Assembly (NCBI GenBank): GCA_030055525.1
Contig: JASFYJ010000004.1
Location: forward strand, 21,103 to 85,102
Length of the DNA: 64,000 nt
Source of the DNA: Archaeoglobales archaeon
GTDB lineage: Archaea; Halobacteriota; Archaeoglobi; Archaeoglobales; Archaeoglobaceae
Direction of reading: 5' to 3'
In this document: piece after piece, positions 1 through 64,000 of the stretch
How the letters are laid out: every line of letters starts with the position of its first letter
Position numbering within the stretch: position 1 is the stretch's first letter
Program-made: the position numbers and the translations under genes
Notes under the pieces: model-generated
What the model was told of the DNA's origin: nothing
Database searches by the model: none
Seen by the model: the letters and a program-made list of their open reading frames with translations, nothing else

Positions 1-30
1 CTTGTCAGTATATAGGCCCGGCAGGCGAGG
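1..30 (-). other. 3' arm of pre-16S processing stem (bulge-helix-bulge)
   Basis: Just downstream of the 16S 3' end. As RNA this arm pairs with the leader arm at 1553-1582: 13 pairs on the 16S side (one G-U), then a 4-pair central helix (GCCU with AGGU), then 10 pairs. A 3-nt bulge AUA (positions 13-11) lies on this strand. This is the geometry cut by the archaeal tRNA-splicing endonuclease to release pre-16S rRNA. Confidence 0.85.
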
Positions 31-40
31 CTGGATCTTT

Positions 41-1528
<1,488 letters not shown>

Positions 1529-1552
1529 TGGCGGGGACAAGGTGAATACGTC

Positions 1553-1582
1553 CCTCACCTGCCGGTTTACCTTACTGACAAG
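1553..1582 (-). other. 5' arm of pre-16S processing stem (bulge-helix-bulge)
   Basis: Leader arm upstream of the 16S 5' end. It pairs with positions 1-30. Its 3-nt bulge AAA is at 1568-1566, opposite the AUA bulge and separated from it by the 4-bp helix formed by 1572-1569. The two outer helices are complementary except for one G-U pair. The maturation cut is expected inside each bulge. Confidence 0.85.
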
Positions 1583-1730
1583 CCCCACATCAGACCGCAA
1601 ACTATTGCGGTCCTCCCCTTACTATACCGCGATTGGGAACCCTACCCTTCATTTTGGGGCATGCGCCCCAAACATCTGGGTCCTTGCTGGGCTCGCGGTT
1701 CTTGGCAACATGATATTAGATTTCTGAGTT
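1583..1730 (-). other. 16S rRNA transcript leader
   Basis: Non-coding stretch between the rRNA promoter and the processing stem. Two clear hairpins are visible: ACCGCAA/TTGCGGT around 1594-1611, and TTGGGGC/GCCCCAA with a 4-base loop around 1654-1672. The short reading frame in this interval is not credible as a gene. A structured, GC-richer leader is usual for archaeal rRNA operons. Confidence 0.7.
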
Positions 1731-1760
1731 TATAAGGCTTTTGCCCGAGCCTTTTATACT
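1731..1760 (-). promoter_or_regulatory. rRNA operon promoter, two TATA-like elements
   Basis: On the minus strand, AGTATAAAAG lies at 1760-1751 and CTTATAAA at about 1737-1730. The first would place transcription start near 1727, the second near 1705. The two elements sit in a short imperfect direct repeat (AAAAGGCTC / AAAAGCCTT). Assignment rests on position and sequence only. Confidence 0.55.
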
Positions 1761-1840
1761 TGGATTCATTTGGGGGACTTTAAAACCCCCATCGTGTAAA
1801 GAAGCATGACCAAACTGTATTTAAGCCTTGTGCTAGAGAA

Positions 1841-2182
1841 TTATTTGATTTCGATAATATCTAACACTTCTATAGGAATTCTTTGCATCCTTTTCCCTAT
1901 CTCAAGCTTGGCTATTCTAACTGCATGCTCTTTGCTCTTTGCGTTAAACACTTTCATTTCCAAAACAAGACCAACCAAGGCAACGTTAGATACCATGAAG
2001 GCAGACTTAAGGGCACTTCCACACTTTGGACATTCAACGTCTCCAACATCTATTTTTACAAAATTTAAGTCCGGACTTAGTTTTTTTCCAGCTTCAGCTA
2101 CAGCTATATTCATTGCATCATTTACACTCTTTGCATTCTTTACAATCCAAGCCGCTTGAAGGACAACCAAATAGTCTGGCAT
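1841..2182 (-). CDS. DUF555 (UPF0212) family protein
   Basis: A 113-residue archaeal protein matching the DUF555/UPF0212 family, found almost only in euryarchaea and of unknown function. It starts MPDYLVVLQAAW and has one CPKCG knuckle near residue 51; with only two cysteines, any metal site would need partners from another chain. It is transcribed divergently from the beta-oxidation block and its 3' end faces the rRNA promoter. A GGGGG/CCCCC hairpin at 1772-1790 downstream could help end transcription. Family call from recall of the sequence pattern; function unknown. Confidence 0.8.
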   Translation of the reverse strand: MPDYLVVLQAAWIVKNAKSVNDAMNIAVAEAGKKLSPDLNFVKIDVGDVECPKCGSALKSAFMVSNVALVGLVLEMKVFNAKSKEHAVRIAKLEIGKRMQRIPIEVLDIIEIK

Positions 2183-2268
2183 CGTAGTAAGATGTTGTTA
2201 GAACTTTAAATTTTAGCGTCGCAGAAACGAAAACAAACATCATTATTATCTAAATAAAATGCCAAAAA

Positions 2269-2279
2269 TGCTTATAAAG
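2269..2279 (+). promoter_or_regulatory. Candidate TATA element for the beta-oxidation block
   Basis: GCTTATAAAGT lies in the 169-bp gap between the divergent DUF555 and thiolase genes. It is about 75 bases upstream of the thiolase start, leaving a short leader. The sequence CGATCTTCGATCTTG at about 2290-2304 contains a partial repeat that could be a regulator site. Pattern-based only. Confidence 0.4.
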
Positions 2280-2351
2280 TTTTTCTTCAGCGATCTTCGA
2301 TCTTGAGCAGACTAAAAAGAAAAAATTAAATACGTTAAAATCAGCAAGCTC

Positions 2352-3542
2352 ATGATGTCGGAAAATGTGGCCGTTGTTGGTGTCGGGCACTCAAAGTTTG
2401 GCACCCGTAAAGATGTAAACATGGCAGAACTTGCTTGGGAGTCTATAAAACCCGCACTTGAAACTTCAGGCATAGAACAAAAAGATATAGACTTTTTTGT
2501 AGTGGGTTACGCTGGCTTGGGTGGTAGTGAAGCGGCAATGCCCTCTGTAATCGCCGAATATGCTGAGCTATCCCCTAAAGGATCGATGCGAGTGGAAGCT
2601 GCTTGTGCTACAGGAAACGCTGCTATAAGAGTAGGCTATACAGCTATCAAAGCAGGAATAGCAGACTTAGTTCTAGTAGTTGGAATTGAAAAAATGCAGG
2701 AATCTCCAAATCCAACCGTAATAGAATTGATAGGAAGATTTGGTAGTTACTTCTGGGAGTTCGAGAACTTTGGGCTGACTTTTCCAGGTTACTATGCTCT
2801 ACATGGTACGGCGTACATGATGAAATACGGTGCGACGGAGGAAGATTTTGCAAGGGTAGCAGTTAAAAATCACTACTATGGTGCCAAAAACCCCTACGCA
2901 CAGTTCCAGAAGGAGATAACCATAGAAACCGTACTTAAAAGTCCCTACATTGCTTGGCCATTTAAATTGTTCGACTGCTCTCCAATAACTGATGGTTCTG
3001 CTGCAGTTGTTTTGGCAAGCGAAGAAAAAGTAAAAGAGCTTGGAATTGATGAAAGAATATGGATTCTTGGACAAGGTACTGGAACTGGTACAGCCAATTT
3101 AAGCAAGAGAGAGAGCTTTACTTCACTTGCATCTGCAAGATACGCTGCAGAGATAGCTTACAAGATGGCAAAAATAGACATGGACGATCCAACAAAGTAC
3201 CTTGACGGGGCGAATGTTCACGATTGCTTTACAGCTCCGGAAATAATCGCATACGAGGATCTCCGTTTTTGCAAGCCTGGAGAAGGATACAAGATGATAA
3301 GAGAAGAACAGACCTACATCGGTGGAAAGATACCAGTTAATGTTGATGGTGGTTTGAAGGCAAAAGGGCACCCTATTGGTGCTACAGGTGTAAGCCAAGC
3401 CGTTGAGGCTTACAAGCAGCTACTCCAGAAAGCAGAACCTGGGAGACAGGCAGATATAAAGAAAGGGAGATGGTTGGCACATAACATCGGGGGAACCGGG
3501 CATTTTGCATACGTTACGATCTACGGTTTAGAAAAGAGGTGA
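2352..3542 (+). CDS. Thiolase (acetyl-CoA C-acyltransferase)
   Basis: A 396-residue thiolase of the archaeal SCP2-like type, which cleaves 3-ketoacyl-CoA with CoA or runs in the condensing direction. The nucleophile Cys sits in EAACATGNAA near residue 84; the C-terminal catalytic histidine blocks are GGLKAKGHPIGATG and GGTGHFAY. The start has two adjacent ATGs (2352 and 2355). The gene overlaps the following DUF35 gene, as archaeal thiolase/DUF35 pairs often do. No HMG-CoA synthase gene is adjacent, and the next genes are a hydroxyacyl-CoA dehydrogenase/hydratase and EtfBA, so a role in beta-oxidation is more likely than in the mevalonate pathway. Substrate chain length cannot be read from sequence. 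Confidence 0.9.
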   Translation: MMSENVAVVGVGHSKFGTRKDVNMAELAWESIKPALETSGIEQKDIDFFVVGYAGLGGSEAAMPSVIAEYAELSPKGSMRVEAACATGNAAIRVGYTAIKAGIADLVLVVGIEKMQESPNPTVIELIGRFGSYFWEFENFGLTFPGYYALHGTAYMMKYGATEEDFARVAVKNHYYGAKNPYAQFQKEITIETVLKSPYIAWPFKLFDCSPITDGSAAVVLASEEKVKELGIDERIWILGQGTGTGTANLSKRESFTSLASARYAAEIAYKMAKIDMDDPTKYLDGANVHDCFTAPEIIAYEDLRFCKPGEGYKMIREEQTYIGGKIPVNVDGGLKAKGHPIGATGVSQAVEAYKQLLQKAEPGRQADIKKGRWLAHNIGGTGHFAYVTIYGLEKR

Positions 3543-4045
3543 TGAAGGTGGAGAAGATGTTTGAACAGCTTAAGAAGAATTTGGAAGAATTTGGTTTTCC
3601 CGTGCTTCCAGACGAGAAAACTGGCGAACTACAGTGGATAGATGTTCGAGAACTGAAAATTCGTTACATCATCTCGATAAACAACATAAAGCCATTTTTC
3701 GATGGCTTAAGAAATGGAAAACTAATAACAACGAAGTGCAAAAAATGTGGAGAACTTTACTTCCCACCGCAGAAGGATTGTCCAAAATGTAAGATGTCAG
3801 AAATGGAATGGGTCGAAATTAAAAGAGAAGGGACCTTAGAAACCCTTACAGTAATATTCGTAAGACCCCCGTCCTTCGGAGTTTATGATCCATATACCGT
3901 TGCGATTGCAAAGCTGGATGATGGGCCAAGGATACTTGCATGGCTTAGAGGAGATCCACGACAGGTTAGGCCAGGACAGAGGGTTAGAGTTGAAGTTTCA
4001 AGACGTAAGGAAGGTTATTTGATGTATGAATTGGTTCCAATTTAA
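3542..4045 (+). CDS. DUF35 zinc-ribbon/OB-fold acyl-CoA-binding protein
   Basis: About 167 residues. A rubredoxin-like zinc knuckle (CKKCGELYFPPQKDCPKC) precedes an OB-fold containing GTLETLTVIFVRPP and PYTVAIAKLDDGPR. In the known archaeal thiolase/HMG-CoA synthase complex, DUF35 proteins bridge the enzymes and bind the CoA arm; by analogy this one should partner the thiolase just upstream. The ATG at 3542 overlaps the thiolase stop (TGATG). A second ATG at 3557, with GGTGG just before it, is an equally plausible start. The N-terminal 45 residues before the zinc ribbon form a short helical extension typical of the family. Confidence 0.85.
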   Translation: MKVEKMFEQLKKNLEEFGFPVLPDEKTGELQWIDVRELKIRYIISINNIKPFFDGLRNGKLITTKCKKCGELYFPPQKDCPKCKMSEMEWVEIKREGTLETLTVIFVRPPSFGVYDPYTVAIAKLDDGPRILAWLRGDPRQVRPGQRVRVEVSRRKEGYLMYELVPI

Positions 4046-4062
4046 TTTTTTGGGTGATATAT

Positions 4063-6039
4063 ATGGTGAAGATATCTAAGATTGCCGTTCTTGGTGCTGG
4101 AGCGATGGGGCATGGGATTGCCCAAGTTTGTGCAGCAGCCGGATATAACGTCTGGGTTAGAGACATACAGCAGGAATTTTTAGATAGAGGCAAAACGGCA
4201 ATTGAGAAGAACTTATTCAAAGCTGTAGAAAAAAAGAAGCTAACAGAAGAAAAAGCCAAGGAAATCTTAGGCAGAATTAAGTTCACCTTGAATTTAGGAG
4301 AGGCAATAAAAGATGCCGACTTAGTTATTGAAGCGGTTCCAGAGGTTATGGATATAAAGAAACAGGTTTTCAGCGAAGTTCAAAAGTACGCAAAGCCAGA
4401 ATGCATTTTCGCTTCAAACACCTCGGGGTTAAGTATAACAGAGCTCGGAAATTCAACAGACAGGCCGGAAAAATTTGTAGGTTTACATTTCTTCAACCCA
4501 GTTCCAGTGATGCAGCTCGTTGAAGTTATAAAAGGTGAAAAGACAAGCGATGAAGTTGTTAAAATCTGTGTAGAATTCGTCAAGAGTATTGGAAAAACAC
4601 CAGTAGTTGTTAAAAAGGATGTTCCTGGCTTTATCGTGAACAGAATCCTCGTTCCTTATCTTACTTTAGCTATTCATGACGTAGATAAAGATCTTGCAAA
4701 GCCAGAAGAGATAGATGCAACCTTCGTATATAAATTTGGATTCCCTATGGGGCCTATAGAACTTTCAGACTTCGTAGGGTTGGACATACTCTACTTTGCT
4801 GGTCAGCAGTGGAGTCTTGTGCCTACTGCAGAGTCTTTAAAGAAGAAATTCAATTCAAAAGAACTTGGAATGAAGACAGGTAAGGGTTACTACGACTGGA
4901 GCGCTGGAAGACCCCAGATACCTAAGGAACTGGCTGGGAGATACGATGCTTTGAGATTGATAGCTCCAATGGTCAACATAGCTGCTGAGTTGATTGAGAT
5001 GGGCGTTGCAGATGCAAAAGAGATCGATACTGCTATGAAACTTGGAACAAACATGCCAAAAGGACCTTGTGAATTTGGAGATGAGTTTGGATTAGATGTT
5101 GTAATGGAAAAACTCAACAGTTTGTATAAAGAATACGGATTCAAAATTTTGAAACCTGTCGAGCTTATGCAAAAAATGTTTAAGGAAAATAAGCTAGGTA
5201 AAAAGGCTGGAGAGGGATTTTATAAATACGCCCAACAGCAGGAGTTCAGAAATATAATAGTAGAAAAAGATGCAAAAACCAAGATAGCCAAAATAATAAT
5301 AAACGTTCCACAAAAACTAAACGCTCTGTCACTTGAAACCCTAGATGAGCTATTTGAAGCTTTTAGAAAACTTGAAAAGGATGATGATGTTAGAGTTGTG
5401 ATAGTTACCGGCGCTGGGGATAAAGCCTTCTCTGCTGGATTTGATCTTCAAACAGCCATGCAAGATCCAAACGCTTTAACTCCTGCAAATTCTATGATGA
5501 TTGCTGCAAAAGGAGAGTGGGTATTTACACAAATAGAAAGGTTCCCAAAGCCTGTTATTGCAGCAATTAATGGTTATGCATTTGGCGGAGGTTGCGAACT
5601 TGCATTGGCTTGTGATTTCAGAATAATGAAGAAAGGTGCAAAGATTGGACTTACGGAGCTGAGTTTAGCATTAATACCTGGGTGGGGCGGTACACAGAGG
5701 TTACCGAAGCTCGTTGGAATGACAAAGGCAAAGGAACTGATAATGCTCGCAAAACGCATAGATGCAGAAGAGGCCGAAAAGATCGGTCTTATAAATAAAG
5801 CAGTTGACCCGGACAAATTCGAGGAAGAAGTGATGAATCTTGCGAAACAACTTGCTGAAATGGCCCCAATAAGCTTAAGGGCTGCAAAATATGCTATAAA
5901 CTTCGGATATTCTCTACCACCTGAAATAGGGCAAGTGATTGAAGCAGGAATGTTCGCCGTAGCAACATCAACACAAGATGTAGTAGAGGGGATAAATGCA
6001 TTCTTCCAGAAGAGGAAACCCGAGTTTAAAGGTAGGTAA
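4063..6039 (+). CDS. 3-hydroxyacyl-CoA dehydrogenase / enoyl-CoA hydratase fusion
   Basis: About 658 residues carrying two consecutive beta-oxidation steps. The N-terminal half is an NAD-dependent 3-hydroxyacyl-CoA dehydrogenase (Rossmann motif VLGAGAMGHGIAQ near residue 10; GLHFFNPVPVM; two C-terminal helical domains to about residue 395). The C-terminal 260 residues are a crotonase-fold hydratase: oxyanion-hole motifs AFSAGFDL and NGYAFGGGCELALACD, and the acid/base stretch GLTELSLALIPGWGGTQRL. This domain order matches archaeal fusions such as those of Archaeoglobus. ATG 4063 is preferred over GTG 4054 because GGGTGAT lies at 4052-4058. It could also work as the bifunctional crotonyl-CoA hydratase/dehydrogenase of 4-hydroxybutyrate pathways. 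Confidence 0.93.
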   Translation: MVKISKIAVLGAGAMGHGIAQVCAAAGYNVWVRDIQQEFLDRGKTAIEKNLFKAVEKKKLTEEKAKEILGRIKFTLNLGEAIKDADLVIEAVPEVMDIKKQVFSEVQKYAKPECIFASNTSGLSITELGNSTDRPEKFVGLHFFNPVPVMQLVEVIKGEKTSDEVVKICVEFVKSIGKTPVVVKKDVPGFIVNRILVPYLTLAIHDVDKDLAKPEEIDATFVYKFGFPMGPIELSDFVGLDILYFAGQQWSLVPTAESLKKKFNSKELGMKTGKGYYDWSAGRPQIPKELAGRYDALRLIAPMVNIAAELIEMGVADAKEIDTAMKLGTNMPKGPCEFGDEFGLDVVMEKLNSLYKEYGFKILKPVELMQKMFKENKLGKKAGEGFYKYAQQQEFRNIIVEKDAKTKIAKIIINVPQKLNALSLETLDELFEAFRKLEKDDDVRVVIVTGAGDKAFSAGFDLQTAMQDPNALTPANSMMIAAKGEWVFTQIERFPKPVIAAINGYAFGGGCELALACDFRIMKKGAKIGLTELSLALIPGWGGTQRLPKLVGMTKAKELIMLAKRIDAEEAEKIGLINKAVDPDKFEEEVMNLAKQLAEMAPISLRAAKYAINFGYSLPPEIGQVIEAGMFAVATSTQDVVEGINAFFQKRKPEFKGR

Positions 6040-6094
6040 ATTTCCTAAAATTTTTTAACCCTAAAAGTAAGCTAAGCAGCGAGGTGATTGTTGA

Positions 6095-6838
6095 ATGAAA
6101 ATAATAGTTTTGGCGAAACATGCGCCGGATACAGAGTCAGAAATTAAAATAAGACCCGATGGAAAAGGCTACGACACCTCTGGCCTTGTGTTTGATATCA
6201 ACGACTGGGACAGGTATGCTGTAGAAGAGGCAATAAGGATAAAAGAATCTAAAGGAGGAGAGGTCGTTGTCGTCGGTGTAGGATCGAACTGCGACGATAC
6301 GCTAAGAAAATGCCTTGCGATGGGGGCAGATAGGGCAATAAAGATACCCGTGGATACGGGGCTTGATGCATATCAAACGGCGGAGGTTATTAAGAAGGCG
6401 ATAGAGGGTGAAAAATTCGATATGATCTTTGCAGGTTTGATGAGCCAGGATCTAAACAATTCTCTCGTGGGTGTACTGTTAGCTGGGATGCTGAACCTAC
6501 CTGTTGCCACAGCAGTAACAAGCTTGGAGATCCAAGATGGCAAGGTTGTTGTTGCAAGAGAGCTTGAGGGCGGTTACAAAGAACAGGTTGAGCTGCCCAT
6601 ACCATGTGTCTTAACAATCCAGAGTGGTATAAACGAACCGAGATACGTCTCAGTTATGGGTATAAAGAAGGCAAAGTCTAAGGAGTTGAAGGAAGTCAAA
6701 ATTGCGCCTACGATGTCAACTCTAGATGTTGAAAAGATGTACCTGCCACCAGTTAAGAAGGCTGAAATGATAACTGGAGATGCATCCCAGATTGCTGCGA
6801 AGATTGTTGCCATCCTTAAGGATAGGGGGTTGATATAA
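6095..6838 (+). CDS. etfB: Electron transfer flavoprotein beta subunit
   Basis: A 247-residue EtfB/FixA-type protein beginning MKIIVLAKHAPDTES. The family fold is clear: DINDWDRYAVEEAIRIKE, an AMP/FAD-binding stretch GADRAIKIP near residue 74, and MGIKKAKSKEL near residue 188. GAGGTGATT lies just before the start. It is followed without a gap by etfA and sits in the acyl-CoA block, so it should accept electrons from an acyl-CoA dehydrogenase that is not in this window. Whether this Etf bifurcates cannot be decided from the sequence alone. Confidence 0.92.
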   Translation: MKIIVLAKHAPDTESEIKIRPDGKGYDTSGLVFDINDWDRYAVEEAIRIKESKGGEVVVVGVGSNCDDTLRKCLAMGADRAIKIPVDTGLDAYQTAEVIKKAIEGEKFDMIFAGLMSQDLNNSLVGVLLAGMLNLPVATAVTSLEIQDGKVVVARELEGGYKEQVELPIPCVLTIQSGINEPRYVSVMGIKKAKSKELKEVKIAPTMSTLDVEKMYLPPVKKAEMITGDASQIAAKIVAILKDRGLI

Positions 6839-7789
6839 ATGAGGGTGTTTTGTGTTGCCGAACACAGGTTTGGAGTACTAAATCCTCTAAGTTTTGAGCT
6901 ATTAAACCTTGCAAACAAGATCAAAGGGAGCGGTACAAGCGAGGCAGTAGTTATAGGTAAAGATGTTGGAAAATTCGCTCAAGAACTTGCAAAGTATGCT
7001 AACAGAGTTTGGGTTATAGAAGATGCGACCTTGGAAAACTACAATCCAGAACTGTACGTAGATGTACTGCTACAGTTGTTCAACAAAGAAAAACCAGATG
7101 CAGTTCTAATAGGAAGCACAGCTGAAGGAAATGAGCTCGCTCCATTACTTGCTGTGAGCATGAACGCTCCAGTGGTAACCGATGTCGTTGAGGTAAATGC
7201 AAGCGATGAACTTAAAGTTTCGAGGTACCTCTTCCAAGGGAAGCTGATGGCTGACTTAAAGATAAAATCGAAACCTTGCGTGCTAACTATAAGACAGGGG
7301 GTATTTAAAGAGGGCGTGGAAGTAAAAGGAGAGGTCGTAAAAGCTAATATAAAACCCTCAAAGACCCCAGCAAGAAAATTCCTCAAATACATAGAACCGG
7401 AAGTTGGAGAGGTAGACATAGCTCAGGCACCGATAATAGTTGCGGTTGGTAGAGGTATAGAAGATGCAGCAAACATACCTCTCGCAGAGGAACTTGCAAA
7501 ACTGCTTGGCGGCGTGGTTGCTGGAAGCAGGCCCGTAATCGATAACGGCTGGCTACCAAAAGATAGACAGGTGGGTATCTCGGGCAAGACAGTTAAACCA
7601 AAACTCTACTTGGCGTTGGGTATAAGTGGGGCCTTCCAGCACGTGATGGGTATGAAAGACAGTGAACTGATCATTGCAGTGAACAAAGATCCAGAAGCAC
7701 CTATATTTGGCGTAGCTCATTATGGCGTAGTAGGAGACATATTTGAAGTTGTTCCAGAACTTGTTGAGAAATTGAAGGCGAAAGGCTAA
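6839..7789 (+). CDS. etfA: Electron transfer flavoprotein alpha subunit
   Basis: A 316-residue EtfA. The C-terminal FAD domain holds the family signature: VGRGIED, GSRPVIDNGWLP, RQVGISGKTVKPKLYLALG, GISGAFQHVMGM and INVAVNK-like AVNKDPEAPIF. The ATG follows the etfB stop directly, so translation is probably coupled. With EtfB it forms the electron carrier between acyl-CoA oxidation and the quinone or other acceptor pool. The block ends here: a run of T-rich sequence follows. Confidence 0.93.
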   Translation: MRVFCVAEHRFGVLNPLSFELLNLANKIKGSGTSEAVVIGKDVGKFAQELAKYANRVWVIEDATLENYNPELYVDVLLQLFNKEKPDAVLIGSTAEGNELAPLLAVSMNAPVVTDVVEVNASDELKVSRYLFQGKLMADLKIKSKPCVLTIRQGVFKEGVEVKGEVVKANIKPSKTPARKFLKYIEPEVGEVDIAQAPIIVAVGRGIEDAANIPLAEELAKLLGGVVAGSRPVIDNGWLPKDRQVGISGKTVKPKLYLALGISGAFQHVMGMKDSELIIAVNKDPEAPIFGVAHYGVVGDIFEVVPELVEKLKAKG

Positions 7790-7810
7790 TTTTTAACTTT
7801 TTTTATTTAT
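7790..7810 (+). terminator. T-rich terminator after etfA
   Basis: Directly after the etfA stop come TTTTT, then CTTTTTTTATTTAT. Oligo-T tracts are sufficient to end transcription by archaeal RNA polymerase. The next gene, for L10e, has its own TATA-like element, which supports a transcript boundary here. Confidence 0.45.
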
Positions 7811-7855
7811 ATTCCGAACAGAAACATTTATCTTTCTCGTCCGGTCGTTATTTTT

Positions 7856-8380
7856 ATGGCTCGAAAACCAGCAAGAATGTGGAGAAGGATCGAAAGACCT
7901 TACACTAGAGTTGAATACATAGATGGTGCACCGGGGCCAAGGATAAGGATGTTTGATATGGGCAACACATCTGCAGATTTTCCCGTCATGCTAACCTTGG
8001 TAGCAACAGAGGCTGTGCAAATTAGAGACAACGCTCTCGAATCAGCAAGAGTTATGGCAAACAAATACATAGCAAAGATGGTTGGCAGTACTAACTACAA
8101 GTTCAAAGTTAGAGTTTACCCACACCATGTGTTAAGAGAGCATAAAATGGCCGTTGGCGCTGGTGCTGACAGAGTTTCGCAGGGAATGAGAAGAGCATTT
8201 GGTAAACCAGTTGGGAGAGCTGTACAAGCAAAGCCTGGTATGAAGCTGATGTCCGTCTGGGTAAAACCTGAACACTACGAACATGCGAAGGAATGTCTTA
8301 GAAGGGCTGCTATGAAGCTACCAACTCCAACGAGGATTATAATCGAGAAAGGTAGTGAACTTCTGAAAGGAAAAGTTTGA
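7856..8380 (+). CDS. rpl10e: 50S ribosomal protein L10e (uL16 family)
   Basis: A 174-residue archaeal L10e/uL16 protein that binds near the peptidyl-transferase centre and the tRNA entry site. Recognisable stretches: MARKPARMWRR at the N-terminus, KVRVYPHHVLREHKMA and GADRVSQGMRRAFGKPVG in the middle. CATTTATC lies about 25-30 bases upstream with no ribosome-binding site, so the mRNA is probably leaderless. Confidence 0.95.
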   Translation: MARKPARMWRRIERPYTRVEYIDGAPGPRIRMFDMGNTSADFPVMLTLVATEAVQIRDNALESARVMANKYIAKMVGSTNYKFKVRVYPHHVLREHKMAVGAGADRVSQGMRRAFGKPVGRAVQAKPGMKLMSVWVKPEHYEHAKECLRRAAMKLPTPTRIIIEKGSELLKGKV

Positions 8381-8399
8381 AACATTTTTATAGTTTTAG

Positions 8400-9032
8400 A
8401 TGATTGTATTACTTGACAAGCCTTTAGAACTTGCCAAAGAAAGGCAGATAGTGGTTTACTTAAACGGAGAGAAGAGATACTTTGAGTGTACACCTTCTGA
8501 TTTAGAAGACCTCATTGTGGGGCATCTTGTATCTGAAGGCCTTGTAGGAGATCATAGGTCGATAAAGATAGAACAGAAATCCCCAGAGACTTTCTACGTA
8601 GAGTTCCAAGCTAGATATGAAGAGCAAAAAACAAAGTTGACTGCAAAGAAAAAATACTCTGTTGAAGAGCTTAGAAGATACCTCAGCTTACTTGATATCG
8701 AAGAATACAAAAAGACTCACGGCTATCATGTCGCCGCTGTTATTGGTGAAAAACTACATTTAAGATACGATGTTGGGAGGCACAATGCAGTAGAAAAGGC
8801 AATAGGATCTGCTTACCTCAACAACGAGGATCCGGAAGGCTGTTTTTTAGTTCTAAGCGGAAGGATCACTACAAGCATTACCAGGAAGTGCTTCAATGCT
8901 AAAATTCCACTGATTGTCTCGAAGGCAGCGATCGTAGATTCAGCTATAGAGTTCTGTGAGAAAAAAAGCCTGTCTGCAATATCTTTCTTGTCGAACGTGG
9001 CTGTAATTGGAAGTGCAATAGAAATAGTGTAA
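8400..9032 (+). CDS. FdhD-like sulfurtransferase family protein, CxxC-less
   Basis: A 210-residue protein of the FdhD family, which passes sulfur to the molybdenum or tungsten cofactor of formate dehydrogenases. The family core is plain: YDVGRHNAVEKAIG near residue 125 and the block from SGRITTSITRK to IPLIVSKAAIVDSA. It is shorter than typical FdhD, and the central region (residues 65-100) that should hold the CxxC sulfur-transfer pair instead reads KLTAKKKYSVEEL, with no cysteine. It may therefore bind cofactor without transferring sulfur, or use another cysteine. No formate dehydrogenase gene is nearby; a moaE-like gene lies 13 kb away. Confidence 0.78.
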   Translation: MIVLLDKPLELAKERQIVVYLNGEKRYFECTPSDLEDLIVGHLVSEGLVGDHRSIKIEQKSPETFYVEFQARYEEQKTKLTAKKKYSVEELRRYLSLLDIEEYKKTHGYHVAAVIGEKLHLRYDVGRHNAVEKAIGSAYLNNEDPEGCFLVLSGRITTSITRKCFNAKIPLIVSKAAIVDSAIEFCEKKSLSAISFLSNVAVIGSAIEIV

Positions 9033-9040
9033 AAAAATTA

Positions 9041-11461
9041 TTATCCATAACCAGCAAACGGTTTTGCTGCAATCTTTGCTTTTTCTGAGCGTAACTTCTC
9101 TTCGAAACGTTCATAGAAGCTGAGCATTGATTCACTAACGCTTGGCTTGACTTTCTTCATTGCCTCAAGGAAATGCCTCATCTCTACCTTTTCTACGTTC
9201 AGGTTCTCCCTCATTGCAAGCATTACCGCTTCTCTGCATATGGCTTCAATGTCTGCACCAACATAGCCCTCAGTCATCTCGGAAAGTTCTTCCAGATCAA
9301 CGTCTTCGCTTAAAGGCATGTTCCTCGTGTGGATCTTGAATATTGCCAGTCTACTCTTTTTGTCGGGAGGTCTTACATAAACTAATCTGTCAAATCTTCC
9401 GGGCCTGAGTAGCGCTGGATCTAGTATGTCTGGCCTGTTTGTTGCTCCAATGACTATAACTCCTTGTAATTCCTCAAGGCCGTCCATCTCTGTCAGAAGC
9501 TGATTTAGTACTCTTTCAACAGCCCTACTGCCTTCTTCCAGTCCTCTAAACTGTGCTATTGCATCTATCTCGTCAAAAAAGATTATACATGGTGCTACTT
9601 GTCGTGCCTTCCTGAATATCTTTCTTACAGCCTTCTCGCTCTCTCCAAGCCATTTGCTTAACAACTCGCCGCCTTTAACGCTTATGAAGTTTGCATTAGT
9701 TTCATTTGCAACGGCTTTCGCTATAAGCGTTTTACCAGTCCCTGGGGGACCAAAAAGAAGGATACCTTTAGGAGGCCTTATCCCAAATTTCTTGAACTTC
9801 TCCGGATACTTTAAAGGCCACTCTACAGCTTCTATGACTTCCCTCTTAACATCTTCAAGCCCACCTATATCACTCCATCTTACCTTCGGAACCTCTACGA
9901 GTACTTCTCTCATAGCTGACGGTTCTATCTCTTTTAAAGCATCCATAAAGTCCTCCCAAGTCACTTTCATTGATTCTATGACATCCAGCGGAATTTCATC
10001 TGCTGTTAGATCTATCTGGGGCAGATACCTCCTTAAAGCCTTCATTGCAGCCTCTTTGCACAAAGCCTCGATATCTGCTCCAACAAAGCCATGTGTCTGG
10101 TCTGCAAGATGCCTCAACATCGCTTTAACTATGAAACTTTCAAGTTCAGGAATCATCTCTGGCCTCATCAAATTGTTTATTATCGCCCTAACTTCTTCCT
10201 CTTTTTCTGCAGACTTAACCTCGCCGTAAACGAATTTTAGATTGTCAAGTATTGTAGGCTCCTCAACATTCTTCATCATCTGCTCAAGGGCATCGAGAAC
10301 GAACTCTCTGCTGTATTTCGGCTCTAAAGGCATGTTCCTCGTGTGGATCTGAAAGATCTCGAATCTACCTTCCCTATCTGGAACACCTATCTCTATCTCT
10401 CTATCAAATCTACCCGGCCTTCTTAAGGCTGGATCTACGGCATCAATTCTGTTCGTAGCACCAATAACGATCACTTGTCCTCTTTCCTCCAGACCGTCCA
10501 TCAGAGTTAAAAGCTGGGCTACAACTCTTCTTTCAACCTCCCCAGTTACTTCCTCCCTTTTTGGAGCTATGGAGTCTATCTCATCTATGAATATTATCGA
10601 GGGTGCATTTTCCTTGGCCTCTTCAAATATCTCTCTCAACCTCTGCTCACTTTCTCCATAGAACTTGCTCATTATCTCTGGCCCGTTAATCGTGAAAAAG
10701 CTTGCTCCGATCTCATTTGCAACGGCTTTCGCTATAAGCGTTTTACCAGTTCCTGGGGGACCATAGAGGAGGACACCCTTTGGTGGCTCAATTCCAAGGC
10801 GTTGGAAAAGTTCAGGGTACCTTAGTGGCAGTTCTATTACTTCTCTGACCTTCTGGAGTTCTTCCTTAAGACCGCCAATGTCTTCATAAGTCACTCCAGC
10901 CTTACCTAACCTTTCAAAACCTTTAACTGGTCTATCTCTATATATGACCTTCGTACCTTCGTCTATAACAACAGCTCCCTTAGGTTCGGTCTTAACAGCG
11001 ACAAATACAATCGCCTGATTTTGATTCATGTAACTTCCAAATCCAGAGAACGCCGGAGCACCAACTAAAGGAACTAGATCTCCCTCTAAAACCGGTCTTT
11101 TTAGTAGTTGCTGCTTTAGATACTCCCCTATGTCGACTCCATATATCTTCAACTCCATCTTTTTAAGTGGAGCCAAAACGACTACTTTTGCTGGTACATA
11201 GTCTACTTTTCTAACTTTAACCAAATCTCCAACACCAACGCCAGCATTTTCTCTAGTAAATTTGTCGATTCTTATAACATTCTTTCCCCAATCTCTTTTT
11301 GGTGATCTCCAGACTTTCGCTACAGTCTTTCTCTTACCTTCAATCTCTACTACATCTCCTGGAGAGATCTGAAGCTTCATCATTGATTCAGGATCAAGTC
11401 TTACAATCCCTCTACCCGAGTCACTCGGATAAGCTTGATTGACCTTTAATGTCAACTCCAT
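9041..11461 (-). CDS. cdc48: CDC48/VCP-family AAA+ ATPase
   Basis: About 806 residues, a VAT/p97 homologue that unfolds proteins for the archaeal proteasome. Order: Cdc48 N-domain with double-psi barrel ([18 protein letters not shown]), D1 module ([28 protein letters not shown] arginine stretch RRPGRFDRE), then D2 (the same Walker [23 protein letters not shown]). D1 contains a longer than usual insert between its two lid helices (around residues 410-450). ATG 11461 is chosen because GGTGATGAG lies immediately upstream; the longer frame would add 26 atypical residues. D1 and D2 share near-identical DNA blocks (see findings). Convergent with fdhD and divergent from larC. Confidence 0.95.
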
Positions 11462-11514
11462 CTCATCACCTAAAGTATTTTTATTTTGGAGCAAAAAAGA
11501 CTTGTGGTGATACG

Positions 11515-12669
11515 ATGAAGATAGCGATATTCGACGCATTCAACGGAGCAAGCGGAAACATGATATTAGCATCTTTGCTGGAGATCTCAATCAGTGAAGA
11601 GGATTTGCGGAGAATCATAAAATCTTTGGGCTTGAAAATAGATTTTGAAATTAAAAAAGTTGAAAAAAAAGGGATCCAAGCGAACTACATAGATGTAAAA
11701 GAGGAGATCGTTGAAAGGGACTTTGAGGAGGTAGTAAAGATCCTGAAGTCTTCCGATCTAGATGATGCAGTAAAGAAGGACTCAATAAACATATTTTCAA
11801 TGCTATTTAACGCTGAAAAAAATATCCATGGAGATTGCAGTTTTCATGAAGTTGGTGGTGATGATGCTATCTTTGACGTGGTTTCTGCTGTTTTAGGAAT
11901 AAGAAGGTTGATAGTAGAAGGTTACAGATTTTACGCTACAACAATTAGAGTTGGTAGTGGTTTTACGAGTTTCTCTCATGGCAAGTATCCTGTACCAGCC
12001 CCAGCAACCTTGGAGATCCTTAAAAATTCAGAACTTGAGATCTGCTTTGGAGGAGATCTAGAACTTTTGACTCCTACAGGAGCATCTATTTTAAGCTATT
12101 ACTGCAAAAAATTGCCAAAAATCCCATTTACGGTAAAAAATGTTTCTTATGGAGCAGGAAAGTATGAAACCGAAGTTCCAAACGTTTTAAGGCTCATACT
12201 AGGTGAAACTACACAAGCAGATTCAGTAGTACTTCTTGAAACTAACATCGATGATGCAAGTGGAGAATTTATCGGCTATGCTGCCGAAAATTTACGTAAG
12301 CTTTCCGGAGTTCTTGATGTCTGGATTGTCCCAGCGTATGGAAAAAAATCAAGGCCAGTTTTCGAGATAAAGGTACTTACAAAAGAAGGTTTTGCTGAAG
12401 AAGCTGCAAAAAAGTTGATGGAACTAACGGGAACGCTTGGAGTAAGAATAATCTCCATAAATCACAGAATGGTCGCTGAAAGAGAGATTAGAACTGCAAA
12501 GATTAACTTCAAAGGTAAAAACTACGAAGTTCGTTACAAGATCTCACCAACAAGATGCAAGTTAGAATTTGAAGATTTATGCAAGATAGCTGAAGAGATG
12601 AACACTCCAATCTTTGAAGTGTATAAAATAATAACAAGAGAGGTGTACAATGCTGATCCAGAGCGGTAG
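11515..12669 (+). CDS. larC: LarC family nickel-insertion protein
   Basis: About 384 residues. LarC-type proteins use CTP and nickel to build the nickel-pincer nucleotide cofactor in bacteria with lactate racemase. Family motifs are present: the N-terminal [24 protein letters not shown]-like [25 protein letters not shown] and [10 protein letters not shown], and the C-terminal domain with [18 protein letters not shown] 11515 follows GGTGATACG. No larB or larE is seen in this window. In a nickel-rich organism (MCR, NiFe hydrogenase) the protein may serve another nickel enzyme. The 3' end overlaps radB by 20 bases. Confidence 0.88.
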
Positions 12670-13303
12670 TAGATGTATAGATTCCCTACTTGGCGGAGGG
12701 GTTGAAAGTGGGACTATAACTCAATTCTATGGCCCGAGTGGTACAGGAAAGACAACCATATGCTTGATGCTAGCTAAAAATGCAGCATTGAACTACAAGG
12801 TCGCATATATCGACACCGAAGGCCTATCTGCAGAAAGAGTCAGACAGATATTTGGTAGCAAGGAACTTTTTGCAAATGTGTTCGTTTACGATGTGTTCGA
12901 TTTCAGACAGCAGAGTTCGGCAATAAAGGATGCTGAAAAATTATGCAAGGATGAAAATATAAAACTGATAATCGTAGACAGCTTCACAGCTTTATATAGA
13001 AGTGAGCTTGAAGATGAAAAACAGTTAAAAATAAAACGTATCCTCACTCAGCAACTCACTTTTCTTCTTGGCTTAGCAAGAAAGTACGATGTTGCAGTGG
13101 TTATAACGAATCAGATGTTTACAGATGTAAAGACCGGAGAGGAAAAACCTTTAGGAGGAACAAGTGTGGATCACCTATCTAAGGTTATAATATCTCTAGA
13201 AAGATATGGAAACAAAAGGTTAGCGAGACTAATAAAGCACAGATGGTTGCCGGAAGGTACCAGCTGTGAGTTTTCGATTACAAATAGAGGGATAGAACCT
13301 TAA
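12650..13303 (+). CDS. radB: DNA repair and recombination protein RadB
   Basis: A 217-residue RadA paralogue found in euryarchaea, thought to act as a recombination mediator. It has only the RecA core: Walker [13 protein letters not shown] near residue 30, YIDTEGLS, Walker [13 protein letters not shown], and [10 protein letters not shown] with [13 protein letters not shown]. There is no N-terminal helix-hairpin-helix domain, which separates it from RadA. AGGTGT lies just ahead of the start, and the gene overlaps larC. It is convergent with pth2 (4-base overlap). Confidence 0.93.
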
Positions 13304-13662
13304 AGTAGCGGCAAATTGCCAGTTACCTTGTCTATCTTCTTATCCTCATCCGGTCCAATAACTATAGCTGTTACAGTGCCGGGAGGGATCTCTGTAAATC
13401 CAGCATCAACCACGATATCTGTTCTCAATCCTAAAGACTCCGCCTTCCTTTTTAAAGATAGGAGATCCTCCAACGATTTAACTTTAACAACGATCTTTTT
13501 TTGTCCTTCTCGAAGCCATCTCTCCCTAATGTCCTCTCTAGCCTTCAAAAATCCTAAAACTGCTGCGTGTGCAACTTGAACTGCCAATTTGCCCTTAGAC
13601 AAATTCAAATCTTCTCTTACCACAATTACCTGCTTCAATTCAATATTCTTCTCCAAAACCAT
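13300..13662 (-). CDS. pth2: Peptidyl-tRNA hydrolase, Pth2 type
   Basis: A 120-residue archaeal/eukaryotic-type peptidyl-tRNA hydrolase, which releases peptides from stalled peptidyl-tRNA. Family motifs: [25 protein letters not shown] (near residue 11), [26 protein letters not shown] and VTGNLPLL at the C-terminus. Its start overlaps the end of the small upstream gene, so the two are likely co-transcribed. Length is normal for the family. Confidence 0.94.
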
Positions 13663-13909
13663 AACTTTTCAGCTCTTGAATGCTAACTGGCTTTGATTTT
13701 TCCTCAATCCACTTTTTACCTACCTCTAAAGCTACATTTTCGTCGAAATCTGAAACTACGATCTTATCGAGTTCAACTTTCTGGATGCAATCTTTTGGAA
13801 TTCCTATGAAATCTGCCCCAACTTTTACAATCAAGTAGTTTTTGTAGATGTCTATACTCTCTCCAAAGCTTTTTCCGTTTTTAAAGACGAATTTACATAT
13901 CAAATCCAT
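13640..13909 (-). CDS. Small uncharacterised protein upstream of pth2
   Basis: About 89 residues from ATG 13909 ([16 protein letters not shown]); a longer non-ATG start would add 12 residues. The composition is acidic and lysine-rich, with a likely beta-rich N-terminal half ([18 protein letters not shown]) and a helical end. It overlaps pth2 by 23 bases, so co-translation is likely. It resembles small archaeal proteins of DUF5749 type, but I cannot confirm this. No catalytic motif is visible. Confidence 0.7.
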
Positions 13910-13990
13910 GATGAAAGTTTTCTTCAGCTTAAAAAGATTTGCCAAGATGCATGCGGTAGAGTTATATACTCAGCCTTATTGCTCAAAAAC

Positions 13991-14146
13991 ATGGCGAGGT
14001 TCCCAGAAGCTGAGGCTAGATTGTTCAACGTTAAAATATGCATGAGATGCAACGCTCGAAACCCAATGAAAGCGGAAGTTTGCAGGAAATGTGGATATAG
14101 AGGACTCAGACCTAAATCTAAGGAACGAAAGGGCAAGGGTAAGTAA
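13991..14146 (+). CDS. rpl40e: 50S ribosomal protein L40e
   Basis: A 51-residue ribosomal protein. It begins [12 protein letters not shown] and has the zinc-binding pattern [19 protein letters not shown], followed by a basic tail [14 protein letters not shown]. The gap and length match archaeal L40e, a protein often missed because of its size. It is transcribed divergently from the small gene at 13640-13909; a TATA-like GAGTTATATACTC lies at about 13960-13972, which would give a leaderless or nearly leaderless mRNA. Confidence 0.93.
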
Positions 14147-14247
14147 ACTCAGAATTTTTAAGCTTCGACCTTTTTTCAAAAAAGTTGCAGCAGGAAAATA
14201 AAAACTTTTAAATCTAAATTTTAAATTAGTTCCAATACTATCTCGGA

Positions 14248-14508
14248 TCACTTGGGGCTTTCTTTGTACGCATTCAAAACAGCATTCACTATTTTCTCTC
14301 TTGCTTCTTTACTTGTCGGGTGGAAAACATCCTGGAAATTGCCATCCTTTCCCTTCTTTCCAGGCATACTTACCCAAAGGCCCTTCTCTCCTTCCATAAC
14401 TTTTATTCCCTTAACAACAAACTCGTTGTCCAAACTCACAGATGCATATGCCTTCACAGCCCCTTTCCCACTCACCTTATATATTCTCACTTCCGTAATT
14501 TCCGCCAA
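14248..14508 (-). CDS. SpoVG family protein
   Basis: An 86-residue SpoVG-type protein. The family pattern is clear: ITEVRIYKVSGKGAVKAYASVSLDNEFVVKGIKVMEG, then GLWVSMPGKKGKDGNFQDVFHPTSKEAREKI. Bacterial SpoVG binds nucleic acids and modulates gene expression; its archaeal role is unknown. GGAGGAGGATTAGATTT, spaced upstream of ATG 14508, is a strong ribosome-binding site. A stand-alone gene next to tRNA-Gln. Confidence 0.85.
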   Translation of the reverse strand: MAEITEVRIYKVSGKGAVKAYASVSLDNEFVVKGIKVMEGEKGLWVSMPGKKGKDGNFQDVFHPTSKEAREKIVNAVLNAYKESPK

Positions 14509-14611
14509 ATCTAATCCTCCTCCTTTTTAGATTTTTCAGCCTTTGGTCTAGCGAATATTTAAGCCTTTCTAAACACCGAAAATTGAAAATATTGAATTGA
14601 AAAATAAAATT

Positions 14612-14684
14612 TAGCCCCGCGGGGATTCGAACCCCGGTCGCGGGCTCCAAAGGCCCGCATGATTGACCGCTACACCACGGGGCT
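14612..14684 (-). tRNA. tRNA-Gln (anticodon UUG)
   Basis: The minus strand folds into a full cloverleaf: acceptor AGCCCCG/CGGGGCU, anticodon stem CGGGC/GCCCG around loop CUUUGGA, and T-stem CGGGG/CCCCG around UUCGAAU. The anticodon UUG is at 14650-14648, giving glutamine. The discriminator is A at 14612, and CCA is not encoded. No intron is visible. Archaea normally charge this tRNA with Glu and amidate it with GatDE. Confidence 0.95.
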
Positions 14685-14756
14685 GACAATTAATTTTGCA
14701 ACCATCTGTTAAAAAACTTAGCGCAAAATTTTTTCTTATGCACGAACACAAATTTT

Positions 14757-15593
14757 ATGCTCTATCTTGGCCTCATAGGTTATCCGGTAAAACACTCTGT
14801 ATCTCCGGAGATGCATAATGCTGCATTAAAAAAAGCTGGAGTCGATGCTATCTATCTAGCGTTTGAAGTCAGGCCAGATCAGTTGGAGGATGCGATAAAA
14901 GGCGCAAAAGCCCTCGGTTTTCTTGGACTTAACGTAACCTTACCTTACAAAGAAGAGATACTAAATTTTGTTAAAGCTGTCGGAGATGCTTCAAAGATAA
15001 ACGCAGCCAACACGTTAGACTTGAGAAATATGCTCGGATACAATACCGACGTTTTTGGAGTGGAAGAGGCTTTCAAGAACGCTGGTGTTATTATAGAGGG
15101 AAAGAAAGCTCTTGTAGTTGGAAGTGGCGGAGCTGGTAAAGCTTGTGCTTATGCTCTACTAAAGAACGGTGCAGAGGTAATTTTAACGAACAGGACTGTG
15201 CAGAGGGGGATAGAAACAGCAGAAATTCTAAGAAGATACGGTTTTTGTATATTTCATCACTACGAAAAGCTCGAAGAGCTTGAGGGAAAGCTAGACATAA
15301 TTGTAAATGCTACAACACTCGGCATGGTGGGATTTGAAAACAAAATTCCCGTACCTGAGAGTATTCTAAATGATGTCGTTGTCTTTGATACAGTCTACAA
15401 CCCAATTGAAACTCCTCTTATCTCTTTAGCAAAAAAGATGGGATGTAAAGTGATCAACGGAGTTGAAATGCTTGTATACCAAGGCGCGAAGGCTTTCGAA
15501 ATTTGGACTGGCTTAAAGCCGGATGTGGATTTAATGCGGGAGGTAGCCATTAAATCCATTACAAAAAGTTATAAAACTTTCCAAAATTCTTAA
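14757..15593 (+). CDS. aroE: Shikimate dehydrogenase
   Basis: A 278-residue AroE, reducing 3-dehydroshikimate with NADPH in aromatic amino acid synthesis. Substrate-binding motifs GYPVKHSVSPEMHNAAL (with SxS) and NVTLPYKEEI hold the catalytic Lys and partner residues; the nucleotide fold has VGSGGAGKACAYAL, the NRT motif after the next strand, and NATTLGM. It ends with GVEMLVYQGAKAFEIWTG. The start is near-leaderless: no ribosome-binding site, with an AT-rich stretch about 25 bases upstream. trxB-like begins 5 bases after it. Confidence 0.95.
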   Translation: MLYLGLIGYPVKHSVSPEMHNAALKKAGVDAIYLAFEVRPDQLEDAIKGAKALGFLGLNVTLPYKEEILNFVKAVGDASKINAANTLDLRNMLGYNTDVFGVEEAFKNAGVIIEGKKALVVGSGGAGKACAYALLKNGAEVILTNRTVQRGIETAEILRRYGFCIFHHYEKLEELEGKLDIIVNATTLGMVGFENKIPVPESILNDVVVFDTVYNPIETPLISLAKKMGCKVINGVEMLVYQGAKAFEIWTGLKPDVDLMREVAIKSITKSYKTFQNS

Positions 15594-15597
15594 ACTC

Positions 15598-16503
15598 ATG
15601 TACGATGTAATAATTATCGGCGCCGGTCCTGCTGGCTGTAGTGCTGCCCTGTACTCAGCAAGATATGGACTCAAAACAGCATTTTTTGAAGCTTTAGAAC
15701 CGGTATCTCAATTATCTCTAGCTGCAAAAATAGAGAACTACCCAGGCTTTGAAGGGAGAGGAATGGAGCTACTGGATAAAATGAAAGAACAGGCAATTAG
15801 AGCTGGAGCAGAGTGGAAATTTGAAAAAGTTGAAAAAATAAGAAAGGAAGGAGAGATTTTTGTAGTTGTATCTGAGAACGGAGAATATAGGTCAAAGACG
15901 ATAATAATCGCAACGGGTGGAAAACACAGAGAGGCGGGAATAGATGGAGAAAAAACTTTTTTAGGTAGAGGGGTAAGCTACTGCGCTACATGTGATGGTA
16001 GGTTTTTTGTTGGTAAGAACGTGGTAGTTTTTGGAAGTGGAAAGGAGGCTGTGGAGGATGCGATATATCTACACGATATAGGCTGCAAAGTGGTATTAAT
16101 AGCTAGAACAAACGATTTGAGAGCTGAAAAAGCTTTGATAGATGAGATAAAAAAAAGAGATATCAAAGTTCTCACAGCGACGAATGTTAAGAGGATCGTT
16201 GGAACTGAAAAAGTAGAGAAATTGATTTTGTATGATAGAAAAGCTAAAACGGAATTTGAAATCTCTGCAGATGGTATATTCATTTTGCTAGGAATTAGAC
16301 CTGCAACAGACATCGTATCTGAGATCGGAGTTGAAAGAGATAGTTTTGGATACATAAAAGTTGACAAAGAACAGAAAACCAATATTCCAGGTGTTTTTGC
16401 TGCCGGTGATTGCTGCGATAATCCACTAAAACAGGTCATTACCGCATGCGGAGATGGAGCTCTAGCAGCTTATTCGGCATACAGATACCTTAATAAAGCT
16501 TGA
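15598..16503 (+). CDS. trxB: Thioredoxin reductase-like FAD/NAD(P) disulfide reductase
   Basis: A 301-residue low-molecular-weight thioredoxin reductase. FAD-binding IIGAGPAGCSAALYSARYG is at residue 5; the redox-active CATC in GVSYCATCDGRFF is near residue 127; the NAD(P) motif VFGSGKEAVEDA follows; and the FAD-closing motif reads GVFAAGDCCDNPLKQ. The NAD(P) loop lacks the usual HRR-type arginine pair (VVLIARTNDLRAE), so the electron donor may differ from NADPH, as reported for some archaeal enzymes. It lies directly after aroE and its end overlaps the convergent ADP-ribosylglycohydrolase gene. Confidence 0.9.
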   Translation: MYDVIIIGAGPAGCSAALYSARYGLKTAFFEALEPVSQLSLAAKIENYPGFEGRGMELLDKMKEQAIRAGAEWKFEKVEKIRKEGEIFVVVSENGEYRSKTIIIATGGKHREAGIDGEKTFLGRGVSYCATCDGRFFVGKNVVVFGSGKEAVEDAIYLHDIGCKVVLIARTNDLRAEKALIDEIKKRDIKVLTATNVKRIVGTEKVEKLILYDRKAKTEFEISADGIFILLGIRPATDIVSEIGVERDSFGYIKVDKEQKTNIPGVFAAGDCCDNPLKQVITACGDGALAAYSAYRYLNKA

Positions 16504-17407
16504 TTATTTTTTCGTAGAGCTTGTAAAGTTCTTCCGCAACATCGAGAAGTCTATCAACGTCCTTTAGTCCTTCTAGCCACCTACTAGGAACTTCAAAACC
16601 GGCAGAACCTTTTAAAGATCCGCTAATAGCTGCTATCGAGTCTGTATCTCCTCCACAGTTTGCTGCAAGCTTTACAGATTCTTCAAAGTTTTTTCCGGCA
16701 AAAAAACAATAAAAAGCCATAGGAACTGAATCGAAAGAAGAAATGGAATTACCGATCTTTCCAACTGCAAAATCTACGTCTTTATCTGAGATCTCATAAG
16801 CATATTCAATTTTTTCTGCTACAAGCGGATCATACCCGACGACCCTTTTACTTACTTCTTCAACCAATTCATCCAAGCTGAATCCACGAATATTGCAAGC
16901 TACTGCAACAGCTACTGCAACAGCAGCTCCAATGGCGGAATAATTTCTATGTGTTACTATCGCAGAAAGCTCGGCATATTTTTCTACTAGATCTAAACTA
17001 AAACTGTAGACTAAACCTACAGGAGTTACCCTCATCGCAGCTCCGCAACTATCACTGTCAATCCCAGATTTACTCCAAGGAATTCCGTTGATCAGATTGT
17101 AAATGGCTCTTCTTGTTGTAGGGCCAACCCTCTTACTTGTCGTCTCAAAGTACCATCTTTTCAGCCTATCGGCAAAATCTTCAGGATCGAAATAAATCGT
17201 GTTCAATATAGATTCTGCAAGTATAAGCATCTGTTCTGTATCGTCGGTCCATTCTCCAGCCTTGAGATCTCCGTATGGAGAGGGAATATAATCTTCTATG
17301 CATCCATATATGTTTTTTATCTGTTCTCTTGTCATACCCTCAGCCGGCATTCCAAGAGCATCGCCTACAGCCAAGCCAACGATCGAGTTCCTGAAATTTT
17401 TAAGCAT
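16490..17407 (-). CDS. ADP-ribosylglycohydrolase family protein
   Basis: About 305 residues, a DraG-like hydrolase that removes ADP-ribose from proteins or small molecules. Metal-binding motifs: GLAVGDALGMPAEG near residue 10, GEWTDDTEQMLILAES with the TDDT triad, and NCGGDTDSIAAISGSL near the C-terminus, which supplies further Asp ligands. ATG 17407 is used; a GTG nine bases earlier is possible. No DraT or nitrogenase gene is close, so a role in nitrogenase control is unproven. Confidence 0.88.
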   Translation of the reverse strand: MLKNFRNSIVGLAVGDALGMPAEGMTREQIKNIYGCIEDYIPSPYGDLKAGEWTDDTEQMLILAESILNTIYFDPEDFADRLKRWYFETTSKRVGPTTRRAIYNLINGIPWSKSGIDSDSCGAAMRVTPVGLVYSFSLDLVEKYAELSAIVTHRNYSAIGAAVAVAVAVACNIRGFSLDELVEEVSKRVVGYDPLVAEKIEYAYEISDKDVDFAVGKIGNSISSFDSVPMAFYCFFAGKNFEESVKLAANCGGDTDSIAAISGSLKGSAGFEVPSRWLEGLKDVDRLLDVAEELYKLYEKIIKLY

Positions 17408-17465
17408 CGTCGACACTGCATGAATAGATCGATTAGTTTTTAAAAATTTACACCGTTGGTGATCT

Positions 17466-18458
17466 ATGAAGGTAGTTTTGCTTGCAGGTGGATATGCAAC
17501 AAGACTTTGGCCGATAACAAAAAACAGAGCAAAACCACTGTTACCTTTAGGCAGGCAAAAGATAATAGACTTCGTTTATGAAAAAGCCAAAGGATTTGGA
17601 GAAATTTTAATTTCCACAAACAAAAGGTTTGAAGATGATTTTAGAAACTGGGCAAAGGAGAAAGATGTCAAGATTGTAGCAGAGAATACAAGAAGCGAAG
17701 AGGAGAAGCTCGGAGCAGTGAGAGCACTTGCTTACGTTACAGAAGATATCGAAGATGATGTATTTGTAATCGCTGCTGATAACGTATTCGATTTCGATTT
17801 AGAAAAGATGGTAGATCTCTTCAAAAAAAGTCGTGAAGTTGTAGTTGCACTCTACGATGTTGGTGATCTGGAAATGGCTAAAAGATATGGTGTAGCAGAG
17901 GTTAGCGGAGAAAAAATTGTAAATTTTGAAGAAAAACCTCCGCATCCGAAATCTTCACTTATAGGAGTTGCGATATATTTACTACCTCAGGATACTTTAA
18001 GCGATCTTCAAGAGTATGTTGAAAGTAACAGGAAAAAAGACAATCTGGGAGATTTTATTGCCTACCTCTGCAAGAAAAGAGAAGTACTTGCCTGCACTTT
18101 TAATGGAAACTGGTATGATATTGGTACTCCAGACTCATATCTCGAAGCTCTGAAAACCTACATGAGCAACTACATAGCAAAAGATGTCGAAATCAGCAGG
18201 GCTTCGAAGATAATTGAGCCAGTTGTGATAGAAAGTGGTGTAAAGATAAGTGGAAGATCAATAATTGGGCCATACACGTACATAGCATCCAATTGTGTTA
18301 TAGAATCGTGCGATATAAGCGAGAGCGTTATTTTTGAGAGAAATGTAATGAGCAGAACCAAACTCCTAAGATGTTTGGTTGATGATGCATGCGAGATAAG
18401 AAATATTGAACTTAGCAGTTCAATAATAGGTGGACACGCTAAGATTCAGAGAGGATGA
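17466..18458 (+). CDS. Sugar-1-phosphate nucleotidyltransferase
   Basis: A 330-residue nucleotidyltransferase of the RmlA/GlmU/GCD1 group that joins a sugar-1-phosphate to an NTP. The N-terminal motif LLAGGYATRLWPITKNRAKPL is the classic nucleotide loop (G-x-G-T-R with a final K). DNVFDF holds the metal-binding Asp, and NFEEKP and NWYDIGTPDSYLEA are typical. Residues 240-330 form a left-handed beta-helix of isoleucine/valine hexapeptides (VVIESGVKISGRSIIGPYTY). GGTGATCT precedes the start. Exact sugar unknown; glucose or mannose are candidates. Its end overlaps the next gene by 4 bases. Confidence 0.88.
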   Translation: MKVVLLAGGYATRLWPITKNRAKPLLPLGRQKIIDFVYEKAKGFGEILISTNKRFEDDFRNWAKEKDVKIVAENTRSEEEKLGAVRALAYVTEDIEDDVFVIAADNVFDFDLEKMVDLFKKSREVVVALYDVGDLEMAKRYGVAEVSGEKIVNFEEKPPHPKSSLIGVAIYLLPQDTLSDLQEYVESNRKKDNLGDFIAYLCKKREVLACTFNGNWYDIGTPDSYLEALKTYMSNYIAKDVEISRASKIIEPVVIESGVKISGRSIIGPYTYIASNCVIESCDISESVIFERNVMSRTKLLRCLVDDACEIRNIELSSSIIGGHAKIQRG

Positions 18459-20089
18459 GGGCGGCAATACTTGACGGTTACGTTGATGAACCCTCCTGTT
18501 TGGGAGTTCCACCTTACTTGGCTCCATATCCGAGATACGTATATGGAATGTTAAAATCCCTTAAAGTCCAGCCGGAATATTTAACAATAGATCAACTGAG
18601 AGAAGATCCAAGAATTAGAAGCAAGCTGAAAGGTTATGACATATTAATAATCATCGGCGGAATTGCTGTTCCTGGAAAATATATTGGAGGTAATCCACTA
18701 GAAAAGAACGAAATTTTTTCACTAAACTTGGCGAAGAAAAACATCCTAGCTGGCCCACTTGTTGTTGAGCTTACGAAAAAAGAGCTTGAACTTCTTAAAG
18801 ATGTAAACATCCAACCTCTAAACTTTCCATTCGAAAAGGAACTTTTTGATCTTCTTTGCAGAATTTTAAATTGTAAAGCTAATTTCGATGTAGACAAGTT
18901 CTCCTACTTGGGGGCTGAGGTTGTAAAGCAACATCCAGATTTTCCAAATGTAATATGCGAGATCGAAACATACAGGGGATGCTACTGGGGAAGATGTTCG
19001 TTTTGCATCGAAAGATTTCAAGGTTTTTGGATGAGGGATGCTGAGAACGTTGTAAAAGAGATTAGCCTTCTTTACGAAAACGGAGTAAGGTATTTCCGTC
19101 TAGGTAGACAAACAGACTTCTACACATATTTAGCAGATTTTAGCAAAGAGGTACCAAAACCTAATCCTGAATCGATCAAAAACTTCCATAGAGCTATATG
19201 GGAAAAATGTCCTAAAATAAAAACGCTCCATCTTGACAACGTGAACCCCAAAACAATTGCAGAGTATCCTGAAGAGGCGCAGGAGATCACAAAAACGATC
19301 GTTTTGTATCAAACTCCAGGAAACGTGGCTGCTATGGGTTTAGAAAGTGCAGATGAAAAGGTGATTGAGAAGAACTCGCTATGTGCAGATGTTGAAGATG
19401 TGCTGAAGGCTATCGAACTTATAAACCGATACGGTGCAGGTACAGGCTATAACGGCCTGCCCTACTTTTTGCCTGGGATAAATTTTGTTATAGGGCTAAG
19501 GGGAGAATCGAAAGAGACCTTTGAAAAAAATATAGAATTTTTAAGATATTTGATGGAAAAAAATCTACTCGTAAGAAGGATCAACTTAAGGCAAGTAAAG
19601 ATATTCCCAAACACTCCGATGGAAAAAGTCGGCTATTCAATTCTGAAAAAACATAAAAACTACTTTAAATACTTCAAAAAAGTTGTTAGAGAAGAGATCG
19701 ACCATGAAATGCTAAAAAAGGTTGTTCCGAAAAATAGAAAACTTACAGATTTGAGAGTTGAAATCAGTGGGGAGATCAGCTACGCAAGGCAGCTCGCCAC
19801 TTATCCTCTACTCGTCGGTATTATAGGCAAATATGAAAAAAATTCCTTCATCGATGCTAGAGTTGTGGATTATGGTTACAGAAGTCTTACAGCTGTGAAA
19901 ATACCGTTAGATCCAAATAAAGCAACTTTTGAGGAACTTAGAGCTATATTCGGAGAAAAAGCAAAAGAAATCCTGCTAAATCGTCCATATAGAGATTTAG
20001 GGAGTATAAAAGAAATTGTTGGAAATGAAGCTGAGCAATTTTTTGAGCACTCAAGCGAATATGATTCAAATGTAAATAAAAAAAATTAG
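18455..20089 (+). CDS. Radical SAM protein with C-terminal helix-hairpin-helix
   Basis: A 544-residue archaeal radical SAM enzyme. An N-terminal B12-binding-like domain (YDILIIIGGIAVPGKYIGG) is followed by the cluster motif YRGCYWGRCSFC near residues 169-180 and a TIM-barrel core; the C-terminal 60 residues (LDPNKATFEELRAIFGEKAKEILLNRPYRDLG) form a helix-hairpin-helix, a fold that binds DNA or RNA backbone. This suggests a nucleic-acid-linked substrate, perhaps tRNA modification, but that is inference. Its ATG overlaps the previous stop. Family occurs widely in archaea without an assigned reaction. Confidence 0.85.
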   Translation: MRAAILDGYVDEPSCLGVPPYLAPYPRYVYGMLKSLKVQPEYLTIDQLREDPRIRSKLKGYDILIIIGGIAVPGKYIGGNPLEKNEIFSLNLAKKNILAGPLVVELTKKELELLKDVNIQPLNFPFEKELFDLLCRILNCKANFDVDKFSYLGAEVVKQHPDFPNVICEIETYRGCYWGRCSFCIERFQGFWMRDAENVVKEISLLYENGVRYFRLGRQTDFYTYLADFSKEVPKPNPESIKNFHRAIWEKCPKIKTLHLDNVNPKTIAEYPEEAQEITKTIVLYQTPGNVAAMGLESADEKVIEKNSLCADVEDVLKAIELINRYGAGTGYNGLPYFLPGINFVIGLRGESKETFEKNIEFLRYLMEKNLLVRRINLRQVKIFPNTPMEKVGYSILKKHKNYFKYFKKVVREEIDHEMLKKVVPKNRKLTDLRVEISGEISYARQLATYPLLVGIIGKYEKNSFIDARVVDYGYRSLTAVKIPLDPNKATFEELRAIFGEKAKEILLNRPYRDLGSIKEIVGNEAEQFFEHSSEYDSNVNKKN

Positions 20090-20129
20090 AAATGGAAAAG
20101 GATTTAAGGAGAAAGTCCGTGCAGATAAT

Positions 20130-21350
20130 ATGAACGTATTTGAGAAGTTTCTCGCCTCCTCTCCCATATTTAAAAATCGGGATGTACTGAGGCATAGTTA
20201 TACTCCGGAGAACTTACCTCACAGAGGGGAACAAATTGAGCAGTTAGCAATCCTTCTCTCTCCAGCTTTAAAGGGTGGATTACCGTCAAATATCTTTATC
20301 TATGGCAAAACTGGAACCGGAAAGACGGCTACTGTAAAATTTGTAACAAACCAGTTGATCGAATTTAGTAAAAAATTAAGTTCAAATGTTTCTGTGCACT
20401 ACATAAACTGCGAAATTATAGATACTGCTTATAGGGTTCTTGCAAGCATAGCCAAGGGCTTGGGTAAGAACATCCCAATGACCGGCTGGCCTACAGATCA
20501 AGTTTATGAAGAAGTCTGCAAGACAATAGATGAATCTAACACAAAACTTATAATAGTGCTTGATGAAATCGACAAACTGGCCAAAAAAGCTGAAGAAGCT
20601 TTATATAGCCTGACTAGAATCAATTCAGATTTAAAGAAGGCGAAGGTTAGCCTGATAGGTATTACAAATAACTTGAAGTTCAAAAGTTTTTTGGATGCTA
20701 GAGTTATAAGTGCTCTAAGTGAAGAAGAACTAGTTTTTCCTCCATACAACGCTGAACAACTTGAAGATATCTTAAGACAAAGAGCTGAACTCGCATTCAA
20801 CAAAGATGTTATTGAAGATGGAGTGATTGAGCTCTGTGCAGCTATAGCTGCACAAGAACATGGGGATGCAAGAAAAGCACTGGATCTTCTAAGAGTGAGT
20901 GCAGAGATCGCAGAAAGGGAAGGAGCGAATAAGGTTAAAGTAGAACACGTTAAGATGGCAATTAAAAAAATTGAAGCTGATTACGTGGCAGAAACAGTTA
21001 AAACTCTTCCAATTCACACAAAAATCTTGCTTTACGGAATGATACTGTTATCAGAAAACCAGGATAAATTTACTACCGGGGAGATATACTTGATCTACAG
21101 AAAACTCTGCAGCAAAATAAGCATAACCCCGTTAACGCAAAGAAGGATAAGCGACCTTATCTCTGAACTCGACATGCTAGGTATCGTGAACTCCGTAGTA
21201 ATCTCCAAAGGTAGATATGGAAGAACGAGGGAGGTAAATATTGAGGCTGATCTAAGCTCAATAAAAACGGTTTTAGATGAGGATTACCGACTTAAGGAAC
21301 TTAAGAACTACGAAAACGAACTTAAAAGACTAGTTAAACTTTTGGTTTAG
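20130..21350 (+). CDS. cdc6: Cdc6/Orc1 replication initiator
   Basis: A 406-residue AAA+ initiator with a C-terminal winged helix, which binds origin recognition boxes and loads MCM. Visible motifs: YTPENLPHRGEQIEQLA, Walker A GKTGTGKTATVKFV near residue 60, Walker B IIVLDEIDKL, sensor 1 LIGITNNL, sensor 2 within HGDARKALDLLRVSAEIA, then the winged-helix region from about residue 300. Length is typical. No origin recognition box repeats are recognisable in the 40-bp gap upstream or in the degenerate stretch downstream, so this copy may not lie next to an origin. Confidence 0.95.
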   Translation: MNVFEKFLASSPIFKNRDVLRHSYTPENLPHRGEQIEQLAILLSPALKGGLPSNIFIYGKTGTGKTATVKFVTNQLIEFSKKLSSNVSVHYINCEIIDTAYRVLASIAKGLGKNIPMTGWPTDQVYEEVCKTIDESNTKLIIVLDEIDKLAKKAEEALYSLTRINSDLKKAKVSLIGITNNLKFKSFLDARVISALSEEELVFPPYNAEQLEDILRQRAELAFNKDVIEDGVIELCAAIAAQEHGDARKALDLLRVSAEIAEREGANKVKVEHVKMAIKKIEADYVAETVKTLPIHTKILLYGMILLSENQDKFTTGEIYLIYRKLCSKISITPLTQRRISDLISELDMLGIVNSVVISKGRYGRTREVNIEADLSSIKTVLDEDYRLKELKNYENELKRLVKLLV

Positions 21351-21393
21351 GAAAGTATATCAAAAAATCCGAAATTTTCAACAGCTATACCTT

Positions 21394-22090
21394 CTATAAC
21401 TTTCCGCAAGCTTTTTTACAATTTAAAGTCCCAATCCTCTCCGCCACTTGTTGTACCTTTCTCAAACAACCCTCCCTATGACTTCCTTCAATCTGTATAG
21501 TCTCCAGTTCTTTTCTATAACAGATTCTAACCCTTTTATTCGCGGTATAAGCTTGTTTCTTTAATTTTTCCAATGCTCTCTCTGCCTTCATCAGCTATTT
21601 CAAGGTAAGAAATGGATTCAAGTGAAAATATTCAAGACATCGTACCTTAAAAAGCTGCTCAATAAAGCTAAATACTCGTTCGGCAATTCTATTCTGCAAT
21701 TCTGCTCTGTACGAAACATCTTTGTAGGTTACTAACTACTGTTTGCCATCTTATAATACCTCATTTCGAACATCAACTCAAAAGTAACACTTTACTAGAC
21801 CTAACCTTACAAGCAAAGGTGATCGGGATTTTTAGTTTTATGAAAAAGTCTTTACGACTCAATCGACGATTTTGTTAACGTCTTCGAGGTAATAATAGTT
21901 CAGAGGATCGAAAAGATCTCTCATGAGTTCCTTAACAAAAGATGAATCAAAACCTGGTCTCTGGCTGTATATACGATCCTACTTTGCTGAATTTACTATC
22001 ACAACCGCAACCAGAAGTTCGTCCACAACCTTTTTCCAGCCTATCGTCGTTAGCATAGAAATGGTCAGACAAGCATTTCTAAATTTAAAC
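21394..22090 (-). pseudogene. Decayed coding remnant, possibly a transposase
   Basis: About 700 bp without an intact gene. One minus-strand frame keeps protein-like stretches separated by stop codons: ACLTISMLTTIGWKKVVDEL, QRPGFDSSFVKELMRDLFDP, SYRAELQNRIAERVFSFIEQ and a last 65-codon segment (MKAERALEKLKKQAYTANK). This pattern suits a gene inactivated by point mutation. The basic, helical composition and isolation between cdc6 and moaE suggest an insertion-sequence transposase, but I recognise no DDE motif and see no terminal inverted repeats. Confidence 0.35.
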
Positions 22091-22096
22091 TGAAGG

Positions 22097-22774
22097 TCAT
22101 TGTATCTTGAACTCTTTATCATGAACCCACACTTCAAATTCGTCGAAAACTTCCTTTTTCCAGATCGGAAGTTCCGATTTCATGTTCTCAACAGCCTCCA
22201 TTAGTGCGTTCCAGATATCTTTTCGATGTCTACCCATCACAACTATGTAAACTATGTCCTCCTTAGCTTCAAGCGCGCCAGTTTTGTGATAAATTTTTAC
22301 TTTCACATCAAACTTCTGCCAAATTTTATCTTCGATGTCTCTAATCGCCCTTTCAAGCGCCTCCTCATAAGCCTCGTACTCCATCCTTTTTACAACCTTG
22401 CCTTCAGAAATCTTTCTAACGAATCCTACGAAAATTCCGATAGCTCCGCAATAATCAGAGAACTCATCATTTTTTAGCTTTTTGATTATCGATTTCAAAC
22501 TCTCTAAGTTCTTTGCTTTTTCTAGATCTTCTATTTTTTTAACCTTTTTGACCTCTATTCCAACCTCAGCTCCATCGAAGCCTATCAAAGCAGCATATTC
22601 AAATCCGAGATCGCATAGAAATTCAAGAAAGTTTTTGAGTTCAAAAAGAGGAGTTCGAATTCTCAAATTATCTGAAATTATCTCACATTCTTCGTCATCC
22701 TTCCAGATTTCGACGAATTTTCCATCGAGCTTAGATTTTAGTTCCTTCCAGTTCTCCGGTATAAATATCTTCAT
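22097..22774 (-). CDS. moaE: MoaE-like molybdopterin synthase large subunit with N-terminal extension
   Basis: A 225-residue protein whose C-terminal 120 residues are MoaE: GAIGIFVGFVRKISEGKVVKRMEYEAYEEAL, then VYIVVMGRHRKDIWNALMEAVENMKSELPIWKKEVF with the conserved lysine pair. MoaE with MoaD adds the dithiolene sulfurs of molybdopterin. About 105 residues precede this core; they are acidic with one predicted alpha/beta unit (LEFLCDLGFEYAALIGFDGAEVGIEVKK) and match no domain I recognise. No moaD is adjacent. It is directly followed upstream by the phosphoesterase gene, with no gap between them, so the two are probably one transcript. Confidence 0.83.
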   Translation of the reverse strand: MKIFIPENWKELKSKLDGKFVEIWKDDEECEIISDNLRIRTPLFELKNFLEFLCDLGFEYAALIGFDGAEVGIEVKKVKKIEDLEKAKNLESLKSIIKKLKNDEFSDYCGAIGIFVGFVRKISEGKVVKRMEYEAYEEALERAIRDIEDKIWQKFDVKVKIYHKTGALEAKEDIVYIVVMGRHRKDIWNALMEAVENMKSELPIWKKEVFDEFEVWVHDKEFKIQ

Positions 22775-23296
22775 TCAATGCACCCCCTTCTCCTTTATAA
22801 AATCTATACCGCATACTCTGTTTGTAGTATAGAGACGTATATCAACTCTTTTTCCGTCAACGATCAACTCAACAAAACTGCCTATAGATAAACGTGGAAA
22901 AGTCGGGCTTCCAGGAGATAACAATTTTATTCCCCTCGCATCGTCCAGCACAAATCTATGAACATGGCCAAATATCATAAAATCCACTCCAAGCTCCATG
23001 GCTTTGTATCCAACATCATGGAACTCATTCGTAAAATTTCCTTTATGTATAAGACCAAATTTTAAATTCTCCAAACTGAAGATCCTCTCCTCAGGCAATT
23101 CTTCCTTGATCTTAACTTCATCAGAATCTCCTGCAACTGCTATCAGCTCATATTCAGCGAACTTTTTATAAACTTCGTAACTTTCGAAATCTCCAGTATG
23201 TATCACTAAATCTGCGTTCTCTAGCATTTGAACTAATCTTTCCGGAATTAAAAACTTCTCAAGATGGGTGTCTCCCAGCACTAAAGCTCTTATCAT
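22775..23296 (-). CDS. YfcE-type metallophosphoesterase, divergent active site
   Basis: A 173-residue protein of the calcineurin-like YfcE/MJ0936 group. First motif GDTHLEK, second HTGDFES and the late FGHVHRFVL are intact. Two others deviate: the usual GN(C/H)D reads AGDSDE, and the GHG motif reads IHKG. Canonical family members use Asn-His there, so its metal chemistry may be altered or its substrate special. It is adjacent and co-directional with the moaE-like gene. Substrate unknown. Confidence 0.8.
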   Translation of the reverse strand: MIRALVLGDTHLEKFLIPERLVQMLENADLVIHTGDFESYEVYKKFAEYELIAVAGDSDEVKIKEELPEERIFSLENLKFGLIHKGNFTNEFHDVGYKAMELGVDFMIFGHVHRFVLDDARGIKLLSPGSPTFPRLSIGSFVELIVDGKRVDIRLYTTNRVCGIDFIKEKGVH

Positions 23297-23346
23297 CGAA
23301 AAATTTTTTCAGAAAGACTTAAAAAATTATTCTCTCAATTAGCCTG

Positions 23347-23988
23347 ATGCTAAATCTAAGCCACCTAACCAGCTATCTTACATGCCCAAGACTCAGCTAC
23401 TACAGAATAAGAAACAAAGAAGAATCTTTCACAGAGTTGCAGGCTGTAAGAGAGGTTTACATAAGTTTTAGAAGAGGTTTCGACCTTAACTGGGCTGAAA
23501 AGAGAATTGAAATTTTACACAACTTCGATGCAGAAGTATTCAAGAAGGCCGTCGATAAGATGATATTCAACAGGAAAGCTCTCGATGATTTAAGATCAAT
23601 AGACTGGGATGTCCCGGTTAGGTCGGAAAAGTTTGGAATTTCGTTCACTATCGATGAACTAGTAGAGAAGGATGGTGTTGCTCCACTTTACGTAGCTTTA
23701 AAAGCTCCAGAGAAGGATGTGTGGTTTAAGGATGCTATTAAAATTGCCGCTGCATGTATCTGCTGCAACTACAGTTTCGGATTTGTTTATTACGCATACT
23801 CTGGAGAATTGAGAATCTGCAAGCTTAACTTCGGTTTGAAAAGATCCTTTTTAAAGCTACTTGAGCGGGTTAAAATGTTAGAAAACGGATTTCTTCCGGA
23901 AAAGAAAGAAGGAGAATACTGCAAAATTTGCAAATACAAAGAGATCTGCAGTTCTCAGCCTGAAACTTTTGCATCGAAATTTTTATAA
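23347..23988 (+). CDS. Cas4-like RecB-family nuclease, stand-alone
   Basis: A 213-residue protein resembling Cas4/Dna2-type exonucleases with an iron-sulfur cluster: Cys13 in YLTCPRLSYYR, and CKICKYKEIC at residues 192-201 supply the four cluster cysteines. A possible PD-(D/E)xK core is DELVEKDGVAPLYVALKA around residues 98-115. There are no CRISPR repeats, cas1, or cas2 anywhere in the window, so a role in DNA repair or replication is as likely as CRISPR adaptation. No ribosome-binding site is seen; an AT-rich TATA-like run lies upstream. Confidence 0.68.
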   Translation: MLNLSHLTSYLTCPRLSYYRIRNKEESFTELQAVREVYISFRRGFDLNWAEKRIEILHNFDAEVFKKAVDKMIFNRKALDDLRSIDWDVPVRSEKFGISFTIDELVEKDGVAPLYVALKAPEKDVWFKDAIKIAAACICCNYSFGFVYYAYSGELRICKLNFGLKRSFLKLLERVKMLENGFLPEKKEGEYCKICKYKEICSSQPETFASKFL

Positions 23989-24276
23989 TTATTTTATAAA
24001 AAATCTTGCGGGTTCAATCCATTCACTTCTGCACTCAGGACATTTGCTTGCTTTCATATTCTCAAATTCAAAACCACATTTTTTACATCTTGGAGGTTGC
24101 ATCATCAGGGTTTTTCCTTTATGTTTCAGAACCTTAGCAGCTTTTTTGAGCATCTCATATATCTCCCTTTCCTTATCGCCCTCAATTCCGAGGGCATCAC
24201 ATATCTCTCTTGCGTTCATTGGTCTCTTCTCAAGTAGAGATATTATCTGCGAAAGCATTGAAGTAGTTAGGATCAA
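23989..24276 (-). CDS. Predicted HTH regulator with C-terminal zinc ribbon
   Basis: A 95-residue protein with an N-terminal winged-helix part (ISLLEKRPMNAREICDALGI) and a C-terminal CKKCGFEFENMKASKCPEC zinc ribbon. This architecture is an archaeal family of predicted transcription regulators. A second ATG seven codons in (MLSQIISLL) is an alternative start. A TATA-like AATTATATAATAA lies upstream at about 24308-24322 in the minus direction. It is convergent with the Cas4-like gene (stop codons adjacent). Confidence 0.8.
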   Translation of the reverse strand: MILTTSMLSQIISLLEKRPMNAREICDALGIEGDKEREIYEMLKKAAKVLKHKGKTLMMQPPRCKKCGFEFENMKASKCPECRSEWIEPARFFIK

Positions 24277-24343
24277 AGTTTAAAAGCCTTTAATTCAGAA
24301 TTATAATTAGAAATTATATAATAAACACTCCAAAATTGCTGAG

Positions 24344-25228
24344 TTAGGACCTCAAATGTATGCAATCGCCAACAAGAACGGTTTTTCCAGAAACTAAGAG
24401 TGCTCCATTTTCGTCCACATCTTCAGCTATTCCTTCTAAGATCCCCGAAGGTGTATAAATCCTCACTTTCCTACCTAAAGTTGTGCACAGTTTTCTGTAT
24501 TCTTCTAAGATCTCTCCCCAACTTTTTAACTTTAAATTTTTGAATTCTCTAGCTATCCTTGCAAAAACCTCGTTTATACTGCAAATTCCGTAATCACAAA
24601 GGCTTGCTGCATTTTCGTATTTGTTCCTAACGTTTACACCTATTCCAACTATGACTACGGGTTCTTCAAAACTACCGGAAAGTTCACAAAGTATTCCACA
24701 GACCTTTTTATCTTCTAAAAGAACATCGTTTGGCCACTTTAATTTTCCATCGACCGCTCTAGCTACAGCGACTCCAGAGATTATCGTAAATCTCTGGACT
24801 TCCTTTAAAGCTGAAGACGGGAAGGTTATACTGAAATAAAGTCCTCCGGTTTCACTCTTCCACTCTCTGCCCATTCTACCTCTCCCAGCCGTTTGCTGCT
24901 CGGCAAAAAACAGAGCAGAACTTTTGCCATGTATCCTCGCTCTCTCATTTGTAGAGTCGACGCTCTTGTAGTAGAAAACTTCGGAAACTTCCAAATTTTC
25001 AAAACTTGCTTTAGCTATTGCATATGGATTTGGATCCTTCTCAGAAATAATACAGTATCCAACTCCGGGCTTTGATGATATGCTTAAATATCTCCTCATT
25101 TTATCTATCTGTTTCCATACAGCGGTTCTACTGATACCCAATCTCCTTGCAATCTCTTCTCCGCTAGCGTATCCTTTAAGTAGTTCCAGATAAATTAAAT
25201 AATCTACCGATCTTTCAGTCAACCTCAT
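24344..25228 (-). CDS. birA: Biotin protein ligase / biotin operon repressor-like (BirA)
   Basis: A 294-residue two-domain protein: N-terminal winged helix (LLKGYASGEEIARRLGISRTAVWKQIDKM), then a biotin protein ligase catalytic domain (QQTAGRGRMGREWKSETGGLYFSI near residue 92; KLKWPNDVLLEDKKVCGILCE) and a C-terminal SH3-like cap. It attaches biotin to carboxylase or decarboxylase carrier proteins, and the DNA-binding domain implies it also represses genes. It overlaps the next gene upstream in the transcript by 14 bases, in one operon with the isomerase and reverse gyrase. Confidence 0.92.
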   Translation of the reverse strand: MRLTERSVDYLIYLELLKGYASGEEIARRLGISRTAVWKQIDKMRRYLSISSKPGVGYCIISEKDPNPYAIAKASFENLEVSEVFYYKSVDSTNERARIHGKSSALFFAEQQTAGRGRMGREWKSETGGLYFSITFPSSALKEVQRFTIISGVAVARAVDGKLKWPNDVLLEDKKVCGILCELSGSFEEPVVIVGIGVNVRNKYENAASLCDYGICSINEVFARIAREFKNLKLKSWGEILEEYRKLCTTLGRKVRIYTPSGILEGIAEDVDENGALLVSGKTVLVGDCIHLRS

Positions 25229-26162
25229 CGAAATGGCTCAGGTCTATTTTTATCTCGTCTTCAACAGCTGAGTATCCAAGCCTCTCCTTGATCACTATAT
25301 ACGCCATCTCTGGAGTTATTACACCAATCTCAGTAATTATAACATCGATGTAACTTCTTGGTGTAACATCAAATGCTGGATTCCTAACCTTAACCCCTAA
25401 ATCCAGTAGATCTTTTGGAGCTACTTCTTCTGCGTCTCTTTCTTCGATGTCTACCAGTTCACCGTACAAGGTCTTAGGGCTGAATTTGTAAGTTTCCGCT
25501 GCAACCATAAAGGGTTTTCTGGACTCCTTAGCAATCAAAGCAATCTGTGATGTTCCAATTTTGTTTATAAGTGCCCCATTCGCCGTTATCGCGTCAGCTC
25601 CAACCAATACACAATCAACGTCGTTCATAAAATACCTAACGGCAGAGTCCACTATTAAAGTAACTTCAATTCCGAGCTCTCTTAACTGTCTTGCGGTCAA
25701 TCTACCCTGCCATCTTGGACGGGATTCAGTAGCTATTACTTCGATCTTTTTTCCTTTCTCATGCGCTCTCTTCAATATCGATAAAACTGACGAGGAGTTA
25801 CAATGGGTCATTACAACAGACCCGTCTCTTATTCTTCTTTCTCCTATTTCACCTATTATTCTCTGAGCATTCTCAACCCAAGATATAAATTCTTCAGCCT
25901 TTCTTATTGCATCTTGTCTCTTCTCCTCAACAATTTTCCCGGTGTATCGCATTATGTAGCTTATTGCGTTGTAAAGACTGACTGCAGTTGGACGAGTGTT
26001 TAACAAAATTTTTGCTGCCTCCCTCATTTCATGATCGAAATTTTCGTCACTTGCTGTTTTAGCAAAATTCTTCAAAGTTAAGGCTGCAAACTTCGCAATC
26101 CTTGCAGCTCCCCTTACTTCCATATTCTTTATCTTTTCGGCAGCCTCTAAAACGTCTTTCAT
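25215..26162 (-). CDS. Ribose-1,5-bisphosphate isomerase / eIF-2B-like protein
   Basis: A 315-residue protein of the eIF-2B alpha/beta/delta family. The active-site stretches of ribose-1,5-bisphosphate isomerase are present: RGAARIAKFAALTLK at the N-terminus, THCNSSSVLS with the catalytic Cys, ESRPRWQGRLTA, and GADAITANGALINKIGTSQ with the catalytic Asp. In archaea the isomerase works between AMP phosphorylase and type III RuBisCO. Neither partner is in this window. The ATG overlaps the reverse gyrase stop as TGATG, with GAGGGAG just upstream; a GTG one codon earlier is possible. Confidence 0.85.
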   Translation of the reverse strand: MKDVLEAAEKIKNMEVRGAARIAKFAALTLKNFAKTASDENFDHEMREAAKILLNTRPTAVSLYNAISYIMRYTGKIVEEKRQDAIRKAEEFISWVENAQRIIGEIGERRIRDGSVVMTHCNSSSVLSILKRAHEKGKKIEVIATESRPRWQGRLTARQLRELGIEVTLIVDSAVRYFMNDVDCVLVGADAITANGALINKIGTSQIALIAKESRKPFMVAAETYKFSPKTLYGELVDIEERDAEEVAPKDLLDLGVKVRNPAFDVTPRSYIDVIITEIGVITPEMAYIVIKERLGYSAVEDEIKIDLSHFDEVD

Positions 26163-29100
26163 CACTCTACTCCCTCTATCTGTTTTATCTCCTCGTAAAG
26201 TTCTCTCAACGAACTATAATAGTCAAGCTCACCTCTCTCAACTAAGTCCATCTTTTCTTCGAGTAAGGCCGTCCTTTGCTCAGAAACAAAGTTAGCGAAT
26301 TTTTTGGATAAATAGTTGTAAACCTCTATTCCAAGATTTGTAGGAATCAAACGACCGTTCTTCTCCAATATGTATCCTCTCTGGAAAAGTCTATCCAAGA
26401 TCGTTGCATAAGTTGAGGGTCTTCCTATACCTCTTTCTCTCATAAGCTGCACAACCTCTGCTTGAGTAAGTAAAGGAGATTTTGAAACTTTTTTAATCTT
26501 TGCATGAACTTTAAATACACCAATAGGAAGCTCCTTTCTTACCCATACAGATTTGTACAAATCATAGGCTCTACCACTTGCAGCCACAACTCTCTCTTCA
26601 ATGATCGATTTTCCATCGTATACTATTTCATAAACTTTCTTTCTAACTATGAAAGGCTTACATTGCGATGCCATGAATCTCCGAAATATGATATCGTAGA
26701 GAGCCAGATGTCTCCATGTCAAATTTTCGATCGCTATCACTCCTTCCTGAACCAGCCTTTGTAGGGTGTCTCTATCTATGGCTCTCGTTGGGCGTATGCA
26801 TTCATGTGCACCTTCTTTCTTCCACTCCCTTGCATGAAAATCACCGCCCAAGTACTCTTTTGCTATTCTAAATCCTACACTGCTTACAGTTGTCGAATCT
26901 GTTCTATGGTATGTACAAAGTCCGAATTCAAAGAGTTCTTGTGCTATCTCCATAGTCTCCTTCGCTGACATCTTTAAAATTGCGTTGGCATCTTTAAGCA
27001 AAGAATCTGTCGTATATGGCGGCAATGGCTCCTTTTCCTCCTCTTTTTCCTTAAAAAGCTTAATTTCAATTTCAAACTCTCTCTTATCGTGTTCCAAAGC
27101 TAAATCGAGCTCTTCTACAAAAGCTACTGTTTTTTTATTCTTCGAATCATTGTATCTCTGGATTATCCATCCGAGAACTGGAGTTTGTGCTCTTCCTGCT
27201 GATAGGTAGGTTTTTCCAAAAACTTTCCACAGTTTTTGACTTAGTAAAAAACCTATCCAGCGATCTTCAATTCTTCTTACAAGTTGCGCTTTTACCAAGT
27301 TCTCATCGATTTCTCTCAGGTTATTTATAGCCTCTAGGATCGCTGTTCTTGTAACTTCATGAAATTCAGCCCTTTTTATTTCGGCAAATCCGGAGAGAAG
27401 ATTTTTTAGATCCCAAGAGATTTTCTCTCCTTCAGTGTCAGGATCTGTTCCGATTATGACCAAGCCTACATCGCTTGCAAATTTTCTTAAAGCCTGAATT
27501 CTGATCTTTGAATCATCTATGTCCTCGCTTCCACACTTGGGACATCTCTTGCTCTCTTCACTAAACTGGTTTGCACAGTTTCTGCACCGCTTTATTGAAG
27601 CATACACTGGTACAAACTTTCCGTTCACTTCCACTCCATGGAAGCCCCGATCTGTGACCAGATCAGTTATATGACCCAAGCAGGCAGTGATAATCAAAAG
27701 ATATTTTTCCATTGGTATCTCGTAGAATACTATCCCATCTACAACTTTGACGCTCGGTTTTCCGAAAAATTTTGAAATCTGTTTTGCCTTGGTCGGACTT
27801 TCAACTATGAAAAGTGCCGGCTTTATTAAGTCCTTTTCTCTTATACTACTCTTCCTACTCTCCTCCAACTCTTGCTTGAGTTTGGCAAAATCCAGCTGAT
27901 CTAAGGTTTTAAAATTTATTTCATAATATTTTGCCCTCTCAACAAATGCTTTAAGGATTTCGGAATCGCTTTCAAGTAAAAAACTCGCACCCTTAGTAAC
28001 CCCCCCAGAAAACAGCCTCGAAGTTCTTCCAGAACCTTGGATGTATGTTCTGATATCCGGAAATATTATTTCTCCTCTTCTTACAATAACATCTCTGAAG
28101 CTGCCTTCTGGAGTCTCAATCAACTTCTTCAAAACTTCTCTAAGACTTCTCTGAAGTTCCTCATCTCTGTCTATTTTTTCCAAATTCCTGACAAACGTTT
28201 CCATTTCAGGCTTTTCTTTATAAAGAAGTGCAAGTGTCTTTAAGATGCGAGAGTTCGCTGAATCTATATCTTCTACTCTTAATTTAAAAACAGGACAGCC
28301 AACGAAGATAGAATATTTTATCCTTTCAGGTAGATCGATTCCCCTGACAAGAATGCCATAGTAGTACGAAGTACCTACTAAAACATCCAAATAACCTTCA
28401 GCGAATCTTTTAACATCTTTACTGTTTCCAGCAACTGCAATTCCAACTTTAAACTTCTTTGAAAGTATTTCGTAAAGTTTCCGAGCTTCTTCATTTGACT
28501 TTGCGTAAACCACTCCTCCACTTCCGAGGTTGTAGATGATTTTCTCCAACATCCCAAAATCGTTTTCTACAACGAAATCTTCTATGTTTCTAACATTGAA
28601 ATTTGAAGAACCTATGTCGAAGTTTAGAAGTCTTCTAAAAAGTTCTGTAGCTTTTCCTTTCTTTGCTGTTGCAGTGGATACCACTAGAACCCCTCTAGGT
28701 TTTCCTTTCCAACCGTTCTCGTATCTAAGACCCAGAAGTTGAAGGATTTTATAAACGTTCCTCGATGATTTGAGCACAGCATCAACATCGTCAACGAAGA
28801 TGAAATCAAAAACTATTGACTTTATGTTCTCAAAGTACCTCGAAAGGAACTGAGTTGTCGTAGCAATAATACTAAAATCTCTACAGTTCGAGAAAAATTC
28901 CTCCTTCTCTTCCTGCTTTAGATCTCCATGGTAATATCCTATTGAAATCTTTCCGGTTTTATTAAAACTCAACTCCAATCCCACTCTGTCAGCATATCTT
29001 TTAAGATTTTCGATACATTGAAGTACAAGAAGTGACGTCGGAAAGATCAGATAGCTTTTTTTACCTTTCGTAGCTAGAAAAAGCGCTACAGCTATACCAA

Positions 29101-29356
29101 AGGAGGTTTTTCCAACACCCGTAGGAGATGTCGTTGCAAAACTTTCGCCTCTCAAGATCCTCCTAGCCCACATTTTTTGGATATCTCTAGGCTTTCCAAT
29201 ACATTTTTCAAAGAACAAAAGAAATTCTTTTAGTGTATCATCTGAGTATGCTTCAGAAATTCTTCTACTGGTATTATCACACAAGTTCTCCTGAATCTCT
29301 TTACTTGAAAGGTCTTTTCCGCAAAGGGGACAAAGATCGGTATATATTACATCCAT
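26162..29356 (-). CDS. rgy: Reverse gyrase
   Basis: About 1,064 residues. It introduces positive supercoils and is a hallmark of hyperthermophiles. Order: N-terminal zinc finger CPLCGKDL, helicase-like domain (SPTGVGKTSFG, FVDDVDAVL in place of DEAD), RecA2, then a Toprim domain (ALFIVESPTKAKQI; GTDPDTEGE), second zinc finger CRNCANQFSEESKRCPKC, and a type IA topoisomerase domain with the active Tyr in CTYHRTDSTT. ATG 29356 puts the zinc finger at the very N-terminus; a TTG 13 codons earlier is possible. No intein seen. Confidence 0.96.
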   Translation of the reverse strand: MDVIYTDLCPLCGKDLSSKEIQENLCDNTSRRISEAYSDDTLKEFLLFFEKCIGKPRDIQKMWARRILRGESFATTSPTGVGKTSFGIAVALFLATKGKKSYLIFPTSLLVLQCIENLKRYADRVGLELSFNKTGKISIGYYHGDLKQEEKEEFFSNCRDFSIIATTTQFLSRYFENIKSIVFDFIFVDDVDAVLKSSRNVYKILQLLGLRYENGWKGKPRGVLVVSTATAKKGKATELFRRLLNFDIGSSNFNVRNIEDFVVENDFGMLEKIIYNLGSGGVVYAKSNEEARKLYEILSKKFKVGIAVAGNSKDVKRFAEGYLDVLVGTSYYYGILVRGIDLPERIKYSIFVGCPVFKLRVEDIDSANSRILKTLALLYKEKPEMETFVRNLEKIDRDEELQRSLREVLKKLIETPEGSFRDVIVRRGEIIFPDIRTYIQGSGRTSRLFSGGVTKGASFLLESDSEILKAFVERAKYYEINFKTLDQLDFAKLKQELEESRKSSIREKDLIKPALFIVESPTKAKQISKFFGKPSVKVVDGIVFYEIPMEKYLLIITACLGHITDLVTDRGFHGVEVNGKFVPVYASIKRCRNCANQFSEESKRCPKCGSEDIDDSKIRIQALRKFASDVGLVIIGTDPDTEGEKISWDLKNLLSGFAEIKRAEFHEVTRTAILEAINNLREIDENLVKAQLVRRIEDRWIGFLLSQKLWKVFGKTYLSAGRAQTPVLGWIIQRYNDSKNKKTVAFVEELDLALEHDKREFEIEIKLFKEKEEEKEPLPPYTTDSLLKDANAILKMSAKETMEIAQELFEFGLCTYHRTDSTTVSSVGFRIAKEYLGGDFHAREWKKEGAHECIRPTRAIDRDTLQRLVQEGVIAIENLTWRHLALYDIIFRRFMASQCKPFIVRKKVYEIVYDGKSIIEERVVAASGRAYDLYKSVWVRKELPIGVFKVHAKIKKVSKSPLLTQAEVVQLMRERGIGRPSTYATILDRLFQRGYILEKNGRLIPTNLGIEVYNYLSKKFANFVSEQRTALLEEKMDLVERGELDYYSSLRELYEEIKQIEGVE

Positions 29357-29421
29357 AATCGACCTTGCACTTGCAAATAATAAACTTACTTTCAAATACC
29401 CACAGAGAGGCAGTGGCGATT

Positions 29422-29883
29422 TTATTTAGTAAGTTTAGCTTTAAAAATATCTCTTATAATATTATAAATATCATCAGCTATCTTCTCAATTTTCATCTCC
29501 AACTCTTGCGAAATTGACTCCGAAACCGTATAGGGGTTTTTTACTCCTATTCCTACTATAAAAATTTTTGGTTGGAAGGGATTCAGAGCTCTTATAAACT
29601 GAACTGCTCCTGAAATTCCTGCGTAATGTGAAAAATTCTGAAGTTTTGTTATCTCTTCTACTTTTTCTATCAAAAAGACTTTTCCAACTTCTCCAAGGAC
29701 ACTATCTACGATTAAAACGATCTCTTTATCTAAGAATTGATCTATCAGTGCATAACCACTCCTTTCGAAAAATTTAACTTCAAATCCATCGGCTTCGAGT
29801 CTATCTTTAAGCTTTTCACCGACGATTAGGGCTATTTTATCGTCAGAATAGATCGAGTTCCCTAAAAATAAAATTGATATCAT
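29422..29883 (-). CDS. Hydrogenase maturation protease
   Basis: A 153-residue HyaD/HycI-type endopeptidase that trims the C-terminus of the NiFe large subunit after nickel is inserted. FLGNSIYSDDKIA carries the metal-binding acidic residue near position 14, and LIVDSVLGEVG matches the second metal site. It directly follows mvhA in the operon, which is the expected partner: MvhA ends in a removable tail after DPCNACGTH. The usual HxG histidine region reads FSHYAGISG. Confidence 0.87.
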   Translation of the reverse strand: MISILFLGNSIYSDDKIALIVGEKLKDRLEADGFEVKFFERSGYALIDQFLDKEIVLIVDSVLGEVGKVFLIEKVEEITKLQNFSHYAGISGAVQFIRALNPFQPKIFIVGIGVKNPYTVSESISQELEMKIEKIADDIYNIIRDIFKAKLTK

Positions 29884-29887
29884 AAAA

Positions 29888-31342
29888 TTAGTTTATAATA
29901 TTTAGCAACTCGCCTTGTGTGTTGTATATGTAGATAGGCAACGCTGGTGCTGAAAAGTTGTGCGTCCCGCATGCGTTGCATGGATCGTAAGCTCTGAAAG
30001 CCATCTCGATCATGTTTAGCAGTGCATCGTTTACGATTCCACCTTTTATCAGACTTTTTGCAGCTTTTTCTATAGATAGGGAGATCCTTCCAATGTTGTG
30101 CTGTGTAGCCACCAAAAGGTTCGCCTTTCTAATCACACCCCTTTCATCCGTTTCGTAGTGATGGATAAGTGTGCCTCTTGGAGCCTCAACAACCCCTATA
30201 CCAACGTCCGGCGTTGAGAATGGCAAATTTCTTACGTTTTGTTCAAGTATATCTGGGTCTTTCGAAATCTCATTTATTCTTTCAGCAGCGTATATCATCT
30301 CTATAATTCTAGCCCAATGCATTGCCAAGGTTTGATGTGCTGGTTTACCTAACAAACCAAACATCTCCTCAAAAGCCTCCTGTGCAATCGGTGTTGCTAA
30401 GCTATCTGCAACGTTTAGCCTTGCAAGTGGAGCTACAGCATAGATACCACTCTCTAAACCATCAGAAAATCCTCTCCAGCCAACTTTTTTCAGGTATGGA
30501 AAAGTCATGTAACTCCAAGGCTCCACGTGTTCGGCAATGTGATCTAAATACTCTTTAGCTCCAAATTTTACAAATTCCTTGCCTTCAGGATCCACCACTC
30601 GAATTTTTCCATCGTAGAAGTTCAGTCGATTTTTTTCATCGACTAAACCCATGTAGTAGGTTCTGTGAGTGTACGATTCACTCCTTATCAGACCTAGATA
30701 CCTCTCATTTTTCAAAACAATTTCCTTGAAAATTTTAAGAGTAAACTGTGTAAATTCCAAGGCCTGCTCGCTTAAAACTTTCAGTTCTTTTACAATTTCT
30801 TCGTTTAAGGGCTTGGATATGCCTCCTGGCAATCCAAAAACCGGATGAATGGTCTTACCACCTATTTTCTCCATCATCTGTCTTATACTCTTCCTCATCC
30901 CGATTATCTTTAGCCCTACATCCTTTCCAACCCTCTTTATAACGCCTGCTATGTTCCTCTCCTCCTTTGGAGCGTCCGGGCCGACGATAAAGTCTGGACC
31001 TGCAAGTACGTAGAAATGCAAGGCATGGTCTTCAAGAATAAACAGGTTGTAGAAAAGTTCACGAATCTTTTTTGCTGCAATTGGTGGATCGACGTTGTAA
31101 AGATCATCCAAAGCCTTTACTGAAGCCATATGATGCGCTGTCGGACATACTCCACATATTCTGGACGTTATTTGTGGCATATCTTCAGCATGTCTGCCTT
31201 CAGCAAACTTCTCAAAACCTCTAAGCTCAGGTATCTGGAGGAAGGCTTTTACACAATTTCCAGCGTCATCGAGAACTATAACGATCTTTCCGTGACCTTC
31301 TAAACGAGTTATAGGATCTATAACCACTTTTTTATCACTCAT
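29888..31342 (-). CDS. mvhA: F420-nonreducing [NiFe]-hydrogenase large subunit
   Basis: A 484-residue group 3c-like hydrogenase large subunit. It binds the NiFe(CN)2CO centre through RICGVCPTAHH near residue 61 and DPCNACGTH near residue 455. About 23 residues follow the final His (NFSAPALPIYIYNTQGELLN); they should be cut off by the protease encoded next. N-terminus VVIDPITRLEGHGKI is typical. Its ATG overlaps the mvhG stop. With MvhG and MvhD it passes electrons from H2 to HdrA-type flavin. Confidence 0.93.
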   Translation of the reverse strand: MSDKKVVIDPITRLEGHGKIVIVLDDAGNCVKAFLQIPELRGFEKFAEGRHAEDMPQITSRICGVCPTAHHMASVKALDDLYNVDPPIAAKKIRELFYNLFILEDHALHFYVLAGPDFIVGPDAPKEERNIAGVIKRVGKDVGLKIIGMRKSIRQMMEKIGGKTIHPVFGLPGGISKPLNEEIVKELKVLSEQALEFTQFTLKIFKEIVLKNERYLGLIRSESYTHRTYYMGLVDEKNRLNFYDGKIRVVDPEGKEFVKFGAKEYLDHIAEHVEPWSYMTFPYLKKVGWRGFSDGLESGIYAVAPLARLNVADSLATPIAQEAFEEMFGLLGKPAHQTLAMHWARIIEMIYAAERINEISKDPDILEQNVRNLPFSTPDVGIGVVEAPRGTLIHHYETDERGVIRKANLLVATQHNIGRISLSIEKAAKSLIKGGIVNDALLNMIEMAFRAYDPCNACGTHNFSAPALPIYIYNTQGELLNIIN

Positions 31343-32370
31343 AACTCTACCATCTCCTTAATTAGTTTCGGAAACTCCAATCCTACTTTATGACGAAGTT
31401 TTGAGGCTGGCAAGGTATACCTGTATATCACTCCAACCCAGTCAGGAATTTTATCGTAAGCCTTTCTGATTTCTTCCTCTTGCATTGGAGAGTAATCAAG
31501 GATACTCCCTATGTAAGAGATAGCCTTGCCTCCATAATCTACTACTCCTTCAAGAATGCCAAAACAACCCGTACAAGGCATGTTCGATTTTATACATAAG
31601 GCCTTACAACCCCCTCGAGTAACAGGACCCATACAAATGAACCCCTGTGCAAGAAGACATTTATTTGGTTCTGGTGTTGTTCTGTCAACCCTCCTAAATT
31701 CCTTAACAAGCAATTTCTCTGGTTTCGTCTCATTTAGTGGACATTCATCACACAAAGATTTCCACAAAGCTCCCAAAACTGCGCCCCTTGGAGGTAGATT
31801 GTTACCAAGTAAAGTCTGCAAAGCATTCCAGAAAACATCTGGAGTTGGTGGACAGCCAGGAATGTAGTAATCAACATCTACCACCTTATCAAGTGGTCGC
31901 AAAACAGGAAGAGGCTCCGTCAACTCCAACTCAAATTTCATATTTACCTCAGGAATGCTTACAACTGTCTTTTTAGCCGGCAAAAACTCTTTTGGATTAT
32001 CAATCGTTGGTACCTCTAAATACTTCCTCTCCAAAATCTCATCTAAAGTATACAAATTTGCTAAACCCGGAATTCCTCCCCAAGCAGAACATGCTCCGTA
32101 GGCTACAACAATTTTAGATTTTCTTCTGAGCAGCTTTACCATTTCTTCATGCTCTTTCAACCTAATTCCGCCATTTATGAATGTCACAGCGATGGAATTA
32201 TCCGGAAGTTTTTCAACGTCTTCTTTCTTGAAATCCATCGCTACAGGACAAAAAACTATTTCTACTGTTTCAAATAAAGTTAAAAGCCTTTCTGCTAAAT
32301 CTACAAGAGACTCTTCACATCCCCCACATGAAGCACACCAATACCAAGCGATTTTCGGTTTTTCTGCCAT
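31339..32370 (-). CDS. mvhG: F420-nonreducing hydrogenase small subunit
   Basis: About 343 residues carrying the proximal, medial and distal iron-sulfur clusters. Ligand stretches: WYWCASCGGCEESL at the N-terminus, GACSAWGGIPGLAN, PGCPPTPDVF, then CDECPLN and the cysteine-rich CMGPVTRGGCKALCIKSN with PCTGCFG. There is no twin-arginine signal, so it is cytoplasmic. ATG 32370 overlaps the mvhD stop (TGATG) with AGGTGG just upstream. It is somewhat longer than many MvhG proteins; the extra lies around residues 120-200. Confidence 0.92.
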   Translation of the reverse strand: MAEKPKIAWYWCASCGGCEESLVDLAERLLTLFETVEIVFCPVAMDFKKEDVEKLPDNSIAVTFINGGIRLKEHEEMVKLLRRKSKIVVAYGACSAWGGIPGLANLYTLDEILERKYLEVPTIDNPKEFLPAKKTVVSIPEVNMKFELELTEPLPVLRPLDKVVDVDYYIPGCPPTPDVFWNALQTLLGNNLPPRGAVLGALWKSLCDECPLNETKPEKLLVKEFRRVDRTTPEPNKCLLAQGFICMGPVTRGGCKALCIKSNMPCTGCFGILEGVVDYGGKAISYIGSILDYSPMQEEEIRKAYDKIPDWVGVIYRYTLPASKLRHKVGLEFPKLIKEMVEL

Positions 32371-32792
32371 CAATCCACCTCCAATTTTGGTTTCAAAGCT
32401 CCAATTCTTCTTAAATCGCTTACCATCTCGTTAACAACCTGAACCCACTTGCTCGCTTCAGCAGCAGAGATCCACTCAAGTCTAAAACGTTCTTTTTCTA
32501 TTCCAAAAGATTCCAAAATTCTTTTGAGAAGTTCAAAACGCCTGTAAGCTTTATAATTCCCTTCAATGTAATGACAGTCAGCTGGTGGATGACAACCTGC
32601 GACTATCACCCCATCTGCACCATCTGCGAAGGCTTCAAGAACAAACTGTGGATCCACCCTACCAGAACACATAACTCTTATAACTCTTACATTTGGTGGA
32701 TAAGAAAGCCTACTAGTACCGGCTAAATCAATCGCTGCATAAGTGCACCAGTTACAAGCAAAAACGATTATCTTAGGTTCAAAATCAGCCAT
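32370..32792 (-). CDS. mvhD: MvhD iron-sulfur subunit
   Basis: About 140 residues, the [2Fe-2S] protein that links the hydrogenase to HdrA. Cysteines: ACNWCTYAAID, VMCSGRVDP, and GCHPPADCHY, all in the standard MvhD arrangement. ATG 32792 is supported by GAGGTGAGAG and overlaps the hdrA stop by 8 bases. In bacterial QmoB this domain is fused to the HdrA-like part; here it is separate but translationally coupled to the gene before it. Confidence 0.92.
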   Translation of the reverse strand: MADFEPKIIVFACNWCTYAAIDLAGTSRLSYPPNVRVIRVMCSGRVDPQFVLEAFADGADGVIVAGCHPPADCHYIEGNYKAYRRFELLKRILESFGIEKERFRLEWISAAEASKWVQVVNEMVSDLRRIGALKPKLEVD

Positions 32793-34734
32793 AACTCTCA
32801 CCTCTAAGAGCAGCTACAGTTTGAGCTAAAAGCTGAACATCCTTGAATCCAAGATGTTGCATAGCCCCACTTGGGCAGGAAGCGTTACAGGTTCCGCATC
32901 CCATACATAGCGCCTTTTCAACTTTTGCAATTCTATCTCCATTGACGCTTTTTATTGAGATAGCAGAATAAGGACATACAGCTACACAAATCCCACAGCC
33001 GCTGCACCTTTCTTCATCAACCTGTGCAATCATGGGCTCTATTGTGATCTTTCCTTTTGAGAGTAAGGACATAGCTTTTGCAGCTGCTGCTGAACCCATC
33101 CTTATACTTTCAAGTATATTTTTTGGACCCGTTATACATCCAGCTAAGAATATGCCCTTTGTTGGTGCTTCAACTGGAGCCAGCTTTAAATGTGCTTCTC
33201 TAACAAAACCTTCTCCGCCACAGCTTACTCTTGTAACGGCAATAAGCTCTTCTATATCCCGTGGTGGAAGCATACCAATAGAAAGAACAATTGCTTCGAC
33301 AGGAATTCTGATCTCCTGCTGAATAGTATACTCGAAAACGTCGATGAAAAGTCCTTCAGGAGATATAGTTACTTTAGGTATTTTTTCCTCAAATTTTATA
33401 AAATTTATCAATTTTTTACCAGCCTCCTCATAAAGTGATTCGTCGCTGCCGTAGGTCATTATGTCCTTGTAGATTATATAAACGTTCATTTCGGGGTACT
33501 TTTCCTTTATCTTTATGGCACTGTTTATCGCTGTCGTACAGCACATTCTAGAGCAGTAACTCTTTGCTCCCAGTGTTGTACCTCTCGAACCGACGCATTG
33601 GATAAAAGCTAGACTTTTGGGGACCTTATTACCTACTATCAACTCTCCTTTCGTTGGACTTTCCGGATCAAGAAGCCTCTCAAGCTGGAACAAAGTTATA
33701 ACATTTGGACTCAATCCATATCCGTATTCCCCCTTGAATGGTCGATACGGATCATAACCCGTTGCAATTATTACGGCTCCAACTCTCAGTTCAACTATTT
33801 TTGCCTCCTCTTTCAAGTTTATCGCTTTATATCTACAAACCTTTTCGCATTCTCCGCATTTCACGCAAACCCGGTAATCTATAGCGTAATAGGGTGGATA
33901 TGCATTCTTGAATGGAATAAATATTGCCTTTCTTTTATCCAGCCCGAAGTTGTATTCATTTGAAACCTCAATCGGACAGACTTCCTCACATTCCCCACAT
34001 CTCGTACACCTACTGTTTACAAACCTTGGATTCAACCTGAGTTTTGCTACATAATTTCCTGCAGATCCTGTTAGTTGTACAAGTTCAGCACTTGTGAAAA
34101 CCTGTATCTTTGGGCAATCTCTAATTTTTTCTACCATTTTACTTACAACCTCCGCTCCTTTTGTTTTAGGATCTATATAGCCTATAAGTGCAGCTTTTCC
34201 ACCTATTGTCGGGCTTTTTTCAACAATGTAAACGTCGAAGCCGTAATTTGCAAGTTCCAGTGCAGCTCTTATCCCAGCAACTCCACCACCTAAAACTAGA
34301 ACACTCTTCTTTGCTTCAACTTCGAGTTCTTCCAACGGTTCTAAATATCTTGCCTTAGCTACAGCCATTCTAACAATTTCCATTGCTTTTTCTGTCGCTT
34401 TTTCTTTTTCATGGTGCACCCAAGAGCAGTGCTCCCTTATGTTCGCCATCTCCAATAGATATTTGTTAAGTCCTGCCTCACTAATTGCTGTTCTAAATGT
34501 TATCTCGTGTAGAGCTGGAGAACAGGAAGCAACAACTACTCTGTTAAGGTTTTGATTTTTTATATCCTCTTTTATAAGATCCTGTCCTGGTTCCGAGCAC
34601 ATGAAAACGTAATCCCTCGCAACTACAACACCTGGAAGCGTTTTTGCATATTCAGCAACTTTCTTCACATCTACAACTCCAGCGATGTTGAATCCACAGT
34701 GACACACATAAACACCAATACGAACCTCATCCAT
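32785..34734 (-). CDS. hdrA: HdrA-type flavin/iron-sulfur subunit (full length)
   Basis: About 649 residues. N-terminal domain GVYVCHCGFNIAGVVD; FAD-binding VLGGGVAGIRAALELANYG near residue 145; ferredoxin clusters CTRCGECEEVCP and CVKCGECEKVC; then GFDP-like CVGSRGTTLG and a C-terminal two-cluster ferredoxin (CSGCGICVAVCP, CMGCGTCNASCP). HdrA is the flavin-bifurcating subunit of heterodisulfide reductase complexes; QmoB is its relative. ATG 34734 is preferred to the upstream start because GGAGGTG lies 6 bases before it. Overlaps the paralogue upstream by 8 bases. Whether this copy bifurcates cannot be read from the motifs. Confidence 0.9.
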   Translation of the reverse strand: MDEVRIGVYVCHCGFNIAGVVDVKKVAEYAKTLPGVVVARDYVFMCSEPGQDLIKEDIKNQNLNRVVVASCSPALHEITFRTAISEAGLNKYLLEMANIREHCSWVHHEKEKATEKAMEIVRMAVAKARYLEPLEELEVEAKKSVLVLGGGVAGIRAALELANYGFDVYIVEKSPTIGGKAALIGYIDPKTKGAEVVSKMVEKIRDCPKIQVFTSAELVQLTGSAGNYVAKLRLNPRFVNSRCTRCGECEEVCPIEVSNEYNFGLDKRKAIFIPFKNAYPPYYAIDYRVCVKCGECEKVCRYKAINLKEEAKIVELRVGAVIIATGYDPYRPFKGEYGYGLSPNVITLFQLERLLDPESPTKGELIVGNKVPKSLAFIQCVGSRGTTLGAKSYCSRMCCTTAINSAIKIKEKYPEMNVYIIYKDIMTYGSDESLYEEAGKKLINFIKFEEKIPKVTISPEGLFIDVFEYTIQQEIRIPVEAIVLSIGMLPPRDIEELIAVTRVSCGGEGFVREAHLKLAPVEAPTKGIFLAGCITGPKNILESIRMGSAAAAKAMSLLSKGKITIEPMIAQVDEERCSGCGICVAVCPYSAISIKSVNGDRIAKVEKALCMGCGTCNASCPSGAMQHLGFKDVQLLAQTVAALRGESYG

Positions 34735-36085
34735 TGAGGACACCTCCGTTTGCAAGAACCCTTACTTCTCTAGCCATAGAACGCTTTGCTATCAGTGCCG
34801 CTCTTGCAGCTGCTGCACTGGCTTCAGTTACAGAATCTGGAATGTCCTTAGCCCCTGCTACTGCTCCAACTACAAAAATTCCTTCAACTGTTGTAGATAC
34901 AGGGTCGAGATATGGATCCTTTAGTTTCACAAATCCATCGCTGGTTAATTCAACTGGTAGAGGTAACCTCGAATTGGGTGTTATAGCTACAGAAAGCACA
35001 ACCATATCGTACTCTTCAACTCTTAAATAGCTCTCGGCAGTGTCTTCATAAACAACCCTAAGATTCTTTGTATCAGCCAATTCTTCAATTCTTACTACTT
35101 TACCGCGAATATACCTTACACCAAACTCTCTTTTTGCTCTTTCCAAGAACTCGTTGAAACCTTTACCAAAAGCTCTGATATCCATATAGTAAACAGTGCA
35201 CTGGACTTCAGGCAAATGCTCTTTAGCCAAAATCGCTTGTTTCGTAGCAGCCATACAACAATATGCCGAACAGTAATGGTTGAATCTAACATCTCTCGAT
35301 CCAACACACTGTATCCATGCAATCTTCTTTGGATGTTTTCCATCTGATCTCCTTAAAATCTCCCCACCACTCGGCCCGGTTGCAGATACTAGTCTTTCGA
35401 ACTCAAGGTTCGTATAGAGGTTCTGATAAACTCCATAACCGTATTCAGGAATGTTCTTAGCGTTGTAAAGCTCCATACCTGTTGCGACAATTATTGCAGC
35501 TACTTTTAATTCGATAACTTCGGATTTCTGTTCGTATTCGATTGCCTTAGTTGGGCAATGCCTTTCACAAACACCACAGAGAGTTTTACCCTCTTTTTTA
35601 GCCTTTTCCGGCGGATTCAATCGCATACAGTATCTAGCATCTATTACTGCCTTTTTTGGGACTGCTTGTGGGAACATGATATATATTGCCCTTCTATTTG
35701 ACAATCCCAGGTTGTAATCATCCGGAACGTTCTTTACAGGACATTTCTGAGTGCAGATTCCGCAACCATTACACTTCGTCCAGTCAACATATGTGGGTCT
35801 TTTAAGCACTCTAACTACAAAATTACCGGCCCTACCTGTAACATCCTCAACTTCTGAGTTCATTAAAAGTTTTATATTAGGATATCTCAAAACTGCAGCC
35901 ATCTTAGGAGCTAGAATACACGAAGCACAATCGAGAGTCGGAAAAGTCTTGTCAAGGTAAGCCATTTTTCCTCCTATGCTTGGGGCTTTTTCGACTAGAA
36001 AAACCTCAATTCCCTGCTCAGCTAAGTCTAAAGCTGCCTGAATTCCGGCAACTCCACCACCTACAACCAAAACACTTCCATTCAT
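34727..36085 (-). CDS. HdrA/QmoA-like flavoprotein (short paralogue)
   Basis: 452 residues, a second HdrA-type protein lacking both the N-terminal CHCG domain and the C-terminal ferredoxin. It begins directly with the FAD motif VLVVGGGVAGIQAALDLAEQG; the HdrA signature TLDCASCILAPKM follows near residue 51. Clusters CNGCGICTQKCP and CGVCERHCP are present, then CVGSRD and the C-terminal FAD segment GIFVVGAVAGAKD. The length and missing ends recall QmoA. It is the second gene of the transcript, 3 bases after the qmoC-like gene. Confidence 0.87.
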   Translation of the reverse strand: MNGSVLVVGGGVAGIQAALDLAEQGIEVFLVEKAPSIGGKMAYLDKTFPTLDCASCILAPKMAAVLRYPNIKLLMNSEVEDVTGRAGNFVVRVLKRPTYVDWTKCNGCGICTQKCPVKNVPDDYNLGLSNRRAIYIMFPQAVPKKAVIDARYCMRLNPPEKAKKEGKTLCGVCERHCPTKAIEYEQKSEVIELKVAAIIVATGMELYNAKNIPEYGYGVYQNLYTNLEFERLVSATGPSGGEILRRSDGKHPKKIAWIQCVGSRDVRFNHYCSAYCCMAATKQAILAKEHLPEVQCTVYYMDIRAFGKGFNEFLERAKREFGVRYIRGKVVRIEELADTKNLRVVYEDTAESYLRVEEYDMVVLSVAITPNSRLPLPVELTSDGFVKLKDPYLDPVSTTVEGIFVVGAVAGAKDIPDSVTEASAAAARAALIAKRSMAREVRVLANGGVLNG

Positions 36086-36088
36086 ATC

Positions 36089-37210
36089 CTATCCCTCTTT
36101 AAAAAATCCCTTTCTTGCGGCTATATAGTAAGCCAAAACCTTGTACAACCAGTGGTTGTGTTTACCGAATGGAACTTCTAGAAGAAGGATTGGAACTATT
36201 AGGCTTAGAACTACGATGTAGAGAATATACGAAAAATAATAGTATGAAATATCGTTTAAAATCAGAATTGCAAGATACAATAGAGCTACTGGAAAGAAAG
36301 CTATTAAAGACATCCAGTCTGTTGAATGTGTAAACTTCTTGTAGTACCAATGAGTCTTCTGCCTTGCAAACAGTCTCTTCATTAGTGGCGAAGAAAAACC
36401 GTAAAGCAGCGAAATTGCTGCAAAATACCCCAAAAATTTTAGGATCATTCCATATGGGTAAATGAAAAAGTAAGATGGCGAAAAAAGATAGAAAAGTAGT
36501 ATCAAAGTGTAAAATCCAAGCCCTAAAAGAATAAAAACGTGTTCAATTATCCTGTCCCGCTTTTCTGGGACCTTAAGGGCATCTTTTTCCACCTCTATAA
36601 AAAATTTTGTAAGTTTTATAATAGAACTCAAAAAACCAACCTTATACTCTTTACCACCTCCAAAAGCCCTATATGCTCTTTTTGCGCTTAAAAATAATAT
36701 TAAAGAAGCAAATAATGCAGAAAAAGCAATTGGATAGCTCAAATCTTTAACTGCAAAAAATTCTGTGCTAATGTAACCTGTCAGTGAGTTCCAATAATAG
36801 AAATAGTAAAAAGAAAGAGAGATCACGAAAACTACAAAGTAGAGGATAAGTTTTTCGAATAATTTTGTCTTATTCCACCACCTAGAGACTCCAAAAGGAT
36901 CAAAAAATCCGCTTTGGTATCTTCTTATGGCTGCCAGTACTTCAGATGGGCTTGCACCACGAGGACAGCTATCTGTACAATCTCCGTGGAGATTACAAGT
37001 CCACGGGGTTATATCCCCCAATATTTTTTCATTTAAACCGATCTGTGTATACCTTATAGCTCTTCTGAAGCTTACATCGATCGACTCAGTAATTGGACAA
37101 ACAGCTGTACAAGAACCGCATTGATAACATTCTAAAAGACTTTTACCTCCCATTTTTATTATCTCTTCTGCAATTTTTGGATTTGCAAACAATATACTAC
37201 TTGCCACCAT
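36089..37210 (-). CDS. QmoC-like HdrC–HdrE membrane fusion
   Basis: A 373-residue protein. Residues 25-95 are an HdrC-type ferredoxin (CYQCGSCTAVCPI; second motif CNLHGDCTDSCPRG), then about six hydrophobic segments (from YFVVFVISLSFYYFYYW to the C-terminal ILYIVVLSLIVPILLL) as in HdrE/NarI-type cytochromes. This is the QmoC layout: it would pass electrons between soluble HdrA-like subunits and membrane quinone. In the second motif a His occupies the second Cys position. Histidines in the membrane part (e.g. HVFILLGLG, KKFTHSTDWM) are candidate haem ligands. First gene of the operon. Confidence 0.85.
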   Translation of the reverse strand: MVASSILFANPKIAEEIIKMGGKSLLECYQCGSCTAVCPITESIDVSFRRAIRYTQIGLNEKILGDITPWTCNLHGDCTDSCPRGASPSEVLAAIRRYQSGFFDPFGVSRWWNKTKLFEKLILYFVVFVISLSFYYFYYWNSLTGYISTEFFAVKDLSYPIAFSALFASLILFLSAKRAYRAFGGGKEYKVGFLSSIIKLTKFFIEVEKDALKVPEKRDRIIEHVFILLGLGFYTLILLFYLFSPSYFFIYPYGMILKFLGYFAAISLLYGFSSPLMKRLFARQKTHWYYKKFTHSTDWMSLIAFFPVALLYLAILILNDISYYYFSYILYIVVLSLIVPILLLEVPFGKHNHWLYKVLAYYIAARKGFFKEG

Positions 37211-37306
37211 TTAAAGACCCCCCAGCCCTTACAATCAAATCTGAAACATTGTTGAAAATTTTTGTTATTGCAAATATTTAAAATTTTCGTTAGTGACGCT
37301 AAATGG
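37211..37306. promoter_or_regulatory. Divergent promoter region between the hydrogenase operon and the MFS gene
   Basis: A 96-bp gap. Rightward, AAATATTTAAAAT at about 37272-37284 sits about 25 bases before GTG 37307, which fits a leaderless MFS mRNA. Leftward, the qmoC-like gene is preceded by GGGTCTTTAAATGG: the T/A-rich part is too close to be its TATA box, and a TATA-like stretch further out (37262-37285 read leftward) would fit. Pattern-based. Confidence 0.4.
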
Positions 37307-38464
37307 GTGAAAAATTTAAAAATTTTAAGAAGTTCAAAGTGTGTGAGGTCCGCTCTGAAGTTTATAGTAGTCATGGGAGTTGTTAGCCTTCTTGGGGATA
37401 CTATTTACGAAGGCGCGAGAGGTGTAATAGGTACCTACCTAGCTACACTCGGAGCAACCGCTTTTTATATTGGAATTCTCATGGGTTTAGGAGAGCTCAT
37501 CGGCTACAGCTTAAGAATGGCCTTTGGATATCTCTCAGATAAAACACGAGCCTACTGGTTTTTCACATTCCTAGGTTATGCGTTGATTTTATCAATCCCT
37601 TTAATCTCTTTCTTCGATGAGATCGGTATAGTTAGTGTTTTAATACTCGCTGAAAGGATTGGAAAGGGAATTAGATCCCCACCAAGAGATACTCTAATCT
37701 CTCTAGCATCTAAAAAATTAGGTAGGGGTATTTCTTTTGGATTACATGAAGCTCTAGACCAAATAGGTGCTTTAATCGGACCATTCATCTTTTTCGTGGT
37801 TTTGTATTTAGGTTTCGGTTATAAAACTGGCTTCGCAATCCTTTTCATTCCGGCAATCCTTATGATAGCATTTCTATATTTAGCTAGGATCAACTATCCT
37901 GAAGTTGAAACCTCAACTGGAGTTGAAAAAGCAAAACTGGATAAAAATTTCTGGTACTATCTTTTGTTCACAATGCTCTCTACTGCTGGTCTAGCTAATT
38001 TTCAACTGATCGCTTATCATTTCAAGTTGAACTCCATTTTCTCCGATGAAATAATACCTGTGCTTTATTCAGCAGCGATGGGTGTTGATGCTATATCTGC
38101 TCTAATTTCCGGTAAATTTTACGACAGATCAGGATTAAAAACTCTATTCTTAGTACCAATTTTGACGTTTTTGTCGGTTTTTTTAGCTTTTGGCCATTTT
38201 CCAATTGCCGGAATACTTTTCTTTGGATTAGTAATGGGTATGCAGGAATCTGTTATACGTGCTGCAGTTGCAGACATCGTTAAAGCTGAAAAAAGAGCTA
38301 CGGCCTATGGGATATTTCACAGCGGGGTTGGTTTTGGTTTCTTTATCGGTGGCGCTTTTGTAGGGTATCTTTACGAGACTTCGATAAATCTCGTTTTCTT
38401 ATACTCACTAATTATCGAATTGATTGCGACAGCGTTTTTGGTGAAGTTATTAAGGAATTTTTAA
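37307..38464 (+). CDS. Major facilitator superfamily transporter
   Basis: About 385 residues with roughly twelve hydrophobic segments. Typical MFS loop between TM2 and TM3: GYLSDKTRAYWFF, and the start of TM4-5 region ERIGKGIRSPPRDTLI, a pattern seen in a family of archaeal/bacterial carriers annotated as unknown-substrate MFS. The first 15 codons of the longest frame look non-coding; GTG 37307 is chosen because a TATA-like element lies 25 bases upstream, but GTG 37343 or ATG 37373 are possible. Substrate unknown. It faces away from the hydrogenase operon and toward atwA. Confidence 0.78.
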   Translation: MKNLKILRSSKCVRSALKFIVVMGVVSLLGDTIYEGARGVIGTYLATLGATAFYIGILMGLGELIGYSLRMAFGYLSDKTRAYWFFTFLGYALILSIPLISFFDEIGIVSVLILAERIGKGIRSPPRDTLISLASKKLGRGISFGLHEALDQIGALIGPFIFFVVLYLGFGYKTGFAILFIPAILMIAFLYLARINYPEVETSTGVEKAKLDKNFWYYLLFTMLSTAGLANFQLIAYHFKLNSIFSDEIIPVLYSAAMGVDAISALISGKFYDRSGLKTLFLVPILTFLSVFLAFGHFPIAGILFFGLVMGMQESVIRAAVADIVKAEKRATAYGIFHSGVGFGFFIGGAFVGYLYETSINLVFLYSLIIELIATAFLVKLLRNF

Positions 38465-38542
38465 CTTTTAAAAGCAGATATAAACCTTCTCTAACTTGCA
38501 AAGTAGTAGATTGGCAAGGAGAAAATACTAAAGTTCCCAAAG

Positions 38543-38566
38543 CGTAAAGCATAAATATTGCTTACG
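38543..38566. promoter_or_regulatory. Imperfect inverted repeat over the atwA TATA element
   Basis: CGTAAAGCA - TAAATA - TTGCTTACG, arms nearly palindromic around a TATA-like core (CATAAATAT), about 40 bases upstream of the atwA start. A protein bound here would block TBP. The right arm, read on the opposite strand, is CGTAAGCAA; its core GTAAGCAA occurs again ahead of the ABC importer at 40929-40936. Candidate operator only. Confidence 0.4.
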
Positions 38567-38595
38567 GCTACAGTCAAAGGCTTGGAGGTGGTAAC

Positions 38596-40323
38596 TTGAA
38601 AAAGGATCTGATCCGAATTCAAGGCGTTTCAAAGAAATTTGATTCAGATTATGTTCTTAAAGACATCAATCTAACGATAAAAGAAGGAGAAGCTTTAGGA
38701 ATTATTGGTCTGAGCGGCAGCGGTAAATCTGTTCTCATTCATATAATAAGAGGTTATAGAGAATACAAACCAACCGAAGGTAAGGTGATATATAACATAG
38801 CTCTGTGTAAAAACTGCTACTGGGTAGATGTTCCAAGTAAGGCAGGTGAAAATTGTTTAAGATGTGACGGAAAGCTGGAAGAATGTGAAGTAGATATATG
38901 GGAGCTCGAAGATAAAGAACTTGCCGCTGCAATTAGGAAAAGAGTTGGTATAATGCTCCAAAGAACTTTCGCTCTCTACAGTGAGCAATCTGCTTTAGAA
39001 AACGTTATGGAAGCTATAAGTAGTGCGGGACTAGATGGGTTCAGTTTTGGAGCTACTAGAAGAGTTGAAATGTTAAGTAGAACTGCATACACAAACGATG
39101 TCATTAACAAAGCTGTAGAATATCTAAAAGCTGTAAATCTTAGCCATAGAATGATGACTCCTGCAAGAGATCTCAGTGGTGGTGAAAAACAGAGAGTTAT
39201 ACTTGCGAGACAGTTGGCAATTGAACCTATAGTACTACTTGCCGATGAACCAACAGGTACGCTCGATCCCGAAAACACGAGGGTAATATTAAATGCTCTC
39301 AAAAAATATATAAAAGATCATGGACGGACGCTTATACTTACATCTCACATTCCTCAAATAATTGAGAAACTATCCGATAGAGTTGTCTGGCTTGATCGTG
39401 GCAGAATTGTTGCTGAAGGTGATCCTAAAAGCATAATTAAAAAATTCTTGGAACAAGTATCCAAAGAAGAAATAAAAACTGAAATTGCTGTAGAGCAGGA
39501 GATACTAAAACTTAGAGATGTGAAGAAATACTACTACTCGGTGAGCAGGGGAGTTGTTAAAGCAGTTGATGGTGTTACGCTAGTGGTAAAAGAGGGAGAA
39601 ATATTTGGGATCCTTGGGCCAAGTGGTTCTGGAAAAACAACGCTTTCAAGAATAATCGCTGGAATAATACCCCCAACGAACGGGGAAGTTTACATCAGAA
39701 TAGGCGATGATTGGGTAGATATGAGAGCACCAGGATTAACAGGAAAAGGTAGAGCAACACCATACATAGGTATCTTACATCAGGAATATGGGCTGTTTCC
39801 TTTTAGATCTGTATTGGAGAACCTTACTGACTCAATAAGTTTGGATTTTCCAGCTGAGTTTGCAAGGATGAGAGCTATAGATGTTCTTATGGGTGTTGGA
39901 TTTTCCAGAGAAGAGGCGGAGAAGATCTTGGAAAGATCTCCGGATGAGTTAAGTGAAGGACAGAGGCATAGAGTTGCATTAGCTCAAGTTATGATAAGAG
40001 AACCGAGACTTTTACTACTTGACGAGCCCTCCGGCACCATGGACCCAATAACGAAAATAGAAGTTGCAAAGACGCTTAACAAGATAAGAGAAGAAACGAA
40101 AGCAACGATAGTTGTTATCTCTCACGACATGGAATTCACACGCCTTGTTTGTGATAGAGTAGCTTTAATGCTTGATGGCAAAATTAGACTCATGGGTTCA
40201 GCAAACGAAGTGATAGAATCGCTTGAAAAACTTGAGTTGAAGATCTCGGAAATTGGAGAAATTGTAGTGAGGAAGGAGGAGGAAGGAATGATAAGTAAAA
40301 CTGATACAAGTTGTGGCGTTTAA
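38596..40323 (+). CDS. atwA: MCR activation component A2 (AtwA)
   Basis: A 575-residue protein with two ABC ATPase cassettes, which binds ATP in the low-potential reactivation of Ni(I) in MCR. First cassette: GLSGSGKSVLIHI, LSGGEKQRVILARQLA, LADEPTGTLDPE. Second: GPSGSGKTTLSRI, LSEGQRHRVALAQVM, LLDEPSGTMDPI. Between Walker A and signature of cassette 1 lies a cysteine-bearing insert (CKNCYWVDVP; CLRCDGKL), a known mark of AtwA that separates it from transporter ATPases. The start is TTG after GGAGGTGG. It ends in TSCGV. It is convergent with the HTH regulator (4-base overlap). Confidence 0.92.
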   Translation: MKKDLIRIQGVSKKFDSDYVLKDINLTIKEGEALGIIGLSGSGKSVLIHIIRGYREYKPTEGKVIYNIALCKNCYWVDVPSKAGENCLRCDGKLEECEVDIWELEDKELAAAIRKRVGIMLQRTFALYSEQSALENVMEAISSAGLDGFSFGATRRVEMLSRTAYTNDVINKAVEYLKAVNLSHRMMTPARDLSGGEKQRVILARQLAIEPIVLLADEPTGTLDPENTRVILNALKKYIKDHGRTLILTSHIPQIIEKLSDRVVWLDRGRIVAEGDPKSIIKKFLEQVSKEEIKTEIAVEQEILKLRDVKKYYYSVSRGVVKAVDGVTLVVKEGEIFGILGPSGSGKTTLSRIIAGIIPPTNGEVYIRIGDDWVDMRAPGLTGKGRATPYIGILHQEYGLFPFRSVLENLTDSISLDFPAEFARMRAIDVLMGVGFSREEAEKILERSPDELSEGQRHRVALAQVMIREPRLLLLDEPSGTMDPITKIEVAKTLNKIREETKATIVVISHDMEFTRLVCDRVALMLDGKIRLMGSANEVIESLEKLELKISEIGEIVVRKEEEGMISKTDTSCGV

Positions 40324-40841
40324 GTTTTTTTACTCTTAAGGGCAGCAATTCTTAAAGCACTCTCCAAATCGCTCTTCGGGATTATCGTTACTATTGGTAC
40401 TCTCAATATTTTTTCCAAGATCGGACTCAATATTGGTGCACAAACTATAGCTTTTGCACCATCTCTCTCAGCTCTAATTGCAGAAACTATGGCTTCATCG
40501 AAGGAGTTCGCAGGGTATTCTTTAACGTTTATTTTCTTACCGTCCACTTCTATTTCATAGCTTAAAAGCTGATTCAAAGCTACCCGAGAAGCTACAACGG
40601 CGATAAACTCCTCCTCGGACTCTAAAAACTTAAATATTGCATTCAATATTTTCCTCAGAGTGCTCAAATTTGGTTCTCTGTTCGCCGAAATTATCTTATA
40701 GAGGGTGCTCAAGGGAATTCCAGCCTCGATTGCAAAATCCTTCAGATTCATACCTAAATCCTTCTTGATCACTTCTTCAAGTTTCTCGCCAAAGTTTTCT
40801 GCATGAAGGAGTGAAAGTACAACCTCAGTATATCTCTTCAC
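40320..40841 (-). CDS. HTH regulator with PrpR_N-like sensor domain
   Basis: 173 residues. Residues 30-75 form a Cro/C1-type helix-turn-helix (LKDFAIEAGIPLSTLYKIISANREPNLSTL). The C-terminal 90 residues (AIVSAIRAERDGAKAIVCAP, ILRVPIVTIIPKSDLESALRIA) look like the Rossmann-like PrpR N-terminal or related sensor fold that binds small organic effectors. It lies between and faces atwA and the importer genes, so it is the obvious candidate to control MCR activation and uptake. Effector unknown; a coenzyme or acyl compound is possible. The sensor assignment is moderate. Confidence 0.7.
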   Translation of the reverse strand: MKRYTEVVLSLLHAENFGEKLEEVIKKDLGMNLKDFAIEAGIPLSTLYKIISANREPNLSTLRKILNAIFKFLESEEEFIAVVASRVALNQLLSYEIEVDGKKINVKEYPANSFDEAIVSAIRAERDGAKAIVCAPILSPILEKILRVPIVTIIPKSDLESALRIAALKSKKT

Positions 40842-40869
40842 ACTTTCCTCTAAAGGTGGATGAGTTTAA

Positions 40870-40915
40870 AAAACTTCCTCTTTGTACCAATAAAATGTAA
40901 AGTTAGGAAAGTTTT
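40870..40915. promoter_or_regulatory. Inverted repeat between the regulator and importer promoters
   Basis: AAAACTTCCT at 40870-40879 faces AGGAAAGTTTT at 40905-40915, an imperfect inverted repeat with one extra base in the right arm. It spans the 100-bp gap between the divergent HTH regulator and importer genes and abuts both TATA-like elements (GTTTAAAAA leftward, TTTTATAAG rightward). The position suits autoregulation by the adjacent HTH protein. Inferred. Confidence 0.4.
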
Positions 40916-40936
40916 ATAAGGCGATTGTGTAAGCAA
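40911..40936 (+). promoter_or_regulatory. Importer promoter with GTAAGCAA motif
   Basis: GTTTTATAAGG (40911-40921) is a good TATA match and would start transcription close to ATG 40942. GTAAGCAA at 40929-40936 falls between TATA and start; the same octamer is in the right arm of the atwA repeat on the other strand. AAAGGAT just before the ATG is at best a weak ribosome-binding site. Confidence 0.45.
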
Positions 40937-40941
40937 AGGAT

Positions 40942-41973
40942 ATGAAGAAGTTGAAAATAGGGATAATGCTTTCTTTGGTATTTCTTGCAGCCTTCTTAGC
41001 TTTCTGCATAAGCGAGGAGCAAAAGGTCAAAGAGATAAGAGTCAGCTACCAGCCGAGTTGGCACCATACAGCCCTGTTTGTAATAATAGAAAAAGGTTGG
41101 GACGAAAAAATTCTTGGTGCTAAGATAGTAACAAGCCCACCATTTGCATCTGGACCACCACAGATGGAAGCCTTTGCATCGGGGCAGCATGATATCGCCT
41201 ATGTTGGCGCCGCTCCTCCTTTATCACTACTTTCTAGAGGTTTTGATGCCAAGATAGTGGCGGTTGCAAACACTGAAGGTTCAGCAATCATTGCAAGACA
41301 AGATATAGTCTACAATGGTCCAAAATCTCTTGAAGGAAAATCAATAATGACTTACCAACCAGGATCAATTCAACATACGGTTCTTATGAAGTGGCTTAAG
41401 GATAACAACGTCGATATTTCAAAAGTAGATATAAAATACGGTGGTCCAGCCGAGATAAGGGAAGCATTAAGAGCTAAAGCTGTAGATTTCGGATTTGCTC
41501 CAGATCCTACACCTTTAGTTGCAGAGATTGAGGGATATGGAAAGATTGTCGCAGAATCTTCAGATCTCTCTCAAAATCATCCATGCTGCGTTGTTTTGAT
41601 GAGTGGAAAGTTCATGAGAGAGAACGAAGAGGTTGCTGCAAAGTTTTTAGCACTGCATATAATTGCAAGCGAGTATGCAAAAGATCCGAAAAACAAAGAA
41701 GAGATAAAGCAAATTTTAATAAAGTGGTTAGGAATCAGCGAAGCTGTAGCCGAAAAATTCCCCGGAACAACGAATCTACAAACAGATCCTAGAGACAAAA
41801 ATTGGCAGAACGGGTTAAATCTGCTCTGTGAAGCACAGTATGAGCTAGGGCTGACAAAAGATAGCAAAGGAAGTCCGGTTAAACTAAAAGCTGAAGATAT
41901 CGTTGATGTTAAACTCTACGAAAAAGCTTTAAGCATGGTGCCCAAAATAAAAAGTGAGCTGGGGTTGAAATGA
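40942..41973 (+). CDS. NitT/TauT/Ssu-type ABC transporter substrate-binding lipoprotein
   Basis: A 343-residue periplasmic-binding-type lipoprotein. The first 25 residues form a signal peptide with lipobox-like AFLAFC; mature start at the Cys. The mature fold is NMT1/SsuA-like: RVSYQPSWHHTALFVIIEKGW, SGQHDIAYVGAAPPLSLL and DFGFAPDPTPLV. Members bind sulfonates, nitrate, thiamine precursors or other oxyanions, so substrate cannot be read directly. It is placed between atwA and F430 genes and followed by its own permease (4-base overlap) and ATPase. Coenzyme M (a sulfonate) is an attractive but unproven ligand. Confidence 0.85.
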   Translation: MKKLKIGIMLSLVFLAAFLAFCISEEQKVKEIRVSYQPSWHHTALFVIIEKGWDEKILGAKIVTSPPFASGPPQMEAFASGQHDIAYVGAAPPLSLLSRGFDAKIVAVANTEGSAIIARQDIVYNGPKSLEGKSIMTYQPGSIQHTVLMKWLKDNNVDISKVDIKYGGPAEIREALRAKAVDFGFAPDPTPLVAEIEGYGKIVAESSDLSQNHPCCVVLMSGKFMRENEEVAAKFLALHIIASEYAKDPKNKEEIKQILIKWLGISEAVAEKFPGTTNLQTDPRDKNWQNGLNLLCEAQYELGLTKDSKGSPVKLKAEDIVDVKLYEKALSMVPKIKSELGLK

Positions 41974-42752
41974 ACTTAAAAAATTTGATAATATTTATTT
42001 TTTCGATTGGAAGTTTTTTTGCCATTTGGGAGATTTATTACTGGATTTTTATAAATAATCCTTTTATCCTTGCTCCACCTTCTAGGGTTATCCCTACATT
42101 TTACGATTTGCTCGCTGGTAACATTCAAGGTTTTTATATGCCTCTAGATGCTATATATAGCCTGTATCATTACTTTCTTGGCTTTACAGTGGCTGTTGCA
42201 GTTGGATTTAGTGTGGGATTAATTGCAGGATGGTATAAAAGAGTAGAAAGGTTCCTATACCCTATCATCGAGCTTATTAGACCGATACCACCGATAGCCT
42301 GGATACCGATTTCAATACTGCTTCTCAAACTTACCCACACTGCTGCGGCGTTCATAATTTTCATAGGATCTGTATTTCCAATACTTTTAAACACAATCTA
42401 CGGCGTGTCTTCTATCGAGAAAAAGTACATCGAGGCTGCCTTAACACTTGGTGCAACAAAAACAAAAGATATTTTTATAAAAGTAATAATTCCTGCCTCA
42501 ATGCCAGCTTTTCTTACAGGTTTAAGGGTCGGTTCCGGAGTTGCTTGGATGTGCGTTGTTGCTGCAGAACTTTTTGGAGTATCCCATTACGGCTTGGGTT
42601 ACAAGATCGAGCTTGGCAGACTCTACCACTCCCCAGACATCGTAATATCTTACATGCTCGCTATTGGTATAGTGGGGCTGTTTTTAGATAGAATTTACAG
42701 AACATTGGAGGCATCCATCGTAAAGTGGAGAAGGGGGTATCTAATTGAGTGA
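41970..42752 (+). CDS. NitT/TauT/Ssu-type ABC transporter permease
   Basis: 260 residues with about six membrane segments. The EAA loop that contacts the ATPase reads EAALTLGATKTKDIFIKVIIPASMPAFLTGLRVG. Short first membrane helix at the N-terminus (LIIFIFSIGSFFAIWEIYYW). Overlaps the binding protein gene by 4 bases and the ATPase gene by 8, so translation of all three is coupled. Homodimer expected. Confidence 0.88.
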   Translation: MNLKNLIIFIFSIGSFFAIWEIYYWIFINNPFILAPPSRVIPTFYDLLAGNIQGFYMPLDAIYSLYHYFLGFTVAVAVGFSVGLIAGWYKRVERFLYPIIELIRPIPPIAWIPISILLLKLTHTAAAFIIFIGSVFPILLNTIYGVSSIEKKYIEAALTLGATKTKDIFIKVIIPASMPAFLTGLRVGSGVAWMCVVAAELFGVSHYGLGYKIELGRLYHSPDIVISYMLAIGIVGLFLDRIYRTLEASIVKWRRGYLIE

Positions 42753-43485
42753 GAACTTTCTTACGATAGTAAACCTGAGCAAGTGGTATGGAAACGGAAA
42801 CATTCATGTACTGGATAACATAAACCTCGATGTTTTCAGAGGTGAATTTGTAAGTCTTCTTGGCCCAAGTGGATGTGGTAAAACTACACTACTCAGAATC
42901 ATTGCCGGACTTGAAAAGCAAGATAAAGGAGAGGTCAGATTAAAAGGTGAGCAGATAGTTGGGCCAGGACAGGATAGAGTCATGGTATTCCAAGATTATG
43001 CACTTTTCCCTTGGCGTACTGTGCTAGGAAATATCCTGTTCGGGCTAGAAGTCAGAAAGATAAAGAAAGAGGAGGCTTTGAAAATAGCACAGAATTATAT
43101 AAAACTCGTAAATCTTGAAGGTTTCGAGAACTCCTACCCTCACGAACTCTCTGGAGGTATGAAGCAAAGAGTGGCTTTGGCGAGGGCATTAGTTTGTGAT
43201 CCTGAAATACTTCTGATGGATGAACCACTCGCTGCGCTCGATGCACAAACCAGAAACATGATGCAGAGTGAACTTGTAAGGATCTGGAGCGCAACGAAAA
43301 AAACGATAATATATGTAACACACAGCATTGAGGAGGCGGTTTACCTCTCAGATAGAGTCATCATTTTTACGCCAAGGCCAGCAAAGGTTAAAAAAATCGT
43401 GAAAGTGGACATCCCAAGACCACGAGACAGGTTTTCAAGAGAATTTGTGGAGTTAAGGGCAAAGATTTACGAACAACTTCACTAA
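42745..43485 (+). CDS. NitT/TauT/Ssu-type ABC transporter ATPase
   Basis: 246 residues. Walker A LLGPSGCGKTTLLRIIAG, Q-loop VMVFQDYALFPWRTV, signature LSGGMKQRVALARAL, Walker B LLMDEPLAALDA and H-loop YVTHSIEEAVYLSDRV are all intact. Sequence is of the SsuB/TauB class. Start is TTG 42745, overlapping the permease gene. cfbE begins 29 bases after its stop with no strong promoter between, so importer and F430 genes may be one transcript. Confidence 0.9.
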   Translation: MSENFLTIVNLSKWYGNGNIHVLDNINLDVFRGEFVSLLGPSGCGKTTLLRIIAGLEKQDKGEVRLKGEQIVGPGQDRVMVFQDYALFPWRTVLGNILFGLEVRKIKKEEALKIAQNYIKLVNLEGFENSYPHELSGGMKQRVALARALVCDPEILLMDEPLAALDAQTRNMMQSELVRIWSATKKTIIYVTHSIEEAVYLSDRVIIFTPRPAKVKKIVKVDIPRPRDRFSREFVELRAKIYEQLH

Positions 43486-43514
43486 AAATTTTAAGTCCAA
43501 GGCGAAATTTAGCT

Positions 43515-44900
43515 ATGCGCCCACTAAAATACTGCACAGCGCTTGTAGTGGACATGACTCATGGAGGTGTGGTTATATGTGAGGAATTGCTGAAGAGAGG
43601 CTGCAAAGTACTTGCATTTGATAACCACAGGACTCTGAAGTTTTATGAGGTAGAAAAGCTTAAAAGGTGGGGTGTCGAAGTTTATGATGATGAAAATAAA
43701 ATAAAAATCGATGATGTTGATGTTATAATTGTACAACATGCAGATCCAAACCTAAATCTTTTTAATAAAGCCATTGAAATTGGAATTCCAATAATAAGTC
43801 ACGCAAGGTCTGCAGGGATAATTATTTCCGAATTAAAGGATTCTACCAAGGTCATCGAGATTACGGGAACTAACGGAAAAACTACCGTTGCAAACATGCT
43901 TGCAAAAATTCTCTGCGATGCAAACTTTAATGTCCTGATCCACGATAGCTTAAAAACAAGGATAATTTCGAGCTCGGAAGAAAAAACCCTCGCCGAAGGT
44001 CTCAGTATAACGCCTGCGAATACTATTAAAGCTTTCAGGATGGCCGAAAATTACGATTTTGACTTTGCTATCTTCGAAGTATCTCTCGGCGGAACGGGAG
44101 CTGCTGATGTTGGAATCGTAACCGGTATCTACGAAAATTACAGAGCATCCTTCTTCAGAAACGCGTTCAACAGCAAACTCCAGATGGTCTACAACATGAA
44201 GGATGGTATACTCATTCTCAACGGGGACAACGAGATCTCTAGGAGGTTTTTTAATGCATTCTTTGGTACCTCGAACATCTATGGACTTAAAGAGGGAAGA
44301 GAGCTTAGAGTTAAGAGAGTTGATGAAAAAGTAGATTGCATCGCTGATGCTTTGAAAACATGTAGTGGAAAAGAGTTGAGCTGTGAATTCTCTTTCAAAC
44401 TTGATAAAGCGCTTTTTGGAAGTTTTCAAATACTAAACGCACTTGGTGCTATTGCAGGAGCTTTATCTGTGGATCTAGAACCAGAAAATGCTGTAAAATC
44501 TATAGAAACATTCAAAGGAGTGAAAGGTAGGGCTATAGCAGAATACAAAAAGAGAGGCGTATTAGTTGACTGCTCGAACAGAGGTATAAATGTTCCAGCG
44601 ATAATCTCGGCTTTAGATGAAGCGATAATCCTGAAAAAACAAGGATGCTTTGATGGAGTAATAGTTGCGATATCCGGTTCAGAAAAAGCTGCATGTGAAA
44701 TAATAGACGTTAATAGGTTATCAGATGAATTAAAAAGCAGAGAAATAGATTTCATTGCTCTTTCAGGAGTTTTGGGAAAAAAGCTTGCACAAAAGGGTGT
44801 TGGAGGAGAGGTTTTTGAAAAAATAGGTGAAAAAGAACTCGAAAAACTTTCAGCAAGCTTTAATAACCCTATTGTCCTCATCTTCAGCAATGAAGCTTAA
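43515..44900 (+). CDS. cfbE: Coenzyme F430 synthetase (CfbE, Mur ligase family)
   Basis: A 461-residue Mur ligase-type enzyme catalysing the last step of F430 synthesis, ATP-driven closure of the carbocyclic ring of seco-F430. P-loop GTNGKTT at residues 118-124; central-domain stretch FDFAIFEVSLGGTGAADVGIVT and C-terminal domain with GRAIAEYKKRGVLVDCSNRG. It precedes cfbD and cfbB as in methanogens and overlaps cfbD by 11 bases. Homology to peptidoglycan ligases alone would be ambiguous; the neighbourhood settles it. No cfbA is in this window. Confidence 0.9.
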   Translation: MRPLKYCTALVVDMTHGGVVICEELLKRGCKVLAFDNHRTLKFYEVEKLKRWGVEVYDDENKIKIDDVDVIIVQHADPNLNLFNKAIEIGIPIISHARSAGIIISELKDSTKVIEITGTNGKTTVANMLAKILCDANFNVLIHDSLKTRIISSSEEKTLAEGLSITPANTIKAFRMAENYDFDFAIFEVSLGGTGAADVGIVTGIYENYRASFFRNAFNSKLQMVYNMKDGILILNGDNEISRRFFNAFFGTSNIYGLKEGRELRVKRVDEKVDCIADALKTCSGKELSCEFSFKLDKALFGSFQILNALGAIAGALSVDLEPENAVKSIETFKGVKGRAIAEYKKRGVLVDCSNRGINVPAIISALDEAIILKKQGCFDGVIVAISGSEKAACEIIDVNRLSDELKSREIDFIALSGVLGKKLAQKGVGGEVFEKIGEKELEKLSASFNNPIVLIFSNEA

Positions 44901-45972
44901 AAGTCTGCCCTATGCAGTTCATCCACGACCTAATCCCATAGCGGCGGCACTTTATACGCTCAGAGACTTGAACTGCAGGCATATAATACTCCACGGCCCA
45001 GCGGGTTGCAATTTCAGAGCTTTAAGACTTCTCGAAAGAGATGGTGTAAAGATATTCACAACTTCCCTAAGCGATCTCGACGTAATATTGGGTGGAAAGA
45101 GAAAGCTGATAGAGGTGCTTGAAGCCGTATACAGCGACTTTAAGCCAGAACTAATAGGAGTTGTTGGCACTTGCTGCACAACTATAATTGGCGAAGACAT
45201 CGAAAGCGAGATCTCTGAAGTAAAGATACCTTCAAAAATAATTGCTGCAAACATTTCCGGCTGTGGAGATAACACGGAAGGAGCTATAAGAGTGCTTGAA
45301 GCTGCCCTTAAACTTGGAATAATAGACAAAAATGAGTTCGAGAGGCAGGTCGAAATGCTAAGATTTGCAACAAAAGTTGAGAAGGAGTTCGGTGTAGCGA
45401 TTCCCGGTTATTTACCACCATCTCCTGGAGATGATGTAAGTTTAGTTGCAACGGAGATCATCGAAAAGCTGAAGGAGGGGCTACTTGTTATATTGAACGC
45501 CAAAAAAGAGACTGCTTACCTCTACTCTGACGTGATCCTCGCTGTAAATGAGGCGAAAAAGAAATCTGGTGGAGAATTTAAAGTTATCGCAAACTTGCTT
45601 GAAAACAAAGGACTTCCGAAAGTTAGAGAAGATGCAAGGAACATACTAAAAGAGCTAAGAGAAAATGAAATTGAAATCGAAAAGTTCAGCGGTTCCCTTG
45701 ATGAATACGCTTACTCTGCTCAAATTTCGTTAAAGATTGCTGAGGAGCTAGATTTCTCTTCCGTTTTAGTCCTTGGAATCCCCCAAGCCATAAAGCCTTA
45801 CAGATTTAACTACTCAGTTGGTGTATCTTCAGGAGAAAGAACTATGACCAGACTACGGGATTTAGGTTATTCAAGGGTAGTTAACGAGGAGTCTGCACAT
45901 GTAAATGTCCTTGGAAGTAAGAAAATTGTAAGATCCCAGCTTGGAGATGCAATAAGAAGAGTGATAGCATGA
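44890..45972 (+). CDS. cfbD: Ni-sirohydrochlorin a,c-diamide reductive cyclase subunit (CfbD)
   Basis: About 360 residues, NifD-like partner of CfbC in the six-electron reduction and lactam formation that yields seco-F430. Cluster cysteines: HGPAGCNFRALRLL, GVVGTCCTTIIGED and NISGCGDNTEG. The longer frame starting at 44827 is not needed: ATG 44890 (MKLKSLPYAVHPRPNPIAAAL) matches the family N-terminus and overlaps cfbE. ATGA overlap with cfbB. The CfbC partner is encoded 16 kb away, next to mcr. Confidence 0.9.
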   Translation: MKLKSLPYAVHPRPNPIAAALYTLRDLNCRHIILHGPAGCNFRALRLLERDGVKIFTTSLSDLDVILGGKRKLIEVLEAVYSDFKPELIGVVGTCCTTIIGEDIESEISEVKIPSKIIAANISGCGDNTEGAIRVLEAALKLGIIDKNEFERQVEMLRFATKVEKEFGVAIPGYLPPSPGDDVSLVATEIIEKLKEGLLVILNAKKETAYLYSDVILAVNEAKKKSGGEFKVIANLLENKGLPKVREDARNILKELRENEIEIEKFSGSLDEYAYSAQISLKIAEELDFSSVLVLGIPQAIKPYRFNYSVGVSSGERTMTRLRDLGYSRVVNEESAHVNVLGSKKIVRSQLGDAIRRVIA

Positions 45973-47330
45973 TACCAAGGATAGTAGTAGCAGCCGCTAA
46001 TAGTGGCAGCGGAAAAACAATGATAACCTGTGGAATAGCGAGGGCTTTAAAGAAGAGAGGTTTCAAAGTCCAGACATTCAAGGTTGGACCAGACTTTATA
46101 GATCCAAAATATCACACTCTAGCATCCGGTAGATGCTGTGCAAATCTGGACTCTTGGCTAATGGATGAGGGAACGATACTGAAGGACTTCAGCTACTACT
46201 GCAGCGATGCAGACATTGCAATTATCGAAGGTGTCAGGAGTCTTTACGACTCTTCAGACCCGCTAAGCACAAAAGGAAGTACATATTCGGTTGCAAAAAT
46301 TTTAAAAGCTCCAATAATCCTTACGATAGACGTTCGCGGACTTAACATGGGTGCAGCAGCAATTGTAAAGGGTTTCAAAACGCTGTTCGATGCGGACATC
46401 AGAGGAGTTATACTGAATTCATCCAGGGGAGAGAGACACGAGTTGAAAGCCAAAAAAGCCATTGAAGAATTCACCGGCATAGAAGTTCTAGGTGCAATCC
46501 CAAGAAAAAAAGAACTTGAAATTGAAATGCGCCATCTTGGGCTTGTTACGGTAGAAGAACTAGAAAAAAGTGCTGAAGAAAAAATAAAAATCTGGGCAGA
46601 AGTTGTTGAAGAACGAGTTGATCTGGATAAGCTCGTCAAAATCGCAGAATCTGCAGAAAGGTTAAATACAACCACTAGGGAGAAGGAAGAGATCCTGGAG
46701 GAGGTAGAGATAGCTGTCGCATATGATAAGGCTTTCAACTTCTACTATACCCAAAATCTTGATCTGCTTAAAAATTTAGGCGCTAAGATTCGCATTTTTA
46801 GTCCATTGCAGAAATTTGAGGATTTTGAACAAATTGGTGGAGTGATAATCGGCGGAGGTTATCCCGAGCTTTACGCCTACGAATTCGACGAGAGGACTAT
46901 GAAGCTTTTAAGGGAAAAAATTGAAGATGATTGCCCAGTCTATGCAGAGTGTGGCGGCTTGATGTACCTCTGCAATAATTTAATAAATAAAAATGAAAAA
47001 TTTCGAGGTGTTGGCGTTATAGATGCTGATGCAGTATTTGATACATCGAAAAGGTATCTTGGCTACGCAAAGGGATCTTGCATACGGGAAAACATTTTGT
47101 TTTGTGTAAAAGATAAGATTCAGGGCCACGAATTTCACTATTCATACCTTGAAATCCAAGGAGAGGCGAAATACGCCTACAGACTCGAAAGAGGTTATGG
47201 GATAGATGGTGAGCACGATGGAATTTTGGTCCATAGTACACTTGCATCCTACATCCACCTTCTCTTCTCCGGCCAAGAGAAGTCCTTGAAAAACTTCTTA
47301 GCGAATGCAGTCAGATACAACAAGAGGTAA
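45969..47330 (+). CDS. cfbB: Ni-sirohydrochlorin a,c-diamide synthase (CfbB)
   Basis: A 453-residue CobB/CbiA-type amidotransferase that adds two amide groups to Ni-sirohydrochlorin with ATP and glutamine. N-terminal ATPase domain VVAAANSGSGKTMITCGIARAL; C-terminal class I GATase with nucleophile Cys in YAECGGLMYLCN and the His in GHEFHYSYLE. The surrounding cfbE and cfbD place it in F430 rather than cobalamin synthesis; sequence alone could not separate the two. Ends the importer-cfb gene run; 67 bases follow before mmp2. Confidence 0.9.
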   Translation: MIPRIVVAAANSGSGKTMITCGIARALKKRGFKVQTFKVGPDFIDPKYHTLASGRCCANLDSWLMDEGTILKDFSYYCSDADIAIIEGVRSLYDSSDPLSTKGSTYSVAKILKAPIILTIDVRGLNMGAAAIVKGFKTLFDADIRGVILNSSRGERHELKAKKAIEEFTGIEVLGAIPRKKELEIEMRHLGLVTVEELEKSAEEKIKIWAEVVEERVDLDKLVKIAESAERLNTTTREKEEILEEVEIAVAYDKAFNFYYTQNLDLLKNLGAKIRIFSPLQKFEDFEQIGGVIIGGGYPELYAYEFDERTMKLLREKIEDDCPVYAECGGLMYLCNNLINKNEKFRGVGVIDADAVFDTSKRYLGYAKGSCIRENILFCVKDKIQGHEFHYSYLEIQGEAKYAYRLERGYGIDGEHDGILVHSTLASYIHLLFSGQEKSLKNFLANAVRYNKR

Positions 47331-47397
47331 CTCTTTAAAAATTAAACGTTTTTGATTTCTCATAAAAACTTTTAAATCGTTTCCAAAAATTCGATCA

Positions 47398-48342
47398 ATG
47401 GCTGAGATCGATCTGGGCAGAGTTGTAATTGAACTCAGAAACTGGCCTGGGTTGACAAGGAAAAAATTTGCTGGAAAACTGGCAGAACTCGTAGATGATT
47501 TTTTTGGAGAAGATGCAGGTTATTTTAGCTTGGGAGAAACAGAAGTCGTTTTTACTGTAGATGGGATATGGCACAAAGTTTTGGAACAGGATCTTTACTG
47601 GGGTGGTTTTATTTCCATCCTCGTCAACGTTCACGACGTCTATGCGATGGGAGCAAGAGCGGTATATGCTGTTAACGTGATATCTGTAAGGGATGAGAGT
47701 CGCTTGGATGAGATAAAAAAGGGTATGCTTGATGCAGCGAAAAAATATGGGGTTAGGATCGTAAAAGGCCATGTACATCCAGATGCACCTTTTGACTCTG
47801 TAGAAGTAGCGATGATAGGTTTTGCAAAGAAAGGTTGCCTAATAAAGTCAAACAAAGCAAAAAATGGAGATAAGATAATTGTGGCGATTGATACCGACGG
47901 TAAACCACATGAAAAGTTCATTTACAACTTCGATTCAACGAAGAAGGATGCAGAGTTGCTGAGAAAACAACTCAATTCTATGGTTCTATTAGCTGAAAAA
48001 AAACTTGTAAACGCAGGAAAAGACTTAAGCAATGCCGGAATTGTGGGCACTATAGCTATGATGCTCGAAGTCAGCGGAAAGGGAGGATTTGTAGATTTAG
48101 AAAGGATTCCAAAGCCTGAAGACGTTGGTTTGATCCAGTGGTTGAAAAGCTATCCCGGCTGTGGCTTCTGTGTCACTACACAGTACCCTGAAGAAGTGGT
48201 ATCCATCTTCGAGTCCCATGGACTTGAAGCAAATATCGTAGGCTCTGTCGATTCTTCTAAGGTATTCAAAATCGGATATGCAAATTCAACTCAAACTTTC
48301 TTCGATTTTAACAAGGAGAGTGTCTTGGGGTTAAAGTACTGA
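47398..48342 (+). CDS. Methanogenesis marker protein 2 (AIR synthase-like)
   Basis: A 314-residue protein of the AIR synthase/SelD/HypE superfamily known from methanogens as marker 2. Characteristic stretches: YFSLGETEVVFTVDGIWHKVLEQDLYWGGFISILVNVHDV (N-terminal dimer domain; glycines and Asp of the ATP site) and GKDLSNAGIVGTIAMMLE (C-terminal domain). Its reaction is unknown; activation of a carboxyl or thio group with ATP is a guess from the superfamily. CTTTTAAATC lies about 28 bases upstream, so the mRNA is probably leaderless and separate from cfbB. Confidence 0.85.
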   Translation: MAEIDLGRVVIELRNWPGLTRKKFAGKLAELVDDFFGEDAGYFSLGETEVVFTVDGIWHKVLEQDLYWGGFISILVNVHDVYAMGARAVYAVNVISVRDESRLDEIKKGMLDAAKKYGVRIVKGHVHPDAPFDSVEVAMIGFAKKGCLIKSNKAKNGDKIIVAIDTDGKPHEKFIYNFDSTKKDAELLRKQLNSMVLLAEKKLVNAGKDLSNAGIVGTIAMMLEVSGKGGFVDLERIPKPEDVGLIQWLKSYPGCGFCVTTQYPEEVVSIFESHGLEANIVGSVDSSKVFKIGYANSTQTFFDFNKESVLGLKY

Positions 48343-48412
48343 ACCTGTTCTTTTTGTACTTCGGCATCCACCGCTAGACTCATTCTAAAAAATAAACATC
48401 ATGATTGATAGC

Positions 48413-48426
48413 GAAATATTTAAATA
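48413..48426 (+). promoter_or_regulatory. TATA element of the Liv importer operon
   Basis: AAATATTTAAATAA lies about 30 bases upstream of the livK start, giving a near-leaderless transcript. It sits in the 106-bp gap after the marker 2 gene, so the importer and CoA-transferase genes probably form their own operon. Confidence 0.5.
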
Positions 48427-48448
48427 ATTGGAGTAAACAATAACGAAT

Positions 48449-49801
48449 ATGAAAAAGTTGTTGGCTTTAAGTGCACTACTCCTGCTTTCAGTAGCCCTGC
48501 TCGGATGCGCTCAGCCAGAACAGCAACCATCAAAACCTCTTGTAGTCTGTGCACTCTTTGATCCGCGAGTTCCTGTTTTTAAAGCCGATGCCGAGGCAAT
48601 AAGACTTGCAGTTGAAGAGATAAACACAAAGGGTGGTATAATGGGTAGACAACTTACATATATCCACGAAGACACCCAAAGAAAAGTAGACATTGCAGTA
48701 ACAGCCTACAGAAGTGCTGTTCTTGAAAAAGGTTGCTCCATTGTATTCGTCGAAGGAGTTTCAGAAGAGGTTATGGCAATAATCGAAGAGGGTGCTAAAA
48801 TTTACTCCACGAATCCACATATCGTAATATCTTCACAAGCCGGAGTTGAAACGACTTTTAAAGTTATAGAGAACTATGACAAGTACAAGTTCTACTTTAG
48901 AAATCTGCCACCAGACCCTAACTTAAACTACGAAGTTGCTAGATGGTTCTTCGATATTGCTAAGAACGTTGTTGGCGCTAAGAAGGTTGCACTACTGCTT
49001 GAAGATGCTGCATGGACAAAATGTGCCAGAGAGGGATGTTTATATGAAAGCAAGTTTGGAAAGTTCGAAAGTAAAGCTATGAAAGACTGGGTGAGGGATG
49101 AGTATGGCTTAGAAGTTGTCTACGTTGCTCACATAGCTGTTGGTGAGTCTAATTTCCTACCGATGCTTGAAACCGCTGCAAAGAATGGTGCAGAGTACAT
49201 ATTTGTACTATCAAGCTGGTACACAAATACTGTCACACTTACTAAGCAATGGGCAGCATCTGCGGCAAGAGATATACCGCTAGCATTCTTTGGAGGTCCG
49301 GCACAGTGGATAAGAGCGTGGAACCTTACTGGAGGAGATAATCTCGGAACGATAGCGATGATCTACGATTACGAAGCTCTCCCACCAATAAGCCCTCTAA
49401 CGCAAAATTTGGTAAAGAAGATGCATGATCTTGGACTTTCAGTAGATACGTCTGTCAGCTACTACTACTCGGAGGTCTACAGAATAAAAGAGGCAATGGA
49501 GAAGGCAAAAACTACTGAAAACATAGATGCTGTGATAAAGGCTATGGAAGAACTCAACTTCACCAACCACGCAACCATAGTTCCAAAGTTCAACTACTTC
49601 GGCTACAGAAATGCCAACTTCCACTCTTACACTGGAGGCCCAACACTAAATGCTCAGATCCAATGCAACGGTACTCCTGTATATATTATGAGGCCAGAAG
49701 TTATACTTGAAGCTGGTTTCCCGAAACCGGTTGCTGATGCTATGAATCCAGCAGCCTACAAACCACCGGCAGAGCTAAGAAAGATATGTGGAAAAACTTA
49801 A
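48449..49801 (+). CDS. Branched-chain amino acid/amide-type ABC substrate-binding lipoprotein
   Basis: A 450-residue periplasmic binding protein of LivK type. Signal peptide MKKLLALSALLLLSVALLGC with lipobox LLGC at residue 20; mature protein begins at Cys and a Pro/Gln-rich linker. The fold is recognised by LVVCALFDPRVPVFKADAEAIRLAVEEINTKGGIMGRQL. It is longer than bacterial LivK and binds an unknown small carboxylate, amide or amino acid. It is the first gene of a five-gene importer. Confidence 0.87.
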   Translation: MKKLLALSALLLLSVALLGCAQPEQQPSKPLVVCALFDPRVPVFKADAEAIRLAVEEINTKGGIMGRQLTYIHEDTQRKVDIAVTAYRSAVLEKGCSIVFVEGVSEEVMAIIEEGAKIYSTNPHIVISSQAGVETTFKVIENYDKYKFYFRNLPPDPNLNYEVARWFFDIAKNVVGAKKVALLLEDAAWTKCAREGCLYESKFGKFESKAMKDWVRDEYGLEVVYVAHIAVGESNFLPMLETAAKNGAEYIFVLSSWYTNTVTLTKQWAASAARDIPLAFFGGPAQWIRAWNLTGGDNLGTIAMIYDYEALPPISPLTQNLVKKMHDLGLSVDTSVSYYYSEVYRIKEAMEKAKTTENIDAVIKAMEELNFTNHATIVPKFNYFGYRNANFHSYTGGPTLNAQIQCNGTPVYIMRPEVILEAGFPKPVADAMNPAAYKPPAELRKICGKT

Positions 49802-49828
49802 AAAATTTTTATTTTTTATGGTGATGAA

Positions 49829-50701
49829 ATGTTTGATGTGTTGAGTTTGGTTTTAGTGTACACTTTCGTGTTTGGATCGCTATACCTTGGAATGGCTTTA
49901 GGTTTTACAATAATAAGCGGTGTGCTTAGAATATTCCACCTAGCATATGGAGCACTGTTTCTTATAACCGCCTACGGAACTTGGTTTTTCTGGAAAGATG
50001 CAGGAATGCAGTTTGAGTTAGCTATCCTCCTTGCTTTTGTACTCGTCGCCATTTTTGCAATAATTGTCTATAGATTTGTTATGAAACCATTCATAGAACT
50101 GGAAGACTACTTGCTTGCCGCTCTGATATCTGTCTTTATAATAGTTGAAGAGGTCATAAACTACCTTTACCCAGAAGTTGTAGGTGTTTATCTACCAACA
50201 GCAATAGTTAAAGAAACCGTAAAAGTTGGAGCTGCAAACGTACCAGGTCAGCTCCTCATAACGGCTTTTGTATCGATAGCCATGGTTGTTATCTACTTAA
50301 TATTCTTTGTTAAAACAAAGCAAGGATTGATAATGAGGGCCATAAGCCAAGATATCTTCGCATCAAAGCTCGTTGGTGTCAACTTCGACAGGATGTACGC
50401 TACCGCAATGATAGTAGCCTCAATTCCACCGGGGGTTATTATACTGCTGATAAGTCCAGTATGGGCCCTTAATCCTTTCATAGGTTGGTCATTGTTTACC
50501 TACGCAATATTAGTTACGGTTCTTGGCGGGCTTGGAAATCTAAAAGGCTCTATAATGGCAGCATACATTATAGGATTTATACATGCAGTTGTAGGTTTCG
50601 CAATAGATCCGAGAATGATGCTTCTGACATCCCTAGTTGTTGTTATACTCGTTTTAAGCTTCCGACCAAAAGGTTTGGCGAGGGCTGAGACGATATGGTG
50701 A
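49829..50701 (+). CDS. livH: LivH-type ABC transporter permease
   Basis: A 290-residue hydrophobic protein with eight or so membrane segments, first permease subunit. Family signature GLIMRAISQDIFASKLVGVNFDRMYATAMIVAS holds the cytoplasmic loop contacting the ATPase, followed by ATPases-facing GGLGNLKGSIMAAYIIG. It is spaced 27 bases from the binding protein gene, with GGTGATG before its start. It overlaps livM by 7 bases. Confidence 0.87.
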   Translation: MFDVLSLVLVYTFVFGSLYLGMALGFTIISGVLRIFHLAYGALFLITAYGTWFFWKDAGMQFELAILLAFVLVAIFAIIVYRFVMKPFIELEDYLLAALISVFIIVEEVINYLYPEVVGVYLPTAIVKETVKVGAANVPGQLLITAFVSIAMVVIYLIFFVKTKQGLIMRAISQDIFASKLVGVNFDRMYATAMIVASIPPGVIILLISPVWALNPFIGWSLFTYAILVTVLGGLGNLKGSIMAAYIIGFIHAVVGFAIDPRMMLLTSLVVVILVLSFRPKGLARAETIW

Positions 50702-51771
50702 TGGAAATAAAGTTCGAACCACGAAGAGGTAGACTAGTCATTCACGCCTTTGGAAGAAAATACGACTGGATAATAGAACCAAGGTATTGGAGAAATCCAG
50801 TAATAGGTTTTTTGATCTGGTTATCTCTGCCTTTAATCGTTACTTTGGTCGCATCACTTATAAATATCAAACCTGTTGCGTTGATATCAACTCTGATATT
50901 TGCAAACATTCTAATAATCGTCAGCATACCTCTCGTTCTGCAGATCATAGGTACTGGCAGGGTGAACTTCGGTCCGCACTTCTTTGTTGCATTGGGAGGA
51001 TACACAGCGGCGCTGTTAAGCAAAAATTTCGGTATAAGTCCAATTTTAACACTTCCAGTGTCCTTCATAATTGGTCTGTTGATAGGGTTAGCTTTGAGTC
51101 CGATAACAATCATTTCGAGGGGAGTTTACTTTGTTCTAATAACTCTTCTTTTGCCCTTTATTCTTGCAGAACTTGCTTACTGGAGATCTGACATATTCGG
51201 TGCAGAAACTGGGATTCCAGGTGTAGAAGTTATGGTACACACAGGGAATTTCATGAACGATCTCATAATATACTTCTACATTTCATTTCTGATCGGATTT
51301 TTGTACCTTTTGATAGTAGATAGGGTGCTTAGATCTCGCTATGGTTTTCTTATGGGCGTGATCAACGAAGATGAAGATGTCGCCGCAGCATATGGAATAG
51401 ATGTAAACAGAATAAAAGTGATAGTGTTTACATTTACTAGCGGTGCAATGGCAGTCGCTGGATGGTTTTTAGCTCATTACCAGGGTTCATTTACCGGGCC
51501 AGCATGGTTAACTCCAGCGTTCCTCATATTAGTATTACTGACAACAACCCTCGGTGGAAAAGGAGCTATATATGGCGTGGTTATAAGTGGCTACGTTATA
51601 GCAATGCTTAGAGAAGTTACGAGAACTACTTTCGGAGAACTTTCGACCGTGGCCCTATTCTTAATACTACTAATTCTGCTTTATCTACTCAGAGAAGGAT
51701 TCTGGGGACTTTACAGAAAGAGAAGGTATAGGGAGTACGAGCCAAGTATACGAATAAGGAGAAAAACGTGA
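50695..51771 (+). CDS. livM: LivM-type ABC transporter permease
   Basis: A 358-residue second permease subunit with about ten hydrophobic segments. An N-terminal basic stretch of some 25 residues (MVMEIKFEPRRGRLVIHAFGRKYD) precedes the first membrane helix. The ATPase-contact loop is SRYGFLMGVINEDEDVAAAYGIDVNRIKVIVF, and TTTLGGKGAIYGVVI is typical. ATG 50695 or the ATG two codons later may be used. Confidence 0.86.
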   Translation: MVMEIKFEPRRGRLVIHAFGRKYDWIIEPRYWRNPVIGFLIWLSLPLIVTLVASLINIKPVALISTLIFANILIIVSIPLVLQIIGTGRVNFGPHFFVALGGYTAALLSKNFGISPILTLPVSFIIGLLIGLALSPITIISRGVYFVLITLLLPFILAELAYWRSDIFGAETGIPGVEVMVHTGNFMNDLIIYFYISFLIGFLYLLIVDRVLRSRYGFLMGVINEDEDVAAAYGIDVNRIKVIVFTFTSGAMAVAGWFLAHYQGSFTGPAWLTPAFLILVLLTTTLGGKGAIYGVVISGYVIAMLREVTRTTFGELSTVALFLILLILLYLLREGFWGLYRKRRYREYEPSIRIRRKT

Positions 51772-51780
51772 GGTGGTGAT

Positions 51781-52509
51781 GTGCTTAAAGTCTCACGCCT
51801 TACGAAGAGGTTTGGAGGAATAATCGCTGTAAATGATGTAAGCTTCGAAGTTAAAAAGGGAGAAATTGTCGGATTGATTGGCCCAAACGGTGCTGGAAAG
51901 AGCACACTGATCAATTTAATTTCTGGATTTTACATGCCAGATAAGGGATCGATTGAATTTAACGGGAAAGAAATAACGAAGAGTAAAATGTACGAAAGGG
52001 CTAAGATGGGAATTGCAAGAACTTTCCAGAATCCCAGACTTGTTTCGAACATGACCGCACTTATGAACGTAATCTACGCCGTTTTGGGTAGTGAGAGAGG
52101 TAAAAAGATCTCGCTAGTGGAGGCTTACGGTGAAGCAATGTATTATTTGGATCTCTTTGGTTTGCTGAAAAAAAGAGATATAGTTGTAAGTGATCTTCCT
52201 ATCTACGAGCTTAGACTTTTGGAGCTTGCAAGAGCCTTAGCTTTGCAACCAAAACTTCTGCTTATTGATGAAGCAATGGCTGGTCTGAATCCTGCTGAAG
52301 CTGAGAGTGTTTCAAGGCTAATAAATCGAATAAGGGAAGAGTTCGATCTAACCATAATATGGGTTGAGCACGTCCTCAAAATTTTGATGAAATCGGTCGA
52401 AAGAATAATAGTGATGCACTATGGTAAGCTTTTAGCAGACGGTTTTCCGGAAGAGGTTGTGAAAAAACCGGAAGTTGTCGAAGCTTATGTGGGAGAGGAA
52501 AGAGTATGA
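51781..52509 (+). CDS. livG: LivG-type ABC transporter ATPase
   Basis: 242 residues. Walker A GLIGPNGAGKSTLINLISG, Q-loop IARTFQNPRLVSNM, signature region LPIYELRLLELARAL (unusual: the LSGG motif is replaced by LPIYELRL), Walker B LLLIDEAMAGLNPAE, H-loop WVEHVLKIL. The divergent signature is seen directly; whether it lowers ATPase function is unknown. GTG 51781 follows AGGTGGTGAT. It contains a 60-nt block identical to livF. Confidence 0.88.
   Translation: MLKVSRLTKRFGGIIAVNDVSFEVKKGEIVGLIGPNGAGKSTLINLISGFYMPDKGSIEFNGKEITKSKMYERAKMGIARTFQNPRLVSNMTALMNVIYAVLGSERGKKISLVEAYGEAMYYLDLFGLLKKRDIVVSDLPIYELRLLELARALALQPKLLLIDEAMAGLNPAEAESVSRLINRIREEFDLTIIWVEHVLKILMKSVERIIVMHYGKLLADGFPEEVVKKPEVVEAYVGEERV
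51847..51906 (+). repeat. 60-nt exact direct repeat, copy in livG
   Basis: These 60 bases are identical to 52572-52631 in livF, and encode most of the shared strand EVKKGEIVGLIGPNGAGKST through Walker A. Flanking bases differ at both ends. Identity over 20 codons including third positions points to recent gene conversion between the two ATPase paralogues rather than protein-level constraint. Confidence 0.85.
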
Positions 52510-53213
52510 TAAAAGTGGAAGATCTCGAAGTCTGGTACGGCAAGATTTTAGCTGTATCTGAGATATCTATTGAAGTTAAAAAGGGAGAAATTGTCGGATT
52601 GATTGGCCCAAACGGTGCTGGAAAGAGCACAATTGTAAACTCAATAATAGGTGTTGTTAGATCGAAAAAAGGAAAGATAGAAATGAATGGCGAAAGAATT
52701 GAAAATTTACCGACACACGAGATAATAAAAAGAGGAGTAACAATAGCTCCTGAAGGTAGAAGGCTGTTTCCTTTCCTAACTGTAGAAGAGAACCTAATGA
52801 TGGGTGCCATAAACGCTGAAGCTTGGAAAAAAAGAAGAGAAGTACTTGAGATGATCTACTCGAGATTTCCTAGACTTAAAGAAAGAAAGGCCCAGCTTGC
52901 TGGAACACTGAGCGGTGGAGAGCAGCAGATGTTGACAATAGCAAGGGCTTTGATGTCTTCACCAAAACTACTACTAGTAGATGAGCCGAGCTTAGGCTTA
53001 GCCCCAAAGATAGCCTTGGAGGTATATAAACTACTAAAATCACTCAGAGATGAGGGTGGAATAACAATTTTACTTGCAGATCAGAACGCACGGAGAGTTC
53101 TAGAAATTAGCGACAGAGCCTACATAGTAGAGAATGGTAGAATTGTAATGCAAGGTGTTAGTGAGGAGCTTTTAGGTGATGAAAACGTGAGGAGGGTGTA
53201 TTTGGGGTTATGA
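52506..53213 (+). CDS. livF: LivF-type ABC transporter ATPase
   Basis: 235 residues. Walker A GLIGPNGAGKSTIVNSI, Q-loop VTIAPEGRRLFPFLTVEENLMMGA, canonical signature LSGGEQQMLTIARALM, Walker B LLLVDEPSLGLAPK and H-loop LLADQNARRVLEISDRAYI. Both ATPases are needed for Liv-type importers. Its start overlaps livG by 4 bases and its stop overlaps the CoA-transferase start as ATGA, so the transferases belong to the same operon. Confidence 0.9.
   Translation: MIKVEDLEVWYGKILAVSEISIEVKKGEIVGLIGPNGAGKSTIVNSIIGVVRSKKGKIEMNGERIENLPTHEIIKRGVTIAPEGRRLFPFLTVEENLMMGAINAEAWKKRREVLEMIYSRFPRLKERKAQLAGTLSGGEQQMLTIARALMSSPKLLLVDEPSLGLAPKIALEVYKLLKSLRDEGGITILLADQNARRVLEISDRAYIVENGRIVMQGVSEELLGDENVRRVYLGL
52572..52631 (+). 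repeat. 60-nt exact direct repeat, copy in livF
   Basis: Second copy of the 60-nt block at 51847-51906. It begins GAAGTTAAAAAGGGAG and ends AAAGAGCACA, spanning the Walker A region. The rest of livF differs from livG, including in the signature motif, so conversion was local. Confidence 0.85.
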
Positions 53214-54532
53214 TGGACTATTTCAGCTTCATAGAATCTATTATTAAGAATGGAAAAAAAAGAGATGAACCTTTAAAGGGTTTAAAAGTTGTAGAAGTCA
53301 CACATTTCATCTTTGGTCCAAATGTTGGAAGAATTTTGGCTCAGTTCGGTGCAGAAGTTGTAAAGATAGAGACGCCCGGAGAAGGAGAAAGGTTCAGGAT
53401 TGGTGCAGTTTTTGGAAGGTTTTACAAAAAATGCAACCTCGTATATGGGATAGTCAACGCAAACAAATACTTTATAGCCGCAGACGCCAGAAACGCAAAG
53501 GCTAGAGAAATAATTTTTGAACTTGTTCGTCGCGCAGATGTTTTCATTGAAAACCTCAGAGCTGGACTAGCAGATGCTATGGGTATAGGTTACTTACAAG
53601 TTCGAAAGGTCAATCCAAAGATAATTTATCTCAGCTGTTCAGGATACGGCCAGTACGGGCCACTAAGTAAAGCTCCAAGCTTTGATGTTGCTGCACAGGG
53701 AGTTTCATCTGTTGCTTTAAAAACAGGATGGGAGGATGTAGATGAGTTTTACAAACTCCCAGACTACTTTGGAGACTATCTTCCTTCTATGATAGCTGTT
53801 TTTGCGGTGCTTTCTGCACTTTACTATAGAGAAAAAACAGGAAAAGGGCAGTACATAGATGTATCACAAACAGAATGCCTATTAAGGTTCCTGTACGATT
53901 TAACCTACTATAGCCTAACAGGAGAGGAGATAGGGAAAACAGGGAACATTGATCCAACTGCAAGTCCTTCAGGAATTTTTAAAACTGCCGATGGTAAGTT
54001 CGTCGCAATTGCAGTATTAACTGAAAAACAGTTCAAAGCGCTTGCAGAATTAATTGAAGGGCTTGAAAACGAGGACAGACTAAAAAAAGAAAGAATAAAA
54101 GAGCTGAACGAAAAGGTAGAAAAATGGGTTGCGAATCACAGCTTAGAAGAATTACTAGAAATAGCGAAAAAGAAAGGTATCCCAATTTCTCCTGTTCTCA
54201 ACGATGTTGAAATATTCGAAGATCCATGGAGATGGGAGAGAGGAAGCATCGTAAAGGTAAAAGATAGGCTTATTGGAGAAGTACCTGTTCCAGGTCCTTT
54301 TGCAGTCATGAGCGCAACTCCTGGAAAGATTAAATGGATAGCAAGACCAGTAGGTTACCATAATAGGCTAATACTAAAAAAGTGGCTTGGGCTTAGTGAT
54401 GAAGAGATCGAAAAACTGGAGAAGGAAGGAGTAATAGGATACTGGGATGAGATGCCAGGAATGGCCCCACCTCCAACCTGGAAGAAGGAGGATGATCCTA
54501 TTTTTAAGGGTGAGAAAGATGAGCCGGGATGA
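53210..54532 (+). CDS. Class III CoA-transferase (CaiB/BaiF), first of pair
   Basis: 440 residues. Class III CoA-transferases move CoA between carboxylic acids through a mixed anhydride on a conserved Asp. Here Asp159 is in KAPSFDVAAQGVSS; the CoA site includes VVEVTHFIFGPNVGRILAQFGAEVVKIE and the loop GKGQYIDVSQTECLL. N-terminal extension of about 20 residues. It overlaps livF by 4 bases and the second transferase by 14. The substrate should be a carboxylate imported by the Liv system, if the operon is functional; identity unknown. Confidence 0.87.
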   Translation: MMDYFSFIESIIKNGKKRDEPLKGLKVVEVTHFIFGPNVGRILAQFGAEVVKIETPGEGERFRIGAVFGRFYKKCNLVYGIVNANKYFIAADARNAKAREIIFELVRRADVFIENLRAGLADAMGIGYLQVRKVNPKIIYLSCSGYGQYGPLSKAPSFDVAAQGVSSVALKTGWEDVDEFYKLPDYFGDYLPSMIAVFAVLSALYYREKTGKGQYIDVSQTECLLRFLYDLTYYSLTGEEIGKTGNIDPTASPSGIFKTADGKFVAIAVLTEKQFKALAELIEGLENEDRLKKERIKELNEKVEKWVANHSLEELLEIAKKKGIPISPVLNDVEIFEDPWRWERGSIVKVKDRLIGEVPVPGPFAVMSATPGKIKWIARPVGYHNRLILKKWLGLSDEEIEKLEKEGVIGYWDEMPGMAPPPTWKKEDDPIFKGEKDEPG

Positions 54533-55733
54533 AATCCTGAAAAATATTTTTATGGAAGATGAAAAACCCTTCGCCTTGCAAGACGTAAAAGTTGTGGAAA
54601 TTTGCAGTGAAAACTTCGCAGCTGCAATAGCGGGATCTTTGCTTGCTGAAGTTGGTGCAAAAGTTACTAGAATTGAATTTGACGATGAAGCTAAGAATAT
54701 AACTCCATTCGGTGTAAAAGTTGAGGATTCCGGTATTCCTTATCTTGTTGAAACCCGAAACAAAGAGATAATCAGATACGAGGAAAAAGTCAAAGATTTG
54801 TTACTTTCAGCCGATATAGTTATAGATGGTATGCCTCCTGGCTATCTCGATGATCTAGGAATAGGCTACAGACAGCTATATGAGCTAAATCCAAGGATTA
54901 TTTATGTTGCCGTATCTCCTTTTGGGCATTTTACCTCAAAAGCCAAGGAATTTAAAAACTTACCAGATTCAGATCTAACAGCTCAAGCCTACAATGGCTA
55001 TCCCACATTGATAGGTAACCCTTACCTCACAGACAAGCATTCTTATCCTTTAAAAGCTGGAATTTGGGCAGCTTGGACGATGGCAGGTGTTAACGCTGCA
55101 GTTGCATCCATTATAGCGCTTATTGAGAGATCGAAAAGTGGCAAAGGACAGTTTATAGACATTGCAACCAACGATGCGCTCGTAGTTATCAATGCATTTC
55201 CAATAATAATCGGTTTTCTGTTCAACAAACCAAGGGGTAGGTTCGGTACCGTGGATTATATACTTTACCCGTTCGGCTATTACAGGGTCAAAGATGGATA
55301 CATTGCACTTGCAACACCAACAGATGCCGATTTCAGATCTTTGTTGAAGATAATAAAGAGATGGGACCTAGAACCAGACTGGAGATACTCCTTAGACAGG
55401 ATCTCAGATGACCTCGACAGAATAAAAATTTTGGATGAGGAACTGAACAAAACTCTAAAAAATTTTACAACTGAAGAGCTTATCAGAGCTGCGAGAAGGG
55501 CGAGAAGGATAAAAATGCTGGGCAAACTCATAGGAAGATTTTTAGGAGAGCCGGTGATAGTTAAACTTAACACGCTGAAGGATGTACTCGAAGAGGAACA
55601 TTGGAGAACAAGAAAAGCTTTCTTAGCTTTAAAAGTCGATGAAAAAGAAATTTTAATCCCAAATACTCCAATAAAAATGTCCGAGACACCAGCTAGGATT
55701 ATTAAAATTCTGAACAGAGAGGTCAAAACGTAA
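54519..55733 (+). CDS. Class III CoA-transferase (CaiB/BaiF), second of pair
   Basis: 404 residues from ATG 54519, which follows GGGTGAG; the longer frame would add atypical residues. Motifs: VKVVEICSENFAAAIAGSLLAEVGAKVTRIEF, candidate catalytic Asp152 in LPDSDLTAQAYNG, and GKGQFIDIATNDALVV. The glycine-rich active loop is less conserved than in the first gene. Adjacent, overlapping, non-identical CaiB genes in other organisms (BbsEF) form heteromeric CoA-transferases, so a two-subunit enzyme is likely here too. Last gene of the operon. Confidence 0.84.
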   Translation: MSRDEILKNIFMEDEKPFALQDVKVVEICSENFAAAIAGSLLAEVGAKVTRIEFDDEAKNITPFGVKVEDSGIPYLVETRNKEIIRYEEKVKDLLLSADIVIDGMPPGYLDDLGIGYRQLYELNPRIIYVAVSPFGHFTSKAKEFKNLPDSDLTAQAYNGYPTLIGNPYLTDKHSYPLKAGIWAAWTMAGVNAAVASIIALIERSKSGKGQFIDIATNDALVVINAFPIIIGFLFNKPRGRFGTVDYILYPFGYYRVKDGYIALATPTDADFRSLLKIIKRWDLEPDWRYSLDRISDDLDRIKILDEELNKTLKNFTTEELIRAARRARRIKMLGKLIGRFLGEPVIVKLNTLKDVLEEEHWRTRKAFLALKVDEKEILIPNTPIKMSETPARIIKILNREVKT

Positions 55734-56081
55734 AGTCCAAATGATTAGAAAAAGTACATTCAATTTTTATTTGTGCTTTTTGACTCTTTCGGTGATTCTG
55801 AATGATAATAATTAAAGAAATTTATTAATTTAAATTTATTTATATATTTGAAACGAATTAAACCCATGAAAAAGACAGTTGAAGCGATCTAAGAGGACTA
55901 AATTTTCAAAACCTTTGAAAAAGGCCAATTTAAACGAGAAAAAGAGGGAAAAGGTATATTTGGTAGTCAAAAAAGCAAATGAAGTGGGAAGGTGCTCGAA
56001 GTTAATAGATTTTGCCCAAATACAGCGCATCAATACATTTTGAGACCAAAAGTTTATTAACCAGTTTCCTAAACATTAAAT
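55734..56081. other. Intergenic stretch, possible decayed gene fragment
   Basis: 348 bp without an intact gene. The left third is AT-rich (TTTATTAATTTAAATTTATTTATATATTTG at about 55822-55850), suitable for promoters or termination. The right two thirds read, in one plus-strand frame, ANLNEKKREKVYLVVKKANE and then GRCSKLIDFAQIQRINTF before a stop, which looks like a fragment of an old gene. Not identifiable. A TATA-like GTTTATTAACC near 56052 probably serves uspA. Confidence 0.3.
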
Positions 56082-56477
56082 ATGGCAATAGTTGTTGCTC
56101 TGGATAAAAAGTCGCTTAGGAGCGAGAGGGTTTTAGAATTCGCATTGAAGGAGGCGAAGCTTAGAAATGAAAAACTGTTTTTTGTACATTCGTTGTTCGG
56201 AAAAGAAAAGACAAAAGCTGAAGAAGTGATTGAGGGTGAAAAACTGCTTGAATGGGCAGCTGAGCAAGCTAAGAGAGAAGGTATCGAATTTGAGAAACAC
56301 TTACTTATAAGGGGCAAAGAACCGGCTGAGGATGTAATAGAATTCGCAAACGACGTTGCAGCAAGCATGATAATCATAGGTGTCAGAAAAAGGCGTCCGA
56401 CTGGAAAAGTACTATTCGGGAGTGTTGCACAAGAGATAATACTCAACGCAGCCCAGCCAGTTGTATGTATAAAATAG
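56082..56477 (+). CDS. Universal stress protein (UspA family)
   Basis: A 131-residue single-domain Usp protein. The ATP-binding motif is present at the C-terminus: GVRKRRPTGKVLFGSVAQEIILNAAQPVVCIK, which fits G-2x-G-9x-G(S/T). The N-terminus IVVALDKKSLRSERVLEFALKEAK is typical. Its partner is unknown. It stands alone, about 200 bases upstream of mcrB, with its own likely promoter. Confidence 0.9.
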   Translation: MAIVVALDKKSLRSERVLEFALKEAKLRNEKLFFVHSLFGKEKTKAEEVIEGEKLLEWAAEQAKREGIEFEKHLLIRGKEPAEDVIEFANDVAASMIIIGVRKRRPTGKVLFGSVAQEIILNAAQPVVCIK

Positions 56478-56575
56478 TTCACTAACAATCTGGTGTTATT
56501 AGAAACTGTTGATTAAAATCAAAAATGTTATCAGAAATTCTCAAAATAAGACTAACACACGGCTGAAAGGATGCG

Positions 56576-56626
56576 TTTTTTTATAAGCCTGTATAGAGCG
56601 TAGTAAAATGGTAAGAAATATATACC
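56576..56626 (+). promoter_or_regulatory. Candidate mcr operon promoters
   Basis: Two TATA-like elements lie upstream of mcrB: TTTTTTATAAGC (about 56576-56587), predicting a start near 56611 and a 70-nt leader, and AAATATATACC (56617-56626), predicting a start near 56648 and a 30-nt leader. GGAGGTG at 56664-56670 is a strong ribosome-binding site for mcrB, so the mRNA is leadered. The existence of two elements would allow two transcript forms. Confidence 0.5.
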
Positions 56627-56678
56627 TCTCCACGTTGCTTTTAATTGGAGTAAGTTTGGAGTCGGAGGTGAAGAGATT

Positions 56679-58010
56679 ATGAAGTATAAGGACAAAATAG
56701 ACCTTTATGACGACAAAGGGAAGTTGGTTGAATCCGATGTGCCCCTTGAGGCTGTTAGCCCATTGCTGAACCCAGCGATCGAGGAGATTATAAAAATTAT
56801 ACGCAGATCTGTTGCAGTAAACTTGGCGGGAATCCAGAAGGCTTTGGAGACCGGCGCTGTAGGTGGCGAAAGATGCATTATCCCTGGAAAATCGTTGAAG
56901 CTTGATATCGTTGGAAATGCGGGTGCTATTGCAGATAAAATAAAGAAGACCTTGGCTGTGGCAAAAGATGACGATACAGTGGTGCAGCTCATCGATGGTG
57001 GTAAAAATCTGCTTGTACAGGTTCCAACAATAAGAATACTGAAAGCTGTAGAGTATACAGCTCCGATAACTGCTGTAGCTGCTGCCGTGACTGAAGCTAT
57101 AATCGACACGTTTAACGTGGACATGTTTGATGCTCCAATGGTTAAAGCGGCGGTTTGGGGAAGATATCCGCAGTCCATGGATTTGATGGGTGCAAACGTG
57201 CAGTCTCTGCTTTCAGTTCCACAGCAGAATGAGGGTTTAGGATATGCTTTGAGAAACGTTCCGGTCTCGTACATATCCACGATTACAAGAAGAAACGCTA
57301 TGAATGCCGCGTCGCTTTCTTCGATATTCGAACAGACTGCCATGATCGAAATGGGAGACGCAGTTGGTTCCTTTGAAAGACTCCATCTTCTTGGCCTAGC
57401 TTATCAGGGCCTCAATGCAAACAACCTGGTATATGATCTTGTAAAGGAAAACGGAAAGAATGGTTCCGTAGGTACGGTAGTTGCAAGCCTTGTTGAGAGA
57501 GCAGTTGAAGATAAAGTTATCAAACCGAATGGAAAAGGCCCATCTGGATATGTAACATACACTACAAGTGATATAGCACTCTGGAACGCTTACGCTGCAG
57601 CTGGTTTCCTAGCGGCTGCCATGGTAAACTGTGGTGCACAGAGAGCGATGCAGAGCATATCTGCGGTCACAGTATACTACAACGACCTGCTTGAAAGGCA
57701 GACTGGATTGCCATCCGTTGACTTCGGTAGAGCTCTCGGTTTGGGTGTAGAATTCTCGTTCTTCAGCCACTCCATATACGGTGGTGGAAGCCCAGTTATC
57801 TTCCATGGCAACCATATAGTTACGAGACACAGCAAAGGATTTGTAGCTCCAGCTATCGCAGCTGCGATCGCTCTTGATGCTGGTACAGTCTATTACAGCC
57901 CAGACAGGATAGCTGGGATAATAGGACAAGTGTTCAGCACGATACCCGTGCTCAGAGAGCCACTGATACATGTAGCGAGGGCTGCAGGGCAGATAAAGGA
58001 CAAGGTGTAA
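56679..58010 (+). CDS. mcrB: Methyl-coenzyme M reductase beta subunit
   Basis: A 443-residue McrB. Methane-type features: [29 protein letters not shown], and IVTRHSKGF, the loop that lines the substrate channel. The segment after SIYGGG reads SPVIFHGNH, where the methanogen enzymes I recall have GPGIFNGNH; otherwise the channel is conserved. First gene of mcrBDCGA, the common methanogen order. The start codon follows GGAGGTG. Together with McrA and McrG it forms the (abg)2 complex binding two F430. Confidence 0.97.
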
Positions 58011-58014
58011 ATCG

Positions 58015-58401
58015 ATGCTCCCCTCCCTCAGGGAAGAGATTGAGATATTTCCCTATAGGATAATGGGAGCTAAAACTGTTGAAAACTTACTTAACGAGAT
58101 ATCAAATCTTGAAGGAGTAGAGGGAGTATTCATCCACGGCCCAAGTGTAAAAAGTGATGTTAAAGAAAAGATAGTGGTTAAAGGTGAAGAAGCAGAGCTT
58201 CGAGTTGCACCGAGCAGGTTGATAATAAGAGTTAAAGATGCCGACTTGGTAATGGACAAATTGAAAGCCATATGTGATCAAATACTTACATACGGCTATT
58301 CAATAAGGACAGGCAAGTTCACAAGAGACCAGCCAACGCTGCATGATTATAAAGTTCTGTATATAATGCAGCTTAGAGAATCCAGAGAGGATGAAGAATG
58401 A
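58015..58401 (+). CDS. mcrD: MCR operon protein D
   Basis: A 128-residue McrD, a small protein that interacts with MCR and probably assists assembly or F430 insertion. Pattern: EIEIFPYRIMGAKTVENLLNEISNLEGVEGVFIHGP, followed by a strand-rich middle. Starts 4 bases after the mcrB stop and overlaps mcrC by 4, so it is translationally coupled. It is often missing from alkyl-type Mcr operons; its presence supports a canonical methane-type system. Confidence 0.92.
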   Translation: MLPSLREEIEIFPYRIMGAKTVENLLNEISNLEGVEGVFIHGPSVKSDVKEKIVVKGEEAELRVAPSRLIIRVKDADLVMDKLKAICDQILTYGYSIRTGKFTRDQPTLHDYKVLYIMQLRESREDEE

Positions 58402-59018
58402 AAATCGGTAGAGAAACACAGTTCGTCGACTGTAGAGAGGCAATGGGGATCGGTTTAGGTGGAGGTTTGGCCCAGAGAGGAACGATCTCTGTAGGTTACT
58501 GTGGAAAAAGGCCATCTGATGTAGTAGTCATCTCGATGTCCCCATCGACGAGACATGTTACAAAACCAGTATGTGAAATAACGGCTGGTTTAAGAAGAGA
58601 AGGTATAAACGCGAGTGTTCTCGTACTTAACGCAGGATCAAGCGCACCTCCGGGTGCTTCAGCATCAAAAGGTGGCTATGGGTCACACTTTGGGTTAAAA
58701 ATTGAAGAGATAGACAGAATAGCAAAACATAAGCTATGCATTATACATCTGGGTAACGTAAAACATCATGTCGTTGCTAAAGCCAAGGCTATACTTAGGT
58801 ATGTGCCGATAAAGGGCGTTATAGTTTGCCAGTGTCCTTTGACATTTGAAGACCTAGTTAAAGCTGGCGTAAAAACGAGAGTTGCAAGCCCTGAAAATCC
58901 TGAAACCCTGGGGGAGGTAGTAGAGATAGTAACAGATGTTGTGCGTGGGCAGAATTGCCCACCGGAGAAAATAGATGAGATTTGTGAGAAAGTGAAGAGG
59001 CATATTAATTGGGGGTGA
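58398..59018 (+). CDS. mcrC: MCR operon protein C
   Basis: A 206-residue McrC, identified in the literature as part of the MCR activation complex that includes AtwA. Conserved stretch: GLGGGLAQRGTISVGYCGKRPSDVVVISMSPSTRHVTKPVCEITAGL; further Cys in VCQCPLTFEDL. Overlaps mcrD and lies 6 bases before mcrG. Its cysteines may bind cluster or disulfide intermediates. Confidence 0.94.
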   Translation: MKIGRETQFVDCREAMGIGLGGGLAQRGTISVGYCGKRPSDVVVISMSPSTRHVTKPVCEITAGLRREGINASVLVLNAGSSAPPGASASKGGYGSHFGLKIEEIDRIAKHKLCIIHLGNVKHHVVAKAKAILRYVPIKGVIVCQCPLTFEDLVKAGVKTRVASPENPETLGEVVEIVTDVVRGQNCPPEKIDEICEKVKRHINWG

Positions 59019-59024
59019 AAATGT

Positions 59025-59819
59025 ATGGCTGATATAAAAGTTAAGGGTGGAAAGTACAAGCCCGCATATCCCGGGCAAACGATCGTGGCTGAAAATAGAA
59101 GGAAATACCTAGATCCAAACTACGAGCTTAGGAAACTGAGATCGATTTCCGACGAAGACGTAGTCAGATTGCTCGGCCATAGAGTTCCAGGCGAAGCGTA
59201 TAAATCCGTTCATCCGCCACTTGAAGAACTCGGCGAACCACCATGCCCGATTAGGGAGCTAGTTGAACCTACGCCTGGTGCTAAGGCGGGAGATAGAATT
59301 AGATACATTCAGTTCACAGACTCCGTCTACTTCGCTCCGCTGGCTCCATATGTAAGAAGCTGGATGGCCTTCTGGAGATACAGAGGTGTCGATCCTGGAA
59401 CCCTCTCTGGCAGAGCTCCGCTTGAAATGAGAGAGCGTGATTTGGAGCTTGTTGCAAAGGAGTTACTTGAAACTGAAGTATTTGATCCAGCAAGGGTTGG
59501 GGTTAGAGGAGCTACAGTACATGGCCACTCGTTAAGATTGGATGAAAATGGATTGATGTTCGATGCTCTTAGGAGGTACGTATTCGACAAAGAGAAGGGA
59601 GAGGTTGTGTACGTAAAGGATCAGGTCGGAGTACCTCTCGAGACCCCAGTGAGAGTTGGAAAACCGCTGCCGGAGGAGGAGTTAAAGAAGTTGACGACGA
59701 TCTATAGAGTAGATGGTATATCAACGAGGGACGATCCCGAACTGCTCAACTGGGTAAAGAGGATCCACTTACTTAGAACCTATGCCGGATTTAAGTTAAA
59801 TAAGGCTGAAAATATGTGA
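59025..59819 (+). CDS. mcrG: Methyl-coenzyme M reductase gamma subunit
   Basis: A 264-residue McrG. Family core: [42 protein letters not shown] with KAG near the F430 edge, [33 protein letters not shown], and [22 protein letters not shown]. Start ATG 59025 lies in GTGAAAATGTATG, with the ribosome-binding site GGGGGTGA upstream. Gap of 10 bases to mcrA with GAGGTGG in it. Confidence 0.97.
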
Positions 59820-59829
59820 GGTGGTTTAG

Positions 59830-61497
59830 ATGGCCGATAAGAAGTTATTTATTGATGCCCTGAAGAAGAAATTTAAGGAGGAGCCAACGGATAAATATAC
59901 GAAGTTCTACATCTATGATGGTTGGAAGCAGTCTGCAAGAAAGAGAGAATTCGTAGAATGGGCACAGAAGATTGCCAAGGAAAGGGGAATTCCTGCATAT
60001 AATCCCGAAATGCATCTCGGTGGAATTCCCGTTGGGCAGAGAGTTTTGATGCCCTACAAGATCTCAGGCACTGATGTATACTGTGAAGGCGATGATCTGC
60101 ACTACATAAATAACGCTGCAATGCAGCAGGCGTGGGATGATATAAGGAGGACAGTTATTGTTGGTTTAGATGCTCCACATGCACTGCTTGAGAAGAGGTT
60201 GGGCAAAGAGGTTACTCCGGAAACGATAAACGAATACCTTGAAGTTCTCAACCATGCATTGCCAGGTGGTGCAGTAGTTCAGGAGCACATGGTTGAAATT
60301 CATCCAGCACTCGTTGCAGATTCCTATGTTAAGGTCTTCACAGGTAACGATGAGCTTGCAGACCAGATAGACAAGAGGTTCTTGATAGATATAAACAAAC
60401 AATTCCCGCCAGAGCAGGCTGAGGCTTTAAAGAAGGCCATTGGCAAATCGCTCTATCAGGTAACAAAAGTTCCGATAATCGTTGGCAGAGCAGCAGATGG
60501 AGGTACTATTTCAAGATGGTCTGCGATGCAAATAAGCATGGCGATGATATCATCTTACAAGCTGATGGCCGGTGAAGCTGCAATCGCTGAGTTCGCATTT
60601 GCAGCGAAGCATGCTGAAGTAATTCAGATGGCGACCCTTACACCTTGGAGAAGAGCCAGAGGTCCGAATGAGCCTGGTGGCTTACCGTTTGGTTACCTAG
60701 CAGATATAGTACAGACAAACAGGAAATACCCAGATGATCCCGTTAAAGTTGCTCTTGAAACGCTTGCTATTGGTTCAGTTATCTTCGATCAGCTCTGGTT
60801 CGGAATCTACATGTCTGGTGGTGTAGGATTCACCCAGTATGCAACAGCCGTTTATACAGATGATATCCTCGACGACTTCTGCTACTACATCGCGGACTAT
60901 GTAAAGAAGAAATTTGGTGGATTTGCAAAGGCTCCAAGGACGATGGACACAATCTTGGATGTTGCAACCGAAGCTACACTCTATGGACTTGAACAGTATG
61001 AGAGATTCCCGGCGCTCATGGAGACGCACTTTGGCGGATCACAGAGAGCTTCAGTTCTTGCAGCAGCATCTGGCGTTGGAGCTGCAATCGCAACTGGAGA
61101 TGCTCAGGCGGGAGTTAATGGCTGGTATCTCTCAATGATCCTGCACAAGGAGCACATGGGCAGACTTGGCTTCTACGGCTACGATGCCCAGGATCAGATG
61201 GGTGCTTCAAACAGCTTCTCATACAGAAGCGACGAGGGCTTGCCATTGGAGCTTAGAGGTCCGAACTATCCGAACTATGCAATGAACGTTGGGCACACTG
61301 GCGAATATGCAGGTATCGTAGCAGCTGCTCACGCAGCTTGCAAGCATGCCTGGTGCGTGAACCCAATAGTCAAGGTAGCATTTGCAGATCCATCGCTGAA
61401 GTTCGACTGGACAGAGCCGAGAAAGATGATTGCAAAGGGTGCTCTGAGAGAGTTCATGCCGGATGGCGAGAGAGACGCGGTAATTCCGCCGCACTAA
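59830..61497 (+). CDS. mcrA: Methyl-coenzyme M reductase alpha subunit
   Basis: A 555-residue McrA carrying the F430 site. Methanobacterium-numbered residues are found in place: F430 axial ligand Gln151 ([10 protein letters not shown], alpha-147), His261 (alpha-257), Arg275 (alpha-271), Tyr337 (alpha-333, FTQYATA), Gln405 (alpha-400, GGSQRA), Gly450 (thioglycine alpha-445, LGFYGYD) and Asp455 (alpha-450). Differences: Met457 where S-methyl-Cys452 occurs, Ala453 for Leu448, and Ile326 in [10 protein letters not shown] for Ser. Last subunit of the operon. The sequence is methane-type, not alkyl-type. Confidence 0.98.
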
Positions 61498-61516
61498 ATT
61501 TTTTAAACTTTTTTAA

Positions 61517-61981
61517 ATGATTTCATCGCATCTTCTTGAAATTTTGAAAAGCAATGCTAGGCAAATATCTATCCAAGATTTTGCAATTGCTCATCAAGAA
61601 CTTTTTGAAGATTTTAAGTACGTTCCGGAACCTTACAAGAGCTATTGGGTCAAAGAAATGCTCAAGTATCTCCTTTTAAATCTTAAAGAGCTCACTAACA
61701 CGTGCAACGTGTGTCCAGAAGATCTGGACGAAAAGAAATTTAGAGAATTTATAAAAAAAATAAATGAAAATTCGAAGTTCGATGCATTTAAAAAAATTTC
61801 TCTTGTAGTGTTGCCTTATCTTGCATTTATAGCTAAAAAACCTATTCACCCTCCGGAAATGATTTTTCCAGGAGGAAAAAAGATTAAAAAAGCCGAAAAC
61901 AGATATTTTTGTCCTGTAAAAAACAAACAAATCAATCCCTACTCATTCTGCGAATTTTGCGTTTGTGAAGCGTACGAATAA
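61517..61981 (+). CDS. DUF2115 (UPF0305) family protein
   Basis: A 154-residue protein of a family found mainly in methanogens, function unknown. Pattern: FEDFKYVPEPYKSYWVKEMLKYLLLNLKEL in the first half; HPPEMIFPGGKKIKKAENRYFCPVKNKQ and CEFCVC at the end give a likely cysteine-based metal site (C140s). It follows mcrA by 19 bases with TTTTTTAAACTTTTTTAA between them, so it may be on the mcr transcript or have its own promoter. Its 3' end overlaps convergent cfbC by 43 bases. Confidence 0.75.
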   Translation: MISSHLLEILKSNARQISIQDFAIAHQELFEDFKYVPEPYKSYWVKEMLKYLLLNLKELTNTCNVCPEDLDEKKFREFIKKINENSKFDAFKKISLVVLPYLAFIAKKPIHPPEMIFPGGKKIKKAENRYFCPVKNKQINPYSFCEFCVCEAYE

Positions 61982-62754
61982 AACCTGTCCACAATAGCTA
62001 TTAGCTCTTCATCGCTTAACCCCTTAATATTCTTCGAGGGCTCGTTTTTTAGTATTCTTCTCGCAATATCTTTAAAAATCTCTGACTCTTCTTCTCTCAT
62101 CTGGAAAACTGTCATTCCTTTAACTTCACAATCTCTAAGAATCTTAATGTAGGGAACTTCACCTACAACCTTTGATCCAATAGTGTTCGCAAAAAAATCT
62201 ACCAACTTCCTTTCAAGCTCAAAGTTGAATTTCGAATTCAATATAATTCCTCCTAACGGCGCATTTGCACTCTTTGCTCCCTTGCATATGTTGTTTGCAG
62301 CGTAAAGTGACAGATATTCGCCCGATGTTACAACGTAAACTTCACTGTTCCTCTTCATTGGCACAACAAAACCTCCACAAACAACATCTCCAGGAACGTC
62401 GTAGATGACTATATCTAGACCGTCAAGGATTCGAAGTTTATCTATATATTCAAAAGCCAAAAGCAATCCTCTTCCAGCACAACCAACGCCTGGCTCTGGA
62501 CCGCCAACTTCAGCACAGATTATGCCAGCGTAACCCTTAACAAAACAGCCTTTTATATCCTCTCCATTCCTTACAGCATCCAGAATTGGCCTGACTCTCC
62601 TGTTACCTGTCAAGAGTAAAGTACTATCTCTCTTTGGATCGCAACCAACGAGAGCAACACTGTAACCTTCCAACCCCCACGCCGCTGCAAGGTGGCTTGC
62701 TATTGTAGATTTTCCAATTCCTCCCTTTCCGTAGATCGCTATATTTCTCTTCAC
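61939..62754 (-). CDS. cfbC: Ni-sirohydrochlorin a,c-diamide reductive cyclase ATPase (CfbC)
   Basis: About 271 residues, NifH-like reductase that pumps electrons into CfbD. P-loop YGKGGIGKSTIASHLAA near the N-terminus, switch motif CDPKRDSTLL, cluster cysteines in EVGGPEPGVGCAGRG and YDVPGDVVCGGFV. GTG 62754 is chosen because TTTAAATTTG at about 62773-62782 lies about 25 bases upstream; the longer TTG-started frame cannot be excluded. CfbC vs NifH: the stretch after P-loop and context of F430 genes favour CfbC; no nifDK present. It is placed next to mcr instead of with the other cfb genes. Confidence 0.88.
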   Translation of the reverse strand: MKRNIAIYGKGGIGKSTIASHLAAAWGLEGYSVALVGCDPKRDSTLLLTGNRRVRPILDAVRNGEDIKGCFVKGYAGIICAEVGGPEPGVGCAGRGLLLAFEYIDKLRILDGLDIVIYDVPGDVVCGGFVVPMKRNSEVYVVTSGEYLSLYAANNICKGAKSANAPLGGIILNSKFNFELERKLVDFFANTIGSKVVGEVPYIKILRDCEVKGMTVFQMREEESEIFKDIARRILKNEPSKNIKGLSDEELIAIVDRFYSYASQTQNSQNE

Positions 62755-62805
62755 ATACGAACTTTCGAACTCAAATTTAAACCTTATCGCCCGAATCCTT
62801 CTCAA

Positions 62806-63423
62806 TTAAAAGTTTAATATCCCCCAGCTACTGAGCCAGCCGGTAAATCCTGCATAAAGTAGCTGAGCTGCAAATGCCGCAATTATTATTGTCATAAACC
62901 TGCTTATAGCCCTTATACCGTTGATTCCGAGCACTCTGATCAGCAGTTCTGAATATCTAAGTAAAAGATATGTCGCAAATGCCACAACGAATATACCCAA
63001 TATCAGCAGATAGATCGGGACAGTCTTTGACAGAACAATAACAGTTGTCATCGTTCCAGGCCCTACGAGAAGAGGCGTGGCTATTGGAACGATTGCAATC
63101 TCATCCCCAGCTTCTACAGCCTTTGTTCTCGGCAAACCGCCGAGCATATCTATAGCAATAACCATGAGTAATATCCCACCACCGATTTGTAGGCTAAAGA
63201 GTGTTACGTGGAAGAAGCTCAGAATCAAACTACCTCCAACAGCCAATGTTATAGCTAAAATCAGAACTGCAATGATAGAATTTTTTACCACCTTATGCCT
63301 CTTCGCTGGATCCATGCTTTCAGTAAGACCCAGAAATGTAGGTATGACACCTATAGGATTCAGAACAGCAAATATTTGGCCAGTTATAGATACGAGCTGT
63401 ATTAGGCTCCACCATACATCCAT
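62806..63423 (-). CDS. MarC family integral membrane protein
   Basis: About 205 residues with six hydrophobic segments, from SLIQLVSITGQIFAVLNPIGVIPTFLGL to the final RFMTIIIAAFAAQLLYAGFTG. MarC proteins (UPF0056) are uncharacterised; a transport role is only suggested by fold. ATG 63423 follows GGTGAGT, which decides the start over ATG 63432. Divergent from mtd and upstream of cfbC in the same direction (51 bases apart). Confidence 0.85.
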   Translation of the reverse strand: MDVWWSLIQLVSITGQIFAVLNPIGVIPTFLGLTESMDPAKRHKVVKNSIIAVLILAITLAVGGSLILSFFHVTLFSLQIGGGILLMVIAIDMLGGLPRTKAVEAGDEIAIVPIATPLLVGPGTMTTVIVLSKTVPIYLLILGIFVVAFATYLLLRYSELLIRVLGINGIRAISRFMTIIIAAFAAQLLYAGFTGWLSSWGILNF

Positions 63424-63508
63424 ACTCACCATCTCAGTATATGCATATGAAATCGCATTTTGCACAACTCGATTCTTGATATAAATTTTTCCCGACAGAA
63501 AGAGATAA

Positions 63509-63519
63509 AAATTTAAATA
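63509..63519 (+). promoter_or_regulatory. mtd TATA element
   Basis: AAATTTAAATA about 30-40 bases upstream of mtd, in the divergent gap with marC, followed by GGTGAT at 63540-63545 which serves as ribosome-binding site. Predicted transcription start near 63540. Confidence 0.5.
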
Positions 63520-63550
63520 AGCAACACACATTTAAAATCGGTGATACAAA

Positions 63551-64000
63551 ATGGTTGTAAAAGTAGGCATTTTGAAGATGGGCGCAATTGGAACGGCAAT
63601 ACTTCTTGAATATCTCTTGGATGAGAGGGCAGATAGAGAAGACATAGAAGTACGTGTAGTAACTAGTGGAGCAAAAATGCAGGCTGAAGAGGCTAAAGTG
63701 GCAGAAAAGCTTAAAGAATTCGATCCAGATCTAATACTGGTTATCTCCCCAAATGCAGCTTTACCAGGTCCGAAGGCTGCTAGAGAAGCGTTTACAGGAA
63801 AACCCGTAATTGTAATAAGTGATGCTCCAGCAAAGAAGGCGAAAGAGGAGCTTGAAGGGAAGGGATTTGGATATATATTTATAAACGCAGATTCGATGAT
63901 TGGTGCTAGAAGGGAATTCCTTGATCCAACCGAGATGGCTTTATTTAATGCAGATGTCGTAAAGGTTTTAGCAGCAACCGGTGCTTTTAGAATTGTTCAG
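63551..64000 (+). CDS. mtd: F420-dependent methylene-tetrahydromethanopterin dehydrogenase (partial)
   Basis: The first 150 codons of Mtd, cut by the right edge. Mtd interconverts methenyl- and methylene-H4MPT with F420 in the C1 pathway. N-terminus VKVGILKMGAIGTAILLEYLLDERADREDIEVRVVTSGAKMQAEEA is distinctive; ISPNAALPGPKAAREAF and VIVISDAPAKKAKEELEGKGFGYIFINADSMIGARREFLDPTEMALFNADV follow. GGTGAT precedes the ATG. It ties MCR to the archaeal methyl/C1 branch. Confidence 0.95.
   Translation, partial: MVVKVGILKMGAIGTAILLEYLLDERADREDIEVRVVTSGAKMQAEEAKVAEKLKEFDPDLILVISPNAALPGPKAAREAFTGKPVIVISDAPAKKAKEELEGKGFGYIFINADSMIGARREFLDPTEMALFNADVVKVLAATGAFRIVQ

Follow-up and report, generated by a model that had tools for sequence, protein, structure and literature searches.

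The window, the whole 64,000-nucleotide stretch of DNA that we analysed, belongs to an Archaeoglobaceae genome (a MAG of 1.56 Mb, 98.5% complete) whose host is a heat-loving, methane-making archaeon. Between 38596 and 47330 we read atwA, an HTH gene, a three-gene ABC importer and cfbE-cfbD-cfbB, followed by methanogenesis marker 2 and, about 8 kb past that marker, by mcrBDCGA (Table 1). The binding-protein gene overlaps the permease gene by 4 nt, the permease gene overlaps the ATPase gene by 8 nt, and 29 nt separate the ATPase gene from cfbE, which runs in the same direction. The HTH gene is convergent with atwA, overlapping it by 4 nt, and divergent from the importer across a 100-nt gap. An earlier sequence-only reading of this DNA had given the same gene order, coordinates, overlaps and 29-nt gap, all of which were borne out by the open reading frames of the window and their family matches; it had correctly described the HTH gene as convergent with atwA, and had missed its divergence from the importer. 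The assignments of cfbD and atwA exceed their curated cut-offs, while those of cfbE, cfbB and marker 2 are best matches that fall slightly short of theirs. All mcr genes of the window exceed their cut-offs except mcrD, with 90 bits against 100.

Table 1. Features of the importer locus and of the mcr operon, in window positions
Feature	Position	Strand	Family evidence or remark
atwA, MCR activation component A2	38596..40323	+	TIGR03269 743 bits, cut-off 517
HTH regulator, proposed CoM-responsive	40320..40841	-	PF01381 27.5 bits; divergent from importer
Candidate operator dyad CCTCTAAAGG	40847..40856		HTH-importer gap, CCT-N4-AGG
Binding lipoprotein, SsuA-like (NMT1_2 family), predicted CoM binder	40942..41973	+	PF13379 99.5 bits
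ABC importer permease	41970..42752	+	PF00528 80.6 bits; NtrB/TauC/SsuC/SaoP-like, each below cut-off
ABC importer ATPase	42745..43485	+	PF00005 119.8 bits; SaoA/NtrCD/TauB-like, each below cut-off
cfbE, coenzyme F430 synthase	43515..44900	+	NF033197 232.5 bits, cut-off 250, best match
cfbD, reductive cyclase catalytic subunit	44875..45972	+	TIGR03282 387 bits, cut-off 268
cfbB, Ni-sirohydrochlorin a,c-diamide synthase	45969..47330	+	NF033195 493.5 bits, cut-off 560; cobB subfamily 474 vs 261
Methanogenesis marker 2	47398..48342	+	TIGR03267 312 bits, cut-off 365, best match
mcrBDCGA operon, CoM consumer	56679..61497	+	TIGR03257, 03260, 03264, 03259, 03256

Other genes in and near the window are recorded here for completeness. 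Upstream, on the opposite strand, positions 32785-37210 encode two HdrA-like proteins and a QmoC-like protein (qmoC model 138 bits, cut-off 300); a comparable Mvh-Qmo-Hdr cluster has been discussed in the literature for Ca. Methanoglobus hypatiae. The stretch from marker 2 to the mcr operon includes, at 48449-55733, an ABC importer of the branched-chain-amino-acid type and two CoA-transferase-like genes. About 9 kb beyond the window end, an mtaA-like domain (G000:C11:94055-95044) lies in a 598-aa open frame, larger than MtaA alone, and the same is seen in genome G052.

The binding protein has 343 aa, with a lipobox-like AFC and Cys22, and its PF13379 (NMT1_2) score, against a gathering score of 24.7, places it among NitT/TauT-type proteins. 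Its best NCBIfam model, that of the SsuA subfamily (TIGR01728), gives 134.4 bits, below the threshold of 163.5, so that it falls outside the subfamily as curated; binding proteins linked to the HTH gene elsewhere score 180.8, 186.9 and 191.1 on this model. The Sao importer gives the top NCBIfam score for both permease and ATPase, but all three subunits stay below its curated cut-offs (SaoX 51.7 of 300, SaoP 161 of 295, SaoA 289.6 of 360), as they do below the TauABC equivalog cut-offs (TIGR01729 47.4 of 304, TauC 116 of 342, TauB 237 of 357). We compared an AlphaFold model of the binding protein (mean pLDDT 88) with known structures by Foldseek. The first match was E. coli SsuA (2x26_A; TM 0.72/0.79, 21% identity), with Xanthomonas SsuA and TauA just after it and NrtA, CmpA and thiamine-type folds weaker. 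The modelled fold is thus nearest to SsuA and then to TauA: it is the fold of the E. coli proteins (2x26, 6ssy), from which the window protein differs in being an archaeal lipoprotein of only 21% identity. The weaker fold matches and the NtrB-type score of the permease are what an importer of nitrate, bicarbonate or a thiamine precursor, located here by happenstance, would explain. Such an importer is very improbable, as the binding protein matches no thiamine or nitrate NCBIfam model over the listed threshold and the regulator is linked to CoM genes, as described below. On family scores and fold we dropped the nitrate and thiamine readings, and with them the tetrapyrrole and metal readings.

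We examined the conservation of the locus across the ten genomes of the genus. The binding protein is present in every one, the nine others being 57-72% identical to that of the window, and other Archaeoglobaceae gave distant matches only. The block from atwA through the HTH gene and importer to cfbE-cfbD-cfbB is kept in six of the ten (G000, G046, G050, G051, G052 and G053), which indicates that the arrangement is more than chance. Five of these six carry mcrA and make up all the mcrA-positive genomes of the genus; the exception, G050, is 73% complete. Marker 2 lies on the opposite strand in the four other genus genomes where it was seen and is therefore placed outside the conserved operon. 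A divergent HTH gene adjoins the binding-protein gene in nine of the ten genomes, G049 having none adjacent.

The remaining four genomes (G047, G048, G049 and G054; 84%, 78%, 99% and 91% complete) retain the importer away from the cfb genes, and family searches found no mcrA, mtrA or full-length mtaA over cut-off in them, absences that weigh less for G047 and G048 because of their lower completeness. In G047, G048 and G054 the HTH gene is retained beside the importer, with gatC beyond it. The tie to MCR that the sequence-only reading had drawn is not absolute, since these four relatives keep the importer. In them the importer could serve some other use of CoM or the uptake of other sulfonates, or MCR could have been lost recently. 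These genomes also bear on an importer of some other MCR-related precursor (nickel, a tetrapyrrole or a coenzyme B precursor) and of no sulfonate. F430 synthesis genes do follow within 29 nt and in the same direction in six genomes, but the importer is not near them in the other four, and its family comprises importers of sulfonates, taurine, nitrate and thiamine precursors rather than of nickel or tetrapyrroles. We regard this alternative as scarcely credible, and the suggestion in the earlier reading that an F430 precursor or a metal might be imported found no support.

CoM is 2-mercaptoethanesulfonate, and the sequence-only reading had proposed checking for its synthesis genes. Family searches of the ten genus genomes, on which all gene absences given here for host and genus rest, found in none of them a comA over cut-off or a cysteate synthase at the threshold used; their comDE scores equal the TPP-enzyme background of all control genomes, and matches to the ComF/MMP16 model stayed near 180 bits, half the cut-off score. 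Matches of this size occur across MCR-free Archaeoglobi too, and we did not take them as ComF, reading them instead as the related L-ASST. The mcrA-positive genomes of the genus carry mtrA (five of five) and mtaA over cut-off (four of five); with the synthesis genes undetected, they appear to use CoM without a known route to make it. The host is thus a CoM auxotroph in the genomic sense, its 98.5% complete MAG containing MCR and none of the known CoM synthesis genes; this predicted auxotrophy concerns known routes, and the host may have a novel one. Ca. Methanoglobus hypatiae, a cultivated methanogen of the Archaeoglobi, was grown with CoM added, which is not the same as a requirement, and its methane production is halted by the CoM analogue BES (PMC10945360).

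According to a review, ssuABC are CoM transporter genes found in almost all methanogens (PMC10658910), and the ssuABC product of Methanosarcina acetivorans has been termed the CoM-specific ABC transporter (PMC12068725), whose three-subunit SsuABC-type make-up the window importer shares. For the present analysis we defined a working group, the HTH-linked CoM-type importers of MCR archaea, whose members would be expected to transport CoM; the window importer is assigned to it by the divergent conserved HTH gene beside its binding-protein gene and by its tree grouping. In a quick tree of binding proteins, in which circularly permuted rows are unreliable, the window clade, a korarchaeon and a Nezhaarchaeon cluster with the importers of other MCR archaea (a group of 30 rows, support 98), which have the same divergent HTH regulator alongside; the importers of Archaeoglobaceae genera without mcrA fall outside the group. 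This split does not depend on the tree alone, because in the proteins of those genera the two halves have changed places. The window importer is putatively orthologous to the M. acetivorans ssuABC. Compared with methanogen ssuABC, the window clade has diverged (identity about 35%, score below the SsuA_fam cut-off), several residues close to the N-terminal binding loops differ, the importer sits with atwA and cfb genes, and the host is without CoM synthesis genes. In short, we read the importer as a divergent variant of the CoM importers already known from methanogens, set within a cluster of MCR-maturation genes.

The swapped order was seen in HTH-linked binding proteins at L086 8890-9939, L088 3925-5217, L137 5388, L139 8614 and others, which look circularly permuted, with the DHPCC lobe first and the DLHELA lobe second. 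They were found in Archaeoglobi without classical mcrA (genera g2, g3, g6 and g16) and likewise in a few MCR-bearing genomes (G055 and G181).

The gene order is also partly kept in other phyla and so is not unique to the host. In the korarchaeon Ca. Methanodesulfokora washburnensis (L080), atwA and the importer form one run, without the HTH gene, near markers 3, 5/6 and 15 and CfbC. In the Nezhaarchaeon WYZ-LMO8 (L085), ComF/MMP16, a gene of unknown function, and the importer with the HTH gene follow one another in that order, with marker 8 about 4 kb on. Family searches found comDE over cut-off in neither genome. The korarchaeal binding protein is nested in the genus clade of the quick tree with modest support (84, drawn open). 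The mcrABG of the window lineage is nearest to that of the same korarchaeon, at 77-83%, in a study whose Archaeoglobi MAGs include WYZ-LMO2, a member of the genus of the window (the Methanomixophus paper, PMC7380581). Importer and MCR may thus have moved together between korarchaeon and genus, in a direction that we do not assign. None of the outcomes that the sequence-only reading had named as speaking against it (a binding protein in a clade with another proven substrate, a gene order unique to this genome, or full CoM synthesis genes without co-regulation) was found.

We then consider the HTH gene, which matches PF01381 (27.5 bits) and no NCBIfam model. It is present in 230 of the 346 genomes of the host phylum, mostly as one copy and as two in 13. 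Of the 193 genomes whose mcrA exceeds the cut-off, 190 have it, against 40 of the 153 others (Fisher's p 4e-52, a value that ignores shared ancestry). We read 58 HTH loci, picked for breadth across families, a few of which supplied additional members, so that the set is not a random sample. A binding-protein gene lies beside the HTH gene in 40 of the 58 (counted from maps), mostly with permease and ATPase, and five of these 40 also hold CoM synthesis genes (L152, L183, L186, L188 and L189). Six further loci have CoM synthesis genes and no importer in view (L131, L184, L187, L191, L193 and L194), and 12 have neither, some of them at contig ends. At some loci a single adjoining operon reads hdrCB-comF-cysteate synthase-comDE-ssuA-ssuC-ssuB; for example, NCBIfam models assign an hdrC-hdrB fusion, ComF, cysteate synthase, sulfopyruvate decarboxylase and SsuA at L189. 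These are the same kinds of genes as those that go up in CoM-starved M. acetivorans, namely ssuA, ssuC, cs, comDE and hdrABC (PMC12068725). One genome with mcrA undetected, G057, has the HTH gene with cysteate synthase, comDE, two binding proteins, permease and ATPase, and genera g2, g3 and g6 combine the HTH gene and a permuted binding protein with no mcrA.

Several observations on these loci stand apart. In family f7, some genomes have a fused gene of the hdrC-hdrB type at the head of the operon for CoM synthesis and import (L189 8917-10524 and L188 6123-7706). The G057 operon, at L086 5615-11434 with the HTH gene divergent, looks like one for CoM or sulfoacetaldehyde synthesis without MCR. 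Several genomes of family f5 have a surface-type protein of about 1,100-1,300 aa convergent with the HTH gene (L123 8410-12219 and L140 8863-12294).

The HTH loci also bear on how broad the substrate range may be. A wider sulfonate importer, taking taurine, isethionate, sulfoacetate or others for their sulfur or sulfite, with CoM one of its ligands or none and the placement among MCR genes partly incidental, would fit the retention of the importer in relatives without detected mcrA, the many sulfonates accepted by SsuA and TauA folds, and the sulfate-reduction genes that a sister lineage paper reports in some members (PMC7380581). Elsewhere, however, the same regulator and importer type share an operon with CoM synthesis, and the regulator tracks mcrA; on this evidence from gene order and co-occurrence we judge the wider role unlikely.

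In the HTH-importer gap we spotted the dyad CCT-N4-AGG. With one A/C choice allowed, it recurs in the gap of eight of nine genus loci, whereas 500 mononucleotide shuffles gave 0.64 on average and 4 at most. It is a candidate operator only, because the genus sequences in which we noticed it by eye are also those that were later counted. In genus g48 of family f5, a more independent test, all seven of the loci read contain it; over the 58 loci it occurs in 11 (mean 3.4 and maximum 8 in 300 shuffles). The strict form TCCTN4AGGA is absent from the window, and we claim the looser dyad alone. The PDB contains no sequence match to the effector domain of the HTH protein, and the fold matches to this domain all have low TM, so we assign it no ligand. 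Its Cys-Ala-Pro is invariant in 25 aligned homologues (Cys134 in the window), a possible sensing residue. No description of the regulator was found in the open-licence literature searched, which is no proof of novelty; it is a more novel part of the system than the importer.

Taken together, the undetected synthesis genes, the linkage of the HTH gene to CoM operons, the SsuA/TauA-like modelled fold and the conserved gene order favour CoM or a very close sulfonate as the substrate, in support of the sequence-only reading that the importer brings in CoM or another sulfonate. The main difficulty is the retention of the importer by four relatives without detected mcrA; the binding-protein score below the SsuA cut-off, the differing residues near the binding loops, and the genera (g2, g3 and g6) that keep the HTH gene and a permuted binding protein without mcrA also weigh against it. 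The three genes probably encode an ABC importer that supplies MCR in a host without known CoM synthesis. The SsuA-like lipoprotein would capture CoM outside the cell, and the permease and ATPase would carry it inward; MtaA and Mtr would load methyl groups onto it, and MCR would consume the methyl-CoM. The divergent HTH protein may respond to CoM supply and act on the HTH-importer gap, while co-transcription from the ATPase gene through cfbE-cfbD-cfbB could couple CoM uptake to F430 synthesis. More speculatively, and on balance doubtfully, the HTH protein could be an undescribed, near-universal CoM-responsive regulator of both uptake and synthesis in the methane and alkane archaea of the phylum, with MCR-less Archaeoglobi importing CoM (or, in G057, making it) for a role unrelated to methane.

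Our analysis predicts that methanogenic Archaeoglobi, and perhaps the methanogenic korarchaeon, live on scavenged CoM. If so, the activity of Archaeoglobi methanogens would depend on CoM released by other organisms, which bears on their cultivation and on the spread of methanogenesis by gene transfer. A regulator that nearly every MCR-bearing genome of the phylum carries, together with its candidate operator, would, if confirmed, show how making and importing an essential cofactor are balanced.
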